Source: Glycomyces terrestris
GTDB taxonomy: Bacteria; Actinomycetota; Actinomycetes; Mycobacteriales; Micromonosporaceae
NCBI RefSeq assembly: GCF_003933745.1
Contig: NZ_RSEB01000001.1
Coordinates: 1-64,000, forward strand
DNA: 64,000 nucleotides
Direction of reading: 5' to 3'
This document shows, piece after piece, positions 1-64,000 of the stretch; positions within the stretch are counted from its first letter, which is position 1; each line of letters starts with the position of its first letter. The notes under the pieces are model-generated. The model had not been told where the DNA came from. It saw only the letters and a program-made list of their open reading frames with translations, and searched no databases. The translations under genes were made by a program, and so were the position numbers.

Positions 1-1
1 G

Positions 2-67
2 AACGCGGCCCTGGTCCAGCTGTGGAGCTGCCACGCCGGCACCAACCAACGCTGGACCATCACCTGA
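2..67 (+). CDS. C-terminal end of ricin-type lectin-domain protein (partial)
   Basis: Only the last 21 codons lie in the window. The frame reads QLWSCHAGTNQRWTIT and stops at 65-67. The Q-x-W motif after a Cys (NQRW) is the closing signature of a ricin B-type beta-trefoil repeat (CBM13/RICIN), the carbohydrate-binding module that ends many actinobacterial secreted glycoside hydrolases. The catalytic part is off the window, so the enzyme type is unknown. A strong hairpin follows 27 nt after the stop. Confidence 0.75.
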   Translation, partial: NAALVQLWSCHAGTNQRWTIT

Positions 68-94
68 GGGACCCCTTGACCCTCTCCCCCAGAG

Positions 95-127
95 CCGAAC
101 GGCCGGGCACCGCGCCCGGCCGTTCGG
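95..127 (+). terminator. Strong hairpin terminator after the lectin gene
   Basis: A perfect 14-bp stem, CCGAACGGCCGGGC (95-108) and its complement (114-127), encloses the 5-nt loop ACCGC. There is no clear U tract, as is usual in high-GC actinobacteria. It lies directly downstream of the lectin stop codon. Confidence 0.75.
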
Positions 128-217
128 TGCGTCGTCCCGCCGGCGCCGGAGGAATGACCGCGCGGTTTCGGGGCACTGCTACCGGCGACGTCCGCCCGAC
201 GACCGCAGGAGGCCCGC

Positions 218-1093
218 ATGCCGACGATCTGGAAGGTCCGCCACCGCCGCGCCGACATCGACGGGCTGGAGGTGGCCTACCGCGAGGCGGGGGCGCCGGG
301 CCTGCCGGCGGTGCTGCTGCTGCACGGGTTCCCGAGCTCGTCGCACACGTTCCGGGACGTGATGCCGGTGCTCGCGGACGCGGCGCACGTCATCGCGCCG
401 GACCTCCCCGGGTTCGGGATGTCCTCCTCCCCCGGGGTCGGCGAGTACGAGTACACCTTCGCGAACCTCTCGCGCACGGTCGAGCGCCTCCTCGACCGGC
501 TCGGCGTCGAGCGATTCTTCGTGTACCTGCACGACTTCGGCGCGCCCGTCGGCTACCACCTCGCCACCCGCGACCCGGGCCGCATCCGCGGCCTCATCGT
601 CCAGAACGGGAACGCGCACCCCGAGGGCCTCGGCGGGCAGTGGGACACCGCCAAGGCGTACTGGGCCGATCCGAACGAGACCACGCGCGCCGCCCTCCCG
701 GAGTGGCTCGACTTCGAGGGCACGCGCGAGCAGTACCTCGGCGGCCTGCCCGAGCGGCTGCGGGAGCTCCACGCCCCCGAGTCCTGGCACCTCGACTGGG
801 AGCGCATGCGCCGGCCCGGGAACATCGAGGCGCAGTTCGCGCTGTTCACCGACTACGCGAGCCACACCGCCCGCTTCGACGAACTCGCCGCGTACCACCG
901 GGCCCACCAGCCGCCGGCGCTCGTGCTGTGGGGCCGGCACGACCCGTTCTTCGACGTCGAGGAGGTCCTGGCCTACCTCCGCGCCCTCGACCGCGCCGAC
1001 GCCCACATCCTCGACGGCGGCCACCTGCTCCTGGAGACGCACGCCCCCGAGTGCGCGGCCCTCATGCGCGCGTTCGTGCTCGACAACTCCTGA
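218..1093 (+). CDS. Alpha/beta hydrolase, haloalkane dehalogenase/epoxide hydrolase-like
   Basis: A 291-residue single-domain alpha/beta hydrolase. The oxyanion-hole motif HGFP is at residues 36-39. The nucleophile elbow reads HDFGAP with Asp106 where esterases carry Ser, as in haloalkane dehalogenases, fluoroacetate dehalogenases and epoxide hydrolases. The remaining triad is probably Asp242 (GRHDPFF) and His269 (DGGHLLLETH). No signal peptide is present, so the enzyme should be cytosolic. The ATG is set by AGGAGG at 207-212, five bases upstream. It seems monocistronic and converges on the PHP-domain gene 29 bp away. The substrate cannot be told: the halide-stabilising residues of true dehalogenases are not evident, so an epoxide or related ester is equally possible. 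Confidence 0.85.
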   Translation: MPTIWKVRHRRADIDGLEVAYREAGAPGLPAVLLLHGFPSSSHTFRDVMPVLADAAHVIAPDLPGFGMSSSPGVGEYEYTFANLSRTVERLLDRLGVERFFVYLHDFGAPVGYHLATRDPGRIRGLIVQNGNAHPEGLGGQWDTAKAYWADPNETTRAALPEWLDFEGTREQYLGGLPERLRELHAPESWHLDWERMRRPGNIEAQFALFTDYASHTARFDELAAYHRAHQPPALVLWGRHDPFFDVEEVLAYLRALDRADAHILDGGHLLLETHAPECAALMRAFVLDNS

Positions 1094-1122
1094 CGCGGTC
1101 TCGTGCGGCGGCGGAAGGGCCG

Positions 1123-2775
1123 CTACTTGAGTTCGGCGAAGATCGGGTTGGTGTAGAACCAGAGGTCTTCCCAGGGGTCGACCTCGCCGGGGACGTCGAG
1201 CGCGGGGCCGGCCGGGTCGACGTCGGCGCCGAGGTAGCCGGGCTGGCTGCGCTTGCCGTCGGTGCCGCGCACGCGCACGTACATGCCCGCTTCGACGGTG
1301 AAGGTGTGGACGAGCTCGATCGAGCCGGTCTCCCCCGCCACGTCCCAGGACTCGACGACCCTGGTCTCGGGCGCGTACAGGGTGTTCGGGTCCGCGGCGG
1401 GCCCGGTGACCTTGCCGGCGATGACGTCGACGCGCGCGAGCCGCGGCAGGAGCCCGGCGTGGTTGACGCGGTCGGCGAGGTCGATCTTGACGCTCAGCTC
1501 CACTTCGGTGCCGGCGCGGACGGCGAGGGTGCCGCCGAGGACGGCCTCGTGGCGGGAGCCGCGGCGGCCCTTGACGCGCAGGCGCGTGTCGAGGCCGGCG
1601 ACGAGGTCGCCGAAGCACACCCACATGCGTCCGGCGCGCATGGCCTTCATGACGGCGCGGTGGGTGAAGTCGCTCGCGCCGACCCAGGTCTTGTTGTAGG
1701 CGCCGGGCGGGAACGAGGAGTACTCGGCGACGGGCCGGCCCGTGCCGACCGGCGGCGGGTAGACGCCGGTGGAGTCGAACGTGTCGCCGTCCTCGTTGTA
1801 GGGGATGGTGTCGTACCCGGTCTGGTCGAGCGGGTCGACCGGGTTCTTCACCCAGTCGCCGCACGCCTGGTGGCCGTCCGAGGTGGTGGTGATCCACCAC
1901 TTGCGGCCCTCGGACAGGAGGCTGTCCCACACGCCGCCGACGGTGGCGGTCATCCAGTCGAAGCCGCCCCAGGTGCGGTAGCTCTCGGCCGGGTAGCCGG
2001 GGAACGAGTGCCTGCCGGGGCTGGAGTCGTAGAGGCCGCGGCCGCGCGCCATGCCGGGCGCGGGCAGGCCGGCGGCCTGGTGACCGGGCGCGCCCTCGAA
2101 GCCGATGACGATGCCGGGCGCGGCGTCCTGCCAGGCGCGCAGCTCGGCCGGGGAGTCGATGCCCTTGCGGGCGGGGTGGTTCGGGAGGACGAGGGCGTCG
2201 GCGAGGCGGCCGTCGGCGACGGCGTCGCCCAGGTGGGCGAGGGCCTCGACCGCGAGGGCCTCGTTGGCGGGCGTGCCGTCGCGGGCGCCGACCACGTTGG
2301 CGTCGTAAGCGTTCACGAACTCCTGGAGGACTTCGGCCTCATGGTCGCCGGGGGCCATCATGAGCGTGGTGTGCTCGCCGGCGGGGATGTTCCACTCCAG
2401 GCCGCTGAAGATGAGCAGGTTCTCGCCGTGCCGTTCGCGGGCGGCGAGGAGGTCCTCGCGCTGCGGGGCGATGCTGTGGGCGGCGAAGGGCTGGTTGCCG
2501 TGGTCGGTGATGGCGATCCAGTCGAGGCCGCCGGCGATCGCGCGGACGGCCTGGTCGTCGATGCGGTACATGGCGTCGTTGCTGTACTGGCTGTGGAGGT
2601 GGTGGTCGCCGGCGAGCCACAGGTAGCCGCCGCGGCGCTCGCGGTCGTGCGCGGCGGCGGGCGCGGCGGTCGCGGCCGCCGCGGCGGCGCCGGCGAGTCC
2701 GGCGCCGACCAGGCCCGCGCCGCGCAGGAAGCCGCGGCGGTCGGTGCCGGCGGGGGCGGGTTCGAGTTCGGTCAT
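1123..2775 (-). CDS. Tat-exported PHP-domain metallo-phosphoesterase (CehA/McbA family)
   Basis: A protein of 550 residues. The N-terminus has a twin-arginine signal (RRGFLRG, residues 13-19) followed by an Ala-rich hydrophobic stretch, so export folded through Tat is likely. The mature part starts with the PHP metal motif DHHLH (57-61) and has a further ITDHGN motif about 30 residues later, both expected metal ligands of PHP phosphoesterases. The family is usually named CehA/McbA after carbaryl-degrading relatives, but most members are uncharacterised exported phosphoesterases. The ATG is set by TGGAGG four bases upstream; the open frame runs much further upstream without homology, which is a high-GC artefact. 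It lies downstream of the SARP gene on the same strand, 311 bp away, so probably has its own promoter. Confidence 0.85.
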   Translation of the reverse strand: MTELEPAPAGTDRRGFLRGAGLVGAGLAGAAAAAATAAPAAAHDRERRGGYLWLAGDHHLHSQYSNDAMYRIDDQAVRAIAGGLDWIAITDHGNQPFAAHSIAPQREDLLAARERHGENLLIFSGLEWNIPAGEHTTLMMAPGDHEAEVLQEFVNAYDANVVGARDGTPANEALAVEALAHLGDAVADGRLADALVLPNHPARKGIDSPAELRAWQDAAPGIVIGFEGAPGHQAAGLPAPGMARGRGLYDSSPGRHSFPGYPAESYRTWGGFDWMTATVGGVWDSLLSEGRKWWITTTSDGHQACGDWVKNPVDPLDQTGYDTIPYNEDGDTFDSTGVYPPPVGTGRPVAEYSSFPPGAYNKTWVGASDFTHRAVMKAMRAGRMWVCFGDLVAGLDTRLRVKGRRGSRHEAVLGGTLAVRAGTEVELSVKIDLADRVNHAGLLPRLARVDVIAGKVTGPAADPNTLYAPETRVVESWDVAGETGSIELVHTFTVEAGMYVRVRGTDGKRSQPGYLGADVDPAGPALDVPGEVDPWEDLWFYTNPIFAELK

Positions 2776-3086
2776 GAGTCCTCCAGGGTGGGCGTCGTCC
2801 CCGCCGATGGCGCCGGGGCGGAACCGATCCTCGTGCCTGCGGCGGACCTGCGGTCGAACCGCCGCTGTCCGGGAGGTGAATTCGCGTGGCCGCGGCGGTG
2901 CGGCGGGGCGAGCCTCGCGCCGTCGCGGCGGCGGTGGCCGATCACGCTCCGGCCCAGGTGAGCGATCGCGGAGGCGGCCCAGGCCCGGGGCACCGCCGCG
3001 GAGCGGTGCGCTTCCGACCGCGACGCCGCGTCGATTCCGGGAGCCCTCAGCGGGCGCGGTCGGATTCGGTTGGGGCTGTTCCGGTC
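2776..3086. other. Intergenic region between SARP and PHP genes
   Basis: There are 311 bp without a credible gene. It should hold the end of SARP transcription and the promoter of the PHP gene (reverse strand). A 7-bp hairpin at 2990-3009 is the only clear secondary structure I see; no convincing -35/-10 pair stands out. Confidence 0.5.
2990..3009 (-). terminator. Possible weak terminator of the SARP gene
   Basis: GCACCGC (2990-2996) pairs perfectly with GCGGTGC (3003-3009) around a 6-nt loop. It lies 78 nt past the SARP stop on the reverse strand. Short stem, no U tract, so only a candidate. Confidence 0.35.
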
Positions 3087-6000
3087 TCACCTCGGGGCGC
3101 TGTCGGTGTGGTGCGGGGCCGGCGGGTTCCAGTCGGGGGCGAGGCGCATCGCCTCGGCCGGGGTGAGGCCGGTGCCGTGGCGGTAGGCGCGCAGGTACTG
3201 GTCGGGGTCGAGGTGGTCGCGCAGGGTGCGGGTGGTGCGGTCGACGTCGGCGGCTTCGGCCGCGGGAAGGGGCGTGCCGACGGTCTGGCGGGCGCTCGCC
3301 GCCGCGCCGAGGAGGGCGGCCGCGGTGCGGTGGCGGCCCGCGAGCGCGTGCGCGCCGGCGGTGCCTTCGAGTGCCAGCGCCATGGCGCGCGGGTCTCCGG
3401 AGCGGTGCGCCGCCCTCCAGCCTTCGCGGTGGAGGCGCAGCGCTGCGGCGGCGTCGCCGCGTGCTTCGGCGATGAAGCCGAGTTCGGCGAGGACGAGGGC
3501 GTGGCCGGGGTCGAAGCCGGCCGTGGACCGGCGGCGGAGGACGCGGCGCAAGAGGGTCTCGGCGTCGTCGAGTCGTCCCTCGCGGCGGGCGGCGAGGGCG
3601 CTGCCGATCTCGGCGTGGATCCGCCCGGGGGTGAAGTCGTGGTCGGCGGCGAGGCGCAGGGCCCGGTCGTGGTGCTCCCGGGCCGTCGCGAAGTCGCCGG
3701 TGAGCATGGCGATGTTGCCGATGCTCGCCAGCCGGTAGGACGCCTCGGGCCACAGCCCGAGGTCTTCGGCGAGTCGCAGGCCCTCCCGGTGGAGTCGGGC
3801 CGCCTCGGCGTAGTCGCCCGACATCTCCGCGAGCGCCGCAACCGGTTCGACGGTCTGGAGGCGGCCCCACGGGTCGCCGAGGGCCGCGAACCGGGCCGCG
3901 CTTTGGCGGCCGTCGCGTTCGAGTGCCGCGATGTCGCCGCGGACGTGCGCCTGGTTGGCCCGGACGCTCAGGGCCGCGGCGGCGCCCCAGTCGTCGCCGA
4001 GGCGTTCGAAGGCCGTCAGGGCCTGCTCGATGAGGGCCTCGCTCTGGTCCTGGGCGCCGACGCCGAAGAGGGTGAAGCCGAGGAACCACTGGACGCGGGC
4101 CCGCTCGGCGGCGTCGGTGACGGCGTCGAGCGCGTCGCTGACGCGGGCGATGCGGTCCGGGTCGGCCTCGCCGTCGACGAGGGCGGCGAACCCGGCGCTC
4201 CAGGCGCGGGCGCGGGTCGCCGGTGACGACCGGTCGAGGCCGGCGGGCACCGCGGCGAGGACCGCTTCGAGGAGCCGGCGGCCTTCGCTGAGCCGGCCCC
4301 GCAGGTACCAGTACCAGGTGAGCGCGAGCGCCAGGTCGAGCGCGTCCTCGATCGCGTCGTCCCCGAGCGCGGCGTGCAGGGCGGCGCGGAGGTTCGCCGC
4401 CTCCGCGTCGAGGACGGCGAGCGCTGCGCTCTGGCCGGGGCCGCGCAGCAGGGGTGCGGTGCGCTTGGCGAGGTCCAGGTAGTGGGCGCGGTGGCGGGTG
4501 CGGGCCGCGGTGCGCTCGCCGGCGTCGTCGAGGCGGGCGAGGCTGTACTCGCGGATGGATTCGAGGAGGCGGTAGCGGGGTGCGCCGCCGGTGTCGTCGA
4601 CGGTCACGAGGGAGCGGGAGACGAGCCGGTGGAGCAGGTCGGGCACGTCCGCTTCGCCGCCGCCGCAGACGGCTTCGGCCGCGGCGAGGGTGCATCCGTC
4701 GTTGTGGACGGCGAGGCGGCGGAGGACGGCGCGCTCGGGATCGGTGAGCAGGCTCCAGCTCCAGTCGATCATCGCCCGGAGCGTCTGGTGCCGGGGGGCC
4801 GCGCCGCGGGGTCCGGCCGCGAGGAGCCGGAAGCGGTCGTCGAGGCGGGCGGCGACCTCGCGGGCGCCGAGTGCGCGGACGCGGGCGGCGGCCAGTTCGA
4901 TCGCGAGCGGGAGGCCGTCGAGCCGGCGGCAGATCTCGGCGACGTGCGCGGCGTTGCCGGCGTGGAGGTCGAACCCGGGTGCGGCGGCGCGGGCGCGGGC
5001 GACGAAGAGTTCGACGGCGCTCGCGCGGGCGATGTCGGCGGGGGCTTCGCGATCGGGTGCGGGGACCGCCAGCGGCGGGACGGTCCGGACCTCTTCGCCG
5101 AGGAAGCCGAGGGGTTCGCGGCCGGTGGCGAGCACGCGGAGGTCGGGGCAACGGTGCAGCAGGGTCAGTGCGAGGTCGGCGGCGGCGTCGAGGAGGTGCT
5201 CGCAGTTGTCCAGGACGAGGAGGAGTCGCTTGTCGCGGAGGGCGGTCGCGAGGCGGTCGGCCGGTGCGGCGTCCGGGCCGGGCCGGATGCCGAGCGCGGC
5301 CATGGCGGCTTCGGCGACCGCGTCAGTCGCGCCGTCCGCTTCGGTGACGGCGGCGAGCTCGATCAGCCATGCGCCGTCGGGGAAGTCGGGCGCGAGGCGC
5401 GCCGCGGTCTCGACGGCGAGCCGGGTCTTGCCGACGCCGCCGGGGCCGGTGAGGGTCACCTGCCTTGCGGTGGTGAGGGATCGGCGCAACGCTGCGATGT
5501 CGTCCCCGCGTCCGATCAGCGGCGTCACGGGCGCGGGCAGGTTGCCGCGGGGCGCGGGCGGGTCGGCCGCCGGGGCATGCTGGTGCAGGAGCCGGCGGTG
5601 CAGCCGGGTCGTCTCGGGGCTCGGGTCGAGGCCGAGCTCCTCGGCGAGCCGTGTCCGCAGGTCCTGGAACTCGGCCAGTGCCTCCCCGGTGCGGCCGGCG
5701 GCGTGGAGCGCTCGCATGTGGACGGCGCGGAGGCGCTCGCGCAGCGGGTGGCGGAGCACGAGCTCGTGGAGTTCGTCCGCCGCGTCGAGGTGCCGGCCGG
5801 CGTCGAGGCGGGCCTCGGCGAGGGTTTCGAGGGCGGTGAGCCGGGCCTCCTCCAGGCGGGCGGCGACGGGCCGCGCGAATGCGGCGTCGCTGTGCCCGGC
5901 GAACGCCGCGCCCCGCCACAGGGCGAGGCCCTCGGTCAGGAGGGCGATGCGCTCGTGCGGATCGCGCGCGGCGCGGGCGCGGGCGGTGAGCGAGGTGAAC

Positions 6001-6320
6001 CGGGTGCTGTCGAGGTGGTCCGTTCGCAGGGCATAGCCGCCGTCGCCGAGCAGGAGGAGTTCGCGGGCGCCCGGTTCGGCGTCCTCGAAGGTCTTGCGCA
6101 GCTGCCAGATCCGGGTCTGGAGGGCGCCGGCCGGGTCGCTCGGCGGTGCCTCGGCGCCCCAGAGGTCCTCGGTGAGGCGGTCGGCGGTGACGGGGTGTCC
6201 TTCGCGGGCGAGGAGGGCCGCCAGGAGGGTCCTCGTCTTGAGCCCGGGGACCGCGACCGGGCGGCCGTCGGCCGTCCGCACCTCCAGGGGGCCCAGCACT
6301 CCGAATCGCACGGACGCCAC
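3087..6320 (-). CDS. AfsR-type SARP transcriptional regulator (wHTH-BTAD-NB-ARC-TPR)
   Basis: A 1077-residue regulator. Residues 1-100 form the OmpR-like winged helix (FGVLGPLEV...PLKT-type start), 105-250 the bacterial transcriptional activation domain, then an NB-ARC/STAND ATPase with Walker A GPGGVGKT at 292-299 and LLLVLDNCEH as Walker B, and tetratricopeptide repeats to the end. Large SARPs of this type activate secondary metabolism or export genes by binding heptameric repeats with 11-bp period. Start is GTG at 6320; a second GTG three codons later is also possible. It is divergent from the DHA2 exporter, and three 11-bp tandem repeats lie between them, which makes that exporter the most likely direct target. 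Nucleotide binding and TPR ligand sensing would gate activity. Confidence 0.9.
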   Translation of the reverse strand: MASVRFGVLGPLEVRTADGRPVAVPGLKTRTLLAALLAREGHPVTADRLTEDLWGAEAPPSDPAGALQTRIWQLRKTFEDAEPGARELLLLGDGGYALRTDHLDSTRFTSLTARARAARDPHERIALLTEGLALWRGAAFAGHSDAAFARPVAARLEEARLTALETLAEARLDAGRHLDAADELHELVLRHPLRERLRAVHMRALHAAGRTGEALAEFQDLRTRLAEELGLDPSPETTRLHRRLLHQHAPAADPPAPRGNLPAPVTPLIGRGDDIAALRRSLTTARQVTLTGPGGVGKTRLAVETAARLAPDFPDGAWLIELAAVTEADGATDAVAEAAMAALGIRPGPDAAPADRLATALRDKRLLLVLDNCEHLLDAAADLALTLLHRCPDLRVLATGREPLGFLGEEVRTVPPLAVPAPDREAPADIARASAVELFVARARAAAPGFDLHAGNAAHVAEICRRLDGLPLAIELAAARVRALGAREVAARLDDRFRLLAAGPRGAAPRHQTLRAMIDWSWSLLTDPERAVLRRLAVHNDGCTLAAAEAVCGGGEADVPDLLHRLVSRSLVTVDDTGGAPRYRLLESIREYSLARLDDAGERTAARTRHRAHYLDLAKRTAPLLRGPGQSAALAVLDAEAANLRAALHAALGDDAIEDALDLALALTWYWYLRGRLSEGRRLLEAVLAAVPAGLDRSSPATRARAWSAGFAALVDGEADPDRIARVSDALDAVTDAAERARVQWFLGFTLFGVGAQDQSEALIEQALTAFERLGDDWGAAAALSVRANQAHVRGDIAALERDGRQSAARFAALGDPWGRLQTVEPVAALAEMSGDYAEAARLHREGLRLAEDLGLWPEASYRLASIGNIAMLTGDFATAREHHDRALRLAADHDFTPGRIHAEIGSALAARREGRLDDAETLLRRVLRRRSTAGFDPGHALVLAELGFIAEARGDAAAALRLHREGWRAAHRSGDPRAMALALEGTAGAHALAGRHRTAAALLGAAASARQTVGTPLPAAEAADVDRTTRTLRDHLDPDQYLRAYRHGTGLTPAEAMRLAPDWNPPAPHHTDSAPR

Positions 6321-6336
6321 CGTAGCGCGGCGGGCC

Positions 6337-6369
6337 GACGGAGAGCGGACGGAGAGCGGACCGAGAGCG
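6337..6369 (+). promoter_or_regulatory. Three 11-bp tandem direct repeats, putative SARP-binding site
   Basis: GACGGAGAGCG (6337-6347), GACGGAGAGCG (6348-6358) and GACCGAGAGCG (6359-6369) follow each other without gap. SARP proteins are known to bind direct repeats with 11-bp period, with the last repeat about 8 bp upstream of the -10 box. Here CAGAGT at 6378-6383 begins exactly 8 bp after the last repeat and resembles a -10 for the exporter gene. The geometry is seen; binding is inference. Confidence 0.7.
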
Positions 6370-6421
6370 GCGCGGCGCAGAGTCGGTCGGGTCCGCTTCC
6401 TCTACTCCCGGAAGGCTTCCG

Positions 6422-7984
6422 ATGACGACCACGACCCCGACCGTGCCGAAGGCCGGGCCCCGCGAGTGGCTCGGGCTCCTGGTGCTCCTGCTGCCCACGC
6501 TCGTGCTGGCGATCGACGTGACGGTCCTCAACCTCGCCGTGCCGCACCTGAGCGCCGACCTCGAGCCGACCGGCGCCGAACTGCTGTGGATCGTCGACGT
6601 CTACGGGTTCATGATCGCCGGCTTCCTGCTGACCATGGGCTCGCTCGGCGACCGCATCGGGCGCCGCCGGCTCCTGATGATCGGCGCGGCCGGCTTCGGG
6701 GCCGCCTCGGTCCTCGCGGCCTTCGCGACCACTCCGGCGGCGCTGATCGCCGCCCGCGCACTGCTCGGCGTCACCGGCGCCACGCTGATGCCCTCGACGC
6801 TGGCGCTGCTCACGAACATGTTCAAGGACCGGCGGCAGCGCGCGACCGCCCTCGGCGCCTGGGCGACCTGCCTGTCGCTGGGCGCCGCGGTGGGGCCGAT
6901 CCTGGGCGGGGCGCTCCTGGAGTGGTTCCGGTGGGGCACGGTGTTCCTCCTCGCCGTCCCGGTGATGGCGCTGCTGCTGGCCGCGGCGCCGTTCCTGCTG
7001 CCGGAGTACCGGGACGCCGGCGCCGGCCGGATCGACTTCGTGAGCATCCTGCTGTCCCTGGCGGCGATCCTGCCGGCGGTCTACGGCGTCAAGCGAATCG
7101 CCGAACACGGCGCGGACGGCGTCGCGGGCGCGGCGGTCGCCCTCGGCCTCGTCGTCGGAGCGCTGTTCGCGATCCGCCAGCGCAGGTCCGCCGATCCGCT
7201 CCTCGATCTGCGGCTGTTCGCGGACCGGGCGTTCAGCGCGGCGATCCTGGTGCTGCTCCTGGGCCTGGGGCTGATGGGCGGGCTGTACCTGTTCATCACG
7301 CAGTACCTCCAGTCGGTGGCCGGGCTCTCGTCGCTGCGGGCCGGCCTCCTGCTGCTGCCCGCGGCCGCCGCCCTCATCGGGACGGCGATGCTGACGCCGG
7401 TGCTCACCAGGCGGATTCGCCCGGCGTACGTCATCGGCGGCGCGCTGCTGCTCTCCGTTCCCGGCTACGTCATGATCGCCGCGGTCGACGGGACCGGCGG
7501 GGCCGCGCTGGTCGCGGCCGGCTTCACGCTGGTGTACGCCGGCATCAGCCCGATGATGGTCCTCGGCACCGACCTCGTGGTCGGCGCCGCGCCGCCGGAG
7601 CGGGCGGGCTCGGCCGCGGCGATGTCCGAGTCGGGCATGGAACTGGGCATCGCGCTGGGCGTCGCCGCGCTCGGCAGCGCGGTCACCGCCGTCTACCGGG
7701 GCGACCTCGCCGGGGCCCTGCCGGCGGACGCGCCCGAAGCGGTGCGGGACGCCGCGCTCGACACCTTGGCGGGCGCCGAGTCCGCCGCCGGGGCCCTCCC
7801 GGATCCGATGCGCCTCGAGGTGCTGGCGTCGGCCCGGGAGGCGTTCACGAACGGGTTGAGCCTCGCGGCGGGCATCGCGGGAGCGGTGGTGGCGGCGCTG
7901 GCCCTCGCCGTGGTCGTGTTCCTGCGCCACGTGCCGGCCGGGAGCGCGGAGGAGCCGTCGCCTTCCGAGGCCGATCGAGCGTGA
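6422..7984 (+). CDS. MFS drug exporter, DHA2 family (14 TM)
   Basis: A 520-residue membrane protein with the DHA2 start LDxTVxNxALP-like region (AIDVTVLNLAVPHL in TM1), the motif A loop GSLGDRIGRRRLL, and motif C type GAAVGPILGGALL in TM5. Hydrophobic spans fit 14 transmembrane segments, as in QacA/EmrB-type proton antiporters. It probably exports a toxic or self-made hydrophobic compound. The ATG at 6422 has only a weak upstream Shine-Dalgarno. Placed divergently from the SARP gene with SARP-like repeats in its promoter, it is probably the exporter controlled by that regulator. It converges on the ECF sigma gene with a shared hairpin between. Confidence 0.9.
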   Translation: MTTTTPTVPKAGPREWLGLLVLLLPTLVLAIDVTVLNLAVPHLSADLEPTGAELLWIVDVYGFMIAGFLLTMGSLGDRIGRRRLLMIGAAGFGAASVLAAFATTPAALIAARALLGVTGATLMPSTLALLTNMFKDRRQRATALGAWATCLSLGAAVGPILGGALLEWFRWGTVFLLAVPVMALLLAAAPFLLPEYRDAGAGRIDFVSILLSLAAILPAVYGVKRIAEHGADGVAGAAVALGLVVGALFAIRQRRSADPLLDLRLFADRAFSAAILVLLLGLGLMGGLYLFITQYLQSVAGLSSLRAGLLLLPAAAALIGTAMLTPVLTRRIRPAYVIGGALLLSVPGYVMIAAVDGTGGAALVAAGFTLVYAGISPMMVLGTDLVVGAAPPERAGSAAAMSESGMELGIALGVAALGSAVTAVYRGDLAGALPADAPEAVRDAALDTLAGAESAAGALPDPMRLEVLASAREAFTNGLSLAAGIAGAVVAALALAVVVFLRHVPAGSAEEPSPSEADRA

Positions 7985-7992
7985 ACGCCGGT

Positions 7993-8023
7993 GCGTCCCT
8001 CGGCGGGCCTGACCGAGGGACGC
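7993..8023. terminator. Bidirectional hairpin terminator
   Basis: GCGTCCCTCGG (7993-8003) pairs perfectly with CCGAGGGACGC (8013-8023) around a 9-nt loop. It sits between the convergent exporter and ECF sigma genes and can serve both. Confidence 0.7.
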
Positions 8024-8040
8024 GCCCGAGTCCGATGTGG

Positions 8041-9006
8041 TCAGAGATGCCTCGGGAGTCCGAAGCGGGGGAACAGGGTCGGGTCCAGGAACGAGGTGAT
8101 GCGGGTGATGCCGGCGCCCGTCAGGGTGAGGACGTGGATGCCGTGGGCGCGGCGGCCGCCGTCCGCGGCCCGCTCATAGGAGGCGAAGGCGGGCTGGCCG
8201 TTCGCGGCGGTGCGGAGCATCGGGGCGCCGCCGCAGGCGGCGAAGCCCTGGGCTCGCATGAAGCGCGCGATGGCGTCGGCGCCGCTGAACCAGGTCGTGA
8301 ACGGGGGCATCTCCAGGGCGGCGTCGGCGCGGAGGATGCGGGTGAGGGCGTCGGCGTCGCTGTGCTCGAACGCGGCGACGAACCGGTCGAGGAGTTCTCG
8401 GCGCTCGGGATCGGTCGGCTCGCGCACCGGTTCGGCGGGGTCGAGCTGGGCCAGGCGGGCCCGGGCGCGTTGCAGGGAGCTGTTGGCCGCGGCGGTGGTG
8501 GTGCCGAGGAGGTCGGCGACTTCGGCTGCGCGCCAGTCGAGGACGTCGCGCAGGATCAGGACCGCGCGCTGGCGGGCGGGCAGGTGCTGGAGGGCCGCCG
8601 TGAACGCGAGTCGCGTGCCCTCCCGGGACGCGGCGATCTCGGCGGGGTCGCCGCCGAGCAGCGCGTCCGGCAGCGGCTGGAGCCACGGCACCTCGGCCGG
8701 GGGCGACTCGAGCGGCCCCTCGGGGTCCGCGCTCGGGCCGCCGAGCCCGGCCGGGAGGGGCCGGCGGCCGCGGCGCTCGATCGCGCGCAGGCACACGTGC
8801 GTGGCGATGCGGTACAGCCAGGTGCGCAGCGACGACCGGCCTTCGAACCGGTCGAAGGCGCGCCAGGCGCGCAGGTAGGCGTCCTGCACGGCGTCCTCCG
8901 CGTCGTGCGCCGAGCCGAGCATGCGGTAGCAGTGCGCGAGCAGTTCGCGCCGGTGCGGGTCGGTGAGCCGCGTGAACTCCTCGGCGTCGACCAGGGTCTG
9001 GACCAC
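8041..9006 (-). CDS. ECF sigma-70 factor with C-terminal SnoaL-like domain (SigG-type)
   Basis: A protein of 321 residues. Region 2 is at about 20-90 (CYRMLGSAHDAEDAVQDAYLRAWRAF), region 4 at about 130-190 with a helix-turn-helix (DVLDWRAAEVADLLGTTTAAANSSLQRARARL), and the last 120 residues form a SnoaL-like alpha+beta barrel (DRFVAAFEHSDADALTRIL...). This architecture is that of the mycobacterial SigG / ECF41-56-like factors, where the C-terminal domain replaces an anti-sigma factor and tunes activity. No anti-sigma gene is adjacent, consistent with this. It is divergent from a tautomerase gene across a symmetrical palindromic region that probably contains both promoters. Confidence 0.9.
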   Translation of the reverse strand: MVQTLVDAEEFTRLTDPHRRELLAHCYRMLGSAHDAEDAVQDAYLRAWRAFDRFEGRSSLRTWLYRIATHVCLRAIERRGRRPLPAGLGGPSADPEGPLESPPAEVPWLQPLPDALLGGDPAEIAASREGTRLAFTAALQHLPARQRAVLILRDVLDWRAAEVADLLGTTTAAANSSLQRARARLAQLDPAEPVREPTDPERRELLDRFVAAFEHSDADALTRILRADAALEMPPFTTWFSGADAIARFMRAQGFAACGGAPMLRTAANGQPAFASYERAADGGRRAHGIHVLTLTGAGITRITSFLDPTLFPRFGLPRHL

Positions 9007-9027
9007 GGGTGCTCCCTTTCGTCGTTC

Positions 9028-9110
9028 CTCACCGGTACTGACCCGCGCGGGGGCGCGAACTCATCGGTCCGCGATGAGTTCCGGGCGGCGGTCGTATCAG
9101 TACCGGTGAG
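9028..9110. promoter_or_regulatory. Nested perfect inverted repeats in divergent ECF/tautomerase promoter region
   Basis: The outer arms are CTCACCGGTACTGA (9028-9041) and its exact complement (9097-9110). Inside them lies a second perfect pair, GAACTCATCG (9057-9066) and CGATGAGTTC (9072-9081), with a 5-nt centre. Each divergent gene therefore faces the same sequence elements at nearly the same distance, as expected if both promoters carry one shared control element, for instance the box recognised by the adjacent ECF sigma factor. The role is inference. Confidence 0.6.
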
Positions 9111-9147
9111 CGGCGCCGACCCGGCGCCCCCGATCCAGGAGGCACCC

Positions 9148-9561
9148 GTGCCACAGTTCTTCATCGAAGCCCCCGCCGGCATCGCGCCCGACGCGAAGCG
9201 CCGGCTGATGCGCGAGGTCACCGACGCGATCGACGAGGCGTACCACATGCGGCCGGAGATCCAGGTGTGGCTGCGCGAGTACAGCGGCGACGCCGTCTCC
9301 TACGACGGTGAGCTCTACGGCGACGAGCCGATGCGCATCGTCGGCTTCCTCGAGGCGCCCGAACTCGCCAGCACCGACGCCAGCCGCAAGCTGACCTCGG
9401 CGGTCAACGAGGCGATCGGGACCGCGTACCAGGGCATCGCGAACACCGACGAGACCCTCATCCTCATGAACCGGTACCCGCTCCACGCCGCGGGCTTCCA
9501 GGGCCGGCTCCAGTCGGACGACCCGGAGGCCGTCGAGGCGATCGCCCAGTTGAACGCCTGA
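9148..9561 (+). CDS. Tautomerase family protein (4-oxalocrotonate tautomerase-like)
   Basis: A 137-residue protein beginning with GTG, set by AGGAGG at 9137-9142 five bases upstream. After Met removal the N-terminal residue is Pro (PQFFIEAPAGI), the general base of the tautomerase superfamily. A helix rich in conserved Lys/Arg and the strand IQVWLREY follow, matching the Tautomerase_3 type. It should isomerise an unsaturated keto acid; the substrate is unknown. It is divergent from the ECF sigma factor and shares its palindromic promoter region, so it is a likely target of that factor. A strong terminator closes the gene. Confidence 0.8.
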   Translation: MPQFFIEAPAGIAPDAKRRLMREVTDAIDEAYHMRPEIQVWLREYSGDAVSYDGELYGDEPMRIVGFLEAPELASTDASRKLTSAVNEAIGTAYQGIANTDETLILMNRYPLHAAGFQGRLQSDDPEAVEAIAQLNA

Positions 9562-9567
9562 GCACCG

Positions 9568-9597
9568 CGGGCCCGCGCCGAGACCGGCGCGGGCCCG
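9568..9597 (+). terminator. Strong hairpin terminator after tautomerase gene
   Basis: CGGGCCCGCGCC (9568-9579) pairs perfectly with GGCGCGGGCCCG (9586-9597), loop of 6 nt. It starts 6 nt after the tautomerase stop and also faces the end of the convergent small secreted protein gene. Confidence 0.75.
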
Positions 9598-9610
9598 TCG
9601 CGGTCCCGGG

Positions 9611-9877
9611 TCACACCAGGTGGCAGGCTTCGTCGGCGTGGGCCGGGTGGACGCGGATGGACACCAGCCGGTCGAAGCACCGCAGGTGCCCGTCCCAGTC
9701 CTGCGCCTCCTCGCAGGCGAGGTAGACGCTCGGCCCGACGATGTACTTCCGATCGCTGAGGTAGCCGGTGCAGTCGAGCACCCCGGCCTGCGCGGGCGCC
9801 GGCGCGGTGAGCGCGATGCCGCCGGCGAGCGCGAGCACCGCCAGGCCCCGGACGGTGCGTCGAGCGGTCGATGTCAT
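9611..9877 (-). CDS. Small secreted protein, four cysteines, unknown function
   Basis: An 88-residue protein. The first 30 residues are a typical Sec signal peptide (RRTVRG, then a hydrophobic run, then APAQAG). The mature part of about 57 residues has four Cys (in VLDCTG, YLACEE, LRCFDR, DEACHL) that could form two disulfides. I recognise no domain. It is a plausible real gene because of the signal peptide, a terminator at its end and actinobacterial codon pattern. Role unknown. Confidence 0.65.
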   Translation of the reverse strand: MTSTARRTVRGLAVLALAGGIALTAPAPAQAGVLDCTGYLSDRKYIVGPSVYLACEEAQDWDGHLRCFDRLVSIRVHPAHADEACHLV

Positions 9878-10069
9878 GCCGTTCCCCCTGTTCGTGAACG
9901 CCTCCAGCCGGAAGCTCGCCTGATCGTAGGGACGCCTGGGCGGAGACGTCGGGGGAACGGGCCACCTCCGTCGATCGGAAATCCGACAGGGCCTTCGGTT
10001 CGAGCGCGAGGACGGTGTTCACGGGCGGATCGGCGGTCCCCGGAGCGGCCGCCGGTCGGCCTCGCCGGG

Positions 10070-10672
10070 TCAGGCGCCGGTGTTCGTCAGGGCCGCAACG
10101 GCTTCGGGGTCGCCGGTGAGGTGGGTGTCGGCGGCGTCGCGGCGGCCGCTGAGGTAGAGGAGGAGTTCGACGGGGCGGCCGGTGAGGACGGCGCCGCCGC
10201 CGGGCCCGAAGTGGCGGGCGCGGCCGTCGGGGGTGCGCAGTTCGAGGCCGTGCGGGCGGATCTTCCGGGCGGCCCGCCAGGCGGTGAGGCGGCTGGTCTT
10301 CCAGGCGGCCTCGTCGAGGTCGGGGCGGCCGGCGCGGGGGCCGAGGCCGTTGGCGCGGCGGACGTCCTCGTGGTGGATGAGGTACTCGGCGCCGTTGAGG
10401 AGGCTGCGGAGCCCGGGAATGCACCACGGCAGGAGCGGGGCCCCGGCGCGGAGCCGGTCGACGAGGGCGGGAAGGCCCTTCGCCTTCGCCGCGGCCATCT
10501 TCGCGTCCGTCCAGCGGTTGAAGTGCTCGCGGAGCACGAGGTGCGCGGCGAGGTCCAGCGCGGTCCAGCCCTCGCACAGCGTCGGCGCGTCCGGTCCCAC
10601 CTCGGCCAGCAGGTCGCACAGGTCCTCGCGCTCGCGCGCGTCCAGCGGTGTCCGGTGCTGCGTGGCGCCCAT
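10070..10672 (-). CDS. TIGR03085 family metal-binding protein (DinB/maleylpyruvate-isomerase-like fold)
   Basis: A 200-residue protein with the pattern LLAEVGPDAPTLCEGWTALDLAAHLVLRE near the N-terminus. The conserved His of AAHLVLRE and the later HHEDVRRA His pair are the expected metal ligands of the MDMPI_N/DinB four-helix fold; the overall sequence fits the actinobacterial TIGR03085 family. Enzymes of this fold include mycothiol-dependent isomerases, but members of this family are uncharacterised. The ATG follows GGAGG at good spacing. It lies downstream of the first arsR on the same strand with 114 bp between; co-transcription is possible but not shown. Confidence 0.8.
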   Translation of the reverse strand: MGATQHRTPLDAREREDLCDLLAEVGPDAPTLCEGWTALDLAAHLVLREHFNRWTDAKMAAAKAKGLPALVDRLRAGAPLLPWCIPGLRSLLNGAEYLIHHEDVRRANGLGPRAGRPDLDEAAWKTSRLTAWRAARKIRPHGLELRTPDGRARHFGPGGGAVLTGRPVELLLYLSGRRDAADTHLTGDPEAVAALTNTGA

Positions 10673-10786
10673 TCGTCCTCCCCTTCACCGACACCGTACG
10701 CCGTCTGCGGGCCGGGCCGGTCCTCGCTCAGGTCGCGGAGGAGGTCCGGGCCCGCGCCGGTCCGAGCGGGGCCCGGTCGGCGGGCG

Positions 10787-11146
10787 TCAGCAGCAGCCGT
10801 CGTGCTCGGCGGGGTTCGAGAGGCCGGCGAGGGCGCGGAGCGGGGCGGAGAAGGCCTCGCAGCACAGGGAGTAGACGTTGCTGCGGCCCTTGGGGGTCAC
10901 GGAGACGAGGCCGAGCTCGCGCAGGGGCGCGAGGTGGTGGGAGACGAGGGTCTGGGCGAGACCGGTGGCCTCGGTCAGTTCGCGGACGGTGCGCGACTGC
11001 TCGGACAGGAGCAGGACGATCGCGAGGCGGTTCTCGTCGGCGAGGGCCTTGAACTGCGGCGCGAGGTCTTTGGCGTGCTCGATCACCGACGCGTCGGAGT
11101 GCCCGGCGCTCACGTCGGTCAAGGTGAGTTCGATCGTGCGGCTCAT
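10787..11146 (-). CDS. arsR: ArsR/SmtB family metalloregulator, C-terminal Cys pairs
   Basis: A 119-residue winged-helix repressor with recognition region TGLAQTLVSHHLAPLRELGLV. The usual CxC of alpha-3 is absent; instead there are Cys95-Cys96 (YSLCCEAF) and Cys118-Cys119 at the very end (DGCC). Acidithiobacillus ferrooxidans ArsR senses As(III) with Cys95, Cys96 and Cys102, so this looks like that C-terminal sensor type. It is divergent from the arsenic flavoprotein gene, and an AT-rich dyad lies between, so it probably represses both itself and that gene until As(III) or a related ion binds. It differs clearly from the second ArsR of the island. Confidence 0.85.
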   Translation of the reverse strand: MSRTIELTLTDVSAGHSDASVIEHAKDLAPQFKALADENRLAIVLLLSEQSRTVRELTEATGLAQTLVSHHLAPLRELGLVSVTPKGRSNVYSLCCEAFSAPLRALAGLSNPAEHDGCC

Positions 11147-11185
11147 GCGTCAAGTAAACCACAGAACTTGCTATCAACAGCATTC

Positions 11186-11206
11186 ACTGATATTAGTTAG
11201 ATCAGT
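11186..11206. promoter_or_regulatory. AT-rich dyad, putative ArsR operator
   Basis: ACTGAT (11186-11191) and ATCAGT (11201-11206) form a dyad with 9 nt between, in an unusually AT-rich patch in the 106-bp divergent region between arsR and the flavoprotein gene. A second looser dyad, CAAGT-N10-ACTTG, lies at 11151-11170 next to the arsR start. ArsR-family operators are typically AT-rich imperfect dyads of this size. Confidence 0.55.
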
Positions 11207-11252
11207 TGATGCGACCGTGGTGGTCGCCTCCCCGAACGCACAGGAGCCCGTC

Positions 11253-12743
11253 ATGTCCGACCCCGTCACCAGACCCGTCCAGACCGTCGCCGTCATCGGC
11301 GCCGGCCCGGTCGGCCTCGCGGCCGCCGCACACCTGCTCGAGCGCGGCCTGACGCCGATCGTGCTCGAAGCCGGGAGCGGCCCGGCCGACGCGATCCGCC
11401 AATGGGGACACGTGCGCCTGTTCTCGCCGTGGCGGTTCGACATCGACGCCGCCGCGAGGAGACTGCTCGAATCGCACGGCTGGACCGCCCCCGACCCCGA
11501 CGGGCTGCCCACCGGCGCCGAGCTCATCGAGCACTACCTCGCGCCCCTGGCGCGGACCCCGGAGCTGGCCCCGCATCTCCGCTACGACAGCCGCGTCACC
11601 GCCGTCGCGCGGCTCGGCGTGGACAAGACCCGCACCATCGGCCGCGAGGGCCGCCCCTACCTCGTCCGCACCCGCGACACCGAGGGCGCATGGTCCGACC
11701 TCGTGGTCGACGCGGTCCTCGACGCCTCCGGCACCTGGGGCCGGCGCAACCCGCTCGGCGCGCACGGGCTCGCCGCCCCCGGCGAGGACCACGCGGCCGC
11801 ATGGGCGGCCGGGCCGCTCCCCGACGTGCTCGGCGCCGAGCGGGACCGGTTCGCGGGCAAGCGGACCCTGGTCGTCGGCATGGGGCACTCGGCGGCGAAC
11901 ACGCTGCTGAACCTGGCCCGGCTCGCCGAGCGGGAGCCGGGCACCGCGGTCACGTGGGCGATCCGCGGCGACTCGCCGGCCCGGCTGTACGGCGGCGGCG
12001 CGGCCGACGCGCTGCCGGCGCGGGGCACGATCGGCACGCGGCTGCGCGAACTGGTCGAGGCCGGCGCGATCGAACTGGTCACCGGGTTCACCGTCGACCG
12101 CTTCACGACCCGCCCGGACGGCTCGGTCGCGGTGGCCGGCAGCATCGGCGGCGTCGAGCACGTCATCGAGGCCGACCAGGTGGCGGCCGCGACCGGGTTC
12201 CGCCCGGACCTGGAGATGCTGCGCGAGATCCGGCTCGACCTCGACGCCACGGTCGAAGCGCCCGCCAAGCTCGCGCCGCTCATCGACCCGAACTTCCACT
12301 CCTGCGGCACCGTGCCGCCGCACGGGGAGGCCGACCTCGCCCAGCCGGACGACGGCTTCTACCTGGTCGGCATGAAGTCGTACGGCCGCGCCCCGACGTT
12401 CCTGCTCGCCACGGGGTACGAACAGGTCCGCTCCGTCGCCGCGGCCCTCGCCGGCGACCGCGAGGCCGCCGACAAGGTCGAACTCGACCTGCCCGAGACC
12501 GGCGTCTGCTCCTCGTCGCGCTCGCTCGAAGCCACCTCGATCGCCGACGCGGGCGAGGCCGGCGGCTGCTGCGGCACCGCCGACTCCGGTCGCGGCACTG
12601 AAGGGGCCGCCTCGGCGGGGTGCGGGACGCCCGAACCGGTTGCCGTCGGCGCCCGGGGCCTCGCCACCGGCGTGCTGCACGGCCGCGCCGGCGAGCGCCG
12701 GGAGCTCCCGCAGCTCAACGCGGGCGGCGGCTGCTGCGGCTGA
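11253..12743 (+). CDS. Arsenic-island FAD-dependent monooxygenase-like protein (ArsO-like) with Cys-rich tail
   Basis: A 496-residue flavoprotein: FAD motif IGAGPVG (16-21), NAD(P)H motif VVGMGHSAAN near 209, and a conserved Class B monooxygenase-like layout. Related flavoproteins (ArsO) occur in the arsenic gene cluster of a Streptomyces linear plasmid. After about residue 415 the protein carries a low-complexity tail with Cys motifs: GVCSSSRS, GGCCG (Cys439-Cys440), a lone Cys, and a terminal GGGCCG (Cys494-Cys495). Vicinal Cys pairs bind trivalent arsenic well, so the tail may capture As(III) or act as a redox relay. AGGAG lies six bases before the ATG. It precedes arsR2-acr3-arsC on the same strand, 177 bp upstream. 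The reaction is unproven. Confidence 0.75.
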   Translation: MSDPVTRPVQTVAVIGAGPVGLAAAAHLLERGLTPIVLEAGSGPADAIRQWGHVRLFSPWRFDIDAAARRLLESHGWTAPDPDGLPTGAELIEHYLAPLARTPELAPHLRYDSRVTAVARLGVDKTRTIGREGRPYLVRTRDTEGAWSDLVVDAVLDASGTWGRRNPLGAHGLAAPGEDHAAAWAAGPLPDVLGAERDRFAGKRTLVVGMGHSAANTLLNLARLAEREPGTAVTWAIRGDSPARLYGGGAADALPARGTIGTRLRELVEAGAIELVTGFTVDRFTTRPDGSVAVAGSIGGVEHVIEADQVAAATGFRPDLEMLREIRLDLDATVEAPAKLAPLIDPNFHSCGTVPPHGEADLAQPDDGFYLVGMKSYGRAPTFLLATGYEQVRSVAAALAGDREAADKVELDLPETGVCSSSRSLEATSIADAGEAGGCCGTADSGRGTEGAASAGCGTPEPVAVGARGLATGVLHGRAGERRELPQLNAGGGCCG

Positions 12744-12886
12744 CGCGCCGGGCCGCCTCCCGGCTCGGCGAACCCGCGGTGAACTTCGGGCGGCGTTCGG
12801 ATGCCGCCGAGGCCGCGGAGCGGCGTCGGACGCCTGGTCGGCGCCGGCGAACGCTCCGGGACGTGGACTGCGGGCGGGGCGGTGGT

Positions 12887-12938
12887 GGCGGGCTGATTCG
12901 ATTCCTGTAAAAGTAGACGCATGTCGAATCAGCCCGCC
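12887..12938 (+). promoter_or_regulatory. 15-bp perfect inverted repeat around the second arsR start codon
   Basis: GGCGGGCTGATTCGA (12887-12901) is repeated as its exact complement at 12924-12938, with a 22-nt AT-rich centre whose last three bases are the arsR ATG (12921-12923). As RNA it would place the start codon in the loop of a long hairpin; as DNA it is a wide-spaced dyad that could serve as the ArsR operator. Either would make arsR-acr3-arsC expression strongly controlled. Confidence 0.6.
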
Positions 12939-13292
12939 CGGACCCCGCTGCCGCTCGCCGCGGCCGACTGCCACACCCCGCTGGTGAGCGAGCCGCTCAC
13001 GGCCGAGCAGTCCGAGCGGCTCGCGCCCTCGTTCAAGGCCCTGGGCGACCCGATCCGGCTGCGGCTCCTCTCGCTCATCGCCTCCCACCAGGGCGGGGAG
13101 GCGTGCGTGTGCGACCTGACCGACGCCTTCGCGGTCTCGGCCCCCACGGTCTCCCACCACCTCAAGGTCCTGCGCGAGTCCGGCCTGGTGGCCTCCGAGC
13201 GGCGCGGCACCTGGGTGTACTACCGCGCCGAACCCGCCGCCCTCGACCTGCTCTCCACGGTGCTCTCGGTCCCCCGGCGGGCCGGCGCATGA
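12921..13292 (+). CDS. arsR: ArsR/SmtB family arsenic repressor, CxC type
   Basis: A 123-residue winged-helix protein with the classical sensor motif ACVCDL (Cys62, Cys64) at the start of the recognition helix region, plus Cys17 in the N-terminal arm; HTH core SAPTVSHHLKVLRESGLV. This resembles the ELCVCDL type of plasmid R773 ArsR, so As(III) or Sb(III) should release it from DNA. Its stop overlaps the acr3 start by 4 nt (ATGA, 13289-13292), so the two are translationally coupled. It is different in sensor position from the first ArsR, so the island may have two inducer thresholds. Confidence 0.9.
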   Translation: MSNQPARTPLPLAAADCHTPLVSEPLTAEQSERLAPSFKALGDPIRLRLLSLIASHQGGEACVCDLTDAFAVSAPTVSHHLKVLRESGLVASERRGTWVYYRAEPAALDLLSTVLSVPRRAGA

Positions 13293-14344
13293 GCCCGAGG
13301 CTGTCGACGCTCGACCGGTTCCTGCCGGCGTGGATCGGCGCGGCCATGCTCGCCGGGATCGCGCTCGGGCACTGGGCGCCCGTGCTCGGCAAGGCGCTCA
13401 ACGCGGTCCAGGTCGGCGGCATCAGCCTGCCGATCGCCGCCGGGCTGCTGCTCATGATGTACCCGGTCCTGGCGAAGGTCCGCTACGACCGGCTCGACAC
13501 GGTCACCGCCGACAAGCGCCTGCTGGTCGCCTCGCTCGCACTGAACTGGCTGGCCGGCCCGCTGCTCATGTTCACCCTCGCCTGGGTCTTCCTCGCGGAC
13601 CTGCCCGAGTTCAGGACGGGCCTGATCATCGTGGGCCTCGCCCGGTGCATCGCGATGGTCGTCATCTGGAACGACCTCGCCTGCGGCGACCGGGAGGCCG
13701 CCGCCGTGCTCGTCGCCTTGAACTCGGTCTTCCAGGTCGCCGCGTTCGGGGCGCTCGGCTGGTTCTACCTCGACGCCCTGCCTCGCTGGCTCGGGCTCGA
13801 CGCGACCGGGCTGGAGGTCTCCGGCTGGGAGATCGCGCTGAACGTGGCGGTGTTCCTCGGCGTGCCGCTGGCCGCGGGGTACCTGACGCGGCGCCTCGGG
13901 GAGCGGCGCCGGGGCCGCGCGTGGTACGAGGAGCGGTTCCTGCCGCGGATCGGGCCGTTCGCGCTGTACGGGCTGCTGTTCACCATCGTCGTGCTCTTCG
14001 CGCTCCAGGGCGAGGCGATCCTCGCCCGACCGCTCGACGCCGTGCGCATCGCGGTGCCGCTGCTGGCGTACTTCGGGCTCATGTGGGCCGGGGCCTTCGC
14101 GCTGGGCCGGGCCCTCGGCCTGGGCTACGAGCGCACCGCGACGCTCGCGTTCACGGCCGCGGGCAACAACTTCGAACTCGCCATCGCGGTCGCGATCGCG
14201 ACCTTCGGCGCGACCTCCGGCCAGGCGCTCGCCGGCGTCGTCGGCCCGCTCATCGAAGTCCCGGTCCTGGTGGGCCTGGTGTACGTGAGCCTGCGGGCGC
14301 GTCGCCGCTTCCCTACTCCCGCAACCGCAACCGTCACGTCATGA
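13289..14344 (+). CDS. acr3: Arsenite efflux permease Acr3
   Basis: A 351-residue membrane protein of the bile/arsenite/riboflavin transporter superfamily with ten predicted membrane spans. The family-defining Cys in the fourth span is Cys120 (LARCIAMVVIWNDLACGD), and the conserved Glu of the ninth span region is in GPLIEVPVL. Acr3 exports As(OH)2O- in exchange for protons. TM signature AGNNFELAIAVAIATFG is highly typical. It overlaps arsR by 4 nt and is followed by arsC 20 nt later, forming a standard arsR-acr3-arsC operon. Confidence 0.95.
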   Translation: MSPRLSTLDRFLPAWIGAAMLAGIALGHWAPVLGKALNAVQVGGISLPIAAGLLLMMYPVLAKVRYDRLDTVTADKRLLVASLALNWLAGPLLMFTLAWVFLADLPEFRTGLIIVGLARCIAMVVIWNDLACGDREAAAVLVALNSVFQVAAFGALGWFYLDALPRWLGLDATGLEVSGWEIALNVAVFLGVPLAAGYLTRRLGERRRGRAWYEERFLPRIGPFALYGLLFTIVVLFALQGEAILARPLDAVRIAVPLLAYFGLMWAGAFALGRALGLGYERTATLAFTAAGNNFELAIAVAIATFGATSGQALAGVVGPLIEVPVLVGLVYVSLRARRRFPTPATATVTS

Positions 14345-14364
14345 CCCGACCGCAAAGGAATGCC

Positions 14365-14784
14365 ATGCCCGACAAGCCGTCCGTGCTCTTCGTCTGCGTC
14401 CACAACGCCGGCCGCTCCCAGATGGCCGCCGGATGGCTCCGGCACCTGGCCGGGGACCGGATCGAGGTCCGGTCGGCCGGGTCGGCCCCCGGCGACCGGG
14501 TGAATCCCGCCGCCGTCGAGGCCATGCGGGAGGTCGGCGTCGACATCGCCGACCAGCGGCCCAAGCTCCTCACGGTCGACGCGGTCGAGGCGTCCGACGT
14601 GTGCGTCACGATGGGCTGCGGCGACGCGTGCCCGGTCTTCCCCGGGAAGCGGTACCTCGACTGGGTCCTCGACGACCCGGCCGGGCAGGGCGTCGAGGCC
14701 GTGCGGCCCATCCGCGACGAGATCAGGGCCCGGGTCGAGGCGCTCATCGCGGAGCTGCTTCCGGAGGGCGGCGCCAAGGCGTGA
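14365..14784 (+). CDS. arsC: Arsenate reductase ArsC, low-molecular-weight phosphatase type
   Basis: A 139-residue enzyme with the PTP-like P-loop CVHNAGRS (Cys11, Arg17), which forms the arsenate ester. Cys85 and Cys89 in GCGDACP occupy the place of the resolving Cys82/Cys89 of S. aureus ArsC; corynebacterial relatives with this motif pattern use mycothiol and mycoredoxin, so either thioredoxin or mycothiol coupling is possible here. It reduces As(V) to As(III), the Acr3 substrate. AAAGGA precedes the ATG. A strong terminator ends the operon. Confidence 0.93.
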   Translation: MPDKPSVLFVCVHNAGRSQMAAGWLRHLAGDRIEVRSAGSAPGDRVNPAAVEAMREVGVDIADQRPKLLTVDAVEASDVCVTMGCGDACPVFPGKRYLDWVLDDPAGQGVEAVRPIRDEIRARVEALIAELLPEGGAKA

Positions 14785-14803
14785 GCGCTCGTCGAGCACA
14801 CGA

Positions 14804-14834
14804 GGGGCCCGGGACGCGTCGCGTCCCGGGCCCC
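14804..14834. terminator. Strong bidirectional terminator after arsC
   Basis: GGGGCCCGGGACGC (14804-14817) pairs perfectly with GCGTCCCGGGCCCC (14821-14834), loop GTC. It lies between the convergent arsC and hydrolase genes. Confidence 0.8.
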
Positions 14835-14843
14835 GCTCATCGG

Positions 14844-16352
<1,509 letters not shown>

Positions 16353-17003
16353 TCAGTCCGGGTGGATGACCACGCAGCAGCGGCCGGGGCCGGGGGCGAG
16401 GTCGGCGCGGTCGGGGTCGGCGCCGCGGGATGCGAGCACGCCGCGCAGGAACGCCCGGTTCATGCCGCAGACCAGGGCCGTCTCCTGCCGCATGATCCGG
16501 TGGAACGGGCAGTTGCGCAGCTCGATGTCGCCGCGGTCGGTGCGGTCGGGCTCGTAGCCGCGGTCGGCCAGCGCGCCGAGCAGGTCGCCGGCGGGGACGG
16601 CGCGGCCCCGCCGCTCGGCGGCGGCGGTCAGGGCTTCGCGCAGGGCCGGCGAGTCGGCGGCGGCCGCGGCGTCGGCGAGGATCTCGGCGAGGAGGCCGTA
16701 GTCGCGCGGCGGGATGGTGAGCGAGACCTCGTCCCGCGCCGGCGCGTACTGCTTCGCGGGGCGTCCGGCCCCGGGCCCGCCGCGCCCTTCGGGGCGGGCG
16801 TAGCCGGTGGTCAGCAGGCCGGCGTCGGCGAGGCGGTCGAGGTGGTAGGCCGCGAGGGTCCGGCTGATCGCGACCGCGGCGGCCACCTCGTCCCGCCGGA
16901 CCGGCCCGGACTGCGTCGAGACGTAGTCGAAGACCTTGCGCCGCAATGGGTTCGACAGCACGTCCGGGTCCCAAGCCGCCCTGCGGGGCGCAGCCTCGTC
17001 CAT
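16353..17003 (-). CDS. HTH regulator with C-terminal Cys cluster (SufR-like Fe-S or metal sensor)
   Basis: A 216-residue protein. Residues 15-75 form an ArsR-like winged helix (LSNPLRRKVFDYVS...RTLAAYHLDRLADAGLL). The C-terminal part holds Cys165 (RNCPFHRI), Cys179 (LVCGMNRAF) and Cys209-Cys210 (GRCCVVIH). SufR-type repressors bind an Fe-S cluster through a similar C-terminal Cys set, so this is probably an Fe-S or metal-sensing repressor. It is divergent from folE, and a dyad with CAA/TTG half-sites covers the folE promoter, so folE is its probable target. Which signal it senses is not shown. Confidence 0.8.
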   Translation of the reverse strand: MDEAAPRRAAWDPDVLSNPLRRKVFDYVSTQSGPVRRDEVAAAVAISRTLAAYHLDRLADAGLLTTGYARPEGRGGPGAGRPAKQYAPARDEVSLTIPPRDYGLLAEILADAAAAADSPALREALTAAAERRGRAVPAGDLLGALADRGYEPDRTDRGDIELRNCPFHRIMRQETALVCGMNRAFLRGVLASRGADPDRADLAPGPGRCCVVIHPD

Positions 17004-17028
17004 GCGGCGAATCTACCACCAATGAATC

Positions 17029-17080
17029 TTGACAAATACCGGTCGGGCTCCGAGACTAAAAACAATCATCGTTGTCTTTA
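17029..17080 (+). promoter_or_regulatory. folE promoter with overlapping dyad operator
   Basis: TTGACA (17029-17034) with GAGACT (17052-17057) 17 bp on forms a good -35/-10 pair reading to folE. Immediately after lies an imperfect dyad, TAAAAACAA (17057-17065) against TTGTCTTTA (17072-17080), with core ACAA-N6-TTGT. SufR is reported to bind CAAC-N6-GTTG; here similar half-sites have tighter spacing (CAAT-N4-GTTG). A repressor bound here would block the promoter. Confidence 0.6.
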
Positions 17081-17093
17081 GAAGGGAAGCGGC

Positions 17094-17720
17094 ATGCCCA
17101 CCACCGCACCGGAGACCGCCCCGGACCCCGCTCGCGGCCTCGACCCGCTCACCGGCGGCGAGGCGCCGTTCGAACCGGACCTGGTCGCGGCGGAGGCCGC
17201 GGCGTCGGCGTTCCTCAAGGCCCTGGGCATGCAGCACGACTCCGAGCACCTGCGGGCGACCCCCGGGCGGATGGCCCGGGCCTGGGCCGAGATGCTCACC
17301 CCGCGCCCGTTCAACCTGACGACCTTCCCCAACGACGAGGGCTACGACGAGCTCGTCCTGGCCCGCGACATCCCGTTCCGGTCGATCTGCGAGCACCACC
17401 TGCTGCCGTTCACCGGCCGCGCCTGCGTCGGCTACCTGCCCGGGGAGCGCGTGCTCGGCCTCTCCAAGCTCGCCCGGGTGGTCGAGCACTTCGCGTGCCG
17501 CCCGCAGACGCAGGAGCGGTTGACGAAGCAGACCGCCGACTGGCTCCAGGAGCGCCTCGGCGCCAGGGCGGTCGGGGTCGTGGTCAGGGCCGAGCACTCG
17601 TGCATGACGCTGCGCGGGGCGCTGGCGACGGGTTCGAGCACGGTGACCTCGACCCTGCTCGGCAGCCTGCGCACCGATCCGAGTTCGCGGCAGGAGTTCC
17701 TCGCGCTCGCCGGGTGCTGA
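17094..17720 (+). CDS. folE: GTP cyclohydrolase I (FolE type)
   Basis: A 208-residue enzyme converting GTP to 7,8-dihydroneopterin triphosphate. Zinc ligands are Cys99, His102 (CEHHLLPF) and Cys170 (EHSCMTLRG); the 71-residue spacing Cys99-Cys170 equals that of Cys110-Cys181 in E. coli. The SKLARVVEHFACRPQTQERLTKQ segment is fully conserved. It is not beside folP/folB/folK, so it is either a second copy or supplies a pterin or 7-deazapurine route. AAGGGAAG precedes the ATG. Control by the divergent Cys-cluster regulator is likely from the operator, unlike the housekeeping gene in the folate operon. Confidence 0.93.
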   Translation: MPTTAPETAPDPARGLDPLTGGEAPFEPDLVAAEAAASAFLKALGMQHDSEHLRATPGRMARAWAEMLTPRPFNLTTFPNDEGYDELVLARDIPFRSICEHHLLPFTGRACVGYLPGERVLGLSKLARVVEHFACRPQTQERLTKQTADWLQERLGARAVGVVVRAEHSCMTLRGALATGSSTVTSTLLGSLRTDPSSRQEFLALAGC

Positions 17721-17852
17721 CGGCGTCGGCCGTCCGGCGGAGGCGCGGCCCGGGAAGTCGGCCGGATTGCCGAGGCGGGCGGCGACGCCGGGCGATGATG
17801 GGCGGATGGACTGGACGCCGGCGTGTTGACCGAACCCGTTGCGGGGCTGAGC

Positions 17853-19223
17853 ATGTCCCCCGTCGAGATCGTCGCGATGATCGCGGCCGCCGCGGCGGTG
17901 TCCGCGTACTGGCTGCCGAGGGGCGCCCGCCGGCCGGTGTTCGCGAGCGCGCTCGTCGCCGTCGCGGTCGCCGCGGTCGTGCTGGGGTTCACCGGACTGC
18001 GGTGGCAGGCGGCGCCGATGCTCGCGGCGGCAGCGATCGCCTGCGCGGCGCGGGTGTGCACGCGGCGGCGGGTGCGGCGGTGGGCGGCGGTCGCGGGCAC
18101 GGCCGGGTGCGCGGGCCTGGTGGCCGCGACGCCGGTCGCGTCCTGGGCGATGCCGGTGGCGGTGTACCCCGAGCCGACCGGGCCCTTCGCGGTCGGCGCC
18201 GCGGTGGTGGAGTGGACGGACGAGGCGCGGCCCGAGCCGTTCACCGCCGATCCGGACGACCGCCGGGTGATCGTGGCGCAGTTCTGGTACCCGGCCGAGG
18301 CGGCGCCCGGCGCCGAGCGCGCCTTCGCGGGGCGGGAGACGGCGGCGGAGTCGCGGCTCGTCACCGAGTCCTCGGCCGAGTTCTTCGGCATCCCGCCGTT
18401 CCTGGTGGCGGACACCGCGACCGCGCGGTCGCACGCGGTGTTCGGCGCGCCCGCGGCCGGGACCGAGCGGTACCCGGTGGTGGTGTTCTCCCCCGGGCTG
18501 TCGGCGACGCGCACGGCGAACACCGTCCTCGCCGAGGAGTGGGCGAGCCGCGGCTATGTGGTGGTCACGGTCGACCACACCTTCGACGCCGCGGTCACGG
18601 TCGTCGGCGACGAACCGGTCGCCGGCCGCAACACGGTGCCGGCGACCGAGGCCGAGGCCGCGCGGGCGAACCGCGAGAACCTCGGGATGCGCACCGCCGA
18701 CCTCAGTTTCGTGCTCTCGCAGGTGGAGGACGGCGCGGTGCCGGAGCCGCTGGCGGGCCGGGTCGACGCCGGCCGGGCCGCGGTGGCCGGCCACTCGCGG
18801 GGCGCGGCCGCGGCGCTCGCGACGGCGGCCGCCGACCCCCGCTTCGACGCCGTGGTCCACCTCGACGGCGGCCTGGAGCCGTCGCTGCCGCCGGGGCCGT
18901 TCGGCCAGCCCGCGCTGTCGATCGTCAGCCCCGTCTCCGCGGACCGGAACCCCGACTACCTGCCGGAGCTCGACCGGGCCCTGGAGGCCGGCACCGGCGA
19001 GCGGCTGCGGATCGAGCTGCCGGGCGCGGGCCACTTCTCGTTCACCGACGCGGCCCTGTACTTCCCGCCGCTGCCGTCGGTCCTGGGCGCCGCCGACCGC
19101 CGGGAGGGCCTGCGCGCCACCGCCGAGGCCACCGGCGTGTTCCTCGACGCGGCCCTCCGCGCCGTCCCGACCGATCTGGCGTCGGAACTGGCGCGGTACG
19201 GGCCGCTGACCGAGTACGCCTGA
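17853..19223 (+). CDS. Membrane-anchored alpha/beta hydrolase, PAF-acetylhydrolase-like
   Basis: A protein of 456 residues from the ATG preceded by GGGG six bases upstream; a GTG at 17823 would add 10 residues. The first 120 residues hold three or four hydrophobic segments, so the C-terminal hydrolase domain is probably extracytoplasmic or membrane-bound. The nucleophile elbow is GHSRG (Ser315), preceded by VVVFSPGLSATR as oxyanion region and followed by a histidine in GAGHFSF. The arrangement resembles platelet-activating-factor acetylhydrolase/dienelactone hydrolase-like lipases of actinobacteria. Substrate unknown; the gene seems monocistronic and converges on lysE. Confidence 0.8.
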   Translation: MSPVEIVAMIAAAAAVSAYWLPRGARRPVFASALVAVAVAAVVLGFTGLRWQAAPMLAAAAIACAARVCTRRRVRRWAAVAGTAGCAGLVAATPVASWAMPVAVYPEPTGPFAVGAAVVEWTDEARPEPFTADPDDRRVIVAQFWYPAEAAPGAERAFAGRETAAESRLVTESSAEFFGIPPFLVADTATARSHAVFGAPAAGTERYPVVVFSPGLSATRTANTVLAEEWASRGYVVVTVDHTFDAAVTVVGDEPVAGRNTVPATEAEAARANRENLGMRTADLSFVLSQVEDGAVPEPLAGRVDAGRAAVAGHSRGAAAALATAAADPRFDAVVHLDGGLEPSLPPGPFGQPALSIVSPVSADRNPDYLPELDRALEAGTGERLRIELPGAGHFSFTDAALYFPPLPSVLGAADRREGLRATAEATGVFLDAALRAVPTDLASELARYGPLTEYA

Positions 19224-19227
19224 GGCG

Positions 19228-19842
19228 CTAGACGAAGGTCTGGACGAACTCCACGGCGAGCCAGGCCGCGAACACCAGCAGGATGACGCCGGAGACGCGG
19301 TCGAACCAGACGCGGCGCTCCTTGGTGAGGAAGCGGCGCATGCCGTGGGCGGCGGCGGCGAGGATGAGGAACCAGGTCCAGGACGCGGTGACCGCGCCGA
19401 TCGCGAACGGCAGGCGCGTGGCCGCGGCCTGGGCGGTGATCGCCGCGCCGAGGACGCCGACGGTGTCGAGGATGGCGTGCGGGTTGAGCAGCGAGACGGC
19501 CGCGGTCTGGCGCAGCACCTGGCCGCGGGACCAGGTGCCGGTGAGGTCGTCGAAGTCGGCCGGCTTGGTGCGCAGGGACTTCACGCCGAGGTAGGTGAGG
19601 AAGAGCGCGCCCGCCACGAGCATCGCCGGGCGCAGGCCGGGGACCGAGTCGAGCAGGACCGAGGTCCCGGCCGCGCCGAGGACGATGAGGAGGGTGTCGC
19701 ACAGGCCCGCGCCGACCACGGCCCACAGGGCGCGGGGCATGCCGAGGGTGACGCCCTGGCCGAAGACGAAGACGTTCTGCGCCCCGATCGGGACGATGAG
19801 CGCCAGGCCCAGGGCCAGGCCGGTGAAGTAGGCGGCGGTCAC
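19228..19842 (-). CDS. lysE: LysE/ArgO family amino acid exporter
   Basis: A 204-residue protein with the family start GLALIVPIGAQNVFVFGQG in TM1 and the NPHAILDTVG motif in the central loop, six hydrophobic spans in all. LysE and ArgO proteins export lysine, arginine or canavanine. Start is GTG at 19842, overlapping the upstream B3/B4-domain gene by 4 nt (GTGA), so the two are co-transcribed. Usually a LysG-type LysR regulator adjoins; here none does, so induction is not explained. Confidence 0.9.
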   Translation of the reverse strand: MTAAYFTGLALGLALIVPIGAQNVFVFGQGVTLGMPRALWAVVGAGLCDTLLIVLGAAGTSVLLDSVPGLRPAMLVAGALFLTYLGVKSLRTKPADFDDLTGTWSRGQVLRQTAAVSLLNPHAILDTVGVLGAAITAQAAATRLPFAIGAVTASWTWFLILAAAAHGMRRFLTKERRVWFDRVSGVILLVFAAWLAVEFVQTFV

Positions 19843-20564
19843 TGGGGCCCTTCGGCGTCGAGTCGGACGGTGCGGTCGGCGGCGGTGAGGACCCGGTGGT
19901 CGGTGACCGCGGCGCCTTCGGACAGGAGCTCCTTGAGGCGCTCGGCGGCGGCGTCGACGGCCTCGCGGGCCGCGTCGCCGACGCTGTCGAAGACGAAGAC
20001 CGCGCGGGTGGTGGCGGCGGTGACCTTGGTGGCGTCGGCGTCGCGGTGGTTCCAGTGGCGGGTCAGGACCTCCGCGCCCTGGGCGTAGACCACTTCGCCG
20101 GGCTTGGGGGCCTCACGCACGTCGGGTTCGCCCAGGGGCGTGAAGCCGTCGCCGTCGGCGGCGAAGCGGATGTCGACCCGGGGCTCCAGCGCGGCCAGGT
20201 CGAACGCGCCCGCGGGCACGCCGAAGCGCACCGAGACGAGGTTGTAGGCGTCGACGGCCGGGGTGATGCGCGGCAGGCGGCCGGACTTGGCGAGGCGGCG
20301 CTGGAGCGCTTCGACGCTGGGGCGCATCCGCTTCGGGTTGGTGCCGAACGCGCGGTAGGCCGCGTGCCAGGTCGCGATGCGCGGGTCCTCGGCGTCGAGC
20401 GCGGTCCAGGCGCCTTGGGCGGCTTCGGCTTCGAGCTCGTCCATCGCGGCGGCGGCCTTGGGCCAGGGTTCGCCGTTGCGCAGGGAGGCGGCGGCGATCA
20501 GGTGGATCCGCAGCTGCGGGAACGCCTCGGCGACGCCGTCGGCGACGGTGAACTCGGGGCTCAT
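19839..20564 (-). CDS. B3/B4 tRNA-binding-domain protein (PheT B3/4-like)
   Basis: A 241-residue protein with the B3/B4 domain of phenylalanyl-tRNA synthetase beta subunit: YRAFGTNPKRMRPSVEALQRRLAKSGRLPRITPAVDAYNLVSVRFGVPAGAFD is the hallmark. Free-standing B3/B4 proteins may edit mischarged tRNAs or bind amino acids. It is translationally coupled to lysE, which suggests a shared role in handling a non-standard or excess amino acid: hydrolysing its tRNA ester and pumping the free amino acid out. That functional link is inference. Confidence 0.85.
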   Translation of the reverse strand: MSPEFTVADGVAEAFPQLRIHLIAAASLRNGEPWPKAAAAMDELEAEAAQGAWTALDAEDPRIATWHAAYRAFGTNPKRMRPSVEALQRRLAKSGRLPRITPAVDAYNLVSVRFGVPAGAFDLAALEPRVDIRFAADGDGFTPLGEPDVREAPKPGEVVYAQGAEVLTRHWNHRDADATKVTAATTRAVFVFDSVGDAAREAVDAAAERLKELLSEGAAVTDHRVLTAADRTVRLDAEGPQ

Positions 20565-20602
20565 TCGCTGGTCCTCTCGGTGTGTCGTCGCACGGTCCGC
20601 GC

Positions 20603-21586
20603 TCACGCCCCGCCGCGGGCGGGCGTCGCGAGCACCCCGGAGCGCCGGCGCAGTCGCGTCGCGTACTCGGGGTCGGCGGCCATGAGCCGCCGGTGGAGCC
20701 ATGCGAGCCGGTGGTGCGGCACGCCCGGCCACAGGTGATGAACCGTATGGTAGCCGTCGTTATGGGGATGGATCAGCGCGCGCTGGAGGGTTCCCAGGTT
20801 GCTGACGGTGGCGTCGAAGACGGTGTCCGATCCGGTGTAGACGTGCTCGCTGGCCTCGGCGATGAACCGCAGGACCGGCAGGGCGAGCGCGTATCCGGCC
20901 AGCCAGACCGCGGCGGACGCGGCGGCGGCGCGCGGTCCGGCGGCGGCCCACGCCGGGGCGGCCGCGGCGGCCAGGCCCCAGGCGACGGGCACGAGGGCGA
21001 GGGCCGGCGCGGTCTGGAGGCTGTCGCGCCACCAGGTGCGCTGGTAGGCCGGGAGGCGGCGCAGGAGCCCGAGCGCGAACGCGGCGGCGCTGGAGCGGTC
21101 GAGGGCCTCGAGGTCGAGTTCGCGGTAGCGCTGCCGGTCGGGGTCCTCGTCGGTGCCGAAGGCGCCGTGGTGGCGCAGGTGGCTCTCGCGGTAGCCGGCG
21201 AGCCGGGCGCCGGTCGGGAGCGCGGCGAGGGCCGTGGCGAGGACGTCGTTGAGCAGGCGGTGCTTGCGGCTCCAGTTGAAGTGGGAGCCTTCGTGGACGA
21301 GGTTCTCGAGGGCGCGCAGCTGGCGTCCGGTGAGGACGGCCGCGAGGACCGCGGCGACCAGTCCGGCGAAGGGCTGCACGGTGAGGAGCCAGCCGGCGGC
21401 GGCGCAGGCGGCGATCATGGCGGCCTGGTCGGCGACGGCGGCGGCCGCGGTGCGCCAGGGGCGGGTGCGGTGGGCGGCCTTGATGTCCTCGCGGAGTGCC
21501 GCGGGGGTCGAATAGCCGCGGCGGTATCGGTGGGATTCGACTTTGTCGACAATTTGACTGGGGACGGCTGAATTCGTTGCTCGCAT
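20603..21586 (-). CDS. Membrane fatty acid desaturase-like di-iron protein
   Basis: A 327-residue protein with the three His boxes of membrane desaturases: HEGSH, HLRHH and HTVHH, and hydrophobic spans between. The C-terminal layout (HNDGYHTVHHLWPGVPHHRLAWLHRRL) is typical. The substrate could be a fatty acyl chain, or a small lipid or carotenoid. GGAG lies upstream of the ATG. It is divergent from the chorismatase operon across 481 bp, so it may be a tailoring enzyme of that cluster or an unrelated neighbour. Confidence 0.85.
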   Translation of the reverse strand: MRATNSAVPSQIVDKVESHRYRRGYSTPAALREDIKAAHRTRPWRTAAAAVADQAAMIAACAAAGWLLTVQPFAGLVAAVLAAVLTGRQLRALENLVHEGSHFNWSRKHRLLNDVLATALAALPTGARLAGYRESHLRHHGAFGTDEDPDRQRYRELDLEALDRSSAAAFALGLLRRLPAYQRTWWRDSLQTAPALALVPVAWGLAAAAAPAWAAAGPRAAAASAAVWLAGYALALPVLRFIAEASEHVYTGSDTVFDATVSNLGTLQRALIHPHNDGYHTVHHLWPGVPHHRLAWLHRRLMAADPEYATRLRRRSGVLATPARGGA

Positions 21587-22067
21587 TGTCCGCTCCGAAT
21601 GAAGGGGGTCGGCCGGGAGCAAGGAAAGCAGGATTGCAAGATCAACTCCAGCCATTGTGATGCATGTAACCGGCGGAGGATCGGAGGATCAAGATCGTTT
21701 TCTCGCGACGAGTCGCGGGGCGCGAAAATGATCTTGGATGGAGTTCTTGAAGGGACTCGAATAGACGCCTGTTACTTGTGACCCAGAACACTTTTCAATA
21801 TTTTCATCGGTGATGAGCTGGGATTTCACGACCGTTCACTGTTTTCCTGCGGAGCGGTGACCGGACGTGATCGGTGCGTCATGCTAGATTGTCCGAGGTT
21901 TCCCGGAAGTCGGGAACGCCCCCATTGCAGTCTCTTCCCCGGACTGTCGATCCCCATTCTCGAACCGTTCACTGCAATCCGGAATAGTGCACATCGGTGT
22001 GCGCGGTCCCGGTGTTCGGGCGCGCCTCCTCCCCGGGCGGGCCCGTATTCCACGGATAGGTGTCCAG
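21587..22067. other. Long AT-richer leader between desaturase and chorismatase operon
   Basis: There are 481 bp without a gene I believe. Base composition is visibly lower in GC than neighbouring genes. It contains a 45-nt hairpin (21691-21735), a small 6-bp hairpin at 21900-21916 (TTCCCG/CGGGAA), and two of three copies of ACCGTTYAC that continue into the first gene. It should hold the desaturase promoter and the promoter and regulator sites for the chorismatase operon. Small frames here lack a good Shine-Dalgarno and homology. Confidence 0.5.
21691..21735 (+). promoter_or_regulatory. Hairpin in the chorismatase-operon leader
   Basis: AAGATCGTTTT (21691-21701) pairs with AAAATGATCTT (21725-21735) with one G-T pair, and inside it CGCGAC (21704-21709) pairs with GTCGCG (21712-21717). 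Its role (attenuation, terminator of an unseen transcript, or protein site) is open. Confidence 0.4.
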
Positions 22068-22096
22068 TTGATCTTCTCTACTCTCGAACCGTTTAC
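21831..22096 (+). repeat. Three copies of ACCGTTYAC upstream of the chorismatase operon
   Basis: ACCGTTCAC at 21831-21839 and 21964-21972, and ACCGTTTAC at 22088-22096. The last two sit in a longer 16-mer direct repeat (TTCTCGAACCGTTCAC at 21957 and CTCTCGAACCGTTTAC at 22081; two mismatches, 124 bp apart). The spacing and conservation suggest sites for one regulator, which is not encoded next to the operon. Confidence 0.5.
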
Positions 22097-23093
22097 AAGG
22101 GAGGGAACGGATCTGCCCGTTCCCGGCCCCGCGGGCGCGTTCCCGATGGCCGCGGTCGCGTTCCGCAACGGCCCGGCCTCCCTCGGGTTCGCGCCCGCGG
22201 GCGACCACCTCGCGATGACCGTCCCGATGGCGCGCCCGGGCGAGCCCGGCTGCGTCGAGACCTGGTGGTGCGAGGAGCCGCCCGAGACGGGCCGCGCCGG
22301 CGACATCCTGTACGCGTGCGGCGACGAGGTCGCCCTGTGCGCGGCGGTCGTCGAGCACCGGTCCGTGTACGCGCCCGCCGTCGAGCAGCGGTACCGGGAG
22401 GTCTTCGCGTTCCTGGAGGCCCACGGCTACCGGCGCCTGCTGCGGGTCTGGAACTTCATCGAGACCATCAACGCCGCGAACGCCGACGGCCTCGAGGTCT
22501 ACCGCGACTTCTGCAAGGGCCGCGCCGACGCGTTCGCCGCGCACCCGGTGTTCTCCCGGTCGATGCCGGCCGCCACGGGCATCGGCACCACCGGCAGCGG
22601 CATCTCGTTCTTCCTGCTGGCGGTCAAGGACGCCGAGGTCCGCCACATCGAGAACCGCCGGCAGACGCCCGCGTACCGGTACCCCGCGCGGTACGGGCCG
22701 CGCAGCCCCAGCTTCGCCCGCGCGACCACGATGACCGCGCGGCCGGGCGAGGCGCCGACTCTGTTCGTCTCCGGCACCGCGAGCATCCTCGGGCACGAGA
22801 CCGTGTTCGCGGGCGACATCGAGAAGCAGTGCGCGACCACCGCCGACAACATCGCCGAGCTCATCGGCAACTGCTACGGCGGCGCGAAGTCGCTCACCGA
22901 CGTCGACGCCGTCAAAGCCTATGTGCGCCATGCCCACCACGTGGAGTACGTGCGCGAGTTCTGCGCCTCGGCGTTCGGCCCGCGCGCCTCGCTGGCGGTG
23001 TTCAACGTGGACATCTGCCGCGGCGACCTGCTGGTGGAGATCGAGGCGATCGTCGGCGGCGCCGCCGTCGGCGCCGAGGCGGTGCGGGCATGA
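22068..23093 (+). CDS. Chorismatase (FkbO/Hyg5 family), probably 3-hydroxybenzoate-forming
   Basis: This protein hydrolyses chorismate. Hallmarks are RVWNFIETINAAN followed by ADGLEVYRDFCKGRA, the ATGIG loop, ENRRQTPAYRYPARYGPR, and the C-terminal DICRGDLLVEIEAIV with the catalytic Glu. FkbO-type enzymes give 3,4-dihydroxycyclohexadiene carboxylate; Hyg5-type enzymes give 3-hydroxybenzoate. The motif VSGTAS carries Gly where FkbO has Ala, which favours the Hyg5 type. The start is uncertain: TTG at 22068 gives 341 residues, close to known chorismatases; GTG at 21987 and a CTG at 22113 with a perfect AAGGGAGGG site are alternatives. Its stop overlaps the aminotransferase start (ATGA). First gene of a seven-gene operon whose next enzymes fit 3-hydroxybenzoate as substrate. 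Confidence 0.88.
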   Translation: MIFSTLEPFTREGTDLPVPGPAGAFPMAAVAFRNGPASLGFAPAGDHLAMTVPMARPGEPGCVETWWCEEPPETGRAGDILYACGDEVALCAAVVEHRSVYAPAVEQRYREVFAFLEAHGYRRLLRVWNFIETINAANADGLEVYRDFCKGRADAFAAHPVFSRSMPAATGIGTTGSGISFFLLAVKDAEVRHIENRRQTPAYRYPARYGPRSPSFARATTMTARPGEAPTLFVSGTASILGHETVFAGDIEKQCATTADNIAELIGNCYGGAKSLTDVDAVKAYVRHAHHVEYVREFCASAFGPRASLAVFNVDICRGDLLVEIEAIVGGAAVGAEAVRA

Positions 23094-24289
23094 GCGACCT
23101 GGTCAACCCCGAGATCGCACGGCTCGGCGCGCATCCGTTCCCGCGCGTGGCCGCGCTGCTCGACGGCGTCGAGCCGCCGCCCGGGCCCGCCGTCGACCTG
23201 ACCATCGGCGAGCCGCGCGTCGCCCCGCCCGCCTGGCTCGCCTCCCGGCTCGCCGAGCACGGCGGCACGCTGGGGACCTACCCGCGCAACGAGGGCACCG
23301 CCGCGTTCCGCGCGGCCGCCTCCGGCTGGCTCGACCGCCGGTTCCAGCTCGACCCCGCGCTCCCGCCCGAGGCGGTCGTGCCGAGCTCCGGCGCCCGCGA
23401 GGTGCTGTTCCAGCTGGGCCTGCTCGCGCGCGGGAAGGGCCTGGCGGTCATGCCGACCCCGCACTACGCGCCCTACCGGGCCGCCGCGCGGCTCACCGGC
23501 CTCGACCCGGTCTACCTGGCCTGCGACGAGGCCGGCGGGTTCCTCCCCGACCTCGACGAGGTCGACCGCCTCGGCCCGCGGATCGCGCTGCTCACCCTCT
23601 GCTCCCCCACCAATCCCGAAGGGGCCGTGGCGAGCCGCGGCTACCTGGACCGGGCCGTGCGGCTCGCGCGGCGGCACGGGTTCGTGCTCGCCGTCGACGA
23701 GTGCTACTCCGAGATCTACCGCGGCGAACCCCCGTACGGCGTCCTCCGCGTCTGCGCCGAGCAGGCAGGCGGCGGCGACCCGTTTGCGAACGTCCTCGCG
23801 GTGAACTCGCTGTCGAAGCGGTCCTCGGCGCCCGGCCTGCGCATCGGGTTCGCCGCCGGGGACCGCCGGCTCGTCCAGGGCCTCATCGACCTCCGCGCCT
23901 ACACCGCCGGCACGGTCGGCTGCCCGAACCTGGGCGCCGCCGCCGACCTCCTCGCCGACGAGTCGCACGTCGAGCGCATCCGCGGCTTCTACCGCGAGCT
24001 GTTCGACGCCGCCGACGCGATCCTCGGCGGCCTCCCGGGCTACCGGTCCCCCGAGGCCGGGATGTTCCTGTGGCTGCGGGTCGACGACGGCGAGGCCGTC
24101 GCCGTCGAGTGCTGGGAGCGCGCCGGGCTCCGCGTCGTCCCCGGCGCCTACATCGGACCGAAGGCGCACGACGGCACCTGGTCCGCCGCCGGGTACGTGC
24201 GCGTCGCGATGGTCCACGACCTCGACACCACCAGGGCCGCCCTGGAACGGCTCGCGCCGATCCTCCTCAAGCACGGGGTGGTCGCATGA
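23090..24289 (+). CDS. PLP-dependent aminotransferase, DapC-like (class I/II)
   Basis: A 399-residue fold-type I aminotransferase. The PLP lysine is in VNSLSKRSSAPGLRIGF, the Asp in AVDECYSEIYRG, and SPTNPEGAV is the substrate-side motif. Closest in pattern to N-succinyl-diaminopimelate aminotransferases (DapC), whose substrate is a C7 dicarboxylic keto acid. Inside this operon, no lysine pathway gene is present, so a specialised role is likely. The ring-opened product of the downstream dioxygenase, maleylpyruvate, is also a C7 dicarboxylic alpha-keto acid, so it is my favoured substrate (inference). Overlaps both neighbours by 4 nt. Confidence 0.85.
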   Translation: MSDLVNPEIARLGAHPFPRVAALLDGVEPPPGPAVDLTIGEPRVAPPAWLASRLAEHGGTLGTYPRNEGTAAFRAAASGWLDRRFQLDPALPPEAVVPSSGAREVLFQLGLLARGKGLAVMPTPHYAPYRAAARLTGLDPVYLACDEAGGFLPDLDEVDRLGPRIALLTLCSPTNPEGAVASRGYLDRAVRLARRHGFVLAVDECYSEIYRGEPPYGVLRVCAEQAGGGDPFANVLAVNSLSKRSSAPGLRIGFAAGDRRLVQGLIDLRAYTAGTVGCPNLGAAADLLADESHVERIRGFYRELFDAADAILGGLPGYRSPEAGMFLWLRVDDGEAVAVECWERAGLRVVPGAYIGPKAHDGTWSAAGYVRVAMVHDLDTTRAALERLAPILLKHGVVA

Positions 24290-25467
24290 CGGGCCTGCCG
24301 GTCCTGGTCGCGGGCGGCGGCATCGGCGGCCTCGCGGCGGCGGTGAGCCTGGCCCGCAAGGGAATCCCCTCGCTCGTGCTCGAACGCAACGCGGCCTTCG
24401 ACGAGATCGGGGCGGGCATCCAGCTCGGCCCCAACGCCCTCGCCGTCCTCGACGCGATCGGCGCCGGGGCACGCGTGCGCGAGCGCCTCATCCCCGTGGG
24501 GCACCTGGAGATCCGCGACGCACTCGACGGCCGCGCCCTCGTCAGGCTCGACCTGCGCGGCGCCTTCCGCGAGCGCTACCGCGCCGGGTACGGCGTCATC
24601 CACCGCGGCGACCTCCTGCGCGCGCTCCACGAGAGCTGCCTCGAGTCGCCGCTCGTCGCGCTCGCGGTGAACGCCGAGGCCGTCGACTGGGAGGAGCGGC
24701 CCGACCGGGTCGAGGTCCGCACCGCCGACGGCCGCCGCCTCCAGGGCCGGTGCGTCATCGCCGCCGACGGCCTCCACTCCCGGTTCCGCCAGGCCATCGC
24801 CGGCGACGGCGAGCCCGTCCCTTCAGGACACGCGACGTACCGCTGCCTCATCCCGGCCGACCGGATGCCCGCGGCGAGCCGCGTCGACGGGGCCGTCCTG
24901 TGGGCCGGACCCGACTGCCACCTCGTGCACTACCCGCTCAAGGACCGGGCCGTCTACAACGCCGTGGTCACCGTCAACGACGGCTCCGCGGACACCGCCC
25001 GCGGCGAGGCCGTGCCCGACGAGGAGGTCCGCGCCCGCTTCGACCGGATCGGCGCGGGCGCGGCGGCGTTCCTCAGCGCGGGCACCGGCTGGCGGCGCTG
25101 GACGCTGCGCGACCGCGAACCCGTCGCGACCTGGACCAAGGGCCGCGCCGCGCTCCTCGGCGACGCCGCCCACCCGATGCTCCAGTACGCGGCCCAGGGC
25201 GCGTGCATGGCGATCGAGGACGCCGCCGCGCTCGCCGGCCACCTCGCCGCCCAGGAGGACCCGCAGGCGGCCCTCGACGGGTACGCGGCCGCGCGGCGCG
25301 AGCGCACCGCCCGCGTCCAGCGGCTCTCCCGCTGGATGGCCGCGGAGGTCTACCACCCCGCGGGCACCGCCGCGAAGCGCCGCGACGCCATGCTCCTCGG
25401 CCTGTCCGAGGAGCGCCTGCTCGACCACCTCGCCTGGCTCTACACCCCGTTCGGAGGGATCGCGTGA
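24286..25467 (+). CDS. FAD-dependent aromatic monooxygenase, 3-hydroxybenzoate 6-hydroxylase-like
   Basis: A 393-residue group A flavoprotein monooxygenase. FAD motif GGGIGGLAAAVSLARKG near residue 10, the DG motif CVIAADGLHSRFRQ, and the second FAD motif LLGDAAHPMLQYAAQGACMAIEDA are all intact. It belongs with salicylate hydroxylase and 3-hydroxybenzoate 6-hydroxylase. After a chorismatase giving 3-hydroxybenzoate and before a gentisate dioxygenase, para-hydroxylation of 3-hydroxybenzoate to gentisate fits best. Start ATG and stop TGA each overlap their neighbours by 4 nt. A 4-hydroxybenzoate- or salicylate-type substrate cannot be excluded from sequence alone. Confidence 0.87.
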   Translation: MTGLPVLVAGGGIGGLAAAVSLARKGIPSLVLERNAAFDEIGAGIQLGPNALAVLDAIGAGARVRERLIPVGHLEIRDALDGRALVRLDLRGAFRERYRAGYGVIHRGDLLRALHESCLESPLVALAVNAEAVDWEERPDRVEVRTADGRRLQGRCVIAADGLHSRFRQAIAGDGEPVPSGHATYRCLIPADRMPAASRVDGAVLWAGPDCHLVHYPLKDRAVYNAVVTVNDGSADTARGEAVPDEEVRARFDRIGAGAAAFLSAGTGWRRWTLRDREPVATWTKGRAALLGDAAHPMLQYAAQGACMAIEDAAALAGHLAAQEDPQAALDGYAAARRERTARVQRLSRWMAAEVYHPAGTAAKRRDAMLLGLSEERLLDHLAWLYTPFGGIA

Positions 25468-26498
25468 CCACAGGACTCGAACGGTACTCGGCGTCCATCG
25501 CCGCCGAGGGCCTCGTCCCGCTCTGGGACCGCTTCAGGACGCTCGTGCGGCCCGAGCCCGCCGGCGGCGCGGCCGCCCACCGCTGGCGGTACGCCGCGAT
25601 GCGCGAGCACCTCATGCGCGCGGGCGAGCTCATCTCCGTCGAGGAGGCCGAGCGCCGCGTCCTCATCCTCGAGAACCCCGCGCTCGCCGGCACCTCCTCG
25701 ATCACGCGGACGCTGTACGCCGGCCTCCAGCTGGTGCGGCCCGGCGAGGTCGCCCCCGCGCACCGGCACACCCAGTCCGCGCTGCGGCTCATCCTCGAAG
25801 GCGAGAGCGCGTACTCCACGGTGGACGGCGACAAGACGCCGATGCGCTTCGGGGACGTGGTGGTCACGCCGCCGTGGTCCTGGCACGACCACGGCAACGA
25901 CGGCGCGCCCGCCGAGGACACGATCTGGCTCGACGCGCTCGACATCCCCACGGTGGGCTTCTACGACGCCTCGTTCATGGAGAACCACCCCGACCGAGCC
26001 CAGAAGCCCGAGCCCGACGGCCGGGCCGCGCTATGGGCCGCCGGGCTGCGGCCCCTCGACCGGCCGCAGCCGGCGAACCCCGTCACCTCCTACCCGTACG
26101 CGGCCGCGCTCAAGCGGCTGGAGCAGTACGCGGCCCGCCAGGCCCCGCACCCGGTGCGCGGCTGGGAGGCCGAGTACACCGACCCGTCCACCGGCGGCCC
26201 GATCCTCAAGACCATCAGCGCGTTCCTCAGCCTGCTGCCGGCCGGGCCGAGCCGGGGGACGTACCGGTCGACCGACGCCACCGTGTTCGTCCCCGTCGAA
26301 GGCACCGGCGCCACCACCGTGGGCGGCGAGGTCTTCGAGTGGGGGCCGCGCGACGTGCTCGTCCTGCCCGCGTGGGTCCCGTACGCGCACGAGGTGGACG
26401 ACGGCGCGGCCGTCGTCTTCTCCTACAGCGACCGCGCCGCCCAGACCGCCCTCGGCCTCTGGCGCGAGGCCTTCGACACCACCCGCCATGGAGCCTGA
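25464..26498 (+). CDS. Bicupin ring-cleavage dioxygenase, gentisate 1,2-dioxygenase-like
   Basis: A 344-residue bicupin. The first cupin has VAPAHRHTQSALRLILEG with the two His metal ligands, and TPPWSWHDHGN with the third; these are signatures of gentisate 1,2-dioxygenase. The C-terminal cupin lacks most ligands, as in that family. Fe(II)-dependent cleavage of gentisate yields maleylpyruvate. There is no maleylpyruvate isomerase or fumarylpyruvate hydrolase nearby, so it is not a standard gentisate degradation operon. Start is GTG at 25464 in GTGA overlap with the monooxygenase stop, with GGAGGG before it. Confidence 0.88.
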   Translation: MTTGLERYSASIAAEGLVPLWDRFRTLVRPEPAGGAAAHRWRYAAMREHLMRAGELISVEEAERRVLILENPALAGTSSITRTLYAGLQLVRPGEVAPAHRHTQSALRLILEGESAYSTVDGDKTPMRFGDVVVTPPWSWHDHGNDGAPAEDTIWLDALDIPTVGFYDASFMENHPDRAQKPEPDGRAALWAAGLRPLDRPQPANPVTSYPYAAALKRLEQYAARQAPHPVRGWEAEYTDPSTGGPILKTISAFLSLLPAGPSRGTYRSTDATVFVPVEGTGATTVGGEVFEWGPRDVLVLPAWVPYAHEVDDGAAVVFSYSDRAAQTALGLWREAFDTTRHGA

Positions 26499-26499
26499 G

Positions 26500-27708
26500 A
26501 TGAACGTCCTCCTCGTCCACGTCAAGAAGAACCGCCTCCCCGACCACATCGTCAAGGCGCTGTTCCCGCAGTTCCTCACCGTCATCACCGAACCGGGGCA
26601 CCTCCAGGAGTACGGGCCCGGCGTCGACGTGCGCCTGGTCGAGGACGTCCAGGACCTCGAGTGCCTGCGCGCCGAGGTCCTGGAGGTGCTGCGGCAGCGG
26701 CGCATCGACCGGATCTTCATGCCGTTCGAGCTCGGCCAGGCCCAGGCCGCGTTCGTCCGGGAGTACTTCGGCATCCCCGGCATCGGCTTCACCGCCGCCA
26801 ACGCGCTCACCAACAAGTACGTGATGAAGCTGCGGCTGCGCGAGGCCGGCCTCCCGCAGGCGCCGTTCGCCCTCGCCGCGGGCGTCGACCGGATCGAGGC
26901 GGCCGGCGACGAGGTCGGCTGGCCCGTCGTCGTCAAGCCCGCCGTGGGCGGGGGCTCGCTCGACGTCTTCACGTTCGACTCCGCCGCGGAGGCCCGCGCG
27001 TTCGCCGCGAGCCGCGACGCCGACCCGATCAGGAAGCTCACCTGCCCGCTCGTCGTGGAGTCCTTCGTGGACATCCGGACCGAGCTGCACTGCGACGGCG
27101 TCGTCGACGGCGGCGAGGTCCGGTTCGCGAAGGCGTCCGAGTACTTCGTGCCGGTCCTCGGCCACGGCGAGCAGTTCGGGTCCCGCATCCTCCCCGACGG
27201 CGACCCCGTCGCCGCCGAGATCCTCGACCTCCACCGCCGCGCGGTGGCCGCGACGGGCCTCGAGTCGGGCGTCACGCACATGGAGTTCTTCCAGACCGAG
27301 GACGGCCTGCTCGCCAGCGAGATCGCCTGCCGCCCGGCCGGCGGCGGCATCCCGCACGCCGTGAAGCTCCAGACCGGGGTCGACATCTGGGCCGCCTGCC
27401 TCGACACGGCGCTCGGCCGCGCCCCGAAGACCGCCGAGACTGAGACCGGCGCCGGGACCGTCGCCCACTGGTACCTCACCGTGCCGCCGGGCCGGATCGT
27501 CAAGCTCACCGACGCCGACCAGCTCCGCCAGATCGACGGCGTGATCGACGTCGTCGCCAACTTCAAGGTCGGCGACTCGGTCCCGACCCGGCAGAACTCG
27601 GCCACGGCCGCGATGCTCGTGTTCGCGCGCGCCGACAGCTTGGCCGAGGTCGAGCGCCTCCACAAGGAGATCTACGGCGCCTACCGGGTGGAGGTCAGCA
27701 GCGAGTGA
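26500..27708 (+). CDS. ATP-grasp ligase 1
   Basis: A 402-residue ATP-grasp protein. The ATP-grasp core is seen in WPVVVKPAVGGGSLDVF (first Lys and Gly-rich loop) and in SEIACRPAGGGIPH, where E and R of the ExxxRxGG pattern bind metal and phosphate. Such enzymes form acyl-phosphate intermediates and join a carboxylate to an amine. N- and C-terminal parts resemble carboxylate-amine ligases of small-peptide pathways rather than primary-metabolism enzymes. ATG at 26500 is chosen since GGAG precedes it by six bases; an ATG four codons earlier would overlap the cupin gene. It is coupled to the second ligase by a GTGA overlap. Confidence 0.85.
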   Translation: MNVLLVHVKKNRLPDHIVKALFPQFLTVITEPGHLQEYGPGVDVRLVEDVQDLECLRAEVLEVLRQRRIDRIFMPFELGQAQAAFVREYFGIPGIGFTAANALTNKYVMKLRLREAGLPQAPFALAAGVDRIEAAGDEVGWPVVVKPAVGGGSLDVFTFDSAAEARAFAASRDADPIRKLTCPLVVESFVDIRTELHCDGVVDGGEVRFAKASEYFVPVLGHGEQFGSRILPDGDPVAAEILDLHRRAVAATGLESGVTHMEFFQTEDGLLASEIACRPAGGGIPHAVKLQTGVDIWAACLDTALGRAPKTAETETGAGTVAHWYLTVPPGRIVKLTDADQLRQIDGVIDVVANFKVGDSVPTRQNSATAAMLVFARADSLAEVERLHKEIYGAYRVEVSSE

Positions 27709-28859
27709 GCCGTCCCCAGGAGCGCCGCTGCGTGCTCGCGTTCAACCCCAAGCCCAACATCCTCGACCGCTTGCGCGCCAAGGGGTTCGACGCCGTCGCC
27801 GTGTTCCCCGGGGCCGCGCCCGAGTACGCCGCGCCGCTGAGCGCCCTCGTCGTCGACCACGCCGACGCCGACGCCGTGGTCAAGGCGCTCGACGCCGCCG
27901 GGCTCCCGGTCGCCGGGGCGCTCACCCACAGCGAGGCGGCCCTCCGGCTCGCCGACGAGGTCGCGCACCGCCTCGGCCTGCCCGCGAACCCGGCCCGGGC
28001 CACCGCGGCCTCGGTCGACAAGGCCGCCATGCGCCGGCTGCTCCAGGAGGACGAGCGGTTCGCCGTCGCCCACCGCGTCGCGGCCGACCGGGACGAGCTC
28101 GCCGCCGCGATCGCCGCGCACGGCAAGGTGGTCGCGAAGCCGCGCGACGGCGCCGGCTCGGTCGGCGTCCGCGTCCTCGACGCGGCCTCGGACCTCGCCG
28201 GGATCACCTACCCGGTGCTCGCCGAGGAGTACCTCGACGGGCCCGAGTTCTCGGTGGAGGCCCTGAGCGTCGACGGCGGGCACCGGATCCTCGGGATCAC
28301 CGAGAAGTTCCTGTTCCCCGGCACCGTGGTCGAGTCGGGGCACCTGTTCCCGGCGCGGCTCGCGCCCGCGGCCGCCGCGGAGGTCACCGCCCACGTCGGG
28401 GACTTCCTCGACCTCCTCGGCGTCCGGCTCGGCGTCACCCACACCGAGGTGAAGCTGACCGCCAAGGGCCCCAAGGTGATCGAGACGCACACCCGCTCGG
28501 GCGGGGACCACATCGCGAAGCTCGTGACGCTCGCGACCGGGGTCGACCCGATCGCCGAGAGCGTCGTGACCGCCACCGGCGGCGCACCCGAGTTCGAGGT
28601 CCGACACCACTCCTGGGCGACCGCGCAGTTCCGCGCCTTCCCACCCGGGACGGTCGCGCGCGTCGCCGGCGTCGACGTCGCGCGCCACCAGCCGGGCGTG
28701 AACTTCGTCGAGTCGGACCTCGCTCCAGGCGTGGAGGTCCGCGCGATCACCAGCTCCCACGACCGGCTGCTCGGCGTGGTCGCGATCGGCCGCGACCCGC
28801 AGGAGGCCCTCGACAACGCCAACCGCGCCCTCGACCAGGTGCGGGTCGAGACCGCGTAG
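27705..28859 (+). CDS. ATP-grasp ligase 2 (L-amino acid ligase-like)
   Basis: A 384-residue ATP-grasp ligase. Core motifs: GKVVAKPRDGAGSVGVRV, EEYLDGPEFSVEALS, and ETHTRSGGDHI, the catalytic E-x-H/N-x-R-x-GG pattern of L-amino acid ligases and carnosine-synthase relatives; the C-terminal GVVAIGRDPQEALDNANRAL segment is also typical. It differs clearly from ligase 1, so the two probably catalyse consecutive amide bonds. Start is GTG at 27705, overlapping the ligase 1 stop. The MFS exporter follows two bases after the stop. Confidence 0.87.
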   Translation: MSRPQERRCVLAFNPKPNILDRLRAKGFDAVAVFPGAAPEYAAPLSALVVDHADADAVVKALDAAGLPVAGALTHSEAALRLADEVAHRLGLPANPARATAASVDKAAMRRLLQEDERFAVAHRVAADRDELAAAIAAHGKVVAKPRDGAGSVGVRVLDAASDLAGITYPVLAEEYLDGPEFSVEALSVDGGHRILGITEKFLFPGTVVESGHLFPARLAPAAAAEVTAHVGDFLDLLGVRLGVTHTEVKLTAKGPKVIETHTRSGGDHIAKLVTLATGVDPIAESVVTATGGAPEFEVRHHSWATAQFRAFPPGTVARVAGVDVARHQPGVNFVESDLAPGVEVRAITSSHDRLLGVVAIGRDPQEALDNANRALDQVRVETA

Positions 28860-28861
28860 CG

Positions 28862-30067
28862 ATGTCGTCCAAACGGGCCGAACTGGCCTTCCTCGCCGTG
28901 CGCGGGTGCAGCGCCGCCGCGTACTTCCTGCTGGTGCCGTTCCTGGCGCTGTGGCTCATCGAGGCCCGCGGCCTCGGCGGCGCCGCGGCCGCCACCGTGG
29001 TCGCGCTGTGCCTGTTCTTCGGCCGCGCCGGCGGCATGATGGCCGCGCGGGCCCTCGACCGCATCGGCCTGCGGCGCGCGGTCCTGCTCGCCTACGCCGT
29101 CGCCGTCGGGACCGCCGCCGCGATGGCGCTGTACCCCGGCGACCGGCTCGCGGTGTGGATCGCCCTCGCCTCGGTGCTGGGCCTGGCGTTCTCCTCGGCG
29201 ACGGCGGCCCTCAAGGCGCTCGTGGCCGCGGCGTACTCCCCCGAGCAGCGGCTCTGGGCCTTCGCGAAGCTGAACCTCGCAGTGAACGCCGGCTCGGCCG
29301 CGGGCGTGGCCGCGGGCGGCTACGTGGTCGCCGAGGCGCCGCACCTGCTGGCGTGGTGCGCGGTGGTCCTGTACGGCGGCGCACTGGCGGCGGTGCGGTT
29401 CATGCCGGGCGCGGACGCGGCGCCGAGCACGGACGCCGCCGAGGCGCCCGCCGCGGGCGGCCGGGCCGCACTGTGGGCGTTCCTCGGGTTCACCGCGATC
29501 ACCTGGACCGCGTACGCGCAGGTGTTCAACGTGCTTCCCGCCTTCAGCGCCGACACGGTGGGGCCCAAGGCGATCGCCGCGCTGTTCGTCCTGAACTCGG
29601 TGATGGTCCTGGCGCTCCAGGCGCCGCTCACGGCCGCGCTGGAGCGCTGGCGGCGGTCCCGGCCGCGCGCGGCCGCGCTCGCGGTCCTGCCGGGGGCGCA
29701 CGCGGTCCTGGCGGTGTCGGTGCTCGCGTTCGGCTTCACCGGGCACGCCCCACTCTGGTCCGTGTACGCGGCGATGGCGGCCTTCACCGTGGCCGAGCTC
29801 GTCTTCGGCCCGGCGTACGACGCGATGGTCGCGGAGGTCAAGGGCCGCATGAGCACCGTCGGGGCCTACGGCGTCGCGGGCGCGGCCCGCGGCGGCGCGG
29901 AGTCGGCCGGCTCCTGGCTCGGCATCACCGCGGTGACCGGCCTCGCGTGGCCGGCGGCCGGCATCCCGTTCTGGGCCGCGGGCGCGGGCCTGCTGGTCGT
30001 GACGGGCTACTTCGCCTGGTACGCGGCGAAGGCGCGCACCCGCGAGCCGGACCGCGCCCTCGCCTGA
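28862..30067 (+). CDS. MFS transporter, last gene of the chorismatase operon
   Basis: A 401-residue protein with twelve predicted hydrophobic spans and a motif A-like loop (RALDRIGLRRAVLLAY). It starts two bases after ATP-grasp ligase 2, so it belongs to the same transcript and is probably the exporter, giving self-protection, for the product of the operon. It is similar in outline to small-molecule and peptide antibiotic exporters of DHA1 type. It converges on the DUF4913 gene, seven bases apart; no terminator hairpin is obvious. Confidence 0.85.
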   Translation: MSSKRAELAFLAVRGCSAAAYFLLVPFLALWLIEARGLGGAAAATVVALCLFFGRAGGMMAARALDRIGLRRAVLLAYAVAVGTAAAMALYPGDRLAVWIALASVLGLAFSSATAALKALVAAAYSPEQRLWAFAKLNLAVNAGSAAGVAAGGYVVAEAPHLLAWCAVVLYGGALAAVRFMPGADAAPSTDAAEAPAAGGRAALWAFLGFTAITWTAYAQVFNVLPAFSADTVGPKAIAALFVLNSVMVLALQAPLTAALERWRRSRPRAAALAVLPGAHAVLAVSVLAFGFTGHAPLWSVYAAMAAFTVAELVFGPAYDAMVAEVKGRMSTVGAYGVAGAARGGAESAGSWLGITAVTGLAWPAAGIPFWAAGAGLLVVTGYFAWYAAKARTREPDRALA

Positions 30068-30074
30068 ACCGGGG

Positions 30075-30524
30075 TCAGGAGAGCGCGAGCGGGTCGCTCG
30101 CGGTGCCGCGCTGGTCGGTGAAGAGGCCGTCCGGCGGGGATGCGACCGGCAGCGGCTCGGCGCCGCCGTGGCCGCCGACGCAGTTGACGAACGGGCCGGT
30201 CACCGGGTCGGTGAGGGCGCGCCAGTGCGGGTCCAGGTGCTGGGTCCACCAGGCGGACATGCCCAGGGCGGGGTCGAAGCGGAGGTGCTCCCAGGCCCGC
30301 CACAGCGAGTCGAGGCGGCTGAGCGCCTGCGCGTGCCGGTACCACTCGGGGCACCACACGCGCCCGGACCCGGCGGCGGGCAGGTTGACGAAGTAGACGA
30401 ACCGGTCTTCGACGAACTCGTTGACGTTGCCGTAGAACAGCTCCGACTCGCGGTCGAGCTGCTCCTCGTCGGCCCGGACCTCCTCGGGGGAGGCGTCGGG
30501 CCCGTCGTCGTTGAACGTGCTCAT
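30075..30524 (-). CDS. DUF4913 domain protein, third gene of the NACHT operon
   Basis: A 149-residue protein. The pattern YFVNLPAAGSGRVWCPEWYRHAQALSRLDSLWRAWEHLRFDP is the DUF4913 signature; the N-terminus is acidic and probably disordered. Proteins of this domain are often near actinobacterial mobile elements and have no known function. Here its ATG overlaps the stop of the trypsin-NACHT gene by 4 nt (30521-30524), so it is translated together with it, which suggests a partner or effector in the same conflict system. Confidence 0.85.
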   Translation of the reverse strand: MSTFNDDGPDASPEEVRADEEQLDRESELFYGNVNEFVEDRFVYFVNLPAAGSGRVWCPEWYRHAQALSRLDSLWRAWEHLRFDPALGMSAWWTQHLDPHWRALTDPVTGPFVNCVGGHGGAEPLPVASPPDGLFTDQRGTASDPLALS

Positions 30525-33500
30525 TGCAGTGCTCCTCTTCGCAGCTGTACGTCGGCGGCCAGGTCGCCGCGGCCGACGCGGTCCAGGACGGTGCCGAGCA
30601 GCTCGACGGCCGCTCGCAGGTCGGCGTGGTTCTGGGCGTTGCCGCGGTCGCGGTCGGCGAGGTCCCGGAAGATCCGCACGGCGGCCTGCGCGGGCCCGAC
30701 CGCGCGGGCGGTCCTGGCGAGCGATCCCCGCCCGCTCAGGCTCAGGACTCGGGCGAGCCGCCGGTGGCAGAACGCGGTGTCGTATACGGACAGGTCGGCG
30801 ATCCCGGCGAGGGTCCGCTCGGCTTCGAGGGCGGTGCGCCAGGCCGCGGCGTCGTCCCCTGCCAGCGCGTGTGCCTCCGCCGAACGGGCGAGGGCGAGGA
30901 AGAGCGCGTGCTCCCGGTCGGGCCGGTCGGCATCGGTCGGGTTGCGCCGCAACCGGACTTCGTGCGCGGCGATCCGGGCGGCCTCGCGGTGACGCCCGGC
31001 CCGGATCAGGGCGGCGGCCAGCTGCGCGCAGGTGTCGGCGAGGTAGTGCTCGAATCCGGTGCCGTCGTCGGCGAGGTCCACATGGATCGCGTACGCCTCG
31101 CGCAGCGCGTCCACGGCGCGGTCGACGGCGGTCCGGGTGTTGAGCGCCGCGTAGGCGGTGCCGAGGTCGTGCAGGCAGAAGGCGAGGTAGCGGCGGCGCT
31201 CCGCGGTGTCGAGGGGCATGCGGCGGTGGTGCGCGATGAGCTGGCGCAGTTTGATGCGCCGGGCGATGGGCCGGCCGTGCCGCCAGTACAGGTCGAGGTT
31301 CTGGCCGAGGGCCTCGGCGTACGCCTGCGAGTAGAGGCTGGGGGCGTAGGCGTTGAGGCGGTCGCGGATCGCGAGCGCCTGGTTCTGCGCGGCCAGTGCG
31401 TCCTCGGGCCGGTCGAGTTCGAGGAGGTGGTCGGCGAGGGCGAGGGCGATCTCGGACTGCGATCGCAGTCCCATGGCGCTGAGCGGCTGCCCCGCTCGCG
31501 CGAAGATCGCGAGCGCCTCCTCGTTCAGGTCGGCCGCGGCGCCGTGGTCGCCCGCGGCGGCCCGGACCTCCGCGAGCAGGTACAGGGACTGGGCGAGGAG
31601 GAGCTCGCCCATGTCGCCCGGTGCGCGCACGTGCCTGCGCCGCAGGTCGACGGCCTCGCCGACGGCCGCCGCCGCGGCGTCGCGGTCGCCGTCGTCGAGG
31701 TGCTCCCAGGCGAGGTTGTGGAGGGCCTGGGTCAGATAGGGGAGGTAGACGGCGGGGAGGTCGCGTGCCAGCGGCCGGAGGAGCGCGATCGAGGATTCCA
31801 GCAGCGCGATCACGGTGCTGCGAGGCCCCGAGGCGGCGCTCTGGTCGATCGCCAGGAGCATGCGCGCGCGGGCGAGGTCGGCGGTGCAGGCGTCGGGGTT
31901 CTCGCGCTGGAGCCGGGTGGCGTTCGCGACCGCCTCTTCGCTGAGCGCGAGCGCCTCGCGCCGCTGGTCGAGGCGGGACTGGGTCGTGCCGTGCTCGGCG
32001 AGGGCGTCGGCGAGGAGGAGCGGGTCGAGGTCGGGGTGGGCGTCGCGCAGGGCGCGGGCGCGCCGGACCGCCTCGTCGGTGTACTTGGTGGACTGTGCGA
32101 CCTGGTCGAACGGGATCGACTCGGGGTCGAGGCGCCAGACGACGCGGGCCTGGTTGATGAGGGCGCGCACGAGTCCGTGTTCGCGCAGCTCGGGGTCGGG
32201 GCCGTCCTGGTCGGCGAGGGCGCGGAAGAGGTCGAGGGCGCGGGTGCCCGAGCGGTGGGCGTCGGCGGTGCGCTCGTCTTGGAACTGCGCGCGGGAGAGG
32301 ACGAGGAGCGCGTTGGCGAGGGCGGTGCGGTGGGGCGCGGTGCCGTCGGCGGCGAGCCGTTCGCGGAGGGCGGCGGCCGCTTCGGCGGCGCGGCGGGCCT
32401 CGGGCCAGTGGCCGACGGCGAGGTGGCGTTCGGCGAGGTTCTGGAGGGCCCAGGCGCGGTCGGCGTCGTCCGCGCCGGCGGAGCGGCGGTCGAGTTCGCG
32501 GGCGACTTCGAGCGCGTAGTCGCGCAGGAGGTGGCTGCGTTCGGGGAGGGCGTCGGAGTGGGTGCGCAGCATGGCCGCGGTGAGCGGGGCGTCGGCGGGG
32601 ACGGTGCGCAGGGCCTCGCGCAGGCGGTCGACGAGGAGGCGCGCTTCGTCGGTGCGGTCGGCGTTGGCGTGGGCGACGGCGGCGCGGGCGAGGACCGTGA
32701 GGGTCTGGGCGCGTTGGTGGTCGGGGGCGCGGGAGAAGAGGCGTTCGAGGAGGCGGGGGTCGTGGAGGACTTCGGCGGAGGCGTGGAACTCGGCGAGGAG
32801 GTCGGGTTCGAGCCGGCCCCAGTAGCGGTCGTCGGGGCGCGGGTAGAGCTCGCGCAGGCAGGTGACGAGGCTGCCGATGAGGGCCGGGTTCTCGTCGGGG
32901 AGGAGTCGGGCGACGGTCGCCTCGGCTTCGCGCCGGTCGCGGGCGGGGCACAGCGCCTGCGCGGCGACGGCCTGGGCGAGGAGGTCCTCGTCGTGGCCGA
33001 GCGGGCCGAGGTGCCGGGGCTGGACGGCGGTGCGGATCCAGTGGTGCATCTCGTCGCGGAGGACGACGGCCTCGGGGGCGAGGCCGTCGCGGGAGCGGGC
33101 CGGGAGTTCGTGCAGCAGCGCGGCGAGGGCGTGCATCTGGACGGTGAGCGCGGTCTCGCCGCCGCGGCTGCGTCCGAGGCGGGGCGGCGGGAGGGCGGCG
33201 GCGGCCTCGCGCCAGTCGACGTCCGATCCGAGGACGTCGGGGAGCCGGCGGGCGAGGGCCTGGGCGGCGTCGCGGAAGTCGCGTTCGAGGTCGGTGTCGG
33301 CGACGCTGAGGGCGGGGAGCCTGATCTCCCGGTAGCCGTCCATCCTGGTCTTCCAGGAGCCGATGGCGCGGGCGAGGAGGAGCAGCCGCACGGGCTGACG
33401 GAGGCGCCCGGTGTGCTCGAGGAGGGCCCTGACCTGGTCGGGCCGGGTCTCGGCGTAGTCGACCACGAGGAGCAGCGGGTGCTGGACGGTGCGCAGGAGG

Positions 33501-34489
33501 GGCAGGCCGGCGGGTTCGCGGACGACTTCGCCGGCCACCCATCCGCGGGCGCGCATGCGGGCGGCGAGTTCGCGGGCGAGGCGGCTCTTGCCTTGGCCGC
33601 CTTGTCCGGTGAGGACCCGCACGGACGGGAGGGGGCCCTGCGGGTCGAGGCACCACCGCTCGAGTTCGGCGAGCGCGGTCTCCCTGCCGCGGAAGGGGAC
33701 CACTTCGGCGTCGGCGCGCAGCAGCATGGACAGGGAGCCGGCGGGCTCGGGCGGCGCGGGCTTGAGGAGCAGGGTGAACTCGGCGGCTTCGAGCTGCGGC
33801 GGCGTGGCGGTGGCCTCCCGCACGGCGTCGCGGAACCCGGGGTCGGCGAGGAGGTCCTCGCTGCGGGTGATCTTCAGGCGGGTGCCGTGGCTGGGGCGGC
33901 GGTCGTCCTGGACGACGCCGAGCAGGAGGTCCTCGCCGTCGAGGAAGACGGCCGCGCCGGACATGCCGGACCAGGCGGTGGTGGTCGCGGGGCCGCCGAG
34001 TCCGGCGGTGTCGACCGCGAGGAGGCCGGCCTCGTCGAGGATCTCGACGTTCCCCGTGCCGCCGTGCGGCCTGATGCGGCCGGTGAGCCGCTCCCGGGCG
34101 CGGACGGGCCCGTCGGCGCCTCGGAGGCGCTGCTGCCGCGGGAATCCCATGGCGGTGACCGCGACTTCGCCGGTGCCGGTGACGCAGCGGCCCCACCGCT
34201 GGGGGCGGTGCTCGAAGCCGCCGCGGAGCGTGGCGGGCGGCGTCCAGTCCCGGTCGGCGGGGATCTCGACGAGGGCGGCGTCCACGGTGTCGTCGCGCCG
34301 CCGCCACCTGACGACGCCGTCGGCGCTCGCACCCGAGTCGGGGACCGCGATCCGCACCGTGGCGGGGCCTTCGGGCATGAGGTGGGCGGAGGTGAGGACG
34401 AGCCGCGGCGCGATCAGGTACCCGGTGCCGAAGGTCCGGACGTCACCGCCTTCGACGTGGCGGACCTGGACGACCTGCGCTTCCTGCAT
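30521..34489 (-). CDS. Trypsin-NACHT/STAND NTPase-TPR conflict protein
   Basis: A 1322-residue multidomain protein. Residues 15-225 form a trypsin-like serine protease with a complete triad: His36 (LTSAHL), Asp70 (DAALVEI), Ser177 (GMSGAAVF). An NTPase follows with Walker A GQGGQGKS (295-302) and Walker B LLLVVDYAE (Asp344). From about residue 560 to the end are many TPR-like helices. No signal peptide, so the protease works in the cytosol. This architecture with adjacent trypco2 was described by comparative genomics as an NTP-dependent conflict system of multicellular bacteria; activation of the protease by ligand-induced assembly is the usual model. Coupled to DUF4913 by an ATGA overlap and 24 bp downstream of trypco2. 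Confidence 0.9.
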   Translation of the reverse strand: MQEAQVVQVRHVEGGDVRTFGTGYLIAPRLVLTSAHLMPEGPATVRIAVPDSGASADGVVRWRRRDDTVDAALVEIPADRDWTPPATLRGGFEHRPQRWGRCVTGTGEVAVTAMGFPRQQRLRGADGPVRARERLTGRIRPHGGTGNVEILDEAGLLAVDTAGLGGPATTTAWSGMSGAAVFLDGEDLLLGVVQDDRRPSHGTRLKITRSEDLLADPGFRDAVREATATPPQLEAAEFTLLLKPAPPEPAGSLSMLLRADAEVVPFRGRETALAELERWCLDPQGPLPSVRVLTGQGGQGKSRLARELAARMRARGWVAGEVVREPAGLPLLRTVQHPLLLVVDYAETRPDQVRALLEHTGRLRQPVRLLLLARAIGSWKTRMDGYREIRLPALSVADTDLERDFRDAAQALARRLPDVLGSDVDWREAAAALPPPRLGRSRGGETALTVQMHALAALLHELPARSRDGLAPEAVVLRDEMHHWIRTAVQPRHLGPLGHDEDLLAQAVAAQALCPARDRREAEATVARLLPDENPALIGSLVTCLRELYPRPDDRYWGRLEPDLLAEFHASAEVLHDPRLLERLFSRAPDHQRAQTLTVLARAAVAHANADRTDEARLLVDRLREALRTVPADAPLTAAMLRTHSDALPERSHLLRDYALEVARELDRRSAGADDADRAWALQNLAERHLAVGHWPEARRAAEAAAALRERLAADGTAPHRTALANALLVLSRAQFQDERTADAHRSGTRALDLFRALADQDGPDPELREHGLVRALINQARVVWRLDPESIPFDQVAQSTKYTDEAVRRARALRDAHPDLDPLLLADALAEHGTTQSRLDQRREALALSEEAVANATRLQRENPDACTADLARARMLLAIDQSAASGPRSTVIALLESSIALLRPLARDLPAVYLPYLTQALHNLAWEHLDDGDRDAAAAAVGEAVDLRRRHVRAPGDMGELLLAQSLYLLAEVRAAAGDHGAAADLNEEALAIFARAGQPLSAMGLRSQSEIALALADHLLELDRPEDALAAQNQALAIRDRLNAYAPSLYSQAYAEALGQNLDLYWRHGRPIARRIKLRQLIAHHRRMPLDTAERRRYLAFCLHDLGTAYAALNTRTAVDRAVDALREAYAIHVDLADDGTGFEHYLADTCAQLAAALIRAGRHREAARIAAHEVRLRRNPTDADRPDREHALFLALARSAEAHALAGDDAAAWRTALEAERTLAGIADLSVYDTAFCHRRLARVLSLSGRGSLARTARAVGPAQAAVRIFRDLADRDRGNAQNHADLRAAVELLGTVLDRVGRGDLAADVQLRRGALQ

Positions 34490-34513
34490 CCACTCGCTCC
34501 CGCGCGCCCGGCG

Positions 34514-34822
34514 CTACTCGACGTCGCCGATGGCCACGTCGCCGCCGCCGCGGTGCTCGGGGTTCAGGCGCAGCGTGAGCCGCTGGGTGGAGCGCGAGGA
34601 CCGCTCGCCGCGGGCGTCGGCCTCGACGACGCTGAACCGCAGCGCCCCGCCGCCGCTCTTGGCGCGCACCAGCTCGATCTCGAACTCCGCGGTGATCTCC
34701 CCGAGCACGAACTGCAACTGGGAGTCCTGGCCGCGGCGCTGCGCCTCCGCGAGCTGGCTGCGCAGCACCTCGATGGCGTCGGCCAGGTCCAGCCAGTCCT
34801 CGTGTTGTTCCCGCCGCGTCAA
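34514..34822 (-). CDS. Trypsin-co-occurring domain 2 (trypco2) protein
   Basis: A 102-residue protein: helix LADAIEVLRSQLAEAQRRGQD, then FVLGEITAEFEIELVRAKSGGGALRFSVVEADARGERS, then a Thr/Arg strand ending TLRLNPEH. This is the trypco2 domain, seen next to trypsin-NTPase conflict genes and thought to be a regulatory or signal-transmitting partner. Start is TTG at 34822, justified by GGAGG five bases upstream; no ATG fits. First gene of the trypco2/trypsin-NACHT/DUF4913 operon. Confidence 0.88.
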   Translation of the reverse strand: MTRREQHEDWLDLADAIEVLRSQLAEAQRRGQDSQLQFVLGEITAEFEIELVRAKSGGGALRFSVVEADARGERSSRSTQRLTLRLNPEHRGGGDVAIGDVE

Positions 34823-35110
34823 CTCGACCTCCGCTCGCCGTCGTCTCGCCCCAGATCATAACCGCAGCCGGCCATCGCCCGCGGGCCCGAAACCCCGGGG
34901 GACGGGCGCGAGGCGTTGGGCCGCTTGCACACCCGGAGCGGACGCGAGCGTGTCTCGGTGCCGCGACGGGTCACCGGGGTTTCGGCGCACCGTACCTCGC
35001 CTGGACCCTCATCCGCGCCGCCCGCCGCTGACGCGGCCCGGAACGCTTCGGCGCGGGCGAGGATCAGCGGATCTTCGAGTCCTCCGGGAGCGGGCGCCGG
35101 TCGGCGGGCC

Positions 35111-36706
35111 TCAGCGGGCCGACGCGGCGGCCTCGGTCCAGAACGGACACTGGTGCGCCGCCCAGACGTCGGCGGGGCCGATCGTCCCCGGCGCGAGGGA
35201 CTGGACGCGCGGCGCGGGGTCCGCGTCGACCGGGTCCCAGGCAGGCTGCGGGCCCCGCCCCGGGTCGCCGGTGCGGGCGAAGCGGGTCCAGTAGGCGATC
35301 ATGTCCCGCGCGAGTTCCCGCTGCGCGTCGTCGAGCGCGGGCCTCCCGCTGGGGAAGCGCTCGTCGAACAGGTACGCCTCGTCGGCGGAGTGGTAGGCGC
35401 CGTACGGATATTCGACCTCGGGCAGGATCGGCGGCGGGTTCGGGTCGGCGAACTCGTACGCGAACGCCGGCGCCCGCCTGGCGAGCAGCAGGGTGCGCTC
35501 GATCGTCGGGCAGGTGAAGGCGCGGTCGGTGGTCACGGCGGCCCACGCGTGCCCCGGGGAGGCGAAGGAGGCGAGCGGGTAGTTCGCGTCGACCTCGTCG
35601 ACATGCGCGCCGAACGCCGCGGCGAGGCGCCCGCGGTACTCCTCCTCGCGCAGCGGCCCGCCGGCGAGGTCCTGGAGGGCTTGGAGGAGGGTGTTCTCGT
35701 CGCGGGTGGTGCCGGAGAGGACCGGCACCGGGCGCGTCCGCCCTTCCAGCAGGGCCAGGTAGGGGTCGTCGGGGAAGTCGGGCGTGCCGTACGCCGGTCC
35801 GGCGAACTCGCCGAAGACGGGCATGAGGGCGTCGGCGGGAAGCCCGCGGAGGCACGCGACCGGGTCCTCGCCGTCGCACCCCAGGGACGCGGCGGCGGCG
35901 CTGCCCCGCGCGGCGCGGTCGCCGGCCTCCTCCCACGGGGAGGCGGCGGGCATGCCGGGGGCCAGCATGGACGCCGGCAGGTCCCAGGTGCAGAAGGCGC
36001 TCTGGATGATCGCGCGGTCGAACAGGCCCTCGGCCGACGGCGAGGCCAGGTGGGCGCAGATGCTCTGGCCGCCGGCGGACTGGCCGAAGACGGTGACGTT
36101 GCCCGGGTCGCCGCCGAAGGCGCCGATGTGCGCCTCGACCCAGCGCAGGGCCGCCTGCTGGTCGAGCAGCCCGTACGAGCCCGATCCGTCGAGACCGGGG
36201 TGTCCGAAGTAGCCGAAGACGCCGAGGCGGTAGTTGAGGGTCACCACGGCGACGCCGCCTTCGACGGCGAGGCGGCGCGGATCGTACTCGTCGCCCGCGC
36301 CTTCGATGAAACCGCCGCCGTGGATCCACACCATCACGGGGAGGTCGGCCCCCGCATCGTCGGGGACGGTCACGTTGAGGTGCAGGCAGTCTTCGGAGCG
36401 GTCCACGTCGTCGCCGCTGAGCCGGGCGTCCTGGAGGCAGCGGGGCGCGGGTCGGGTCGCGTCCAGTGTGCCGTCCCAGGGCTCGGCGGGCTGCGGTGGA
36501 CGCCAGCGCAGGTCGCCGACCGGCGGGGCCGCGTACGGGATGCCGAGGAACTCGCGGTAGCCGTCGGCGGCGACCCCGCGGACCTCGCCGTCGCCGATGG
36601 CGACGGTGGCGTCGGGCGGCGGATCGCCGCCGGGTGTGCAGGCGGCGGCCAGGACGAGGGCCGCGGCGGCCGCGGCGAGGGCCGCGCGGGCGCGGTCAGT
36701 CGTCAA
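35111..36706 (-). CDS. Secreted lipoprotein type-B carboxylesterase
   Basis: A 531-residue protein with a lipoprotein signal: hydrophobic run ending in LAAAC (Cys23). The mature part is a full type-B carboxylesterase: YAAPPVGDLRWRPPQP, SEDCLHLNV, HGGGF oxyanion motif, nucleophile GQSAGG (Ser210). It should hydrolyse esters on the outside of the membrane. Start is TTG at 36706 inside the end of the small membrane protein gene (11-nt overlap), so the two are co-translated. Control is probably by the TetR protein at 37017 through an 18-bp palindrome. Confidence 0.88.
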   Translation of the reverse strand: MTTDRARAALAAAAAALVLAAACTPGGDPPPDATVAIGDGEVRGVAADGYREFLGIPYAAPPVGDLRWRPPQPAEPWDGTLDATRPAPRCLQDARLSGDDVDRSEDCLHLNVTVPDDAGADLPVMVWIHGGGFIEGAGDEYDPRRLAVEGGVAVVTLNYRLGVFGYFGHPGLDGSGSYGLLDQQAALRWVEAHIGAFGGDPGNVTVFGQSAGGQSICAHLASPSAEGLFDRAIIQSAFCTWDLPASMLAPGMPAASPWEEAGDRAARGSAAAASLGCDGEDPVACLRGLPADALMPVFGEFAGPAYGTPDFPDDPYLALLEGRTRPVPVLSGTTRDENTLLQALQDLAGGPLREEEYRGRLAAAFGAHVDEVDANYPLASFASPGHAWAAVTTDRAFTCPTIERTLLLARRAPAFAYEFADPNPPPILPEVEYPYGAYHSADEAYLFDERFPSGRPALDDAQRELARDMIAYWTRFARTGDPGRGPQPAWDPVDADPAPRVQSLAPGTIGPADVWAAHQCPFWTEAAASAR

Positions 36707-36911
36707 GGAGCCACCGCCAGCCCTTGGAGCGGACGAGGAGGCCGAGTCCGGCGGCGAGCAGGAGGACGTGCGCGGTCAGCCGCAGCCAGCCGGGCATGTC
36801 GATGTAGTTGAGCAGGAACCAGCTTCGCGAGTCGGAGAGCAGCTGGTTGAGCAGGCCCCCGCCGCCTTGGACGGCGAGCAGGAGCCCGAGCGGAATCGCG
36901 ATCGCGGACAT
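36696..36911 (-). CDS. Small two-span membrane protein
   Basis: A 71-residue protein with two hydrophobic segments (residues 2-24 and 42-60) and a basic loop near the C-terminus (RSKGWRW). AAGGAG precedes the ATG by five bases. Gene is directly behind the TetR operator and overlaps the esterase start, so it is first in that operon. No known domain; it may be a small membrane partner or a leader whose translation drives that of the esterase. Confidence 0.7.
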   Translation of the reverse strand: MSAIAIPLGLLLAVQGGGGLLNQLLSDSRSWFLLNYIDMPGWLRLTAHVLLLAAGLGLLVRSKGWRWLLDD

Positions 36912-36924
36912 GACGCTCCTTTTT

Positions 36925-36942
36925 TCAATACGATCGTATTGA
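36925..36942. promoter_or_regulatory. 18-bp palindromic TetR operator
   Basis: TCAATACGA (36925-36933) followed directly by its complement TCGTATTGA is a perfect 18-bp dyad in the divergent region between the small membrane protein and the TetR gene. The core AATACGATCGTATT is AT-rich relative to surroundings. Confidence 0.8.
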
Positions 36943-37016
36943 TCTGATGCGACGAGCGTACCCCTCCCGCCGCGCTACCATCAACCGGATTCCGCCGTCC
37001 CGCCGATCGGAGGCCG

Positions 37017-37610
37017 ATGCCACCGCCGCCCCGCGCCGCCCGAGGCCCCGGCGCCGCCCACGACCAGCAGCGCCGCCTCATCCTCGAAGCGGTGTTCACG
37101 ATCGTCGACGAGCGGGGGACCGAGCACGTCTCCGTCCGCAACGTGGCCGGCGAGGCCGGCATCTCCCCCGGTCGCGTCCAGCACTACTTCCCCACCAAGG
37201 ACGCCCTGCTGGAGGCGGCCTTCACCGAGATCAACGAGCGCGGCGCCCGCAGCGTCCGGCGGCGCCTGGGCGCGACCGACCCCGGTGATCTCGAGGCGAT
37301 CGCGACCGCGGTCCTGATCGAGCTGGTCCCCGCCGACGACGAGCACCGGCGCCTCGTGCGCATCGGCCAGGCCTTCGAGGTCTACGCCTCGACACGCCTC
37401 GAACTCCGGCGGCGCCTGACCGCCGACTACGACGGGCTCATCGAACTGATCGCGGGACTCCTGCCGAGCGGCGGCGACCGGGGTGCGGCGGCACGGGACC
37501 TCGTCGCGCTCGCGAACGGCCTCGGATCACTGGTCGTGACCGGCAACGACGCACCGGAGCGGGCCAGGCGCGCGATCGCCGACCAGGTGCGGCGCAGCTT
37601 CGAGGCGTGA
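37017..37610 (+). CDS. TetR family transcriptional regulator
   Basis: A 197-residue regulator. HTH: ILEAVFTIVDERGTEHVSVRNVAGEAGISPGRVQHYFPTKDALLEAAF. This N-terminal pattern and the C-terminal LIELIAGLLP region are typical of TetR/AcrR proteins. Divergent from the small membrane protein/carboxylesterase operon with a perfect 18-bp palindrome between, which is its probable operator. Ligand unknown; an ester or lipid substrate of the esterase is a reasonable guess. Confidence 0.88.
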   Translation: MPPPPRAARGPGAAHDQQRRLILEAVFTIVDERGTEHVSVRNVAGEAGISPGRVQHYFPTKDALLEAAFTEINERGARSVRRRLGATDPGDLEAIATAVLIELVPADDEHRRLVRIGQAFEVYASTRLELRRRLTADYDGLIELIAGLLPSGGDRGAAARDLVALANGLGSLVVTGNDAPERARRAIADQVRRSFEA

Positions 37611-37732
37611 GCGCGGCCTGGATCGGACCGTTCTTCGTCGCTTCAAGGTCGCGGTGCGGGTCGATCAGCGATCGACTACATCGTGGTCGATATACCTCTC
37701 TTATTCCCTGCCAATCGGTCCGGCGCAGGACT

Positions 37733-38473
37733 TCACGCGGGCAGGACGCGGCGGCGGGCGACGGCCTCGGTGATCGTGGCCACCGCGAGGGTCTCCGCGG
37801 CGAGGAGTCCGATGAGGACCAGGAGCTGGGTGGCGCCGGCCTGGACGGGGTCGCCGCCGCCGAGGAGGACGCCGATGAACGCGCCGGGCAGGGTGACCAG
37901 GCCGACCGTGCGGGTCTGGTCGAGCGCGGGGTGCAGGGCCTGGGCGGCGACGGGGCGGCACAGCTCGCGGACGGCGTGCTGCTCGGTGATGCCGAGCGCG
38001 AGGAGGGCCTCGTATTCGCCGTGGCGGTCGCGCAGCGCGTCGAGGGCGCCCCGGCCGGCGAGCGAGGTCGCGTTCATGGCGCCGCCGATGAGGATGCCCG
38101 CCACCGGGACCACTGCGACCGGCTCGAACGGGACGGTGCCGGCGGCGAGGATCAGGGCGAGGACCGGCGCGGTTCCGGCGCAGATCGCGGCGGCCGCCCA
38201 GTGGAGGCGCCGTGTGCCGAGGCGCCGGGCGGAGGTGAAGGCGGCGACGGCGACCATGAGGACGATGAACGCGGCGGTCGGCCCCCAGGCGGTGAGGACC
38301 CAGGTGATGAGGAGCGAGACGGCCGCGAGCTGGACGGCGGCCCGCAGCCCGGCGGTGACGAGGCCCTTCGAGGAGCGCAGGCCCGAGAGCTTGGCGGCGA
38401 GCGCGGCGGCTCCGAGCAGGACGGTCAGCACCGCCGCGAACCGCCAGTCGATCGCGATCGCCGCGCCGCCCAT
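37733..38473 (-). CDS. fetB: UPF0014/FetB-type ABC permease
   Basis: A 246-residue membrane protein. GGAMNATSLAGRGALDALRDRHGEYEALLALG and CRPVAAQALHPALDQTRTVGLVTLPGAFIGVLLGG are UPF0014 hallmarks; the latter contains the coupling-helix region. FetA-FetB acts in iron export in E. coli. No FetA-type ATPase gene is adjacent, so the partner must lie elsewhere or the protein works otherwise. ATG at 38473 is chosen since GGAGGAG precedes it by six bases; GTG five codons upstream is less likely. Confidence 0.88.
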   Translation of the reverse strand: MGGAAIAIDWRFAAVLTVLLGAAALAAKLSGLRSSKGLVTAGLRAAVQLAAVSLLITWVLTAWGPTAAFIVLMVAVAAFTSARRLGTRRLHWAAAAICAGTAPVLALILAAGTVPFEPVAVVPVAGILIGGAMNATSLAGRGALDALRDRHGEYEALLALGITEQHAVRELCRPVAAQALHPALDQTRTVGLVTLPGAFIGVLLGGGDPVQAGATQLLVLIGLLAAETLAVATITEAVARRRVLPA

Positions 38474-38645
38474 GTCCCGCTCCTCCACTCGCCCGATGCC
38501 GGCCGCGGTTCCGGGCCGGAGGCGAGCGTAGACCCCGGCCGGCGCCGGAGGAGGCGCGGGACGCCCGGGCGGCGTCGCGCGCAGTCGGCAGCTGCGCGAT
38601 CGATCGCCTCACCGGTTGCGGCACAAGGGGTCTGATGCGGCGACG

Positions 38646-38675
38646 GACGGCCCCCGCCGCTCGGCGAGGGCCGTC
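38646..38675 (-). terminator. Hairpin terminator after the secreted-protein gene
   Basis: GACGGCCC (38646-38653) pairs with GGGCCGTC (38668-38675), with an inner CGCC/GGCG pair. It lies 12 bp after the stop of the gene at 38688-39350 (reverse strand). Confidence 0.7.
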
Positions 38676-38687
38676 ACCGGTCGGAGG

Positions 38688-39350
38688 TCAGGACTCCGCG
38701 TCGGCCTTCAGGGCCTCCCACACCGGTTCGGTGTCGAGGTCGGCGGCGAGGACGACGATCTGGTCCGCGGTCACGTCGACCTCGTCGCCGTCCATGTCGC
38801 CCCACCACACGGTGGCGACGGAGCCGTCCTCGAAGAAGGCCGCGGCCTCGACGTAGGTGCCGTCCGTGGTCCAGGCGACGGTGGTGCCGTCCTCGAGTTC
38901 GGTCTCGCCGCAGTCGGTGTCGCTCGCGCGGCAGTGGAGGAGGTAGTGCATGTCCGGGTCCTCGCCGCCGGAGACGTCCTGGATTCCCGGGGTGATCCCG
39001 CCGGGCAGGTACAGGGCCGTCTCGAGGCCCTCGCCGGTCTGGTCGACGTAGAAGTCGGCGCGGAACTTCCGCTGCACCGGGGTCTCGTTCTGGCCGTCGA
39101 TGTAGTAGTTCTGGAGCCGCTTCATCGGGAGCGAGGAGTCGAACGTCCAGTCCTCGAAGTGCTCGGCGAGGGCCTCGACGGTCTCGTCGTGGGCCTCGGC
39201 GGTGAGCTCGTCCTGGACGAAGTCCCACCGCTCCGAGTAGTCCCAGCCCGCTTCGGGGATCTCCGGGAGCGAGGCCGCGGCGGCCGACGCCGGGAGGAGC
39301 ACCGCGGCGGCCGCGGCGACGACGGCGGCTGAGCGCTTGATTGACGACAT
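38688..39350 (-). CDS. Secreted protein of unknown function
   Basis: A 220-residue protein with a Sec signal peptide (SIKRSAAVVAAAAAVLLPASAAAA) and an acidic mature part with few Cys (HCRASDTDCGE). It contains Trp-rich strands (VWWGDMDGDEVDV). No domain recognised. GGAAGG precedes the ATG by eight bases. A terminator follows; it is probably monocistronic. Confidence 0.75.
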   Translation of the reverse strand: MSSIKRSAAVVAAAAAVLLPASAAAASLPEIPEAGWDYSERWDFVQDELTAEAHDETVEALAEHFEDWTFDSSLPMKRLQNYYIDGQNETPVQRKFRADFYVDQTGEGLETALYLPGGITPGIQDVSGGEDPDMHYLLHCRASDTDCGETELEDGTTVAWTTDGTYVEAAAFFEDGSVATVWWGDMDGDEVDVTADQIVVLAADLDTEPVWEALKADAES

Positions 39351-39480
39351 GATGGTCACCTTCCAATGGTTCCGAGCGTTGCTGGTCCTTAGATGCCCCG
39401 ATCCGTCCGGAACGTTGCCCGTCGCCCCGAGCTTCCCGAATCCGTCACCTTTCGGCCTGAGGTGCAACCGCGGCCGCCGC

Positions 39481-41661
39481 TCAGGGCGTCGGCTGCGGAC
39501 GCCAGCGCGCGGGCCAGCGGCCGAGGCGGGCGACGACGGCCATGAGGGCGGGCAGCATCATGACGCGGACGACGACGGCGTCGAGGAGGACGCCGAGGGC
39601 GAGGGCGAAGCCGAGCTGCTTCATCTCGATGCGGTCGATGAAGACGAAGGCCACGAAGACGGACATCATGATGACGGCGGCGCTGGTGACGACGCTGGCG
39701 GAGGAGAGGATGCCCTGGCGGACCGCCTCGTGGGGCTCCAGGCCGCGTTCGGCGGCCTCCTTGATGCGGCTCATGACGAACAGCTGGTAGTCGAGGGACA
39801 GTCCGAAGAGGATGGTGAAGACCAGGAGCGGGGTGCGCGTGCCGATGAAGCCGGGCGAGTCGAAGTCGAGGAGGCCCTCGGCCCACGTGCCTTGGAAGAC
39901 GAGGACGAGGGCGCCCCAGGCGGCGAGGGTCGAGAGGAGGTTGAGGACCATGCTCAGGGCCGCGACGAGCGCGGAGCGGAACGCGGCGAGCATGACGAGG
40001 AAGGTGGCGATGAGGACGAAGGCGAGGACGAGGTAGAGGCGCTCGGCCTGGTGGGCGGAGTAGTCGGCGGCGTAGGCGGGTTCGCCGGAGACGGCGTACT
40101 CGGCGCCGTCGACGCGGCCGACGGTGGCGGGGACGAGGTCGCCGCGGAGGAGCTCGAGGGACTCGGCGGCGCGGGGGTCGCTGGTGGGGTAGGGCACGGG
40201 CAGGTCGATCGCGATGGCGGTGCCGTCGTCGGAGACGCGCGTGCGGGGTCCGTCCGTGGGGGCGAACAGGGGGTTCGCCTGGGTGGCGGCTTCGAGTTCG
40301 GCGACGGCGGCGGCGAGGTCGTCGGCGCCGGCGGGGTCGGTGCGGGCGACGACGGTGAAGGCGACGCCGGCGTCGGGGAAGGCTTCGGTGAGGTCGTCGT
40401 AGGCGGCGATGGTCTCCAGGGACTTGGGGAAGGTCTCCTTGCCTTCGACGCTGGTGGTCATGCCGAGGGCGGGGATCGCGAGGCCGACGGTGACGGCGAG
40501 GCCGACGGCGGCGGTGACGGCGGGGCGGCGCAGGGCCGGGCGCAGGAGTGCCGTCCACAGTCGACTCTGGTCGGCGGTGGCCTTGCGGCGCAGGAGCCTG
40601 CCGCCGTCGACGCGGCGGCCGAACTTGGCGAGGAGGGCGGGGAGGACGGTGAGGGAGCTGACCACGGCCATCGCGACGACGATGATGCAGGCGGTGGCGA
40701 TGGAGGAGAAGATGATGTCGCCGACGAGGTAGAGGCCGGCGAGGGAGACGGCGACGGCGATGCCGGAGGTGACGATGGTGCGGCCGGCGGTCGCGGCGGC
40801 GGCGAGGACGGCGGCGTCGAGACCGGCGTCGGCGCCCGCGCGGCGGCGTTCCTCGCGGACGCGCTTGAGGTAGAAGAGCGAGTAGTCGACGCCGACGGCC
40901 ATGCCGATCATGGCGAGGACGCTGGTGACGGCGCCGCCGGCGTCGGGGAAGACGTGCGAGGCGAGGGCGTAGACGCCGAGGCCGGCCATGATCGAGGTGA
41001 CCGCGAGCAGGAGCGGGACGCCGGCCAGGAGGAGCGAGCCGAAGACGACGAAGAGGATCGCGAGGGTGAGCGGGAGCGTGAAGCGCTCGACGCCGGCGAG
41101 TTCGGCGCCGAGCTGCTCGTCGAGTTCGGCGGACATCGACTTGCTGCCGGTCTGGGCGAGGTCGAGGCCGGGGTGGTCGGCCTGGACGGCGGCGGTGGCG
41201 GCCAGGAGCGGGTCGATGTGGTCGACGGCTTCGTGGAAGGGCATGGACATGGTCACGGCGACCATGACGGCGTCGCCGTCCGCGGAGGTGACGGGGTCGC
41301 TGACCGAGCCGACCTCGTCGAGGGCCTCCATGCGGGCGGTGAGGTCGGCCGCGGCGGCGTCGGCGGCCGCGGGGTCGAGACCGCCCTCCGGGTCGGTGAT
41401 GAGGACGCGTTCGACGGCGGGGGCGGCGACGCCGTGTTCGACGGCCATCGCCTCGGCGTCGCCGGCCTCGCCGATCCAGAAGTCGGAGAACGCGGCCCGT
41501 TCGGTGCCGGCGACCGCGCCGGTGCCGAAGCAGACGGCGACGAACACGATCCAGGCGGCGACGGCCTTCCAGGGGTTGGCGGCGCTCCAAGCGGCGATGC
41601 GGACGGCGGTCGGGCGGCGGCGCGCGGCAGGAGGCGGGGACACGGCGGTACGAGAGGTCAT
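39481..41661 (-). CDS. MMPL/RND family membrane transporter
   Basis: A 726-residue MMPL protein. Two repeats of about five to six membrane spans each (GVYALASHVFPDAGGAVTSVLAMIGMAVGVDYSLFYLKRVREERR; ILFGLSLDYQLFVMSRIKEA) hold the conserved Asp-Tyr proton relay (GVDYSLF and SLDYQLF). Large extracytoplasmic loops follow TM1 and TM7. Family members export lipids or siderophores, or act in drug efflux. Substrate unknown. A weak dyad GGTAG-N8-CTACC at 41733-41750 upstream may be an operator. Confidence 0.9.
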   Translation of the reverse strand: MTSRTAVSPPPAARRRPTAVRIAAWSAANPWKAVAAWIVFVAVCFGTGAVAGTERAAFSDFWIGEAGDAEAMAVEHGVAAPAVERVLITDPEGGLDPAAADAAAADLTARMEALDEVGSVSDPVTSADGDAVMVAVTMSMPFHEAVDHIDPLLAATAAVQADHPGLDLAQTGSKSMSAELDEQLGAELAGVERFTLPLTLAILFVVFGSLLLAGVPLLLAVTSIMAGLGVYALASHVFPDAGGAVTSVLAMIGMAVGVDYSLFYLKRVREERRRAGADAGLDAAVLAAAATAGRTIVTSGIAVAVSLAGLYLVGDIIFSSIATACIIVVAMAVVSSLTVLPALLAKFGRRVDGGRLLRRKATADQSRLWTALLRPALRRPAVTAAVGLAVTVGLAIPALGMTTSVEGKETFPKSLETIAAYDDLTEAFPDAGVAFTVVARTDPAGADDLAAAVAELEAATQANPLFAPTDGPRTRVSDDGTAIAIDLPVPYPTSDPRAAESLELLRGDLVPATVGRVDGAEYAVSGEPAYAADYSAHQAERLYLVLAFVLIATFLVMLAAFRSALVAALSMVLNLLSTLAAWGALVLVFQGTWAEGLLDFDSPGFIGTRTPLLVFTILFGLSLDYQLFVMSRIKEAAERGLEPHEAVRQGILSSASVVTSAAVIMMSVFVAFVFIDRIEMKQLGFALALGVLLDAVVVRVMMLPALMAVVARLGRWPARWRPQPTP

Positions 41662-41792
41662 CGAGGCTCAGATCCTGTCAGGAGTCGGCGAGTACGCACA
41701 AGCCGACGCTAGACGGGAAAACGGCGCAAGTCGGTAGCGCTGGCCCTACCTCTTCCAGTGGGGCGCACCGGAACGGCGCAGGTCACCGGGGT

Positions 41793-41823
41793 GCGGCGCG
41801 TCCGGGCGGGCCGGACGCGCCGC
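41793..41823 (-). terminator. Strong terminator after GH5-lectin gene
   Basis: GCGGCGCGTCCGG (41793-41805) pairs perfectly with CCGGACGCGCCGC (41811-41823), loop of 5. It lies six bases after the stop of the gene at 41829. Confidence 0.75.
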
Positions 41824-41828
41824 GGATC

Positions 41829-43292
41829 TCAGAGGGTCCAGTGCTGGTTGGACGCACCGGTGCAGGCGGCCTGCTGGAGGCGGACGCCGTTCGCGGTGCC
41901 GGAGCCGATGACGTCGAGGCACTTGCCGGAGTGGCGGGCGACGAGCTGCACGTAGCCGCCGCCGGCGTCGCGGACCTGCCACTGCTGGTTGGTCCCGCTG
42001 CCGCACGTCCACTGGATGGCCCTGGCGCCGTCGGCGGTGGAGGCGCCGCTGATGTCGAGGCACTTGCCGGAGGCGGCCGAGACGAGCTGGACGTAGCCGC
42101 CGCCGGAGGGGCGCAGGGTCCACTGCTGGTTGACGCGGCCGTGGCAGTCGTACTGGATGACCTCGGCCCCGTCGGCGGTCGAGCCGCCGACGACGTCGAC
42201 GCACTTGGCGGAGAGGCGGTTCACGACGTCGGTGGTCTGGCCGCCGCCGATGTCCTCGCCCCAGGCGTGGCGGATCCGGTCGGCGCCGGAGGGGTTGCGG
42301 ATGGCGAGGTCGATCGCGGTGCCGCTGCCGCTCGCGCTGAACATTGAGTACCAGTCGTACCCGATCGAGCCGGGCTTGCCGCCGATCGCGGGCCAGTAGG
42401 TCGAGCCCATGCGCTGCTCGCGGGCGACGTCGGTGACGGCGCGGAGGTAGCGCACGAAGTTGTCGGTGCTGGCCGCGTTCGCGTAGTCGCGGCCGTCGTT
42501 CATGGGCGCGCCGAACTCGGTGAGGACCGCGCGGGAGCCGCAGCTGCCCAGCTGGTCGCGGACGCTCTGGACCCAGCCGGCGTAGTCCTTGGTGCCGTAG
42601 AAGAACGCGTAGTGGTGGAAGGACACGAGCGTGCCGTTCAGGCGGGCGTCGGCGCAGATCGGCTTGGCGTCCTGGCTGAAGCCGGTGCCGCCGATGAGGA
42701 TGCGGCCCTTCGGGATCGAGGGCCGGGCGTTGATCCAGGCGGCGGCGATGTTCGTCCACTCGGTGGCGCTGTAGCCGTGGGGCTCGTTCATCGGTTCGAA
42801 GTGGACGAGGCTGTTGGACCCGTACTGCGCGGTCACGGTGTTCCACATGGCGTTGAAGGCGTTCATGTCGGTGATGCGCCCGCCGGAGGCCGCGCCGTCC
42901 TCCCAGTAGGCGAGGATCACCTTGAAGCCGCGGGCGGTGGCGGCGTCGATGGTGCCGCGGTAGGCGTTCCACCAGGCCGTGCCGACGGTGTGGGTGTTGA
43001 CGGGGAGCCGGACGGTGTCGGCGCCCATGGTCGCGGCCATGTCGGCGTATATGGCGTCGGCCTTGGCCCGGACGGTGTCGTAGCTGTCGGACTGGCTGAG
43101 CCGGTCGAGGACGAGGGGGCCTTCGACGAAGTTGTCCCCCAGGACGGCCCAGTTGAAGCCGCGGAACCGGCTGGTGTCGGCGGCCGCCGGCGACGCTCCG
43201 GAGAGGACGGTCAGCGGCGTGAGCAGGAGGGCGGCCAGGACGGCGAACAGCAGGCGGCGGAAGCGGTTTCGGGGTCGATGCGACACGTTCAT
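41829..43292 (-). CDS. Secreted GH5 endoglucanase-like enzyme with ricin lectin domain
   Basis: A 487-residue secreted enzyme. Signal peptide at 1-38 (basic start, hydrophobic run, SPAAADT). The GH5 catalytic domain is at about 40-345, with acid/base Glu170 (FEPMNEPHG) and nucleophile Glu259 (LTEFGAP). A ricin B-like beta-trefoil CBM13 follows from about 350 with three Q-x-W motifs (NQQWTL, NQQWQV, NQHWTL). Likely cleaves beta-1,4-glucan or mannan in plant cell walls. A CebR-like box lies upstream. Ends at a strong terminator. Confidence 0.9.
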   Translation of the reverse strand: MNVSHRPRNRFRRLLFAVLAALLLTPLTVLSGASPAAADTSRFRGFNWAVLGDNFVEGPLVLDRLSQSDSYDTVRAKADAIYADMAATMGADTVRLPVNTHTVGTAWWNAYRGTIDAATARGFKVILAYWEDGAASGGRITDMNAFNAMWNTVTAQYGSNSLVHFEPMNEPHGYSATEWTNIAAAWINARPSIPKGRILIGGTGFSQDAKPICADARLNGTLVSFHHYAFFYGTKDYAGWVQSVRDQLGSCGSRAVLTEFGAPMNDGRDYANAASTDNFVRYLRAVTDVAREQRMGSTYWPAIGGKPGSIGYDWYSMFSASGSGTAIDLAIRNPSGADRIRHAWGEDIGGGQTTDVVNRLSAKCVDVVGGSTADGAEVIQYDCHGRVNQQWTLRPSGGGYVQLVSAASGKCLDISGASTADGARAIQWTCGSGTNQQWQVRDAGGGYVQLVARHSGKCLDVIGSGTANGVRLQQAACTGASNQHWTL

Positions 43293-43356
43293 GTTGCGTC
43301 CGTTCTCGTGCGTCGGTGCACGGGTCTGGAAGTGAGGCGCGATCCCGTCCGAATTA

Positions 43357-43370
43357 TGACAGCGCTCGCA
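43357..43370 (-). promoter_or_regulatory. CebR/LacI-like box upstream of the GH5 gene
   Basis: TGACAGCGCTCGCA is an imperfect dyad around AGCGCT, four bases from the cellulose-regulator CebR box TGGGAGCGCTCCCA of Streptomyces. It lies 65 bp upstream of the GH5 start. Binding is inference; a weak match. Confidence 0.4.
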
Positions 43371-43407
43371 AGTCGGGTCAAGACGCTGCCCGACCTGCGG
43401 GCGGCGG

Positions 43408-43842
43408 TCAGGGCGCGTGCCCCGGGGCGTACTGGTCGGCGTACTCCCCCGTCGCGGGGACGACGGTGATGACGTCGACCATGACGCCGTCGGGGGCCGC
43501 GACGATGAAGTGGCGCTGCCCGAAGTCCTCGGTGCGCAGCGGGAGCAGCTCGGTCAGGCCCGCGGCGCCGACGAGCCGGCGGTGCTCGGCGTCGACGTCG
43601 TCGACCTCGAAGTTGAGGATCAGGCCGCCGCGGAGGGCGGCGCGGTGGCCGTCGGGGACGGTCGGGTGCGCGGCGTCGAGGATCGCCAGCTCGTACTGGG
43701 GCGCGTCGGGGCGGCGCAGGCTCACGTACCAGTCGGCGGCGAAGGTGGCCTCGAATCCGAAGTGGCGGGTGTAGAAGTCGCGCGCGACGGCGACGTCGCC
43801 GGTGGCGAGGACCGGGTAGAAGCCGGTCAGGCGGGTGGTCAT
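43408..43842 (-). CDS. VOC (glyoxalase/bleomycin-resistance) family protein
   Basis: A 144-residue VOC fold protein with two beta-alpha-beta-beta-beta modules ([53 protein letters not shown]). Metal ligands of glyoxalase I are not clearly conserved. Divergent from a TetR gene with two perfect operators between, so it is induced by the ligand of that regulator. Substrate unknown. Confidence 0.87.
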
Positions 43843-43858
43843 GGCGTGGTCTCCTTCG

Positions 43859-43913
43859 TCATCTTCGCATACCTTGGGTATGCGAAGATGATGTTAACAT
43901 ACCCTGGGTATGT
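43859..43913. promoter_or_regulatory. Two palindromic TetR operators
   Basis: TCATCTTCGCATACC (43859-43873) and its complement (43877-43891) flank TTG: a 15-bp perfect arm. A second dyad, ACATACCC-T-GGGTATGT, is at 43897-43913. Both share CATACC-YTG-GGTATG with centres 30 bp apart, in the divergent VOC/tetR promoter. Confidence 0.85.
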
Positions 43914-43929
43914 GAAACGGAGGTCGCGG

Positions 43930-44520
43930 ATGGGCAGGGCCGACCAGCGGGAGGCGACGCGGCGGGCACTCCTCGCCGAGGGGCGGCGGCGCTTCGCCGC
44001 CGCCGGGTACCACGAGGTGGTCCTCGCGGAGGTCGCGCAGGCCATCGGGGCCACGAAGGGCGCGGCGTACCACCACTTCGGGAGCAAGCTCGGGCTGTTC
44101 CGGGCGGTCGTGGCCGAGGTGCAGGACGAGCTCGGCGGGCGCGTCGCCGCCGCGGCCGACGCGGTCGCGGACCCCTGGGCGCAGCTGCGCGCCGGCTGCC
44201 GGGCGTTCCTGGCGTCCGGGACCGACCCGGCCGTGCGGCGCATCCTGCTCGAGGACGCCCCGGCGGTGCTCGGCTGGGACGAGTGGCGCGCGATGGACGA
44301 GGCGTCCTCAGCGCGGCACCTCGCCGAAGCGCTCGACTCGCTCGCGCGGGCCGGCGTGATCGCGGCGCAGCCGGTCGAGCCGTTCGCGCGGCTCCTGTCG
44401 GGCGCGATGAACGAGGCGGCGCTGTGGATCGCCCGCTCCGGCGACCCGCAGGCCCTCGACCAGGCCGCGGCCGCCCTCGACCGGCTCCTGGAGGGCCTGC
44501 GGGCTACCGAGGCGGCTTAG
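43930..44520 (+). CDS. TetR family transcriptional regulator
   Basis: A 196-residue regulator. HTH: LLAEGRRRFAAAGYHEVVLAEVAQAIGATKGAAYHHFGSKLGLFRAVV, highly typical. GGAGG lies five bases upstream of the ATG at 43930. Its divergent partner is the VOC gene, and the two operators between them make it an autoregulated repressor. Followed by 242 bp without gene (a 15-bp dyad CAGGTC-N3-GACCTG is at 44636-44650). Confidence 0.88.
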   Translation: MGRADQREATRRALLAEGRRRFAAAGYHEVVLAEVAQAIGATKGAAYHHFGSKLGLFRAVVAEVQDELGGRVAAAADAVADPWAQLRAGCRAFLASGTDPAVRRILLEDAPAVLGWDEWRAMDEASSARHLAEALDSLARAGVIAAQPVEPFARLLSGAMNEAALWIARSGDPQALDQAAAALDRLLEGLRATEAA

Positions 44521-44762
44521 TCGCAGTCGATCGGGCCTCCGGAAACCTGCAAGCGCGGGCAGCGGCCGCCGTCGAGTCCCGGCGGTCCGGACCGCGGCAC
44601 CGGTCGATCCTCGACGCCCCGAGGTGGGGCGCGATCAGGTCATCGACCTGTCGGACCGGTCGTCGATGCCGGGAGCATGCGTCGCGGTCGATCTCGTTTC
44701 GCCGTCCCAGCTCGTACCGGGTCGGCCTGGGCGCGCCGGACGGGGCGGTCCCGCCGGGCGGC

Positions 44763-45665
44763 TCAGAAGACGACGACGATCTTGCCGTTCAATCCCCCGC
44801 CCTGGAGGCGTTCGTGGGCGGCTCGTATCTCGCCGAGGCCGAACACGGCGTGCACGCGGGGCCGCAGCGAGCCGTCGTCGACCAGTCGCGCCAGCTCGCG
44901 CAGTCCGGCGCCGTCCTCGCGCACCTGATTGACGACGGTCTCGACACCGCGCGAGGACAGGTCGGGGATCGGGCCTGCCTGCGTCGCGACGGACAGGTAC
45001 CGCCCGCCGTCGGCGACCGCCTCGGTCGTGAAGGCGCCGAACGTGTCGAACACCGCGTCATATGCGCGGGAGCGGAGCTCTCGGCGGTCTGCCGTGGCGG
45101 TGCCGGCACCGTGTTCGAGCGCGGGAGCCACCTGTTCGTCGCGCGAGACCAGGGCGTCGACCTCGATGCCGCGGGCGCGGGCGATCTGGAGCGCGTTGCC
45201 GCCGACCGCGCCGCCGGCCCCGGTGACGAGCAGCCGCTGCCCGGCGGACAACCCCAGCCAGTCCAGCGACTGCAGCGCCGTCAGTCCCGCGAGCGGCAGC
45301 GTGGCCGCCTCCATGAGGCTGGCCGCCGCCGGCGCGGGCGCCACGGCCCGAGCGGGGACCGCGACCAGATCGGCCCAGGTTCCTCGGCCGTCGGCGAGCT
45401 GGTGCGACATGGCGATGACGCGGTCCCCGGTTCGCAGACCGCTTCGGGCGCCTTCGACCACGATCCCCGCCAAGTCCCAGCCGAGCGTGGCCGGCAGCGG
45501 TGTCGTCTCACCGAAGACGCCTTCCCGTGTCTTGACGTCCACGGGGTTCAGGCTCGTCGCGACCGTGCGGACCAGCACCTCGCCGTCCTTCGGTTCCGGA
45601 GGGGAGGCCGACACCAGCCCGAGGACGTCGAGCGATCCGAACCGGTCGATCTGCACAGCGCGCAA
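44763..45665 (-). CDS. Zinc-free MDR-type quinone oxidoreductase / NADPH alcohol dehydrogenase-like
   Basis: A 300-residue MDR protein: N-terminal RAVQIDRFGSLDVL, GroES-like domain LNPVDVKTREGV...GWDLAGIV, Rossmann motif VTGAGGAVGGNALQIARARG. No structural-zinc Cys set, so NADPH:quinone oxidoreductase type. Start is TTG at 45665, chosen since GGGAAAGGG precedes it and family proteins begin MRAVQ; an ATG nine codons further upstream is less likely. Divergent from ccdA across 232 bp without gene. Confidence 0.85.
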   Translation of the reverse strand: MRAVQIDRFGSLDVLGLVSASPPEPKDGEVLVRTVATSLNPVDVKTREGVFGETTPLPATLGWDLAGIVVEGARSGLRTGDRVIAMSHQLADGRGTWADLVAVPARAVAPAPAAASLMEAATLPLAGLTALQSLDWLGLSAGQRLLVTGAGGAVGGNALQIARARGIEVDALVSRDEQVAPALEHGAGTATADRRELRSRAYDAVFDTFGAFTTEAVADGGRYLSVATQAGPIPDLSSRGVETVVNQVREDGAGLRELARLVDDGSLRPRVHAVFGLGEIRAAHERLQGGGLNGKIVVVF

Positions 45666-45897
45666 GAGAGCACCCTTTCCCAGTGAGGCCATTCGAGGTG
45701 GATCAACCCGCCGCCCGCACCGGGTATTCCTCGGGCGTCCCCGTGCGGGGCGGCCGATACCGCACTGCGCCTTGGCCGCTCGTCAGGACGCCGCCGCGTT
45801 CGGGGTGCGGGCGGCGCCGATCGCTCCGGTGCGAGAGTTCAGCTGACTGTAAGGACGATCCGCGGGGTTCGGGCCGCGGGCGCGGGACAATTTCTGC

Positions 45898-46674
45898 ATG
45901 ACCGAGCTCCCCTTCGCGTTCGCGCTCATCGCGGGCGCGGTCGCCGCCGTCAACCCGTGCGGGTTCGCGCTCCTGCCGGTGTACGCCGGATTCCTCATCA
46001 GCGGCGCCGCGGGCGAGGAGGTCTCGCGGCGGCAGGCGCTGGCGCGGGCCGGGCTGTTCTCGCTCGCGGTGACGATCGGGTTCACGGCGGTCTTCGGCGC
46101 GTTCGGGCTCGTCGTCTCGTTCGTCGCGGTGAACTTGGCGGCGGTGCTGCCGTGGGTGACCGTGGGCGTGGGCGCCGCGGTCGCGGCGGTCGGGGTGTGG
46201 CTCCTGCTGGGCCGGGAGCTGCCGTCGTTCCTGCCGCGCATCGGGGGCCGCGAGGTGCGCCGCTCGTTCGGTTCGATGACGGTCTTCGGGCTGCTGTACG
46301 CGCTCGCGTCGCTGTCGTGCACCGTCGCGCCGTTCCTGGCGGTCATGGCGCAGACGTTCCGCTCGGCCTCGGTGCTCGGCGGGACGCTGGTGTTCCTGGC
46401 GTACGCGCTCGGCATGGCGCTGGTCGTGGGGGCGGTCTCGCTCGCTATCGCCTTGGCGCGCCAGGGCATGGTGGCCTGGATGCGGCGCCAGTACCCGAAG
46501 GTGACGCGGGTCGTGGGCGCTCTGCTCGTCGTCGCGGGGCTCTACGTGGCGTACTACGGCTGGTGGGACATGCGGGTGCTCGCGGGCGGCGACCCCTCCG
46601 ACCCGGTGGTCGAAGGGGCGCGCACCGTGCAGCGGTTCCTGGAGGAGGTCGTGCGGTCGGTGTTCGGCGGGTGA
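45898..46674 (+). CDS. ccdA: CcdA-type thiol-disulfide transporter
   Basis: A 258-residue membrane protein with six spans in DsbD-beta/CcdA style. The two reactive Cys are Cys21 (VNPCGFALLP) and Cys141 (SLSCTVAPF), both in conserved positions next to Pro. It carries electrons from cytosolic thioredoxin across the membrane for cytochrome c maturation or disulfide reduction. Converges on a TlpA-like lipoprotein gene one base apart, its probable redox partner. Confidence 0.9.
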   Translation: MTELPFAFALIAGAVAAVNPCGFALLPVYAGFLISGAAGEEVSRRQALARAGLFSLAVTIGFTAVFGAFGLVVSFVAVNLAAVLPWVTVGVGAAVAAVGVWLLLGRELPSFLPRIGGREVRRSFGSMTVFGLLYALASLSCTVAPFLAVMAQTFRSASVLGGTLVFLAYALGMALVVGAVSLAIALARQGMVAWMRRQYPKVTRVVGALLVVAGLYVAYYGWWDMRVLAGGDPSDPVVEGARTVQRFLEEVVRSVFGG

Positions 46675-46675
46675 G

Positions 46676-47257
46676 TCAGCCGAGTCCGGCGACCTTCTCG
46701 TCGAGCTCGCCGCCCGAGAACGACCCGCTGTCGACGATCTCGCCCGCCGAGTCCAGGAGCACGTAGGTGCTCTGGGAGGTCACGTCGAACCGGGTCCACA
46801 GCTCCCCGTCGGGGCTCTGGAGGTGCGTGGCCTCGGCGGTGCCGGTGTCCTCCACGAACGCCTGGAGCTGCTCCTCGGTGCTGGAGCGGTAGAGGCCGGT
46901 CCCGGCGACGCCGACGACGGCGACCCGGTCCCCGTGCTCCTCGATCAGGGCCTCCACGTCCGGCCCCTGGCCCTGGCAGATCGGGCAGTCCTCCTGCCAG
47001 AACCACAGCACGGCGGGCCTGCCGGCCAGCGACGAGCCCTCGAAGGCGTCGCCGTCGACGGTGGTGGCGGTGAAGTCCAGCAGTTCCGGGACGGCGGCGT
47101 CGGTCTCGGCGGCGGTCGACTCGCCGGGCGCGGTGGTGGTCTCGCCCATGGTGGTCGCCGCGTCTCCGGTGTCGTCGGGCTCCTCCGAGCCGCACGCGCT
47201 CAGGGCGAGGACGGCCGCGGCCGCGGCGGCCGCGACGCCGATGACGGTGCGCTTCAT
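46676..47257 (-). CDS. TlpA/redoxin-like lipoprotein with CPIC active site
   Basis: A 193-residue lipoprotein. The lipobox ends at Cys22 (LSAC), followed by a Thr/Ala/Glu-rich linker, then a thioredoxin fold with EDCPICQG (Cys91-Cys94). CPIC resembles resA/TlpA and DsbE-type sites. It likely reduces or oxidises disulfides outside the membrane, with electrons from CcdA, which is encoded convergently one base away. AT-rich regulatory sites are not evident. Confidence 0.88.
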   Translation of the reverse strand: MKRTVIGVAAAAAAAVLALSACGSEEPDDTGDAATTMGETTTAPGESTAAETDAAVPELLDFTATTVDGDAFEGSSLAGRPAVLWFWQEDCPICQGQGPDVEALIEEHGDRVAVVGVAGTGLYRSSTEEQLQAFVEDTGTAEATHLQSPDGELWTRFDVTSQSTYVLLDSAGEIVDSGSFSGGELDEKVAGLG

Positions 47258-47384
47258 GGCAATGCTCCGTTCGTCAGGGTGATCGTCCTTTCATCCTGCC
47301 CGCCAGGGGCCGTGCGGGCGCGCGGGAATCCTTACGTTCCGGTGAAGTCTCGCGGGGTCGACCCGCGCCGAGATGCGGCCGCGC

Positions 47385-47860
47385 TCAGGAGGGCAGCGGC
47401 TCGCCCGTCTCCAGGAGCGTCTTCAGGCTCGACAGGAGTGCGGGCCAGCCTTCGCCGATCATGTCGCGGACGGTGCTGCCGGGTGCGAAGCCGTCGTGGA
47501 CGACGGTGAGCTTGACGGCGGCGCCCGCCGGTTCGAGCGTGAAGCCGACCCGGGAACGCGGCTCGCGGCGATCCGGGCGCGAAGCTCCTCGTCGACGCCG
47601 GCTCCGGCCGCCCATTCGGGGGTGAAGGTGTGCCAGGTGTAGGACAGGCGCCGCGGCGGGTCGCACTCGAGGACCCGCTGCCCGGGATCGCTCGTCGTCG
47701 TCCCGCGTTCGACCCAGGCCATGGGCGCGCCGGGCGTCCAGTCGGTCGCGAAGGCCACGCCCCAGTACCGCCGGGTGGACTCGGGGTCCGTCAGGGCCTG
47801 CCAGAGCCGTTCGGGCGTGGTCTTGACGTACGTGACGTAGACGAAGGCGTCGTCGCCCAT
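47385..47860 (-). pseudogene. SRPBCC/AHSA1-like gene broken by a frameshift
   Basis: Frame 1 starts at the ATG 47858-47860 (GGAGGAG six bases upstream) and encodes DDAFVYVTYVKTTPERLWQAL...DEELRARIAAS, a typical activator-of-Hsp90/START-like fold. Homology then continues in another frame as SRVGFTLEPAGAAVKLTVVHDGF...GWPALLSSLKTLLETGE to the stop at 47385. The switch lies near 47550-47572, and the joined length is not a multiple of three. Either a genuine pseudogene or a one-base sequencing error. The ArsR repressor that usually precedes these genes is missing. Confidence 0.75.
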
Positions 47861-48087
47861 GTGGTGCTCCTCCGGTGCGAGTCGGCCGCAGGCGAGTCCG
47901 GTGACGGGCATCGCGGCCGCAAGTGGTCGGCGATGGCTCCAGTCTCGGCCATCCGGGGGCCCGGCGTCGTCTTCTTCACAGGTCCGTCGCCCCGCGGGTG
48001 CCGGCCGGGCCGGGCGTCATGCCGTCTCCGTGAAGGCGGCGTCGCGGCGGGGTTCCGGCCCCGGCGCGGTGCCGCTAGCGTGGCGGC

Positions 48088-48885
48088 ATGGACGAGCATG
48101 AGCGGCACCGGCACGCGTCGTCGTTCGGGGCGGTGGCCGAGGCGTACGCGGAGCACCGGCCGGACTATGCGCCGGCGGCGGTCGGCTGGGCGCTGGAGCC
48201 GGCGCCCGGTCGGCGCGTGCTCGATCTCGGGGCCGGCACCGGGAAGCTGACCGGGGCGCTGATCGCTCGGGGCGCCGAGGTCGTGGCGGTCGAGCCCGAC
48301 GCGGCGATGCTGGCCGAGCTGCGCCGGTCCCTGCCCGGGGTGCGGGCGCTCGCGGGCAGTGCCGAGGCGATCCCGCTGCCGGACGCCGCGGTGGACGCGG
48401 TGGTCGCGGGGAACGCCATGCACTGGTTCGACATGGACGCCGCCGGGCCGGAGATCGCCCGCGTCCTGGCGCCCGGCGGGGTGCTCGCCGGGTTGTGGAA
48501 CGTCGTCGACGACGGGGTCGCGTGGGTGCGCGGCCTGGTGGAGGCCGGCGGCCCGGCGGCCATCGGGCCGCGCGACACGCCCGCCGGATGGCGGGCCGCG
48601 ACGGCGGGCATCCACCTGCCGCGGGCCGGTGTGCCGAGGTTCGGCTCGCCGGAGCGGGCCGAGTTCGCGCACGGTCAGCGCCGCACGGCGGACTCGCTCG
48701 TCGCCGCGCTCGCGACCCGGGCGGGCCTGGTCGTCATGCCGGAGCCGGAGCGGACGGCGGTGCTGGCCCGGGTCCGGGCGTACCTGGCGGGTCGGCCCGA
48801 GACGGCCGAGGGCGAGTTCACGTGGCCGCTGCGGACCGGCGTGCTGCGGCTGCGAAGGGGCGAGTCCGCTTCGGCGGCAGCGTGA
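48088..48885 (+). CDS. Class I SAM-dependent methyltransferase
   Basis: A 265-residue methyltransferase: SAM motif I VLDLGAGTGKLTGAL (near residue 44), acidic end of strand 2 VAVEPDAAMLAELRR, and motif for substrate site GNAMHWFD. Closest to UbiE/Methyltransf_11 proteins. The N-terminal FGAVAEAYAEHRPDY is typical. Substrate unknown. Converges on the LacI gene, four bases apart. Confidence 0.87.
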   Translation: MDEHERHRHASSFGAVAEAYAEHRPDYAPAAVGWALEPAPGRRVLDLGAGTGKLTGALIARGAEVVAVEPDAAMLAELRRSLPGVRALAGSAEAIPLPDAAVDAVVAGNAMHWFDMDAAGPEIARVLAPGGVLAGLWNVVDDGVAWVRGLVEAGGPAAIGPRDTPAGWRAATAGIHLPRAGVPRFGSPERAEFAHGQRRTADSLVAALATRAGLVVMPEPERTAVLARVRAYLAGRPETAEGEFTWPLRTGVLRLRRGESASAAA

Positions 48886-48889
48886 CTCG

Positions 48890-49924
48890 TCAGCGGGCCG
48901 GGGCGGGGCCGGTGGAGTCGCGGACGGTGAGGGTCGTCGCGAGGTGGAGGTGCTGGGAGGCGGGCTTGACGCCCTTGGCCATGCCGAGGACGGTCTCGAC
49001 GGCCATGCGGCCCATGCCGGTGAGCGGCTGCTCCACGGAGGTGAGGCCGGGTGAGGTCCACTCGGCGAGTTCGGTGCCGTCGAAGCCGGTGACGGAGAGG
49101 TCGCCGGGGACGTCGACGCCGAGCTCCTTCGCCGCCGCGAGGACGCCGATGGCGATCTCGTCGTTGCCGGCGACGACGGCGGTCGGGCGGGGGTCGAGGG
49201 CGAGGAGGCTGCGGGCGTTGGCGAATCCGGCTTCGACGGTGAAGGCGTCGTGGCGGACCAGATCGCGGTCGAAGGGCAGGTCGGCGGCGTCGAGCGCGGC
49301 CCGGTAGCCCTGGAACCGCTCGGCGGAGGGATCGGAGTGCGGCGGTCCGCCGATCCAGGCGATGCGCCGGTGGCCCAGGCGGATGACGTGGTCGGTCGCG
49401 GAGCGGGCGCCGGCCCAGTTGGTGGAGCCGATGGTGACGACGCGGGAGTCGGCGGCGCCGAGCGGGTCGATCGCCGCCACGGGCAGTCCCCGGGCGCCCG
49501 CGGCGGCGAGCAGCGGCTCGGGCACGGGCACGGCGAGTTCGATGAGGCCGACGGCGCCGGCCGCCTGGAGTTCCGTGATCCAGGCGTCGGCGGTCTCCGC
49601 GCCCACGGGGCCGTCCGGCGCCAGGCGGAGCAGGAGCTCGGTGCCCGCTTCGGTGGCGGCGGCGAGGATCTCCTGGAGCACGGTGCCGGCGTAGGGGGAG
49701 GCCATGAAGTCGAGCACGACCACCAGGGCCGGGCGCCGGGGGAGGTCGCGCGGTCGCGGTCCCGCATAACCGGTCTCGGCGACGACGGCGAGCACGTGCT
49801 CGCGGGTGGCGGCGGAGACGTCACTGCGTCCATTGAGGACTTTGGAGACGGTCGAGGGCGCGACGCCCGCCCGCGCGGCGACGTCGTTCAGGGTGACCTT
49901 GCCGCGTCGGGACTGCCGGTTCAC
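48890..49924 (-). CDS. LacI family repressor of the GH39 gene
   Basis: A 344-residue LacI regulator: HTH KVTLNDVAARAGVAPSTVSKVLNGRSDVSAATREHV, hinge, then a periplasmic-binding-protein-like sugar domain. Start is GTG at 49924. Two identical-class operators CGAAA-N2-TTTCG flank the divergent promoters of this gene and GH39, so it very likely responds to xylose or xylo-oligosaccharides released by the enzyme. Confidence 0.9.
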   Translation of the reverse strand: MNRQSRRGKVTLNDVAARAGVAPSTVSKVLNGRSDVSAATREHVLAVVAETGYAGPRPRDLPRRPALVVVLDFMASPYAGTVLQEILAAATEAGTELLLRLAPDGPVGAETADAWITELQAAGAVGLIELAVPVPEPLLAAAGARGLPVAAIDPLGAADSRVVTIGSTNWAGARSATDHVIRLGHRRIAWIGGPPHSDPSAERFQGYRAALDAADLPFDRDLVRHDAFTVEAGFANARSLLALDPRPTAVVAGNDEIAIGVLAAAKELGVDVPGDLSVTGFDGTELAEWTSPGLTSVEQPLTGMGRMAVETVLGMAKGVKPASQHLHLATTLTVRDSTGPAPAR

Positions 49925-49945
49925 GATCGCACCTTCCAGGGGTTT

Positions 49946-49957
49946 CGAAACATTTCG
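49946..49957. promoter_or_regulatory. LacI operator O1 (CGAAA-N2-TTTCG)
   Basis: CGAAACATTTCG is a dyad 22 bp upstream of the lacI start. Same core as the operator at 50057, centres 111 bp apart. Confidence 0.7.
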
Positions 49958-50005
49958 AGGATAACACCGTGCGTTCGGTGAAGTAAAGACGCATGACAGC
50001 GCCTA

Positions 50006-50034
50006 TTGACCGGGGTCGGTTCCGGCGTTTACCC
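50006..50034 (+). promoter_or_regulatory. Putative GH39 promoter
   Basis: TTGACC (50006-50011) with a -10-like TTACCC (50029-50034) at 17-bp spacing; the LacI operator at 50057-50068 lies just past the expected transcription start. Confidence 0.45.
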
Positions 50035-50056
50035 TCCATGCGGACCGAGAAACTTT

Positions 50057-50068
50057 CGAAATGTTTCG
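50057..50068. promoter_or_regulatory. LacI operator O2 (CGAAA-N2-TTTCG)
   Basis: CGAAATGTTTCG is a dyad between the putative GH39 promoter and start codon. Confidence 0.72.
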
Positions 50069-50095
50069 AAGATGATGCAGAGCGAAGTGAGCAGC

Positions 50096-51727
50096 ATGGC
50101 GAACACCCTCCGATCCGCGATCACCGTCGACGGCCGCCCGTGCGAGGAGACCCCGCTGGTGCACGTGTGGAACGAGTGCGCCGGCGCGGGCCGGGCGAAC
50201 GAGGCCCTGCGGGCGGACTGGCAGCGGCAGTTCGCCGAGGCCGTGGACGTGCTCGGGTTCAGGTACGTGCGCTTCCACGGCCTGTTCCACGACGACATGT
50301 TCGTCTACCGGGAGAGCAGCGGCGGCGGCTTCGGCCCGAACACGCCCCTGCCGGAGCCGGTGCACACGTTCAGCTACGTGGACAAGGTCTTCGACTTCAT
50401 CCTGGAGACCGGCGCCCGCCCGTTCGTCGAGCTCGGCTTCATGCCGCGCGAACTCGCGACGCAGACCGAGACGGTGTTCTGGTGGGGCGCCCATTGCAGC
50501 CCGCCGAAGGACATGGGCCGCTGGGTCGAGCTGGTCACCGCGACCGTCGAGCACTGGATCGAGCGGTACGGGCTCGACGAGGTCCGGCGCTGGCGCTTCG
50601 AGGTGTGGAACGAGCCGAACCTGGTGCCGCACTTCTGGACCGGCACGAGGACCGAGTACTTCGAGCTGTACGAGGCGACCGCGGCGGCGATCAAGCGGAT
50701 CGACCCTGAGCTGCGCGTCGGCGGGCCCTCCACGAGCGTGTTCGTGCCCGACGACCGGTACAAGGGCGAAGTCGAGGACCGCTCGAAGGAGCACGCCACC
50801 GCGGCCGCGGCCGACGTGGACGCCCTCGACTGGCGTCCGGTGTGGATCGAGGAGTTCCTCGACTGGTGCGAGCGGCGGCGGGTCCCGGTCGACTTCGTCT
50901 CGACCCACACCTACCCGACCGACTACGCGTTCGACGTGAACGGCGTGGGCGTGCCGCTCTCGCGCTACGCCGACGCCACCCGCGACGACCTCACCCTCCT
51001 GCGCAAGCTCATCGCCGCCAGCGCGTTCCCCGACGCGGAAGTGCACATCACGGAGTGGTCGACCTCCCCGTCCTCGCGGGACCGCATGCACGACACGGTG
51101 TTCGCGGCCACCGCGATCACGCGCGCGTACCTCCAGTGCGCCCCGCTCGCCGAGTCGATCTCGTACTGGACGTTCACCGACGTCTTCGAGGAGGGCGGGG
51201 CCGGGATCGGGCCCTTCCACGGCGGGTTCGGCCTGGTGAACGAGCAGGGCATCCACAAGCCGACGTTCCACGCGTTCAGGATGCTGGGCGCCCTCGGCGA
51301 CCGGCTGCTGCATTCGACGCCGCACGGCGCGGTGACCCGCGACAGCCGCACCGGCGCGGTGTCGGCCCTGTTCTGCAACTACCCCGAGGAGATGGGCACG
51401 GCGTCGGTCGGCTCGGCCGACTCGTACGAGGCGACGCGGCACCTGGCGGGGAAGGGTCCGAACCGGAGGGTGCGGCACGAGGTCGCCGGTCTGGAGCCGG
51501 GCGCGGTGTTCGTGGTCGAGGTCCTCGACTGGGAGCACGGGAACCCGGCCGAGGAGTGGCACCGGCTCGGGAGCCCGGTGAACCTCTCGCGGGAGGAGGC
51601 GCGGCACCTGGCGGCGGTCGCGGACGCGCTGCTGCGGTACACGGTGACCGTGCCCGAGTCGGGCGTGCTCGACCTCGATCTGGACCTGGCGCCGTGGGCA
51701 GTGGCGTCGGTGCGGCAGGCGGTCTGA
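50096..51727 (+). CDS. GH39 beta-xylosidase
   Basis: A 543-residue glycoside hydrolase family 39 enzyme with no signal peptide, so intracellular. Acid/base Glu173 (EVWNEPN), nucleophile Glu320 (ITEWS), and FVSTHTYPTDY between are family hallmarks; a C-terminal beta-sandwich follows. It removes xylose from the non-reducing end of imported xylo-oligosaccharides. ATG at 50096 is preceded by GAAGTGAG; ATGs seven and eight codons earlier also exist. Controlled by the divergent LacI. Ends at a strong terminator. Confidence 0.92.
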   Translation: MANTLRSAITVDGRPCEETPLVHVWNECAGAGRANEALRADWQRQFAEAVDVLGFRYVRFHGLFHDDMFVYRESSGGGFGPNTPLPEPVHTFSYVDKVFDFILETGARPFVELGFMPRELATQTETVFWWGAHCSPPKDMGRWVELVTATVEHWIERYGLDEVRRWRFEVWNEPNLVPHFWTGTRTEYFELYEATAAAIKRIDPELRVGGPSTSVFVPDDRYKGEVEDRSKEHATAAAADVDALDWRPVWIEEFLDWCERRRVPVDFVSTHTYPTDYAFDVNGVGVPLSRYADATRDDLTLLRKLIAASAFPDAEVHITEWSTSPSSRDRMHDTVFAATAITRAYLQCAPLAESISYWTFTDVFEEGGAGIGPFHGGFGLVNEQGIHKPTFHAFRMLGALGDRLLHSTPHGAVTRDSRTGAVSALFCNYPEEMGTASVGSADSYEATRHLAGKGPNRRVRHEVAGLEPGAVFVVEVLDWEHGNPAEEWHRLGSPVNLSREEARHLAAVADALLRYTVTVPESGVLDLDLDLAPWAVASVRQAV

Positions 51728-51737
51728 CGGTCCGGGC

Positions 51738-51767
51738 GGTCCCGGGCGGCGCGTGCCGCCCGGGACC
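51738..51767. terminator. Strong bidirectional terminator
   Basis: GGTCCCGGGCGGC (51738-51750) pairs perfectly with GCCGCCCGGGACC (51755-51767), loop GCGT, between convergent GH39 and amidohydrolase genes. Confidence 0.8.
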
Positions 51768-51772
51768 GGCGC

Positions 51773-52789
51773 TCACTTGCAGCGGTGGCCGGTGATGCGC
51801 TGGAGGTTGCCCGAGTAGATGAGGTCGCGGTCCTCCTCGGTGATGTCGAGGTCGTCGACGATGCGGATCATCTCCCTGATGTACATCGGGCCGCCTTCGG
51901 GGTCGAAGGGGCAGTCGCTGGCGAACAGGACGTGCTCGGCGCCGAAGAACTCGAGGCCGCAGCGGGTGCCGATCGCCGAGCCGGAGAGGGCCGTGTCGGC
52001 GTAGAAGGAGCGGAAGTAGTCGATCGGCGGCCGGGAGAGGCCGTCGAGGACCTTCGCTGCCTCGCCGCCGTGGGTGCGGCTGCCGAACTGGTCGGCCCAG
52101 CCGAGGCGGATGCGGCCTTCGAGGAACGGGATCATCGCCCCCATGTGGTGGGTGACGACCGCGAGGTTGGGGTGGCGTTCGAGCAGGCCGCTGAAGACCA
52201 TGCGGGACATGGCGACGCTGGTCTCGTACGGCCAGCCGAGGGCCCACCAGACCTCGTACTTGGAGGTCGCCTCGCCGGGGTAGTCGCTGGCGGCGGCCGA
52301 GCGGGCCGGGTGCATCCACACCGGGAGGTCGCGCCGGGCCATCTCGGCGAAGACGGGCGCGAAGCGCGGGTCGTCGAGGGGGACGCCGCCGACGTTGGTG
52401 AAGACCTGGACGCCGACCGCGCCGAGTTCGTCGAGGGCGTACCGCAGTTCGGCCATGGACGCCTCGGTGCTGTTGAGCGGCAGGGAGGCGACGAACGCGG
52501 GGAAGCGGGACGGGTGGCGCTCGACGAGGCCGCGCATCTCCTCGTTCGCGAGGCGGGCGAGGCGCCACGACTCGTCGGGGCCGGCGAGCATCTCGATCGG
52601 CGGCGAGGAGAGCGTGAGGACCTGCTGGTAGTCGGGGCCGAACTCGTCCATCATCCGCAGCCGGGACTCGACGTCGTGGAGGGCGGGGAGGTTGAGCCAG
52701 CGCTTGAGGGCCTTCGGGTCGGGCGCGAGTTCGCGCATGGCCTCGAAGTAGCGGGGCGGGAGGATGTGGCTGAACGCGTCGATCTTCAA
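51773..52789 (-). CDS. Amidohydrolase_2 family protein (ACMSD-like), atypical metal motif
   Basis: A 338-residue TIM-barrel amidohydrolase of the ACMSD/resorcylate-decarboxylase group. The N-terminal HxH motif is altered: DAFSHILPPRY keeps only one His. Later ligands are His in WMHPARS, HHMG, and Asp in ASDCPFD. It may be a decarboxylase or hydrolase of the compound imported by the ABC system. Start is TTG at 52789 overlapping the permease stop, with AAGGAG five bases upstream. Last gene of a five-gene operon. Confidence 0.85.
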   Translation of the reverse strand: MKIDAFSHILPPRYFEAMRELAPDPKALKRWLNLPALHDVESRLRMMDEFGPDYQQVLTLSSPPIEMLAGPDESWRLARLANEEMRGLVERHPSRFPAFVASLPLNSTEASMAELRYALDELGAVGVQVFTNVGGVPLDDPRFAPVFAEMARRDLPVWMHPARSAAASDYPGEATSKYEVWWALGWPYETSVAMSRMVFSGLLERHPNLAVVTHHMGAMIPFLEGRIRLGWADQFGSRTHGGEAAKVLDGLSRPPIDYFRSFYADTALSGSAIGTRCGLEFFGAEHVLFASDCPFDPEGGPMYIREMIRIVDDLDITEEDRDLIYSGNLQRITGHRCK

Positions 52790-53598
52790 CGCGACTCCTT
52801 CGCGGTGTCGGGGACCCAGCCGGTGAGGCGGCGGTCGACGAATTGGACGAGGGCGACCGAGGCGAGCGCCACGGCGATGACGACCAGGAGGATCGCGAGG
52901 ACGGCGGCGCCGTCGAAGCTCTTGCCGGCCTGGGTGACGATGCGGCCGAGGCCGGTGACGGCGATGAACATCTCGCCGTTGATCATCCCGGTGACGGCGC
53001 GGCCCATGCCGAGCCTGACGCCGGCGAGGATCGTGGGCGAGGCCGCCGGGAGGATGACGCGGGTGACGAGCTGCCATTCGTTCGCGCCGTAGGAGCGGGC
53101 CATCTCGACCAGGTGCGCGGGCACCTGCTCGACCGCGTCGGCGGTGGTGACGATCATGATGAACGCCGAGTACATGAAGACGACGGCCACGATGGACGAC
53201 TGGCCGGGTCCGAGGACCGAGAAGAAGATCGGCGCGAAGACCAGCGCGGGCGCCGTCAGCAGCGCGTACACGTAGACGCCGAGGGCGGCCTTGACCCGCC
53301 GGTACCTGCCCATGGCGGTGCCGACGACGAGGCCGGCGGCGAGCGAGACGGCGAAGCCGAGGGCGAGGTTGCCGAGGCTGACCAGCAGGTTGCCGAGGAT
53401 CTCGCCGTTCGCGGTCATCGCGGCGAGCGTCGCGACGACCTCGCTGAGCGGCGGGAAGAACGGGACGCCGGCGGCGCGGCCCACGACCTCCCACAGCACG
53501 GCGCCGGCGGCGAGGGAGACCAGGCCGAGCGGCAGCCGCCGGGCGCGGGGCTCGAACCGCGGTGCGGTGCGCGCCCGGGGCGGCGCGAGGGCGCTCAC
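52786..53598 (-). CDS. ABC transporter permease (SsuC/TauC-like), second
   Basis: A 270-residue permease with the BPD_transp_1 coupling-loop motif EMARSYGANEWQLVTRVILPAASPTILAGVRLGMGRAVTGMINGE. Five to six spans. Overlaps its upstream ATPase by 4 nt (GTG start) and the amidohydrolase start by 4 nt. Similar but not identical to the other permease of the operon; the pair probably forms a heterodimer. Confidence 0.9.
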   Translation of the reverse strand: MSALAPPRARTAPRFEPRARRLPLGLVSLAAGAVLWEVVGRAAGVPFFPPLSEVVATLAAMTANGEILGNLLVSLGNLALGFAVSLAAGLVVGTAMGRYRRVKAALGVYVYALLTAPALVFAPIFFSVLGPGQSSIVAVVFMYSAFIMIVTTADAVEQVPAHLVEMARSYGANEWQLVTRVILPAASPTILAGVRLGMGRAVTGMINGEMFIAVTGLGRIVTQAGKSFDGAAVLAILLVVIAVALASVALVQFVDRRLTGWVPDTAKESR

Positions 53599-54398
53599 CG
53601 GACGGCCTGTTCGCTCGGGGCGGCGCGGTGCTCTTCGTGCATGTCGCGCAGGCGGTCCCACAGGTGGGCGGTGATCTCGACGTACTCGCGGGAGCGTTCG
53701 AGGCCGCCGACGTCGGAGGAGCGGGGCCGGTCGAGCGGGACGTCGACGATCTCGGCGATCTGGCCGGGCCGGGCGCTCATGAGGACGACGCGGTCGCCGA
53801 GCAGCACGGCCTCCTCCATGGAGTGGGTGATGAACACGACCGTGAGCCGGTTCGCCTCCCAGATCGCCAGGAGCTCCTCTTGGAGGAGGCGGCGGGTCTG
53901 CTCGTCGACGGCGCCGAAGGGCTCGTCCATGAGGAGCACCTGGGGTTCGACGGCGAGGGCGCGGGCGATGCCGACGCGCTGCTGCATGCCGCCGGAGAGC
54001 TCGCCGGGGCGCTTCGACTCGAAGCCGGCGAGGCCGACCTTCGCGATGAGGTCGCGGGCGCGCTCGGTGCGCTCGGCCTTGCCGACGCCCTTGAGGCGCA
54101 GGCCGAAGGCGACGTTGTCGAGCACGGTGGCCCACGGGAGGAGCGCGAAGTTCTGGAAGACCATGCTGCGGTCGGGTCCGGGGCCGCGCACGGGCCGGCC
54201 GCCGACGGTGATCTCCCCCGCGTCCCAGGTCTGGAGGCCGGCGATCATCTTGAGCATCGTGGTCTTGCCGCAGCCGCTGGGGCCGAGGACGGTGAGGAAC
54301 TCGTCGTCGCGGACGGTGAGGTCGACGCCTCCGAGGGCTTGGACGGGCGCGCCGTCCTGGCCGGTGAAGGTCTTGCGGAGTCCGGAGATCTCGATCAT
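53595..54398 (-). CDS. ABC transporter ATP-binding protein (SsuB/TauB-like)
   Basis: A 267-residue ATPase: Walker A GPSGCGKTT, Q-loop FQNFALLPW, signature LSGGMQQRVGIARAL, Walker B VLLMDEPFGAVD, H-loop ITHSMEEA. Belongs to the nitrate/sulfonate/taurine uptake subfamily. Operon position between two permeases. Confidence 0.95.
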   Translation of the reverse strand: MIEISGLRKTFTGQDGAPVQALGGVDLTVRDDEFLTVLGPSGCGKTTMLKMIAGLQTWDAGEITVGGRPVRGPGPDRSMVFQNFALLPWATVLDNVAFGLRLKGVGKAERTERARDLIAKVGLAGFESKRPGELSGGMQQRVGIARALAVEPQVLLMDEPFGAVDEQTRRLLQEELLAIWEANRLTVVFITHSMEEAVLLGDRVVLMSARPGQIAEIVDVPLDRPRSSDVGGLERSREYVEITAHLWDRLRDMHEEHRAAPSEQAVR

Positions 54399-55204
54399 CT
54401 GCGGGCCTTCCCTTGCTGGTGGGTGGACGCCCAGGGCGCGATGAGGCGTTCGAGCCGCTGCGCGAGGGCGATGAGGAGGAGGGATTCGATGAGGACGGCG
54501 GCGATCACGGCGTAGAGGCCGGCGGCGTTGAACGTGCCGCGGAACTGGAGGATGAGGCCGCCGAGGGCGAGCGAGACCATGAGGAGCTCGACGATGACCA
54601 TGCCGGTGACGGCGCGGCCGAGGCCGAGGCGGATGCCGGTCATGATCGCCGGGAGCGCCCCGGGGATGAGCACGTCGCGCCACAGCTGCCGTTCGCTCGC
54701 GCCGAAGGAGCGGGCCATCTGGATGAGGCCCGGGTCGACCTGGCGCACGCCGGTCCTGACGTTCACCACGACCATGACGACCGCGAAGAGCGCTACGAGG
54801 ATCACGCGCGAGAGCAGTCCGAACCCGACCGACATGATCAGGAGCGGGATGATCGCGGCCATCGGGGTGACGAGCAGGATGTTGAGGTAGACGTCGGTGA
54901 GGCGTTCGAGGAGCCGGAAGCGGCCGAGGAGGACGCCGAGCGGGACGCCGACGGCGACCGCGCAGGCGAAGCCGAGGAGGAGCGCCTGGTTGCTGACCCA
55001 GAGCGCGTCCCAGAACGCCGCGGTGCGCAGCAGGTCGGCGAACGCGGCCGCCGTCTCGGTGAACGTGGGGATGAGCAGGCCGCCCCAGAAGGTGCCGTAG
55101 ACCTCCCACACCGCGGCGAAGACCGCGAAGGTCAGGAGGCGGTAGGAGCGGTCGGAGTCGAGGACGCGCTTCCAGCGCGGGGCGCGGGTCGGATACGCGG
55201 TCAT
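54395..55204 (-). CDS. ABC transporter permease (SsuC/TauC-like), first
   Basis: A 269-residue permease with coupling-loop motif QMARSFGASERQLWRDVLIPGALPAIMTGIRLGLGRAVTGMVIVE. Follows the binding-protein gene by 4 bp and overlaps the ATPase gene by 4 nt. Confidence 0.9.
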   Translation of the reverse strand: MTAYPTRAPRWKRVLDSDRSYRLLTFAVFAAVWEVYGTFWGGLLIPTFTETAAAFADLLRTAAFWDALWVSNQALLLGFACAVAVGVPLGVLLGRFRLLERLTDVYLNILLVTPMAAIIPLLIMSVGFGLLSRVILVALFAVVMVVVNVRTGVRQVDPGLIQMARSFGASERQLWRDVLIPGALPAIMTGIRLGLGRAVTGMVIVELLMVSLALGGLILQFRGTFNAAGLYAVIAAVLIESLLLIALAQRLERLIAPWASTHQQGKARR

Positions 55205-55208
55205 GGCG

Positions 55209-56228
55209 CTACCCGAGGAAGGAGAGGTCGGCGACGTCGTCGGCGGAGAGCTCCCCGATGACCCCGGCTTCGGTGAAGAAGTCGATGGTGCCCTGGACGT
55301 TCTCCTCGGTGAGCGCGGCGGCGTCGAACAGTCCTTCGTCCACATAGGCTTGCGCGATCGCGTCGAGCACGGGGCCCGGCTCCTCCCCCAGGTACTCGAC
55401 GGCCAGGTCGACGAGGTGGCCGGGGTCGGCGTTGATGCGCTCGTGGACGGCGACGAGCGCGTCGATGAACGCGTCGGCGGCCTCGGGCGCGTCGGCCAGG
55501 AAGCCGGTGTTGGCGTAGACGGTCTGCGGGTGGAGGTCGGGCAGCGCGGCGCCGAAGTCCACGAGCGGCTCGAGCTCGGTCTCGCCGGCGGCGGCCAGCG
55601 CGACCGCGTCGGCGACCTCGAGCGCGGTGGCGTCGATCTGGCCGGCCAGGAGCGCTTGGGCGCGCACGTCGGAGCCGCCGATGACGAGGTACTCGGGTTC
55701 GCCGGCGGTGCACTCGTCGGCGACCCAGTCGCGGACCATGGCGGTGGCGACGGCGCCTTCGCTGAAGATGCCGACGGGCCGATCGGCGAGGTCGTCGCAC
55801 TCGTCGACGCCCGGCCGCCCGTAGACGGCCCACTGGTTGCCGATGACGTCGGCGACGATGCGGATCGGGGCGTCCTGCTCGATGGCGAGGAGGGCGGGGC
55901 TGGTGGCCTCGGCGGAGAAGGCGTAGTCGCCGCGCGCGAGGCCCTCGATGGCGAGTTCAGGTTCGGCGAGCTCGACGACGTCGACGTCGTAGCCCTGCTC
56001 GCGGACGGCGTCGACGGCGGCGAGCAGGGGCACGGTGGTCAGGTCGGGTTCGACGAGGGCGACGGTGAAGGCGTTGGGGTCGGTCCTGCCGCAGGCGGCG
56101 AGGCCGGCGGCGACGGCGAGCGCGGAGGCGGCCAGGGCGGCCCGGATTCTTCGGGAACGATTCCGATTCGATGGCGGTGAAGGGTCGGGGACGTTTCGGG
56201 TTGCGGGGGCGAGTTTCGTTGCTGACAT
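55209..56228 (-). CDS. ABC substrate-binding lipoprotein (NMT1/SsuA-like)
   Basis: A 339-residue lipoprotein: hydrophobic signal ending in lipobox LAAC (Cys46), then a type II periplasmic-binding fold (VALVEPDLTTVPLLAAVDAVREQGYDVDVVEL; GIFSEGAVATAMVRDWV). NMT1/SsuA relatives bind sulfonates, nitrate, or thiamine precursors; the ligand here may be an aromatic or carboxylate acted on by the amidohydrolase. ATG at 56228 with GAAGG eight bases upstream is chosen; ATG two codons earlier also fits. First gene of the operon, preceded by a 20-bp operator. Confidence 0.88.
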   Translation of the reverse strand: MSATKLAPATRNVPDPSPPSNRNRSRRIRAALAASALAVAAGLAACGRTDPNAFTVALVEPDLTTVPLLAAVDAVREQGYDVDVVELAEPELAIEGLARGDYAFSAEATSPALLAIEQDAPIRIVADVIGNQWAVYGRPGVDECDDLADRPVGIFSEGAVATAMVRDWVADECTAGEPEYLVIGGSDVRAQALLAGQIDATALEVADAVALAAAGETELEPLVDFGAALPDLHPQTVYANTGFLADAPEAADAFIDALVAVHERINADPGHLVDLAVEYLGEEPGPVLDAIAQAYVDEGLFDAAALTEENVQGTIDFFTEAGVIGELSADDVADLSFLG

Positions 56229-56273
56229 TGGCATCACCTTCGGATATGGGAATGGATGCGGTGATGCCTACAA

Positions 56274-56293
56274 TATCGGGATCGATCCCGATA
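56274..56293. promoter_or_regulatory. 20-bp palindromic LacI operator for the ABC operon
   Basis: TATCGGGATC followed by its exact complement GATCCCGATA. The 18-bp core ATCGGGATCGATCCCGAT recurs at 57437 before the lacI gene. Confidence 0.85.
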
Positions 56294-56296
56294 GGT

Positions 56297-56335
56297 CAAG
56301 AGACTTCGCCAAGAGACTTCGCCAAGGGACTTCGC
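56297..56335. repeat. Three tandem 13-bp repeats near the ABC-operon promoter
   Basis: CAAGAGACTTCGC at 56297-56309 and 56310-56322, CAAGGGACTTCGC at 56323-56335, end to end, 4 bp from the operator on the promoter-upstream side for the ABC operon. May be activator sites or slippage product. Confidence 0.7.
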
Positions 56336-56363
56336 CCGGTGGGTCCGGTTCGGAAGGGATCGT

Positions 56364-56386
56364 CCGGCCGCGGGGGTCGCGGCCGG
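56364..56386 (-). terminator. Hairpin terminator after the second lacI gene
   Basis: CCGGCCGCG (56364-56372) pairs with CGCGGCCGG (56378-56386), loop GGGGT, eight bases past the lacI stop on the reverse strand. Confidence 0.6.
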
Positions 56387-56394
56387 GGCCGGGA

Positions 56395-57423
56395 TCAGCG
56401 GTGCGGCGCGGCGACCGAGTCGCGCACGACGAGCGAGGGGTCCGACAGCCGCGGCGCGGCCGGACGGTCCCCGCCGTCCGCGAGGAGCAGGTCCAGGGCG
56501 TCGGCGGCCAGGGCGTCGAAGGGCACGTTGACGCTGGTGAGCGGCACGCTCAGCCGCGCGGCGATGGGGGTGTCGGTGTACCCGACGATCGAGAGGCGCC
56601 CGGGCACGTCGACGCCGGCCCGCTGCGCGGCGAACATGACGCCGATCGCGAGGCTGTCGTTCGCGGTGAACACGGCGGTGGGCACGTCGGCGAGCGCGAG
56701 CAGGCGCCGGCCGACGTCGACGCCGGCGTCGATGCTGAAGTCGGAGTGGTGCACCAGCTCGGGCGGGACCGGGAGGCCGGCCTCCTCCATGGCCCGCCGG
56801 TACCCGGCCTCGCGGTTCTGGGAGCTGGAGGCGTACAAGGGCCCGCCGACGTAGGCGATGCGCCGGTGGCCGTGCTCGATGAGGTGGCGGGTGGCGAGCC
56901 CGCCGCCGGCGACGTCGTCGGTGAGGGCCGCGGGACCGGTCCCGTCGGTGCGCATGACCAGTGAGTACGGGACGCCCTGCTCCTGGAGTTCGAGGAGGAA
57001 CGGGTCGGCGCCGTCCGTGCGGGCGGTGGTGAGGACGAACCCGTCGACGCGCTGCGCCAGGAGCAGCCGCCCGCGTTCGAGGGCCTTGCGCGGGTCGTCG
57101 TCGGTGGAGACGACGGCGGCCTGGTAGCCGCGGGCGGCGGCCTGCTCGACGACGGCCTCGTAGATCATGGCCATCGGGGTGTCGGTGAGCCGGGAGACGA
57201 CGACGCCGATCAGGCCGGTGCGCTGGCGGCGCAGGTTGGCGGCCCAGGCGTTGGGCACGTAGCCGTGCTCGGCGGCGATCTGCCGCACCCGGTCGGCCTT
57301 GGGGCCCTTGACCGGCGCCTTCCGGTCCAGGGCCCGCGAGGCCGCGGACCGGCTGACGCCGGCGAGCGCGGCGATGTCGTTCAGGGTGAGCGCGCGGCGC
57401 GGCTTGGGGTCGTCCGTGGACAT
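56395..57423 (-). CDS. LacI family repressor of the ABC/amidohydrolase operon
   Basis: A 342-residue LacI protein: HTH LTLNDIAALAGVSRSAASRALDRKAPVKGPKADRV, hinge with AANLRRQRTGLIGVVV, then a sugar-binding-protein-like domain. GGAGG five bases upstream of the ATG. The palindrome ATCGGGATCGATCCCGAT is found before its own gene and before the downstream ABC operon, so it likely represses both. Confidence 0.9.
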   Translation of the reverse strand: MSTDDPKPRRALTLNDIAALAGVSRSAASRALDRKAPVKGPKADRVRQIAAEHGYVPNAWAANLRRQRTGLIGVVVSRLTDTPMAMIYEAVVEQAAARGYQAAVVSTDDDPRKALERGRLLLAQRVDGFVLTTARTDGADPFLLELQEQGVPYSLVMRTDGTGPAALTDDVAGGGLATRHLIEHGHRRIAYVGGPLYASSSQNREAGYRRAMEEAGLPVPPELVHHSDFSIDAGVDVGRRLLALADVPTAVFTANDSLAIGVMFAAQRAGVDVPGRLSIVGYTDTPIAARLSVPLTSVNVPFDALAADALDLLLADGGDRPAAPRLSDPSLVVRDSVAAPHR

Positions 57424-57436
57424 GGTCGCCTCCTAG

Positions 57437-57454
57437 ATCGGGATCGATCCCGAT
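57437..57454. promoter_or_regulatory. 18-bp palindromic LacI operator, autoregulatory
   Basis: ATCGGGATC-GATCCCGAT, flanked by CCTAG (57432-57436) and CTAGG (57456-57460). Same core as at 56275. It is 14 bp upstream of the lacI start. Confidence 0.85.
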
Positions 57455-57516
57455 TCTAGGCGGATCGGGGTGCGCGCCGTCCGGTCAGGTCGGGAACCGG
57501 CCGGCCGGCGGCGGGT

Positions 57517-59940
57517 TCAGGGCCCGCCGAGCCGCGCGGCTTCGGGGACGCCGCAGGCGGCGTAGCCGCGGAGCGCGCGGTCGCGGTGGCGGCGGGCGGC
57601 GGCGGGGTCGCCGTCGCGGTGGTGGGCGTCGGCGAGGCCGTGGTGGGCCCGTGCGAGTTCGTAGGCGTCCTCGTGGGCCTCTGCTTGGGCGGCCGCTCGG
57701 CGGTGGTGGTCGAGGGCCTCCTTCGCGCGGCCGGAGGCGGTGAGGGCGCGGCCGAGGCCGTTGCGGGCCACGCGTTCGAGCGAGCGGTCGGCGAGGTCCT
57801 CGGCCCAGGCGAGGGCCTGCTCGAAGCGCTCGGTCGCCTCGGGGAGGCGGCCGAGCCGCAGGAGGTCCTCGCCGAGTTCGATGAGCGTCGCGGTCGTCCC
57901 GGCGGGGACGTCCTCGCGCTGGAGGGCTTCGAGGCAGGCGCGGTGCAGCTCCGCGGCCCCGGCCGCGTCGCCGCGCTCGCGCCGCAGGCCGGCGCGGAAG
58001 ACCTCGAGGCGCGTGCGGTTGTGGAGGTCGCCGGGGGCGAGCCGTGCCTCGGCGTCGCGCAGGCGCCGCTCGGCCTCGTCGAGCCGGCCGAGGCGGATCA
58101 GCGGCGTGATCATGTTGAGGCCGACGATCGCGACCGCCGCGGGATCGGCGGACGTCGCGGCCAGCGCCAGGGCCCGCTCGTACACGGCGAGCGCGTCGCT
58201 GAACCGGCCGGAGCGGCTGTGCAGGACGCCGATGTTGGCGAGGGTGAGGCCGGCGTCGCCGGACTCGCCGAGGTCGAGCTTGAGTTCGACGGCGCGTTCG
58301 AGGTGCGCGATCGACTCCCGCAGCCGGCCTTCGGTCCCCAGCTGCCGGCCGAGGTATCCGAGGGCGTACGCCTCCTTCCAGGCGTCGCCGAGGGCGCGGG
58401 CGGCGGCGAGCCCGATCGCGTTGACGGCCGCGTGGGCGCTGGGGTCGCGGTCGTAGGGGAAGAACCCGCCGAACGCGCACGCGAGGTGCCATGCGGGTTC
58501 GGCGAGGCCGGCGCGCTCGGCCGCGGCGGCGGCCGACTCCAGGTTGCCGCGCTCGGTGCGGAACCAGGCCAGGGCCGTCTCGCGGTCGGCGAAGCCGGGC
58601 CGGCCGGCGTCGTACCGGGCGGCGCCGGCGGCGAAGCGGGCGACCTCGGGGACCACGCGCGCGGCGGCCCGGTACGCGAAATGGAGGTAGGTCTCGAGCA
58701 GCCGGGCGAAGGCCGCGTCGCGGTCGGGCGCGGACTCCTCCGCGGCCGCGAGCCGGGAGGCGTGGAGCCGCACCAGGTCGTGGAGCCGGTAGCGGCCGGG
58801 GGCGCGGGTCTCGAGGAGGTGGACGTCCACGAGGGACTCCAGCAGGGCCGCGGCCTCGCCGGTGCCGGTGCCGCCGAGCGCGGCGGCGGCGTGGACGTCG
58901 GCGTCGTCGCCGGGGACGAGCGCGAGGCGGCGCAGCAGCCGCCGCTGGTCGGCGTCGAGTTCGCGGCAGGAGGCGTGCAGGGCCGCGGTGACGCCGCGGT
59001 GGCCGATGTCGAACTCGGCGAGGAGCCGGTCCTCGTCGTCGAGGCGGCGCAGCAGGTCGTCGGTGCTCCATAGTGGACGGCTGCGCAGCCGTCCGGCGGC
59101 GAGCTCCATCGCCAGGGGCAGGCGCCCGCAGCGTTCGGCGATCGCGGCGGCCTCGGCCGGGGCGAGGCGGCCGGGGAGGATCGCGCCGAGCATCGCGGCG
59201 GCCTCGGCCGGCGGCGGCGGTTCCAGCGGCACCGAGTGCACGCCTTCGAGCAGGGAGAGGTCGTGGCGGCTCGTGGCGAGGACGAGGCTGCTGGGGGTGC
59301 CCGGCAGGAGCGCCTCCACCTGTGCCGCGTTCGCGGCGTTGTCGAGGACGAGGAGGACGCGGCGGTCGGCGAGGACGCTGCGGTAGCGGGCGGTGAGCTC
59401 GTCGGGGTCCGTCGGGAGCGGCCGGTCGTCCGCGCCGAGGCCGCGCAGGACGCGGGTCAGCACCGACGCGGTGCTCAGCGGCGGCGCGGACGGCGTGAAG
59501 CCGCGGAGGTCCACGAACAGCTGCCCGTCCGGGCAGCGCTCGGCGAGGGCGGCGGCCGCGTGGACCGCGAGCGCGGTCTTGCCCACGCCGGCCATGCCGT
59601 GGACGGCGATGACGGTGGCGCCGCGGTCGATCGCGCCGAAGACCGAGTCGAGGTGGTGCGCGCGGCCGGTGAACGAGGCGAGGGTCCGCGGCAGTTCGCG
59701 CGGAACCGCGGCGGCCTCCGCGGGGGCCCCGGTCAGGCGCGTGCGGCCGTCCGGTCCGAGTTCGAGCGCCTCGGCGAGGAGGCGCAGGGTCCGCGGCTGC
59801 GGCCGCACCCTGCCGAGCTCGATGTCCCGGATCGTGCGCGTGCTCAGACCGGACTTGAGGGCGAGCTCCTCCTGGGTCAGCAGCGCTTGGAGCCGAAGCG
59901 ACCTGAGGCTTCGCAGGGCATCGGACGCTCGGTCGGCCAT
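57517..59940 (-). CDS. XRE-type HTH, NB-ARC and TPR regulator
   Basis: An 807-residue protein: N-terminal XRE helix-turn-helix (LRLQALLTQEELALKSGLSTRTIRDIELGRVRPQPRTLRLLAEALEL), then a STAND NTPase with Walker A GMAGVGKT (115-122) and Walker B VLLVLDNAAN, and TPR helices from about 540 to the end. Such proteins act as ligand- or nucleotide-gated transcriptional regulators in actinobacteria. Divergent from the membrane/M48 operon, with an 11-bp direct repeat between, so this operon is the first candidate target. Confidence 0.88.
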   Translation of the reverse strand: MADRASDALRSLRSLRLQALLTQEELALKSGLSTRTIRDIELGRVRPQPRTLRLLAEALELGPDGRTRLTGAPAEAAAVPRELPRTLASFTGRAHHLDSVFGAIDRGATVIAVHGMAGVGKTALAVHAAAALAERCPDGQLFVDLRGFTPSAPPLSTASVLTRVLRGLGADDRPLPTDPDELTARYRSVLADRRVLLVLDNAANAAQVEALLPGTPSSLVLATSRHDLSLLEGVHSVPLEPPPPAEAAAMLGAILPGRLAPAEAAAIAERCGRLPLAMELAAGRLRSRPLWSTDDLLRRLDDEDRLLAEFDIGHRGVTAALHASCRELDADQRRLLRRLALVPGDDADVHAAAALGGTGTGEAAALLESLVDVHLLETRAPGRYRLHDLVRLHASRLAAAEESAPDRDAAFARLLETYLHFAYRAAARVVPEVARFAAGAARYDAGRPGFADRETALAWFRTERGNLESAAAAAERAGLAEPAWHLACAFGGFFPYDRDPSAHAAVNAIGLAAARALGDAWKEAYALGYLGRQLGTEGRLRESIAHLERAVELKLDLGESGDAGLTLANIGVLHSRSGRFSDALAVYERALALAATSADPAAVAIVGLNMITPLIRLGRLDEAERRLRDAEARLAPGDLHNRTRLEVFRAGLRRERGDAAGAAELHRACLEALQREDVPAGTTATLIELGEDLLRLGRLPEATERFEQALAWAEDLADRSLERVARNGLGRALTASGRAKEALDHHRRAAAQAEAHEDAYELARAHHGLADAHHRDGDPAAARRHRDRALRGYAACGVPEAARLGGP

Positions 59941-60033
59941 GCCGCCATGGTAGTTGCCGCCGCGGCGGCCCGACGCGGCGAGCACCCGCCGGAGGGACGC
60001 GGCGGCGGGGGGCGCGTACGCCGCCTCCGCTGA

Positions 60034-60055
60034 TCCTGCCGGTGTCCTGCCGGTT
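60034..60055. repeat. 11-bp tandem direct repeat in divergent promoter
   Basis: TCCTGCCGGTG (60034-60044) then TCCTGCCGGTT (60045-60055). Lies in the 235-bp divergent region between the NB-ARC regulator and the gene at 60176; possible regulator site. Nothing else notable in this region. Confidence 0.5.
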
Positions 60056-60175
60056 GCGCACCTTGAGGTTCGGGCGCGGGCCGGGGAGGCTGGGTCGGTC
60101 GGCGCGAGCCGGCGCCGATCCCCGCTCCCGCCTACCGGTCCGCCGGCGCGCCGGAGCCCGTCGCGAGAGGACGTC

Positions 60176-60805
60176 ATGACCGAGGTTCGCTGGCTGATCC
60201 GGCCGGCGCGATCCGAGCACGTGATCATCACCGCCCCGGACGCCACGGTGGGCACCGGTGCCGCGGTGGAGCGGTTGGAGGCGGCGCTGTCCGGGTTCGC
60301 CGGGGTGAGGCCGGCGTGGTTCGCTGCGCTTGAGCGCCTTGGGTACTGGTGGTATCCGATCTGCATGGTCGCGACCGCGGTGGTGTTCGCCGCGGCGGCG
60401 CCTGACGGCCGCTGGATGAGCGTCGCCTCCGGGCTCGGCGTGGGCGTGGCGGTCGCGGTCGTCACCGGCGGTGCGCTCACCTCGGTCGCGCACCTCCAGG
60501 CCCGCCTGCGGAGCGGGCGCACCGCCGAGCAGGCGATCGCCGAGGTCGCCGCGCTGGCCCGCCCGGCCGGCGGCGTCGCCGACCGCGTGGAGGCGATCCT
60601 CGCCCGGGACCCGGCGCGCGAGCACGAGGTGCACCGGATCGCTTGGGAGGCGGCGGGAGTCGGCCGCCCGAACCGCCGGGCCGCCGAGGACGCGCTCGAC
60701 GAGCTGTGGCGGCGCGCCGACCCCGCGGCGGCGGCCGAGCGGGCGGCGAGGCTTCGGGAGGTCGAGGCGTCGCTCCAGGCGTACCGGCGCGAGCGCGAGC
60801 GGTGA
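60176..60805 (+). CDS. Membrane protein of unknown function
   Basis: A 209-residue protein with two hydrophobic segments at about 58-100 (YWWYPICMVATAVVFAAA; VASGLGVGVAVAVVTGGAL) between a 55-residue cytosolic N-terminus and a charged helical C-terminus (Arg/Glu/Ala-rich, likely coiled coil). GAGAGG lies five bases upstream of the ATG. Its stop overlaps the M48 start by one base, so it is co-translated with the protease. No known domain. Confidence 0.75.
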   Translation: MTEVRWLIRPARSEHVIITAPDATVGTGAAVERLEAALSGFAGVRPAWFAALERLGYWWYPICMVATAVVFAAAAPDGRWMSVASGLGVGVAVAVVTGGALTSVAHLQARLRSGRTAEQAIAEVAALARPAGGVADRVEAILARDPAREHEVHRIAWEAAGVGRPNRRAAEDALDELWRRADPAAAAERAARLREVEASLQAYRRERER

Positions 60806-62412
60806 TGCGGGACCGGACGCGCACCTGGTGGTGGCTGGTGCTCATCGGCGCCGTGCCGGCGGCGATGGCCGCCGCGGCGGGCGCGATGGTGTGGTTCACG
60901 GTGTACGCGTTCACGGTCTCGCCCGTGACTGCGGTGCGGATAGCGGCCGCGTTCACGCCGCCGGCGGCCGTCCTGGGCCTGGGGCTGTGGATGCTGGTCG
61001 CACCGGTCGACCGCCCGGTCGCGGGAGTCGCGGTGGCCGAGCGCGACGAGCCGGAGCTGTGGGCGCTGGTGCGCCGGCTCGCGGCCGCCGCGGGAACCGC
61101 GCCGCCGCACCAGATCCGCGTGACCGCGGACGCCGACGCCGCCGTCAGGGAGGACACCCGGCTGCTCGGGCTGGTCGCGACGCGGCGGCACCTGTTCGTC
61201 GGCGCGCCGCTCGTCGCCGCGCTGCGCGCGGGCGAGTTCGCCGCGGTGCTCACGCACGAGTTCGCGCACTACGCCAACCGCGACACCCGGTTCGCGGGCG
61301 CCGCCTACCGGAGCCGCCGCGCCTTCGCGCGGACGGTGGCGGCCGCCGAGCACGGCGACCCGCTCCAGCGGGCGGTGCGGTTCCTGCTGCGGCCCTACGG
61401 ACTGCTGGTGCTCCGCGCGTCGGCGTCGCTGAGCAGGCGGCAGGAGCGGGCGGCCGACGAGGCGGCGGCGCGGGCCACCGGTTCGGCGAACACGGCCGCG
61501 GCGCTGCGCGAGCTCGCCCCGATCGCCCGGTCGTGGGCCGTGTTCCGCCGCGACCACCTGCTGGCCGGCTGGGACGCCGGCTGCCTGCCCGCGGACGCGT
61601 TCACCGGCTACGCCCGGCTGCGGGCCTCGCTCGAAGACGAACTGGAGCGGCTCCGCGCCGCCCCGCCCGCGGGCGGCGAACCGTTCGACACGCACCCGCC
61701 GCTGGACGAGCGGATCGCCGCCGTCGCCGCGCTCGGGGCTCCCGGCCGGGTCCCGGTTCCGGCCGGGCCCGCGCTCGGACTGCTGCGCGACCCGGCCCGG
61801 CTGCTCGACGCCGCCCTGCTCGACGCGCTCGGGCCGGAGGCGCACGCGAAGCGCCGCGTCCCGTGGGCCGAGCTCATCCGGGAAGGGGCCCTCGCCGCCC
61901 TGACCGCGGACGCCGGGGCGGTCCTCGCCGCCGCGGCCGCCGCGACCGGCCGCCCGCCGGCGCCGGAGGCGCTGCTCGACGCGCTCGACGCCGGGCTGCT
62001 GCTCGAACTCGGCGCCGACCCGGCCGCGGCGCCGCCGCTGCCGGACCCGCCCCGCGTGCGGCGCGAACGGGCCCGGCTGTCCGTCCGCAAGGGATTGCAC
62101 GGGGCCGTGGTCCTCGCCCTCGACGCCGCGGGCGCCGTGTCCTGGCGCGAGTCCTGGCCCGGGCCCGGGGCCGCCGTGATGGACGAGCGCCTCCGGGCGG
62201 CCCTCCCTGATCTGGTCGACGCCGCCGTCGCCGATCCCCCGCGCACCGCGCCCCTGCGGGCGCTCCTCGAATCGATCCGACCACCCGCTGAAAGGCCGCA
62301 CCATGGCACTGCTGCTGAAGACCAAGACCCGCGTCCTGATGGCGATGCGCAAGGACGCCAAGCACCGCGGCCTGTCGTTCGCGACGTACATGGAGGTCGT
62401 GACCGCCCCTGA
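60805..62412 (+). CDS. M48 family membrane metalloprotease
   Basis: A 535-residue protein with two N-terminal membrane spans (residues 9-33 and 43-63) and the zinc motif HEFAH at 151-155, with a later SRRQERAADEAAAR segment supplying the third ligand, as in HtpX/Ste24-type M48 peptidases. The last 36 codons overlap the next gene in another frame and look like read-through without conserved sequence, so the functional end may be earlier (see findings). Likely degrades damaged or signalling membrane proteins. Confidence 0.85.
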   Translation: MRDRTRTWWWLVLIGAVPAAMAAAAGAMVWFTVYAFTVSPVTAVRIAAAFTPPAAVLGLGLWMLVAPVDRPVAGVAVAERDEPELWALVRRLAAAAGTAPPHQIRVTADADAAVREDTRLLGLVATRRHLFVGAPLVAALRAGEFAAVLTHEFAHYANRDTRFAGAAYRSRRAFARTVAAAEHGDPLQRAVRFLLRPYGLLVLRASASLSRRQERAADEAAARATGSANTAAALRELAPIARSWAVFRRDHLLAGWDAGCLPADAFTGYARLRASLEDELERLRAAPPAGGEPFDTHPPLDERIAAVAALGAPGRVPVPAGPALGLLRDPARLLDAALLDALGPEAHAKRRVPWAELIREGALAALTADAGAVLAAAAAATGRPPAPEALLDALDAGLLLELGADPAAAPPLPDPPRVRRERARLSVRKGLHGAVVLALDAAGAVSWRESWPGPGAAVMDERLRAALPDLVDAAVADPPRTAPLRALLESIRPPAERPHHGTAAEDQDPRPDGDAQGRQAPRPVVRDVHGGRDRP

Positions 62413-63436
62413 GATGATCGAACTCATCCGCGGGGTCGACCCGACCGCCAACCCGGCCGAGATCGTGCCCGGCCTGCCTGACATCCCCGCCGTCGACGTC
62501 ACCCGGTTCGGCCTGCCGCCGATCGAGGCGCTGAGCACGGACCTGAGCCTGCCCGTCCCGGTGCTCGCCGCGGCCGTCGGCGCCGCCCGGGCCGGCGACT
62601 GGCGGCCCGCCGCGGACCTGCTCGAACGCAGCTACGGCGACTGGGCGATGCGCGCCGCCGCCGTCCACGCCCTCGGCGAGGCCGCGGCCGACGACGCGCG
62701 CTGGCTCGGCGCGTGGCGCGCCGCGGCCGGCGAGAACCGGCACCTGGCCGCCGTCGACGCCCACGGACTGCTCTGGCTCGCATGGAAGCTGCGCGGCAGC
62801 GCCCAGCCGGACCAGACCGCCGCCGCTCAGCACGAGGCGTTCTATTCGACGCTCGAACGCTCCGAGGCCGCCGCGCACCACGCGAGCCGGCTCGCGCCGG
62901 AGGACCCGACGCCGTGGTTCACGCTCGTGACGCTGGCGCGCGGCCGCGGCTACGACGCCGAGACGTTCGCGTCCGTCTGGCGCGAGCTCCAGGCCCGCGA
63001 CCCGCTGCACCGGGCCGGCCACGAGTTCGCCGCCATGTACCTGTCCCCGGAGGACGGACCGGGCTCGTACGATCCGCTGTTCGCGTTCGCCGAGCGCGCC
63101 GCCGCCGCGTCCCCCTCACTGGCGTTCCTGGTCCTCCAGGCGGCGGTCGACTACGAGGACCGCGACGAGGCGATCTGGCGCGACGCCCGGGTGCTGCACG
63201 CGCTCGAGACCGTCCTGCACCGGCTCTCGACCCCCGCCGGCGCGAGCGGCGTGTTCGCCAACGGCGACCGGCACTGGGCGGCGTACGCGCTCGTCAGCGC
63301 CGGCCGCGGCGCGGCCGCGATCCCGCTGTTCGCGCAGCTCGGCACCGACGTCTCGGCCCGCCCCTGGCAGGACTACAACGACGCGGCAATCGCGGTCTTC
63401 GACAGCTTCCGGCGGCGGGCCTGCGCGGCGGCGTGA
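62303..63436 (+). CDS. Hypothetical protein downstream of M48 protease
   Basis: A 377-residue soluble helical protein, rich in Ala, with AHHASRLAPEDPTPWFTLVTLARGRGYDAETFASVWRELQARDP, reminiscent of TPR-like helical repeats. No signal or membrane span. GAAAGG precedes the ATG. It starts inside the M48 gene (110-bp overlap), so it is translated from the same mRNA. Function unknown; a partner or adaptor for the protease is plausible. Confidence 0.75.
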   Translation: MALLLKTKTRVLMAMRKDAKHRGLSFATYMEVVTAPEMIELIRGVDPTANPAEIVPGLPDIPAVDVTRFGLPPIEALSTDLSLPVPVLAAAVGAARAGDWRPAADLLERSYGDWAMRAAAVHALGEAAADDARWLGAWRAAAGENRHLAAVDAHGLLWLAWKLRGSAQPDQTAAAQHEAFYSTLERSEAAAHHASRLAPEDPTPWFTLVTLARGRGYDAETFASVWRELQARDPLHRAGHEFAAMYLSPEDGPGSYDPLFAFAERAAAASPSLAFLVLQAAVDYEDRDEAIWRDARVLHALETVLHRLSTPAGASGVFANGDRHWAAYALVSAGRGAAAIPLFAQLGTDVSARPWQDYNDAAIAVFDSFRRRACAAA

Positions 63437-63461
63437 ACCGCCCCCGCCTCCCGGCCCGCTG

Positions 63462-64000
63462 TCACGAAGCGGCCCAACCTGACGCGAGGAAGTCCAGGGA
63501 GCGGCCGACCTCCGGCACGCTCGCGGGGTGGTTGAGGTGGCCGTGGGTCATGCCGGCGGCCACATAGGACTCGACCGCGACGCCGGCCTCCGCCAGCTGG
63601 CGCTCGAACAGCTCCGCCGAGGGCCGCAGGTCATCGTACTCGGAGACGACGATCCGCGCGGGAGGCAGGCCGTCGAGGCGGCCCGCCCCCGGCAGGGCGT
63701 CCGGCGGGAGGTCGCTGGTGCGCCCGACGTAGTTCCGGACGGCCCACTCGAGGCCGAGCGGGTCGAACCGCCACGGGACGGCGGTCATCTCCGCGCTCAG
63801 GGACGGCGTCAGGGCCGGGACGGGGAAGTGCATCCACGGATAGGCGAGCAGGAGCGCCTCGGGCAGGCGCTCCCCCTCGTCGCGCAGCCGCATCGCGGCC
63901 GCGGCCGCCAGCGCGCCCTCGGCGCTGGCGCCGCCGATCGCGCGCGGGAGGCCGCGGTGGGGCTCCCGGTCGCTCCACCAGTTCCAGGCCGCGTGGACGT
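63462..64000 (-). CDS. Alpha/beta hydrolase, HSL-type esterase (partial at window edge)
   Basis: C-terminal part, with the start beyond 64000. The frame contains GGASAEG (Ser nucleophile, GxSxG-like) from about 63920, then Asp in SEYDDLRPSAELF, and His in GMTHGHLNHP. These are the triad of hormone-sensitive-lipase/carboxylesterase fold-3 proteins. The ATG at 63891 is internal and not the start. Convergent with the gene ending at 63436. Confidence 0.82.
   Translation of the reverse strand, partial: VHAAWNWWSDREPHRGLPRAIGGASAEGALAAAAAMRLRDEGERLPEALLLAYPWMHFPVPALTPSLSAEMTAVPWRFDPLGLEWAVRNYVGRTSDLPPDALPGAGRLDGLPPARIVVSEYDDLRPSAELFERQLAEAGVAVESYVAAGMTHGHLNHPASVPEVGRSLDFLASGWAAS

What the first reader, a model, noticed from the sequence alone, without database searches (positions are those of the whole stretch)
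22068..30067. Candidate new biosynthetic pathway: chorismatase, hydroxylase, gentisate-type ring cleavage, transaminase, two ATP-grasp ligases and exporter
Seven genes overlap or abut in one operon. Chorismatase makes 3-hydroxybenzoate, a 3-hydroxybenzoate 6-hydroxylase-like enzyme would give gentisate, and a gentisate dioxygenase would open it to maleylpyruvate. A cell that builds gentisate from chorismate would hardly do so to burn it, and the usual degradation enzymes (maleylpyruvate isomerase, fumarylpyruvate hydrolase) are absent. So ring cleavage looks like a building step, followed by amino-group transfer and two amide-forming ligases, then export. I know of no characterised pathway with this order.
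Basis: partly seen in the sequence, partly recalled or inferred. Interest (0 to 1): 0.88.

Follow-up and report, generated by a model that had tools for sequence, protein, structure and literature searches.

The report
Ring-opening operon for an antimetabolite peptide
An actinobacterium carries seven tightly packed genes that are predicted to make an aromatic acid, break its ring open, turn the fragment into an unusual reactive amino acid and likely export it inside a small peptide, which would be a new route to antibiotics and might hit DapA, a bacterial lysine and cell-wall enzyme.

Summary
The seven genes are real, complete and in one direction; four of six junctions overlap by 4 bases. Each matches its family, and known catalytic residues of Hyg5-type chorismatase, 3-hydroxybenzoate 6-hydroxylase and gentisate dioxygenase are kept in all five clusters compared. 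The core (chorismatase, aminotransferase, hydroxylase, dioxygenase, RizA-like ligase) recurs in the same order in two other Glycomyces, Streptomyces zaomyceticus and Plantibacter flavus. It is rare; gentisate dioxygenase occurs in 3 of 22 Glycomyces genomes, each time in this cluster. None of 23 FAA-hydrolase-family matches in those five genomes lies near the cluster. Ring cleavage as a building step is therefore the best reading. I predict that the DapC-like aminotransferase converts maleylpyruvate to 2-amino-4-oxohept-5-enedioate and that the ligases hide it in a peptide. New here: the P. flavus operon contains a second, translationally coupled dapA, and S. zaomyceticus has a dapA homologue beside its cluster. 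Synthetic 4-oxo-2-heptenedioates, the same C7 skeleton, are irreversible DapA inhibitors (titles seen). So DapA is the likeliest target, dapA a likely self-resistance gene. Against: no Glycomyces cluster has dapA. No chemistry was tested.

The parts
22068..23093 (+). Chorismatase, FkbO/Hyg5 family, Hyg5 (3-hydroxybenzoate) type predicted; start codon uncertain
   Evidence: TIGR04444 343 bits over cut-off; Cys of Hyg5 C327 and Glu of E334 kept, SGTAS as in Hyg5 not SATAG as in FkbO
23090..24289 (+). Class I/II PLP aminotransferase, DapC-like; predicted to aminate ring-opened maleylpyruvate
   Evidence: TIGR03538 DapC 305 bits, under cut-off; best solved relative 3jtx; PLP lysine K243
24286..25467 (+). 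FAD hydroxylase, 3-hydroxybenzoate 6-hydroxylase type
   Evidence: NF006021 416 bits; nearest solved 4bjy; equivalents of H213, Y217 and Q301 at H212, Y216, Q300
25464..26498 (+). Gentisate 1,2-dioxygenase (bicupin)
   Evidence: TIGR02272 398 bits; nearest solved 2d40; HRH...H motif at H100, H102, H141
26500..27708 (+). ATP-grasp L-amino acid ligase 1, RizA-like
   Evidence: LAL_C2; profile vs RizA 4wd3 300 bits, next chain 66 bits
27705..28859 (+). ATP-grasp L-amino acid ligase 2
   Evidence: LAL_C2 and ATP-grasp_4; only two solved relatives found, both L-amino acid ligases
28862..30067 (+). MFS exporter
   Evidence: PF07690
21656..22067 (.). Space between the divergent desaturase gene and the operon; place for the operon promoter
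   Evidence: position only; no promoter was tested
20603..21655 (-). FA-desaturase-family gene beside all three Glycomyces clusters; also in two Glycomyces without the cluster, so membership unsure
19839..20564 (-). Stand-alone B3/4 (PheT editing-like) domain protein, same flanking block
19228..19842 (-). LysE-type amino acid exporter, same flanking block

Best explanation
The operon is predicted to turn chorismate into 3-hydroxybenzoate and then gentisate, to open the ring to maleylpyruvate, to aminate this to the reactive C7 amino acid 2-amino-4-oxohept-5-enedioate, and likely to join it to ordinary amino acids as a small peptide that would be exported as an antimetabolite. Shown by sequence: seven coupled genes, their families, conserved catalytic residues, a conserved five-gene core in three genera, no FAA-hydrolase or PF11716 isomerase gene beside it. 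Inferred: each reaction, the identity of the amino acid, the peptide. Reasons for the inferred steps: maleylpyruvate is the only alpha-keto acid (besides released pyruvate) that the first three enzymes would leave behind, and the aminotransferase is closest to DapC models, whose substrate is also a C7 alpha-keto dicarboxylate (recalled). Ligase 1 is closest to RizA, which caps a toxic amino acid in rhizocticin (role recalled). Likely target (weaker inference): DapA. The predicted amino acid has the carbon skeleton, the amine and the 4-oxygen of the open-chain DapA intermediate, with the carbon that normally binds the catalytic lysine turned into the electrophilic end of an enone, so it would trap that lysine. 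P. flavus and S. zaomyceticus carry a dapA gene in or beside the cluster that would serve as self-resistance.
For: Families and domains. Residues: Hyg5 C327/E334 and SGTAS (role of E334 from passages of PMC7170507); 3HB6H H213/Y217 (roles from passages and a reference title in PMC6043778); GDO histidines. Coupling. Synteny: L022, L023, L024, L027. Nine contigs, some of them of the clusters already named and one the window's own, tie ligase 1 and a cluster-type dioxygenase by equal contig length. Cluster-type dioxygenases (18 of 41 rows) stand apart from 23 background ones with 100/100 support. Rare and patchy: ligase 1 at 1e-75 in 7 of 354 family genomes, 3 of them Glycomyces with the cluster and 4 with weaker ligases, 1 of 299 in the family of P. 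flavus, 5 of 392 in the genus of S. zaomyceticus at 1e-70. Dioxygenase in 3 of 22 Glycomyces. No FAA hydrolase near 5 of 5 clusters. DAHP synthase in the S. zaomyceticus cluster. RizA: 300 bits, 4wd3 named as RizA in PMC6920838. dapA: the P. flavus in-operon copy passes the dapA equivalog model at 281 bits against 206 and is one of two in that genome at 1e-20; S. zaomyceticus copy beside the chorismatase; Streptomyces NPDC058326 dapA, dioxygenase and ligase 1 share contig length 544127. 4-oxo-2-heptenedioates as irreversible DapA inhibitors: titles of Turner 2005 and Boughton 2008 in reference lists.
Against: Hydroxylase, dioxygenase and aminotransferase score below their equivalog cut-offs. 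dapA is absent from all three Glycomyces clusters read, and G000 has a single dapA at 1e-20. The S. zaomyceticus dapA belongs to a common paralogue group (3997 of 7998 scored candidates reach 1e-55; the 120 listed are 61% or more identical and those with names are actinobacteria), falls just under the dapA cut-off (205.9 against 206.15) and has Phe for the Tyr107-type residue. A dapA homologue also sits beside ligase 1 in Streptomyces sp. HD, where no ring-cleavage gene was found on the 15.6 kb held, which ends 4.4 kb past the ligase. The Kitasatospora contig (117217) shows no dapA among the 120 listed hits, and of the nine linked contigs only 544127 does. Ligase 2 is not conserved; P. flavus has a FemAB-like protein instead. 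Ligase 1 of the clusters did not come out as one clade (labels incomplete, long-branch warning). The synthetic inhibitors named in the title are E diesters; maleylpyruvate is Z (recalled). General FAA hydrolases and DinB-type isomerase-family proteins exist elsewhere in the genome.
Confidence: 0.5

Rival explanations
1. Same first three steps, but the ring-opened product is closed again with nitrogen (a 4-oxo-piperidine- or pyridine-2,6-dicarboxylate), and that cyclic acid is what the ligases couple.
For: The predicted amino acid could cyclise by adding its own amine to the enone; dipicolinate-like acids are also C7 (chemistry from general knowledge). DapA homologues in two clusters normally feed ring-closed C7 acids.
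Against: No dedicated cyclase or dehydrogenase family was matched in the seven genes.
Confidence: 0.2
2. The hydroxylase and dioxygenase act on a different aromatic substrate, for example an aminated or ligase-bound one, and not on free 3-hydroxybenzoate and gentisate.
For: Both score under the equivalog cut-offs; cluster dioxygenases form a group separate from background ones; the aminotransferase gene comes second in the operon.
Against: Residues for 3-hydroxybenzoate and gentisate binding are kept; an alpha-keto acid for the aminotransferase is hard to find before ring cleavage; the 5-aminosalicylate dioxygenase model scores far lower (213 against 398 bits).
Confidence: 0.12
3. dapA in the related clusters is a biosynthetic aldolase that enlarges or reshapes the product, not a resistant target.
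For: DapA relatives act on pyruvate and other alpha-keto acids by Schiff base (recalled); the S. zaomyceticus copy has diverged active-site neighbours.
Against: The core occurs without dapA in three Glycomyces; the P. flavus copy passes the dapA equivalog model well.
Confidence: 0.1
4. An ordinary catabolic operon for 3-hydroxybenzoate or gentisate that happens to carry ligases and an exporter.
For: Hydroxylase and dioxygenase are catabolic families; FAA hydrolases (5 matches in G000) and PF11716 proteins (8 matches in G000) exist elsewhere, and a DinB-type TIGR03083 gene lies at 10070-10672.
Against: Chorismatase is the first gene; no FAA hydrolase or over-threshold PF11716 gene near 5 of 5 clusters; patchy spread.
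Confidence: 0.05

Closest known systems
Rhizocticin (RizA) dipeptide antimetabolites
   Same: RizA-type L-amino acid ligase; toxic amino acid hidden in a peptide, taken up and released in the victim (passages of PMC4302243); target is an enzyme of an amino acid pathway
   Different: Warhead here would come from chorismate by ring cleavage, not from a phosphonate; C-terminal pocket positions of RizA (T81, K83, S84, S156, A158, passages of PMC9321006) are F, L, G, G, S in ligase 1 by my reading of the alignment
Bacilysin (BacD) pathway
   Same: Warhead from the shikimate branch, an aminotransferase, a BacD-class ligase and an MFS exporter (gene set recalled)
   Different: Bacilysin keeps the carbocycle of prephenate (recalled); here the ring would be opened; ligase 1 is much closer to RizA than to BacD
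L-DOPA ring cleavage in lincomycin and pyrrolobenzodiazepine pathways
   Same: An aromatic ring is opened to make an amino acid building block (recalled)
   Different: Different dioxygenase, substrate and product; amine would be added after cleavage here
Gentisate degradation pathway
   Same: 3-hydroxybenzoate 6-hydroxylase and gentisate 1,2-dioxygenase families
   Different: Starts with a chorismatase; no FAA hydrolase or PF11716 isomerase beside it
Engineered gentisate and maleate routes (PMC7862547, PMC5658364; search listings and abstract starts only)
   Same: Abstract starts tell of a plasmid-free gentisate pathway and of a maleate pathway that includes benzene ring cleavage; the full texts hold the words chorismatase, Hyg5 and gentisate
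   Different: Man-made; the listed text shows no amination, ligation or export

Membership tests
Hyg5-type chorismatase (CH-II) | FkbO/Hyg5 family match | tested here: met
   TIGR04444 343 bits, cut-off 325
Hyg5-type chorismatase (CH-II) | Catalytic Glu-334 and Hyg5-type Cys-327, Gly in SGTAS | tested here: met
   Alignment to 5ag3 and 4bps; kept in 5 of 5 clusters. The discriminating role of Cys-327 and the Gly is recalled
Hyg5-type chorismatase (CH-II) | Makes 3-hydroxybenzoate | not testable with these tools
   Needs assay
3-hydroxybenzoate 6-hydroxylase | Equivalog model cut-off | tested here: not met
   416 of 459 bits; best of the models listed
3-hydroxybenzoate 6-hydroxylase | His213, Tyr217, Gln301 | tested here: met
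   H212, Y216, Q300; kept in 5 of 5; role of Gln301 recalled
Gentisate 1,2-dioxygenase | Equivalog model cut-off | tested here: not met
   398 of 442 bits; best model
Gentisate 1,2-dioxygenase | Metal-binding histidines of the N-terminal cupin | tested here: met
   HRH and H141, kept in 5 of 5; assignment as metal ligands recalled
Gentisate catabolic operon | Isomerase and hydrolase for maleylpyruvate in the operon | tested here: not met
   PF01557 and PF11716 searches; other isomerase families not searched
L-amino acid ligase (RizA/BacD class) | ATP-grasp fold with LAL_C2, nearest solved relative an L-amino acid ligase | tested here: met
L-amino acid ligase (RizA/BacD class) | Forms a dipeptide from free amino acids | not testable with these tools
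   Needs assay
DapC aminotransferase | Equivalog cut-off | tested here: not met
   305 of 475 bits; filed as DapC-like only
DapA (P. flavus cluster copy) | dapA equivalog model; Thr-Thr, Tyr107, Tyr133, Arg138, Lys161 motifs | tested here: met
   281 bits, cut-off 206; motifs (residue numbers recalled from E. coli DapA)
DapA (S. zaomyceticus copy) | dapA equivalog model; Tyr107 | tested here: not met
   205.9 of 206.15 bits; PYF in place of PYY
Target-duplication self-resistance | Resistant second copy of the target | tested here: inconclusive
   Second copy present in P. flavus; resistance untested; no dapA in the three Glycomyces clusters

The most novel reading that the evidence does not exclude
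The operon makes nature's own suicide inhibitor of DapA: chorismate is rebuilt, by gentisate ring cleavage and a DapC-like transamination, into an electrophilic copy of the DapA reaction intermediate, delivered as a RizA-type peptide, and clusters that carry dapA protect themselves with a resistant target copy.
Probability: 0.3. Interest if true: 0.93.

Novelty: new variant of a known kind. Interest (0 to 1): 0.74.

Why it matters
If true, a textbook degradation reaction has been turned into a construction step, and the product would be a ring-opened, reactive amino acid. DapA is a long-studied antibacterial target in lysine and cell-wall synthesis; I recall no natural-product inhibitor of it, and none of the 10 papers listed (of 424) by the one search made for it holds the enzyme's name. 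The gene set is small, complete and can be moved to a laboratory host, so the idea can be tested directly, and the dapA genes give a genome-mining handle for the product class.

Tried and rejected
Catabolic reading: tested by family searches for FAA hydrolases and PF11716 isomerases in five genomes; none near the clusters. FkbO-type chorismatase (dihydrodiol product): rejected on residues. 5-aminosalicylate dioxygenase: lower score. Ligase 1 as D-Ala-D-Ala ligase, biotin carboxylase or PurK: much lower scores than RizA. Is dapA a conserved part of the core? No: 2 of 5 clusters read. Is the DAP epimerase gene some 20 kb away in S. zaomyceticus (L025 13272-14048) part of it? Set aside: neighbours such as a thymidine-kinase-like gene suggest a housekeeping region (my reading). 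Is the LysE, B3/4 and desaturase block part of the pathway? Unsure: beside 3 of 3 Glycomyces clusters but also in G018 and, with stops in the desaturase, in G009, which lack the cluster. The plasmid search gave only matches below 60% identity (165 records). Structure prediction was not used: it would not decide substrates. Rows left out: 5 of 24 dapA-type loci were dropped because the frame picked by the script did not match DapA; one search used 41 rows (the 20 best, every fifth of the other 100 listed, and the window); one search used 51 of 112 ligases, with labels for Glycomyces P0002-P0006 missing.


Full report
WHAT IS THERE. The window is part of a 5.24 Mb genome of the genus Glycomyces: handles G007 and G015, marked same genus, match G. 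lechevalierae and G. arizonensis loci by coordinates and contig lengths. At 22068-30067 lie seven + strand genes. Four junctions overlap by 4 bases; the others have gaps of 1 and 2 bases. So this is very likely one transcription unit with translational coupling. Families are chorismatase, class I/II aminotransferase, FAD hydroxylase, gentisate dioxygenase, two ATP-grasp ligases with the L-amino acid ligase C-terminal domain, and an MFS exporter.

ENZYME IDENTITY. The chorismatase passes the FkbO/Hyg5 model. Against the solved Hyg5 it keeps the cysteine at 327 and the glutamate at 334 and has SGTAS, where FkbO has alanine and SATAG. Passages of PMC7170507 name Glu-334 as the catalytic acid that leads to 3-hydroxybenzoate. 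That Cys-327 separates the two types is recalled. The hydroxylase is nearest to 4bjy (deposited as probable salicylate monooxygenase; I recall it as the 3-hydroxybenzoate 6-hydroxylase of R. jostii). It keeps the equivalents of His213, Tyr217 and Gln301; a passage and a reference title in PMC6043778 give the roles of Tyr217 and His213. The dioxygenase is nearest to 2d40, deposited as putative gentisate 1,2-dioxygenase, and keeps HRH and the third histidine. All these residues are kept in the five clusters compared. Scores of hydroxylase and dioxygenase are the best among the models listed but under the equivalog cut-offs, so exact substrates are inferred. The aminotransferase fits DapC models best, under cut-off; its nearest solved chain is 3jtx, deposited only as aminotransferase. 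DapC works on a C7 alpha-keto dicarboxylate (recalled). Ligase 1 matches RizA (4wd3, named as RizA in PMC6920838) with 300 bits by profile, the next chain having 66.

CONSERVATION. A scan of the species genome collection with the ligase-1 alignment gave 10 loci. Four of them, in G. lechevalierae, G. arizonensis, S. zaomyceticus and P. flavus, hold chorismatase, aminotransferase, hydroxylase, dioxygenase and ligase 1 in the window's order and direction; the other six do not on the stretch held. In P. flavus a dapA gene lies after the chorismatase and a FemAB-like gene between dioxygenase and ligase 1. A close relative of ligase 2 (65-71%) follows only in the Glycomyces clusters; S. zaomyceticus has another ATP-grasp gene in that place and a 36% relative further on, on the other strand, and P. 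flavus has the FemAB-like gene. Equal contig lengths link ligase 1 with a cluster-type dioxygenase on 9 contigs, the window's own included, among them Kitasatospora NPDC001119 and Streptomyces NPDC058326; this is an inference from lengths, not a read contig. In a tree of 41 dioxygenases, 18 including the window stand apart from 23 background ones with 100/100 support; 7 of the 18 were not linked to ligase 1. Ligase 1 itself did not come out as one clade (labels incomplete and a long-branch warning), so the ring-opening set may pair with more than one ligase line.

RARITY. Ligase 1 at 1e-60: 4 of 394 genomes drawn from the class, the window's own included; the other three held no ring-opening set on the stretches read. 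At 1e-70: 5 of 392 in the genus of S. zaomyceticus and 1 of 299 in the family of P. flavus with the P. flavus query. At 1e-75: 7 of 354 in the window's family, only the three Glycomyces above 45% identity. With the S. zaomyceticus query at 1e-90: 6 of 287 in its family. Dioxygenase at 1e-60: 3 of 22 Glycomyces, each in the cluster. This patchy pattern suits a horizontally moving secondary-metabolism cluster.

NOT DEGRADATION. Of 45 PF11716 matches listed, the nearest over threshold is about 30 kb away in G. arizonensis. One DinB-type gene of the TIGR03083 domain family lies at 10070-10672 in the window, 11 kb off and on the other strand. General versions of both families exist in the genomes, so a side route cannot be excluded, and other isomerase families were not searched. 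S. zaomyceticus has a class II DAHP synthase gene after the exporter of its cluster (492 bits, under the cut-off of 615), which would raise chorismate supply.

MECHANISM PROPOSED. Chorismate would give 3-hydroxybenzoate and pyruvate, then gentisate, then maleylpyruvate, which is 4,6-dioxohept-2-enedioate. Apart from the released pyruvate it is the only alpha-keto acid in the chain, so it is the natural partner for the aminotransferase. The product would be 2-amino-4-oxohept-5-enedioate. The ligases would join it to ordinary amino acids. In rhizocticin the peptide is taken up and cleaved to free the inhibitor (passages of PMC4302243), and RizA strongly prefers an N-terminal arginine (passages of PMC9321006). 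That RizA acts in rhizocticin synthesis is recalled; a reference title there names its source strain as a rhizocticin producer. Pocket positions of RizA for the C-terminal residue differ in ligase 1 (my reading), as expected for another warhead.

WHY DAPA. The P. flavus operon holds a second dapA between chorismatase and aminotransferase, with 4-base overlaps on both sides (the aminotransferase GTG at 5321 is read, since the start tried was one codon early). It passes the dapA equivalog model at 281 bits, keeps the active-site motifs compared and is 41% identical to the other dapA of that genome. In S. zaomyceticus a dapA homologue lies directly before the chorismatase. It belongs to a common actinobacterial paralogue group, sits just under the model cut-off, and has PYF for PYY. 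In a weakly supported tree the two cluster copies are not sisters. Streptomyces NPDC058326 has an 84% identical copy on a contig of the same length as its cluster genes. With 2 and 4 dapA-type genes in these two genomes, a random 20 kb stretch would hold one about 1% of the time each. Reference lists name Turner 2005, diethyl (E)-4-oxo-2-heptenedioate as an irreversible inhibitor of dihydrodipicolinate synthase (DapA), and Boughton 2008 on 4-oxo-heptenedioic acid analogues (titles only). The predicted amino acid is the 6-amino form of 4-oxo-2-heptenedioate. In the DapA open-chain intermediate, C2 bears the amine, C4 the oxygen and C6 the lysine; in the predicted compound C6 is the beta carbon of the enone (my reasoning). 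Against this, three Glycomyces clusters lack dapA, so these producers would rely on masking and export. Streptomyces sp. HD has dapA next to a ligase 1 without the ring-opening genes on the stretch held, which ends 4.4 kb past the ligase at the contig end.

LITERATURE. Full-text searches of an open-access library: chorismatase with gentisate and gene cluster (3 papers, an engineered gentisate route, an engineered maleate route and a C. glutamicum engineering review, by titles and abstract starts), maleylpyruvate with aminotransferase, natural product and ATP-grasp (23 papers, 15 listed, none of this pathway by title), names of the predicted amino acid (none), DapA with self-resistance (424 papers, 10 listed, none of the 10 holds the enzyme name). 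Absence there is weak evidence.

VERDICT. The interpretation of ring cleavage as a building step is well supported by comparative evidence. The product, the peptide and the DapA target are predictions with falling confidence.

Noticed in passing
window 19228-21655 (-): LysE exporter, stand-alone B3/4 domain protein and FA-desaturase-family gene form a block beside all three Glycomyces clusters; the block also occurs in G018 without the cluster and, with stops in the desaturase, in G009. The genes further out differ at the sites read, which hints at a mobile unit.
   Followed up: partly
window 20311-20400: ARAGORN calls a tRNA-Pro inside the B3/4 gene on the other strand; probably a false call.
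   Followed up: no
L024 and L025 (S. zaomyceticus): A second ligase-1 copy and an 86% identical partner ligase lie about 21 kb from the main cluster, next to an M20-peptidase-like gene (named by eye) but without the ring-opening set.
   Followed up: partly
L026 (Streptomyces sp. HD) 8806-11209: dapA homologue divergent from a ligase-1 gene with no ring-cleavage genes seen on the part held; a possible related antimetabolite cluster.
   Followed up: no
L065-L072: Other ligase-1 relatives mostly sit with further ligases, MFS exporters or FemAB-like proteins in actinobacteria, a broad set of unexplored small-peptide clusters.
   Followed up: no
P0065 and P0019: An Aeromonas ligase is sister to a dioxygenase-linked ligase (99/97), so the cluster may reach Gammaproteobacteria.
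   Followed up: no
window 51773-56033 (-): Amidohydrolase-like gene followed by a nitrate/taurine-type ABC transporter set, judged by eye from the translations.
   Followed up: no
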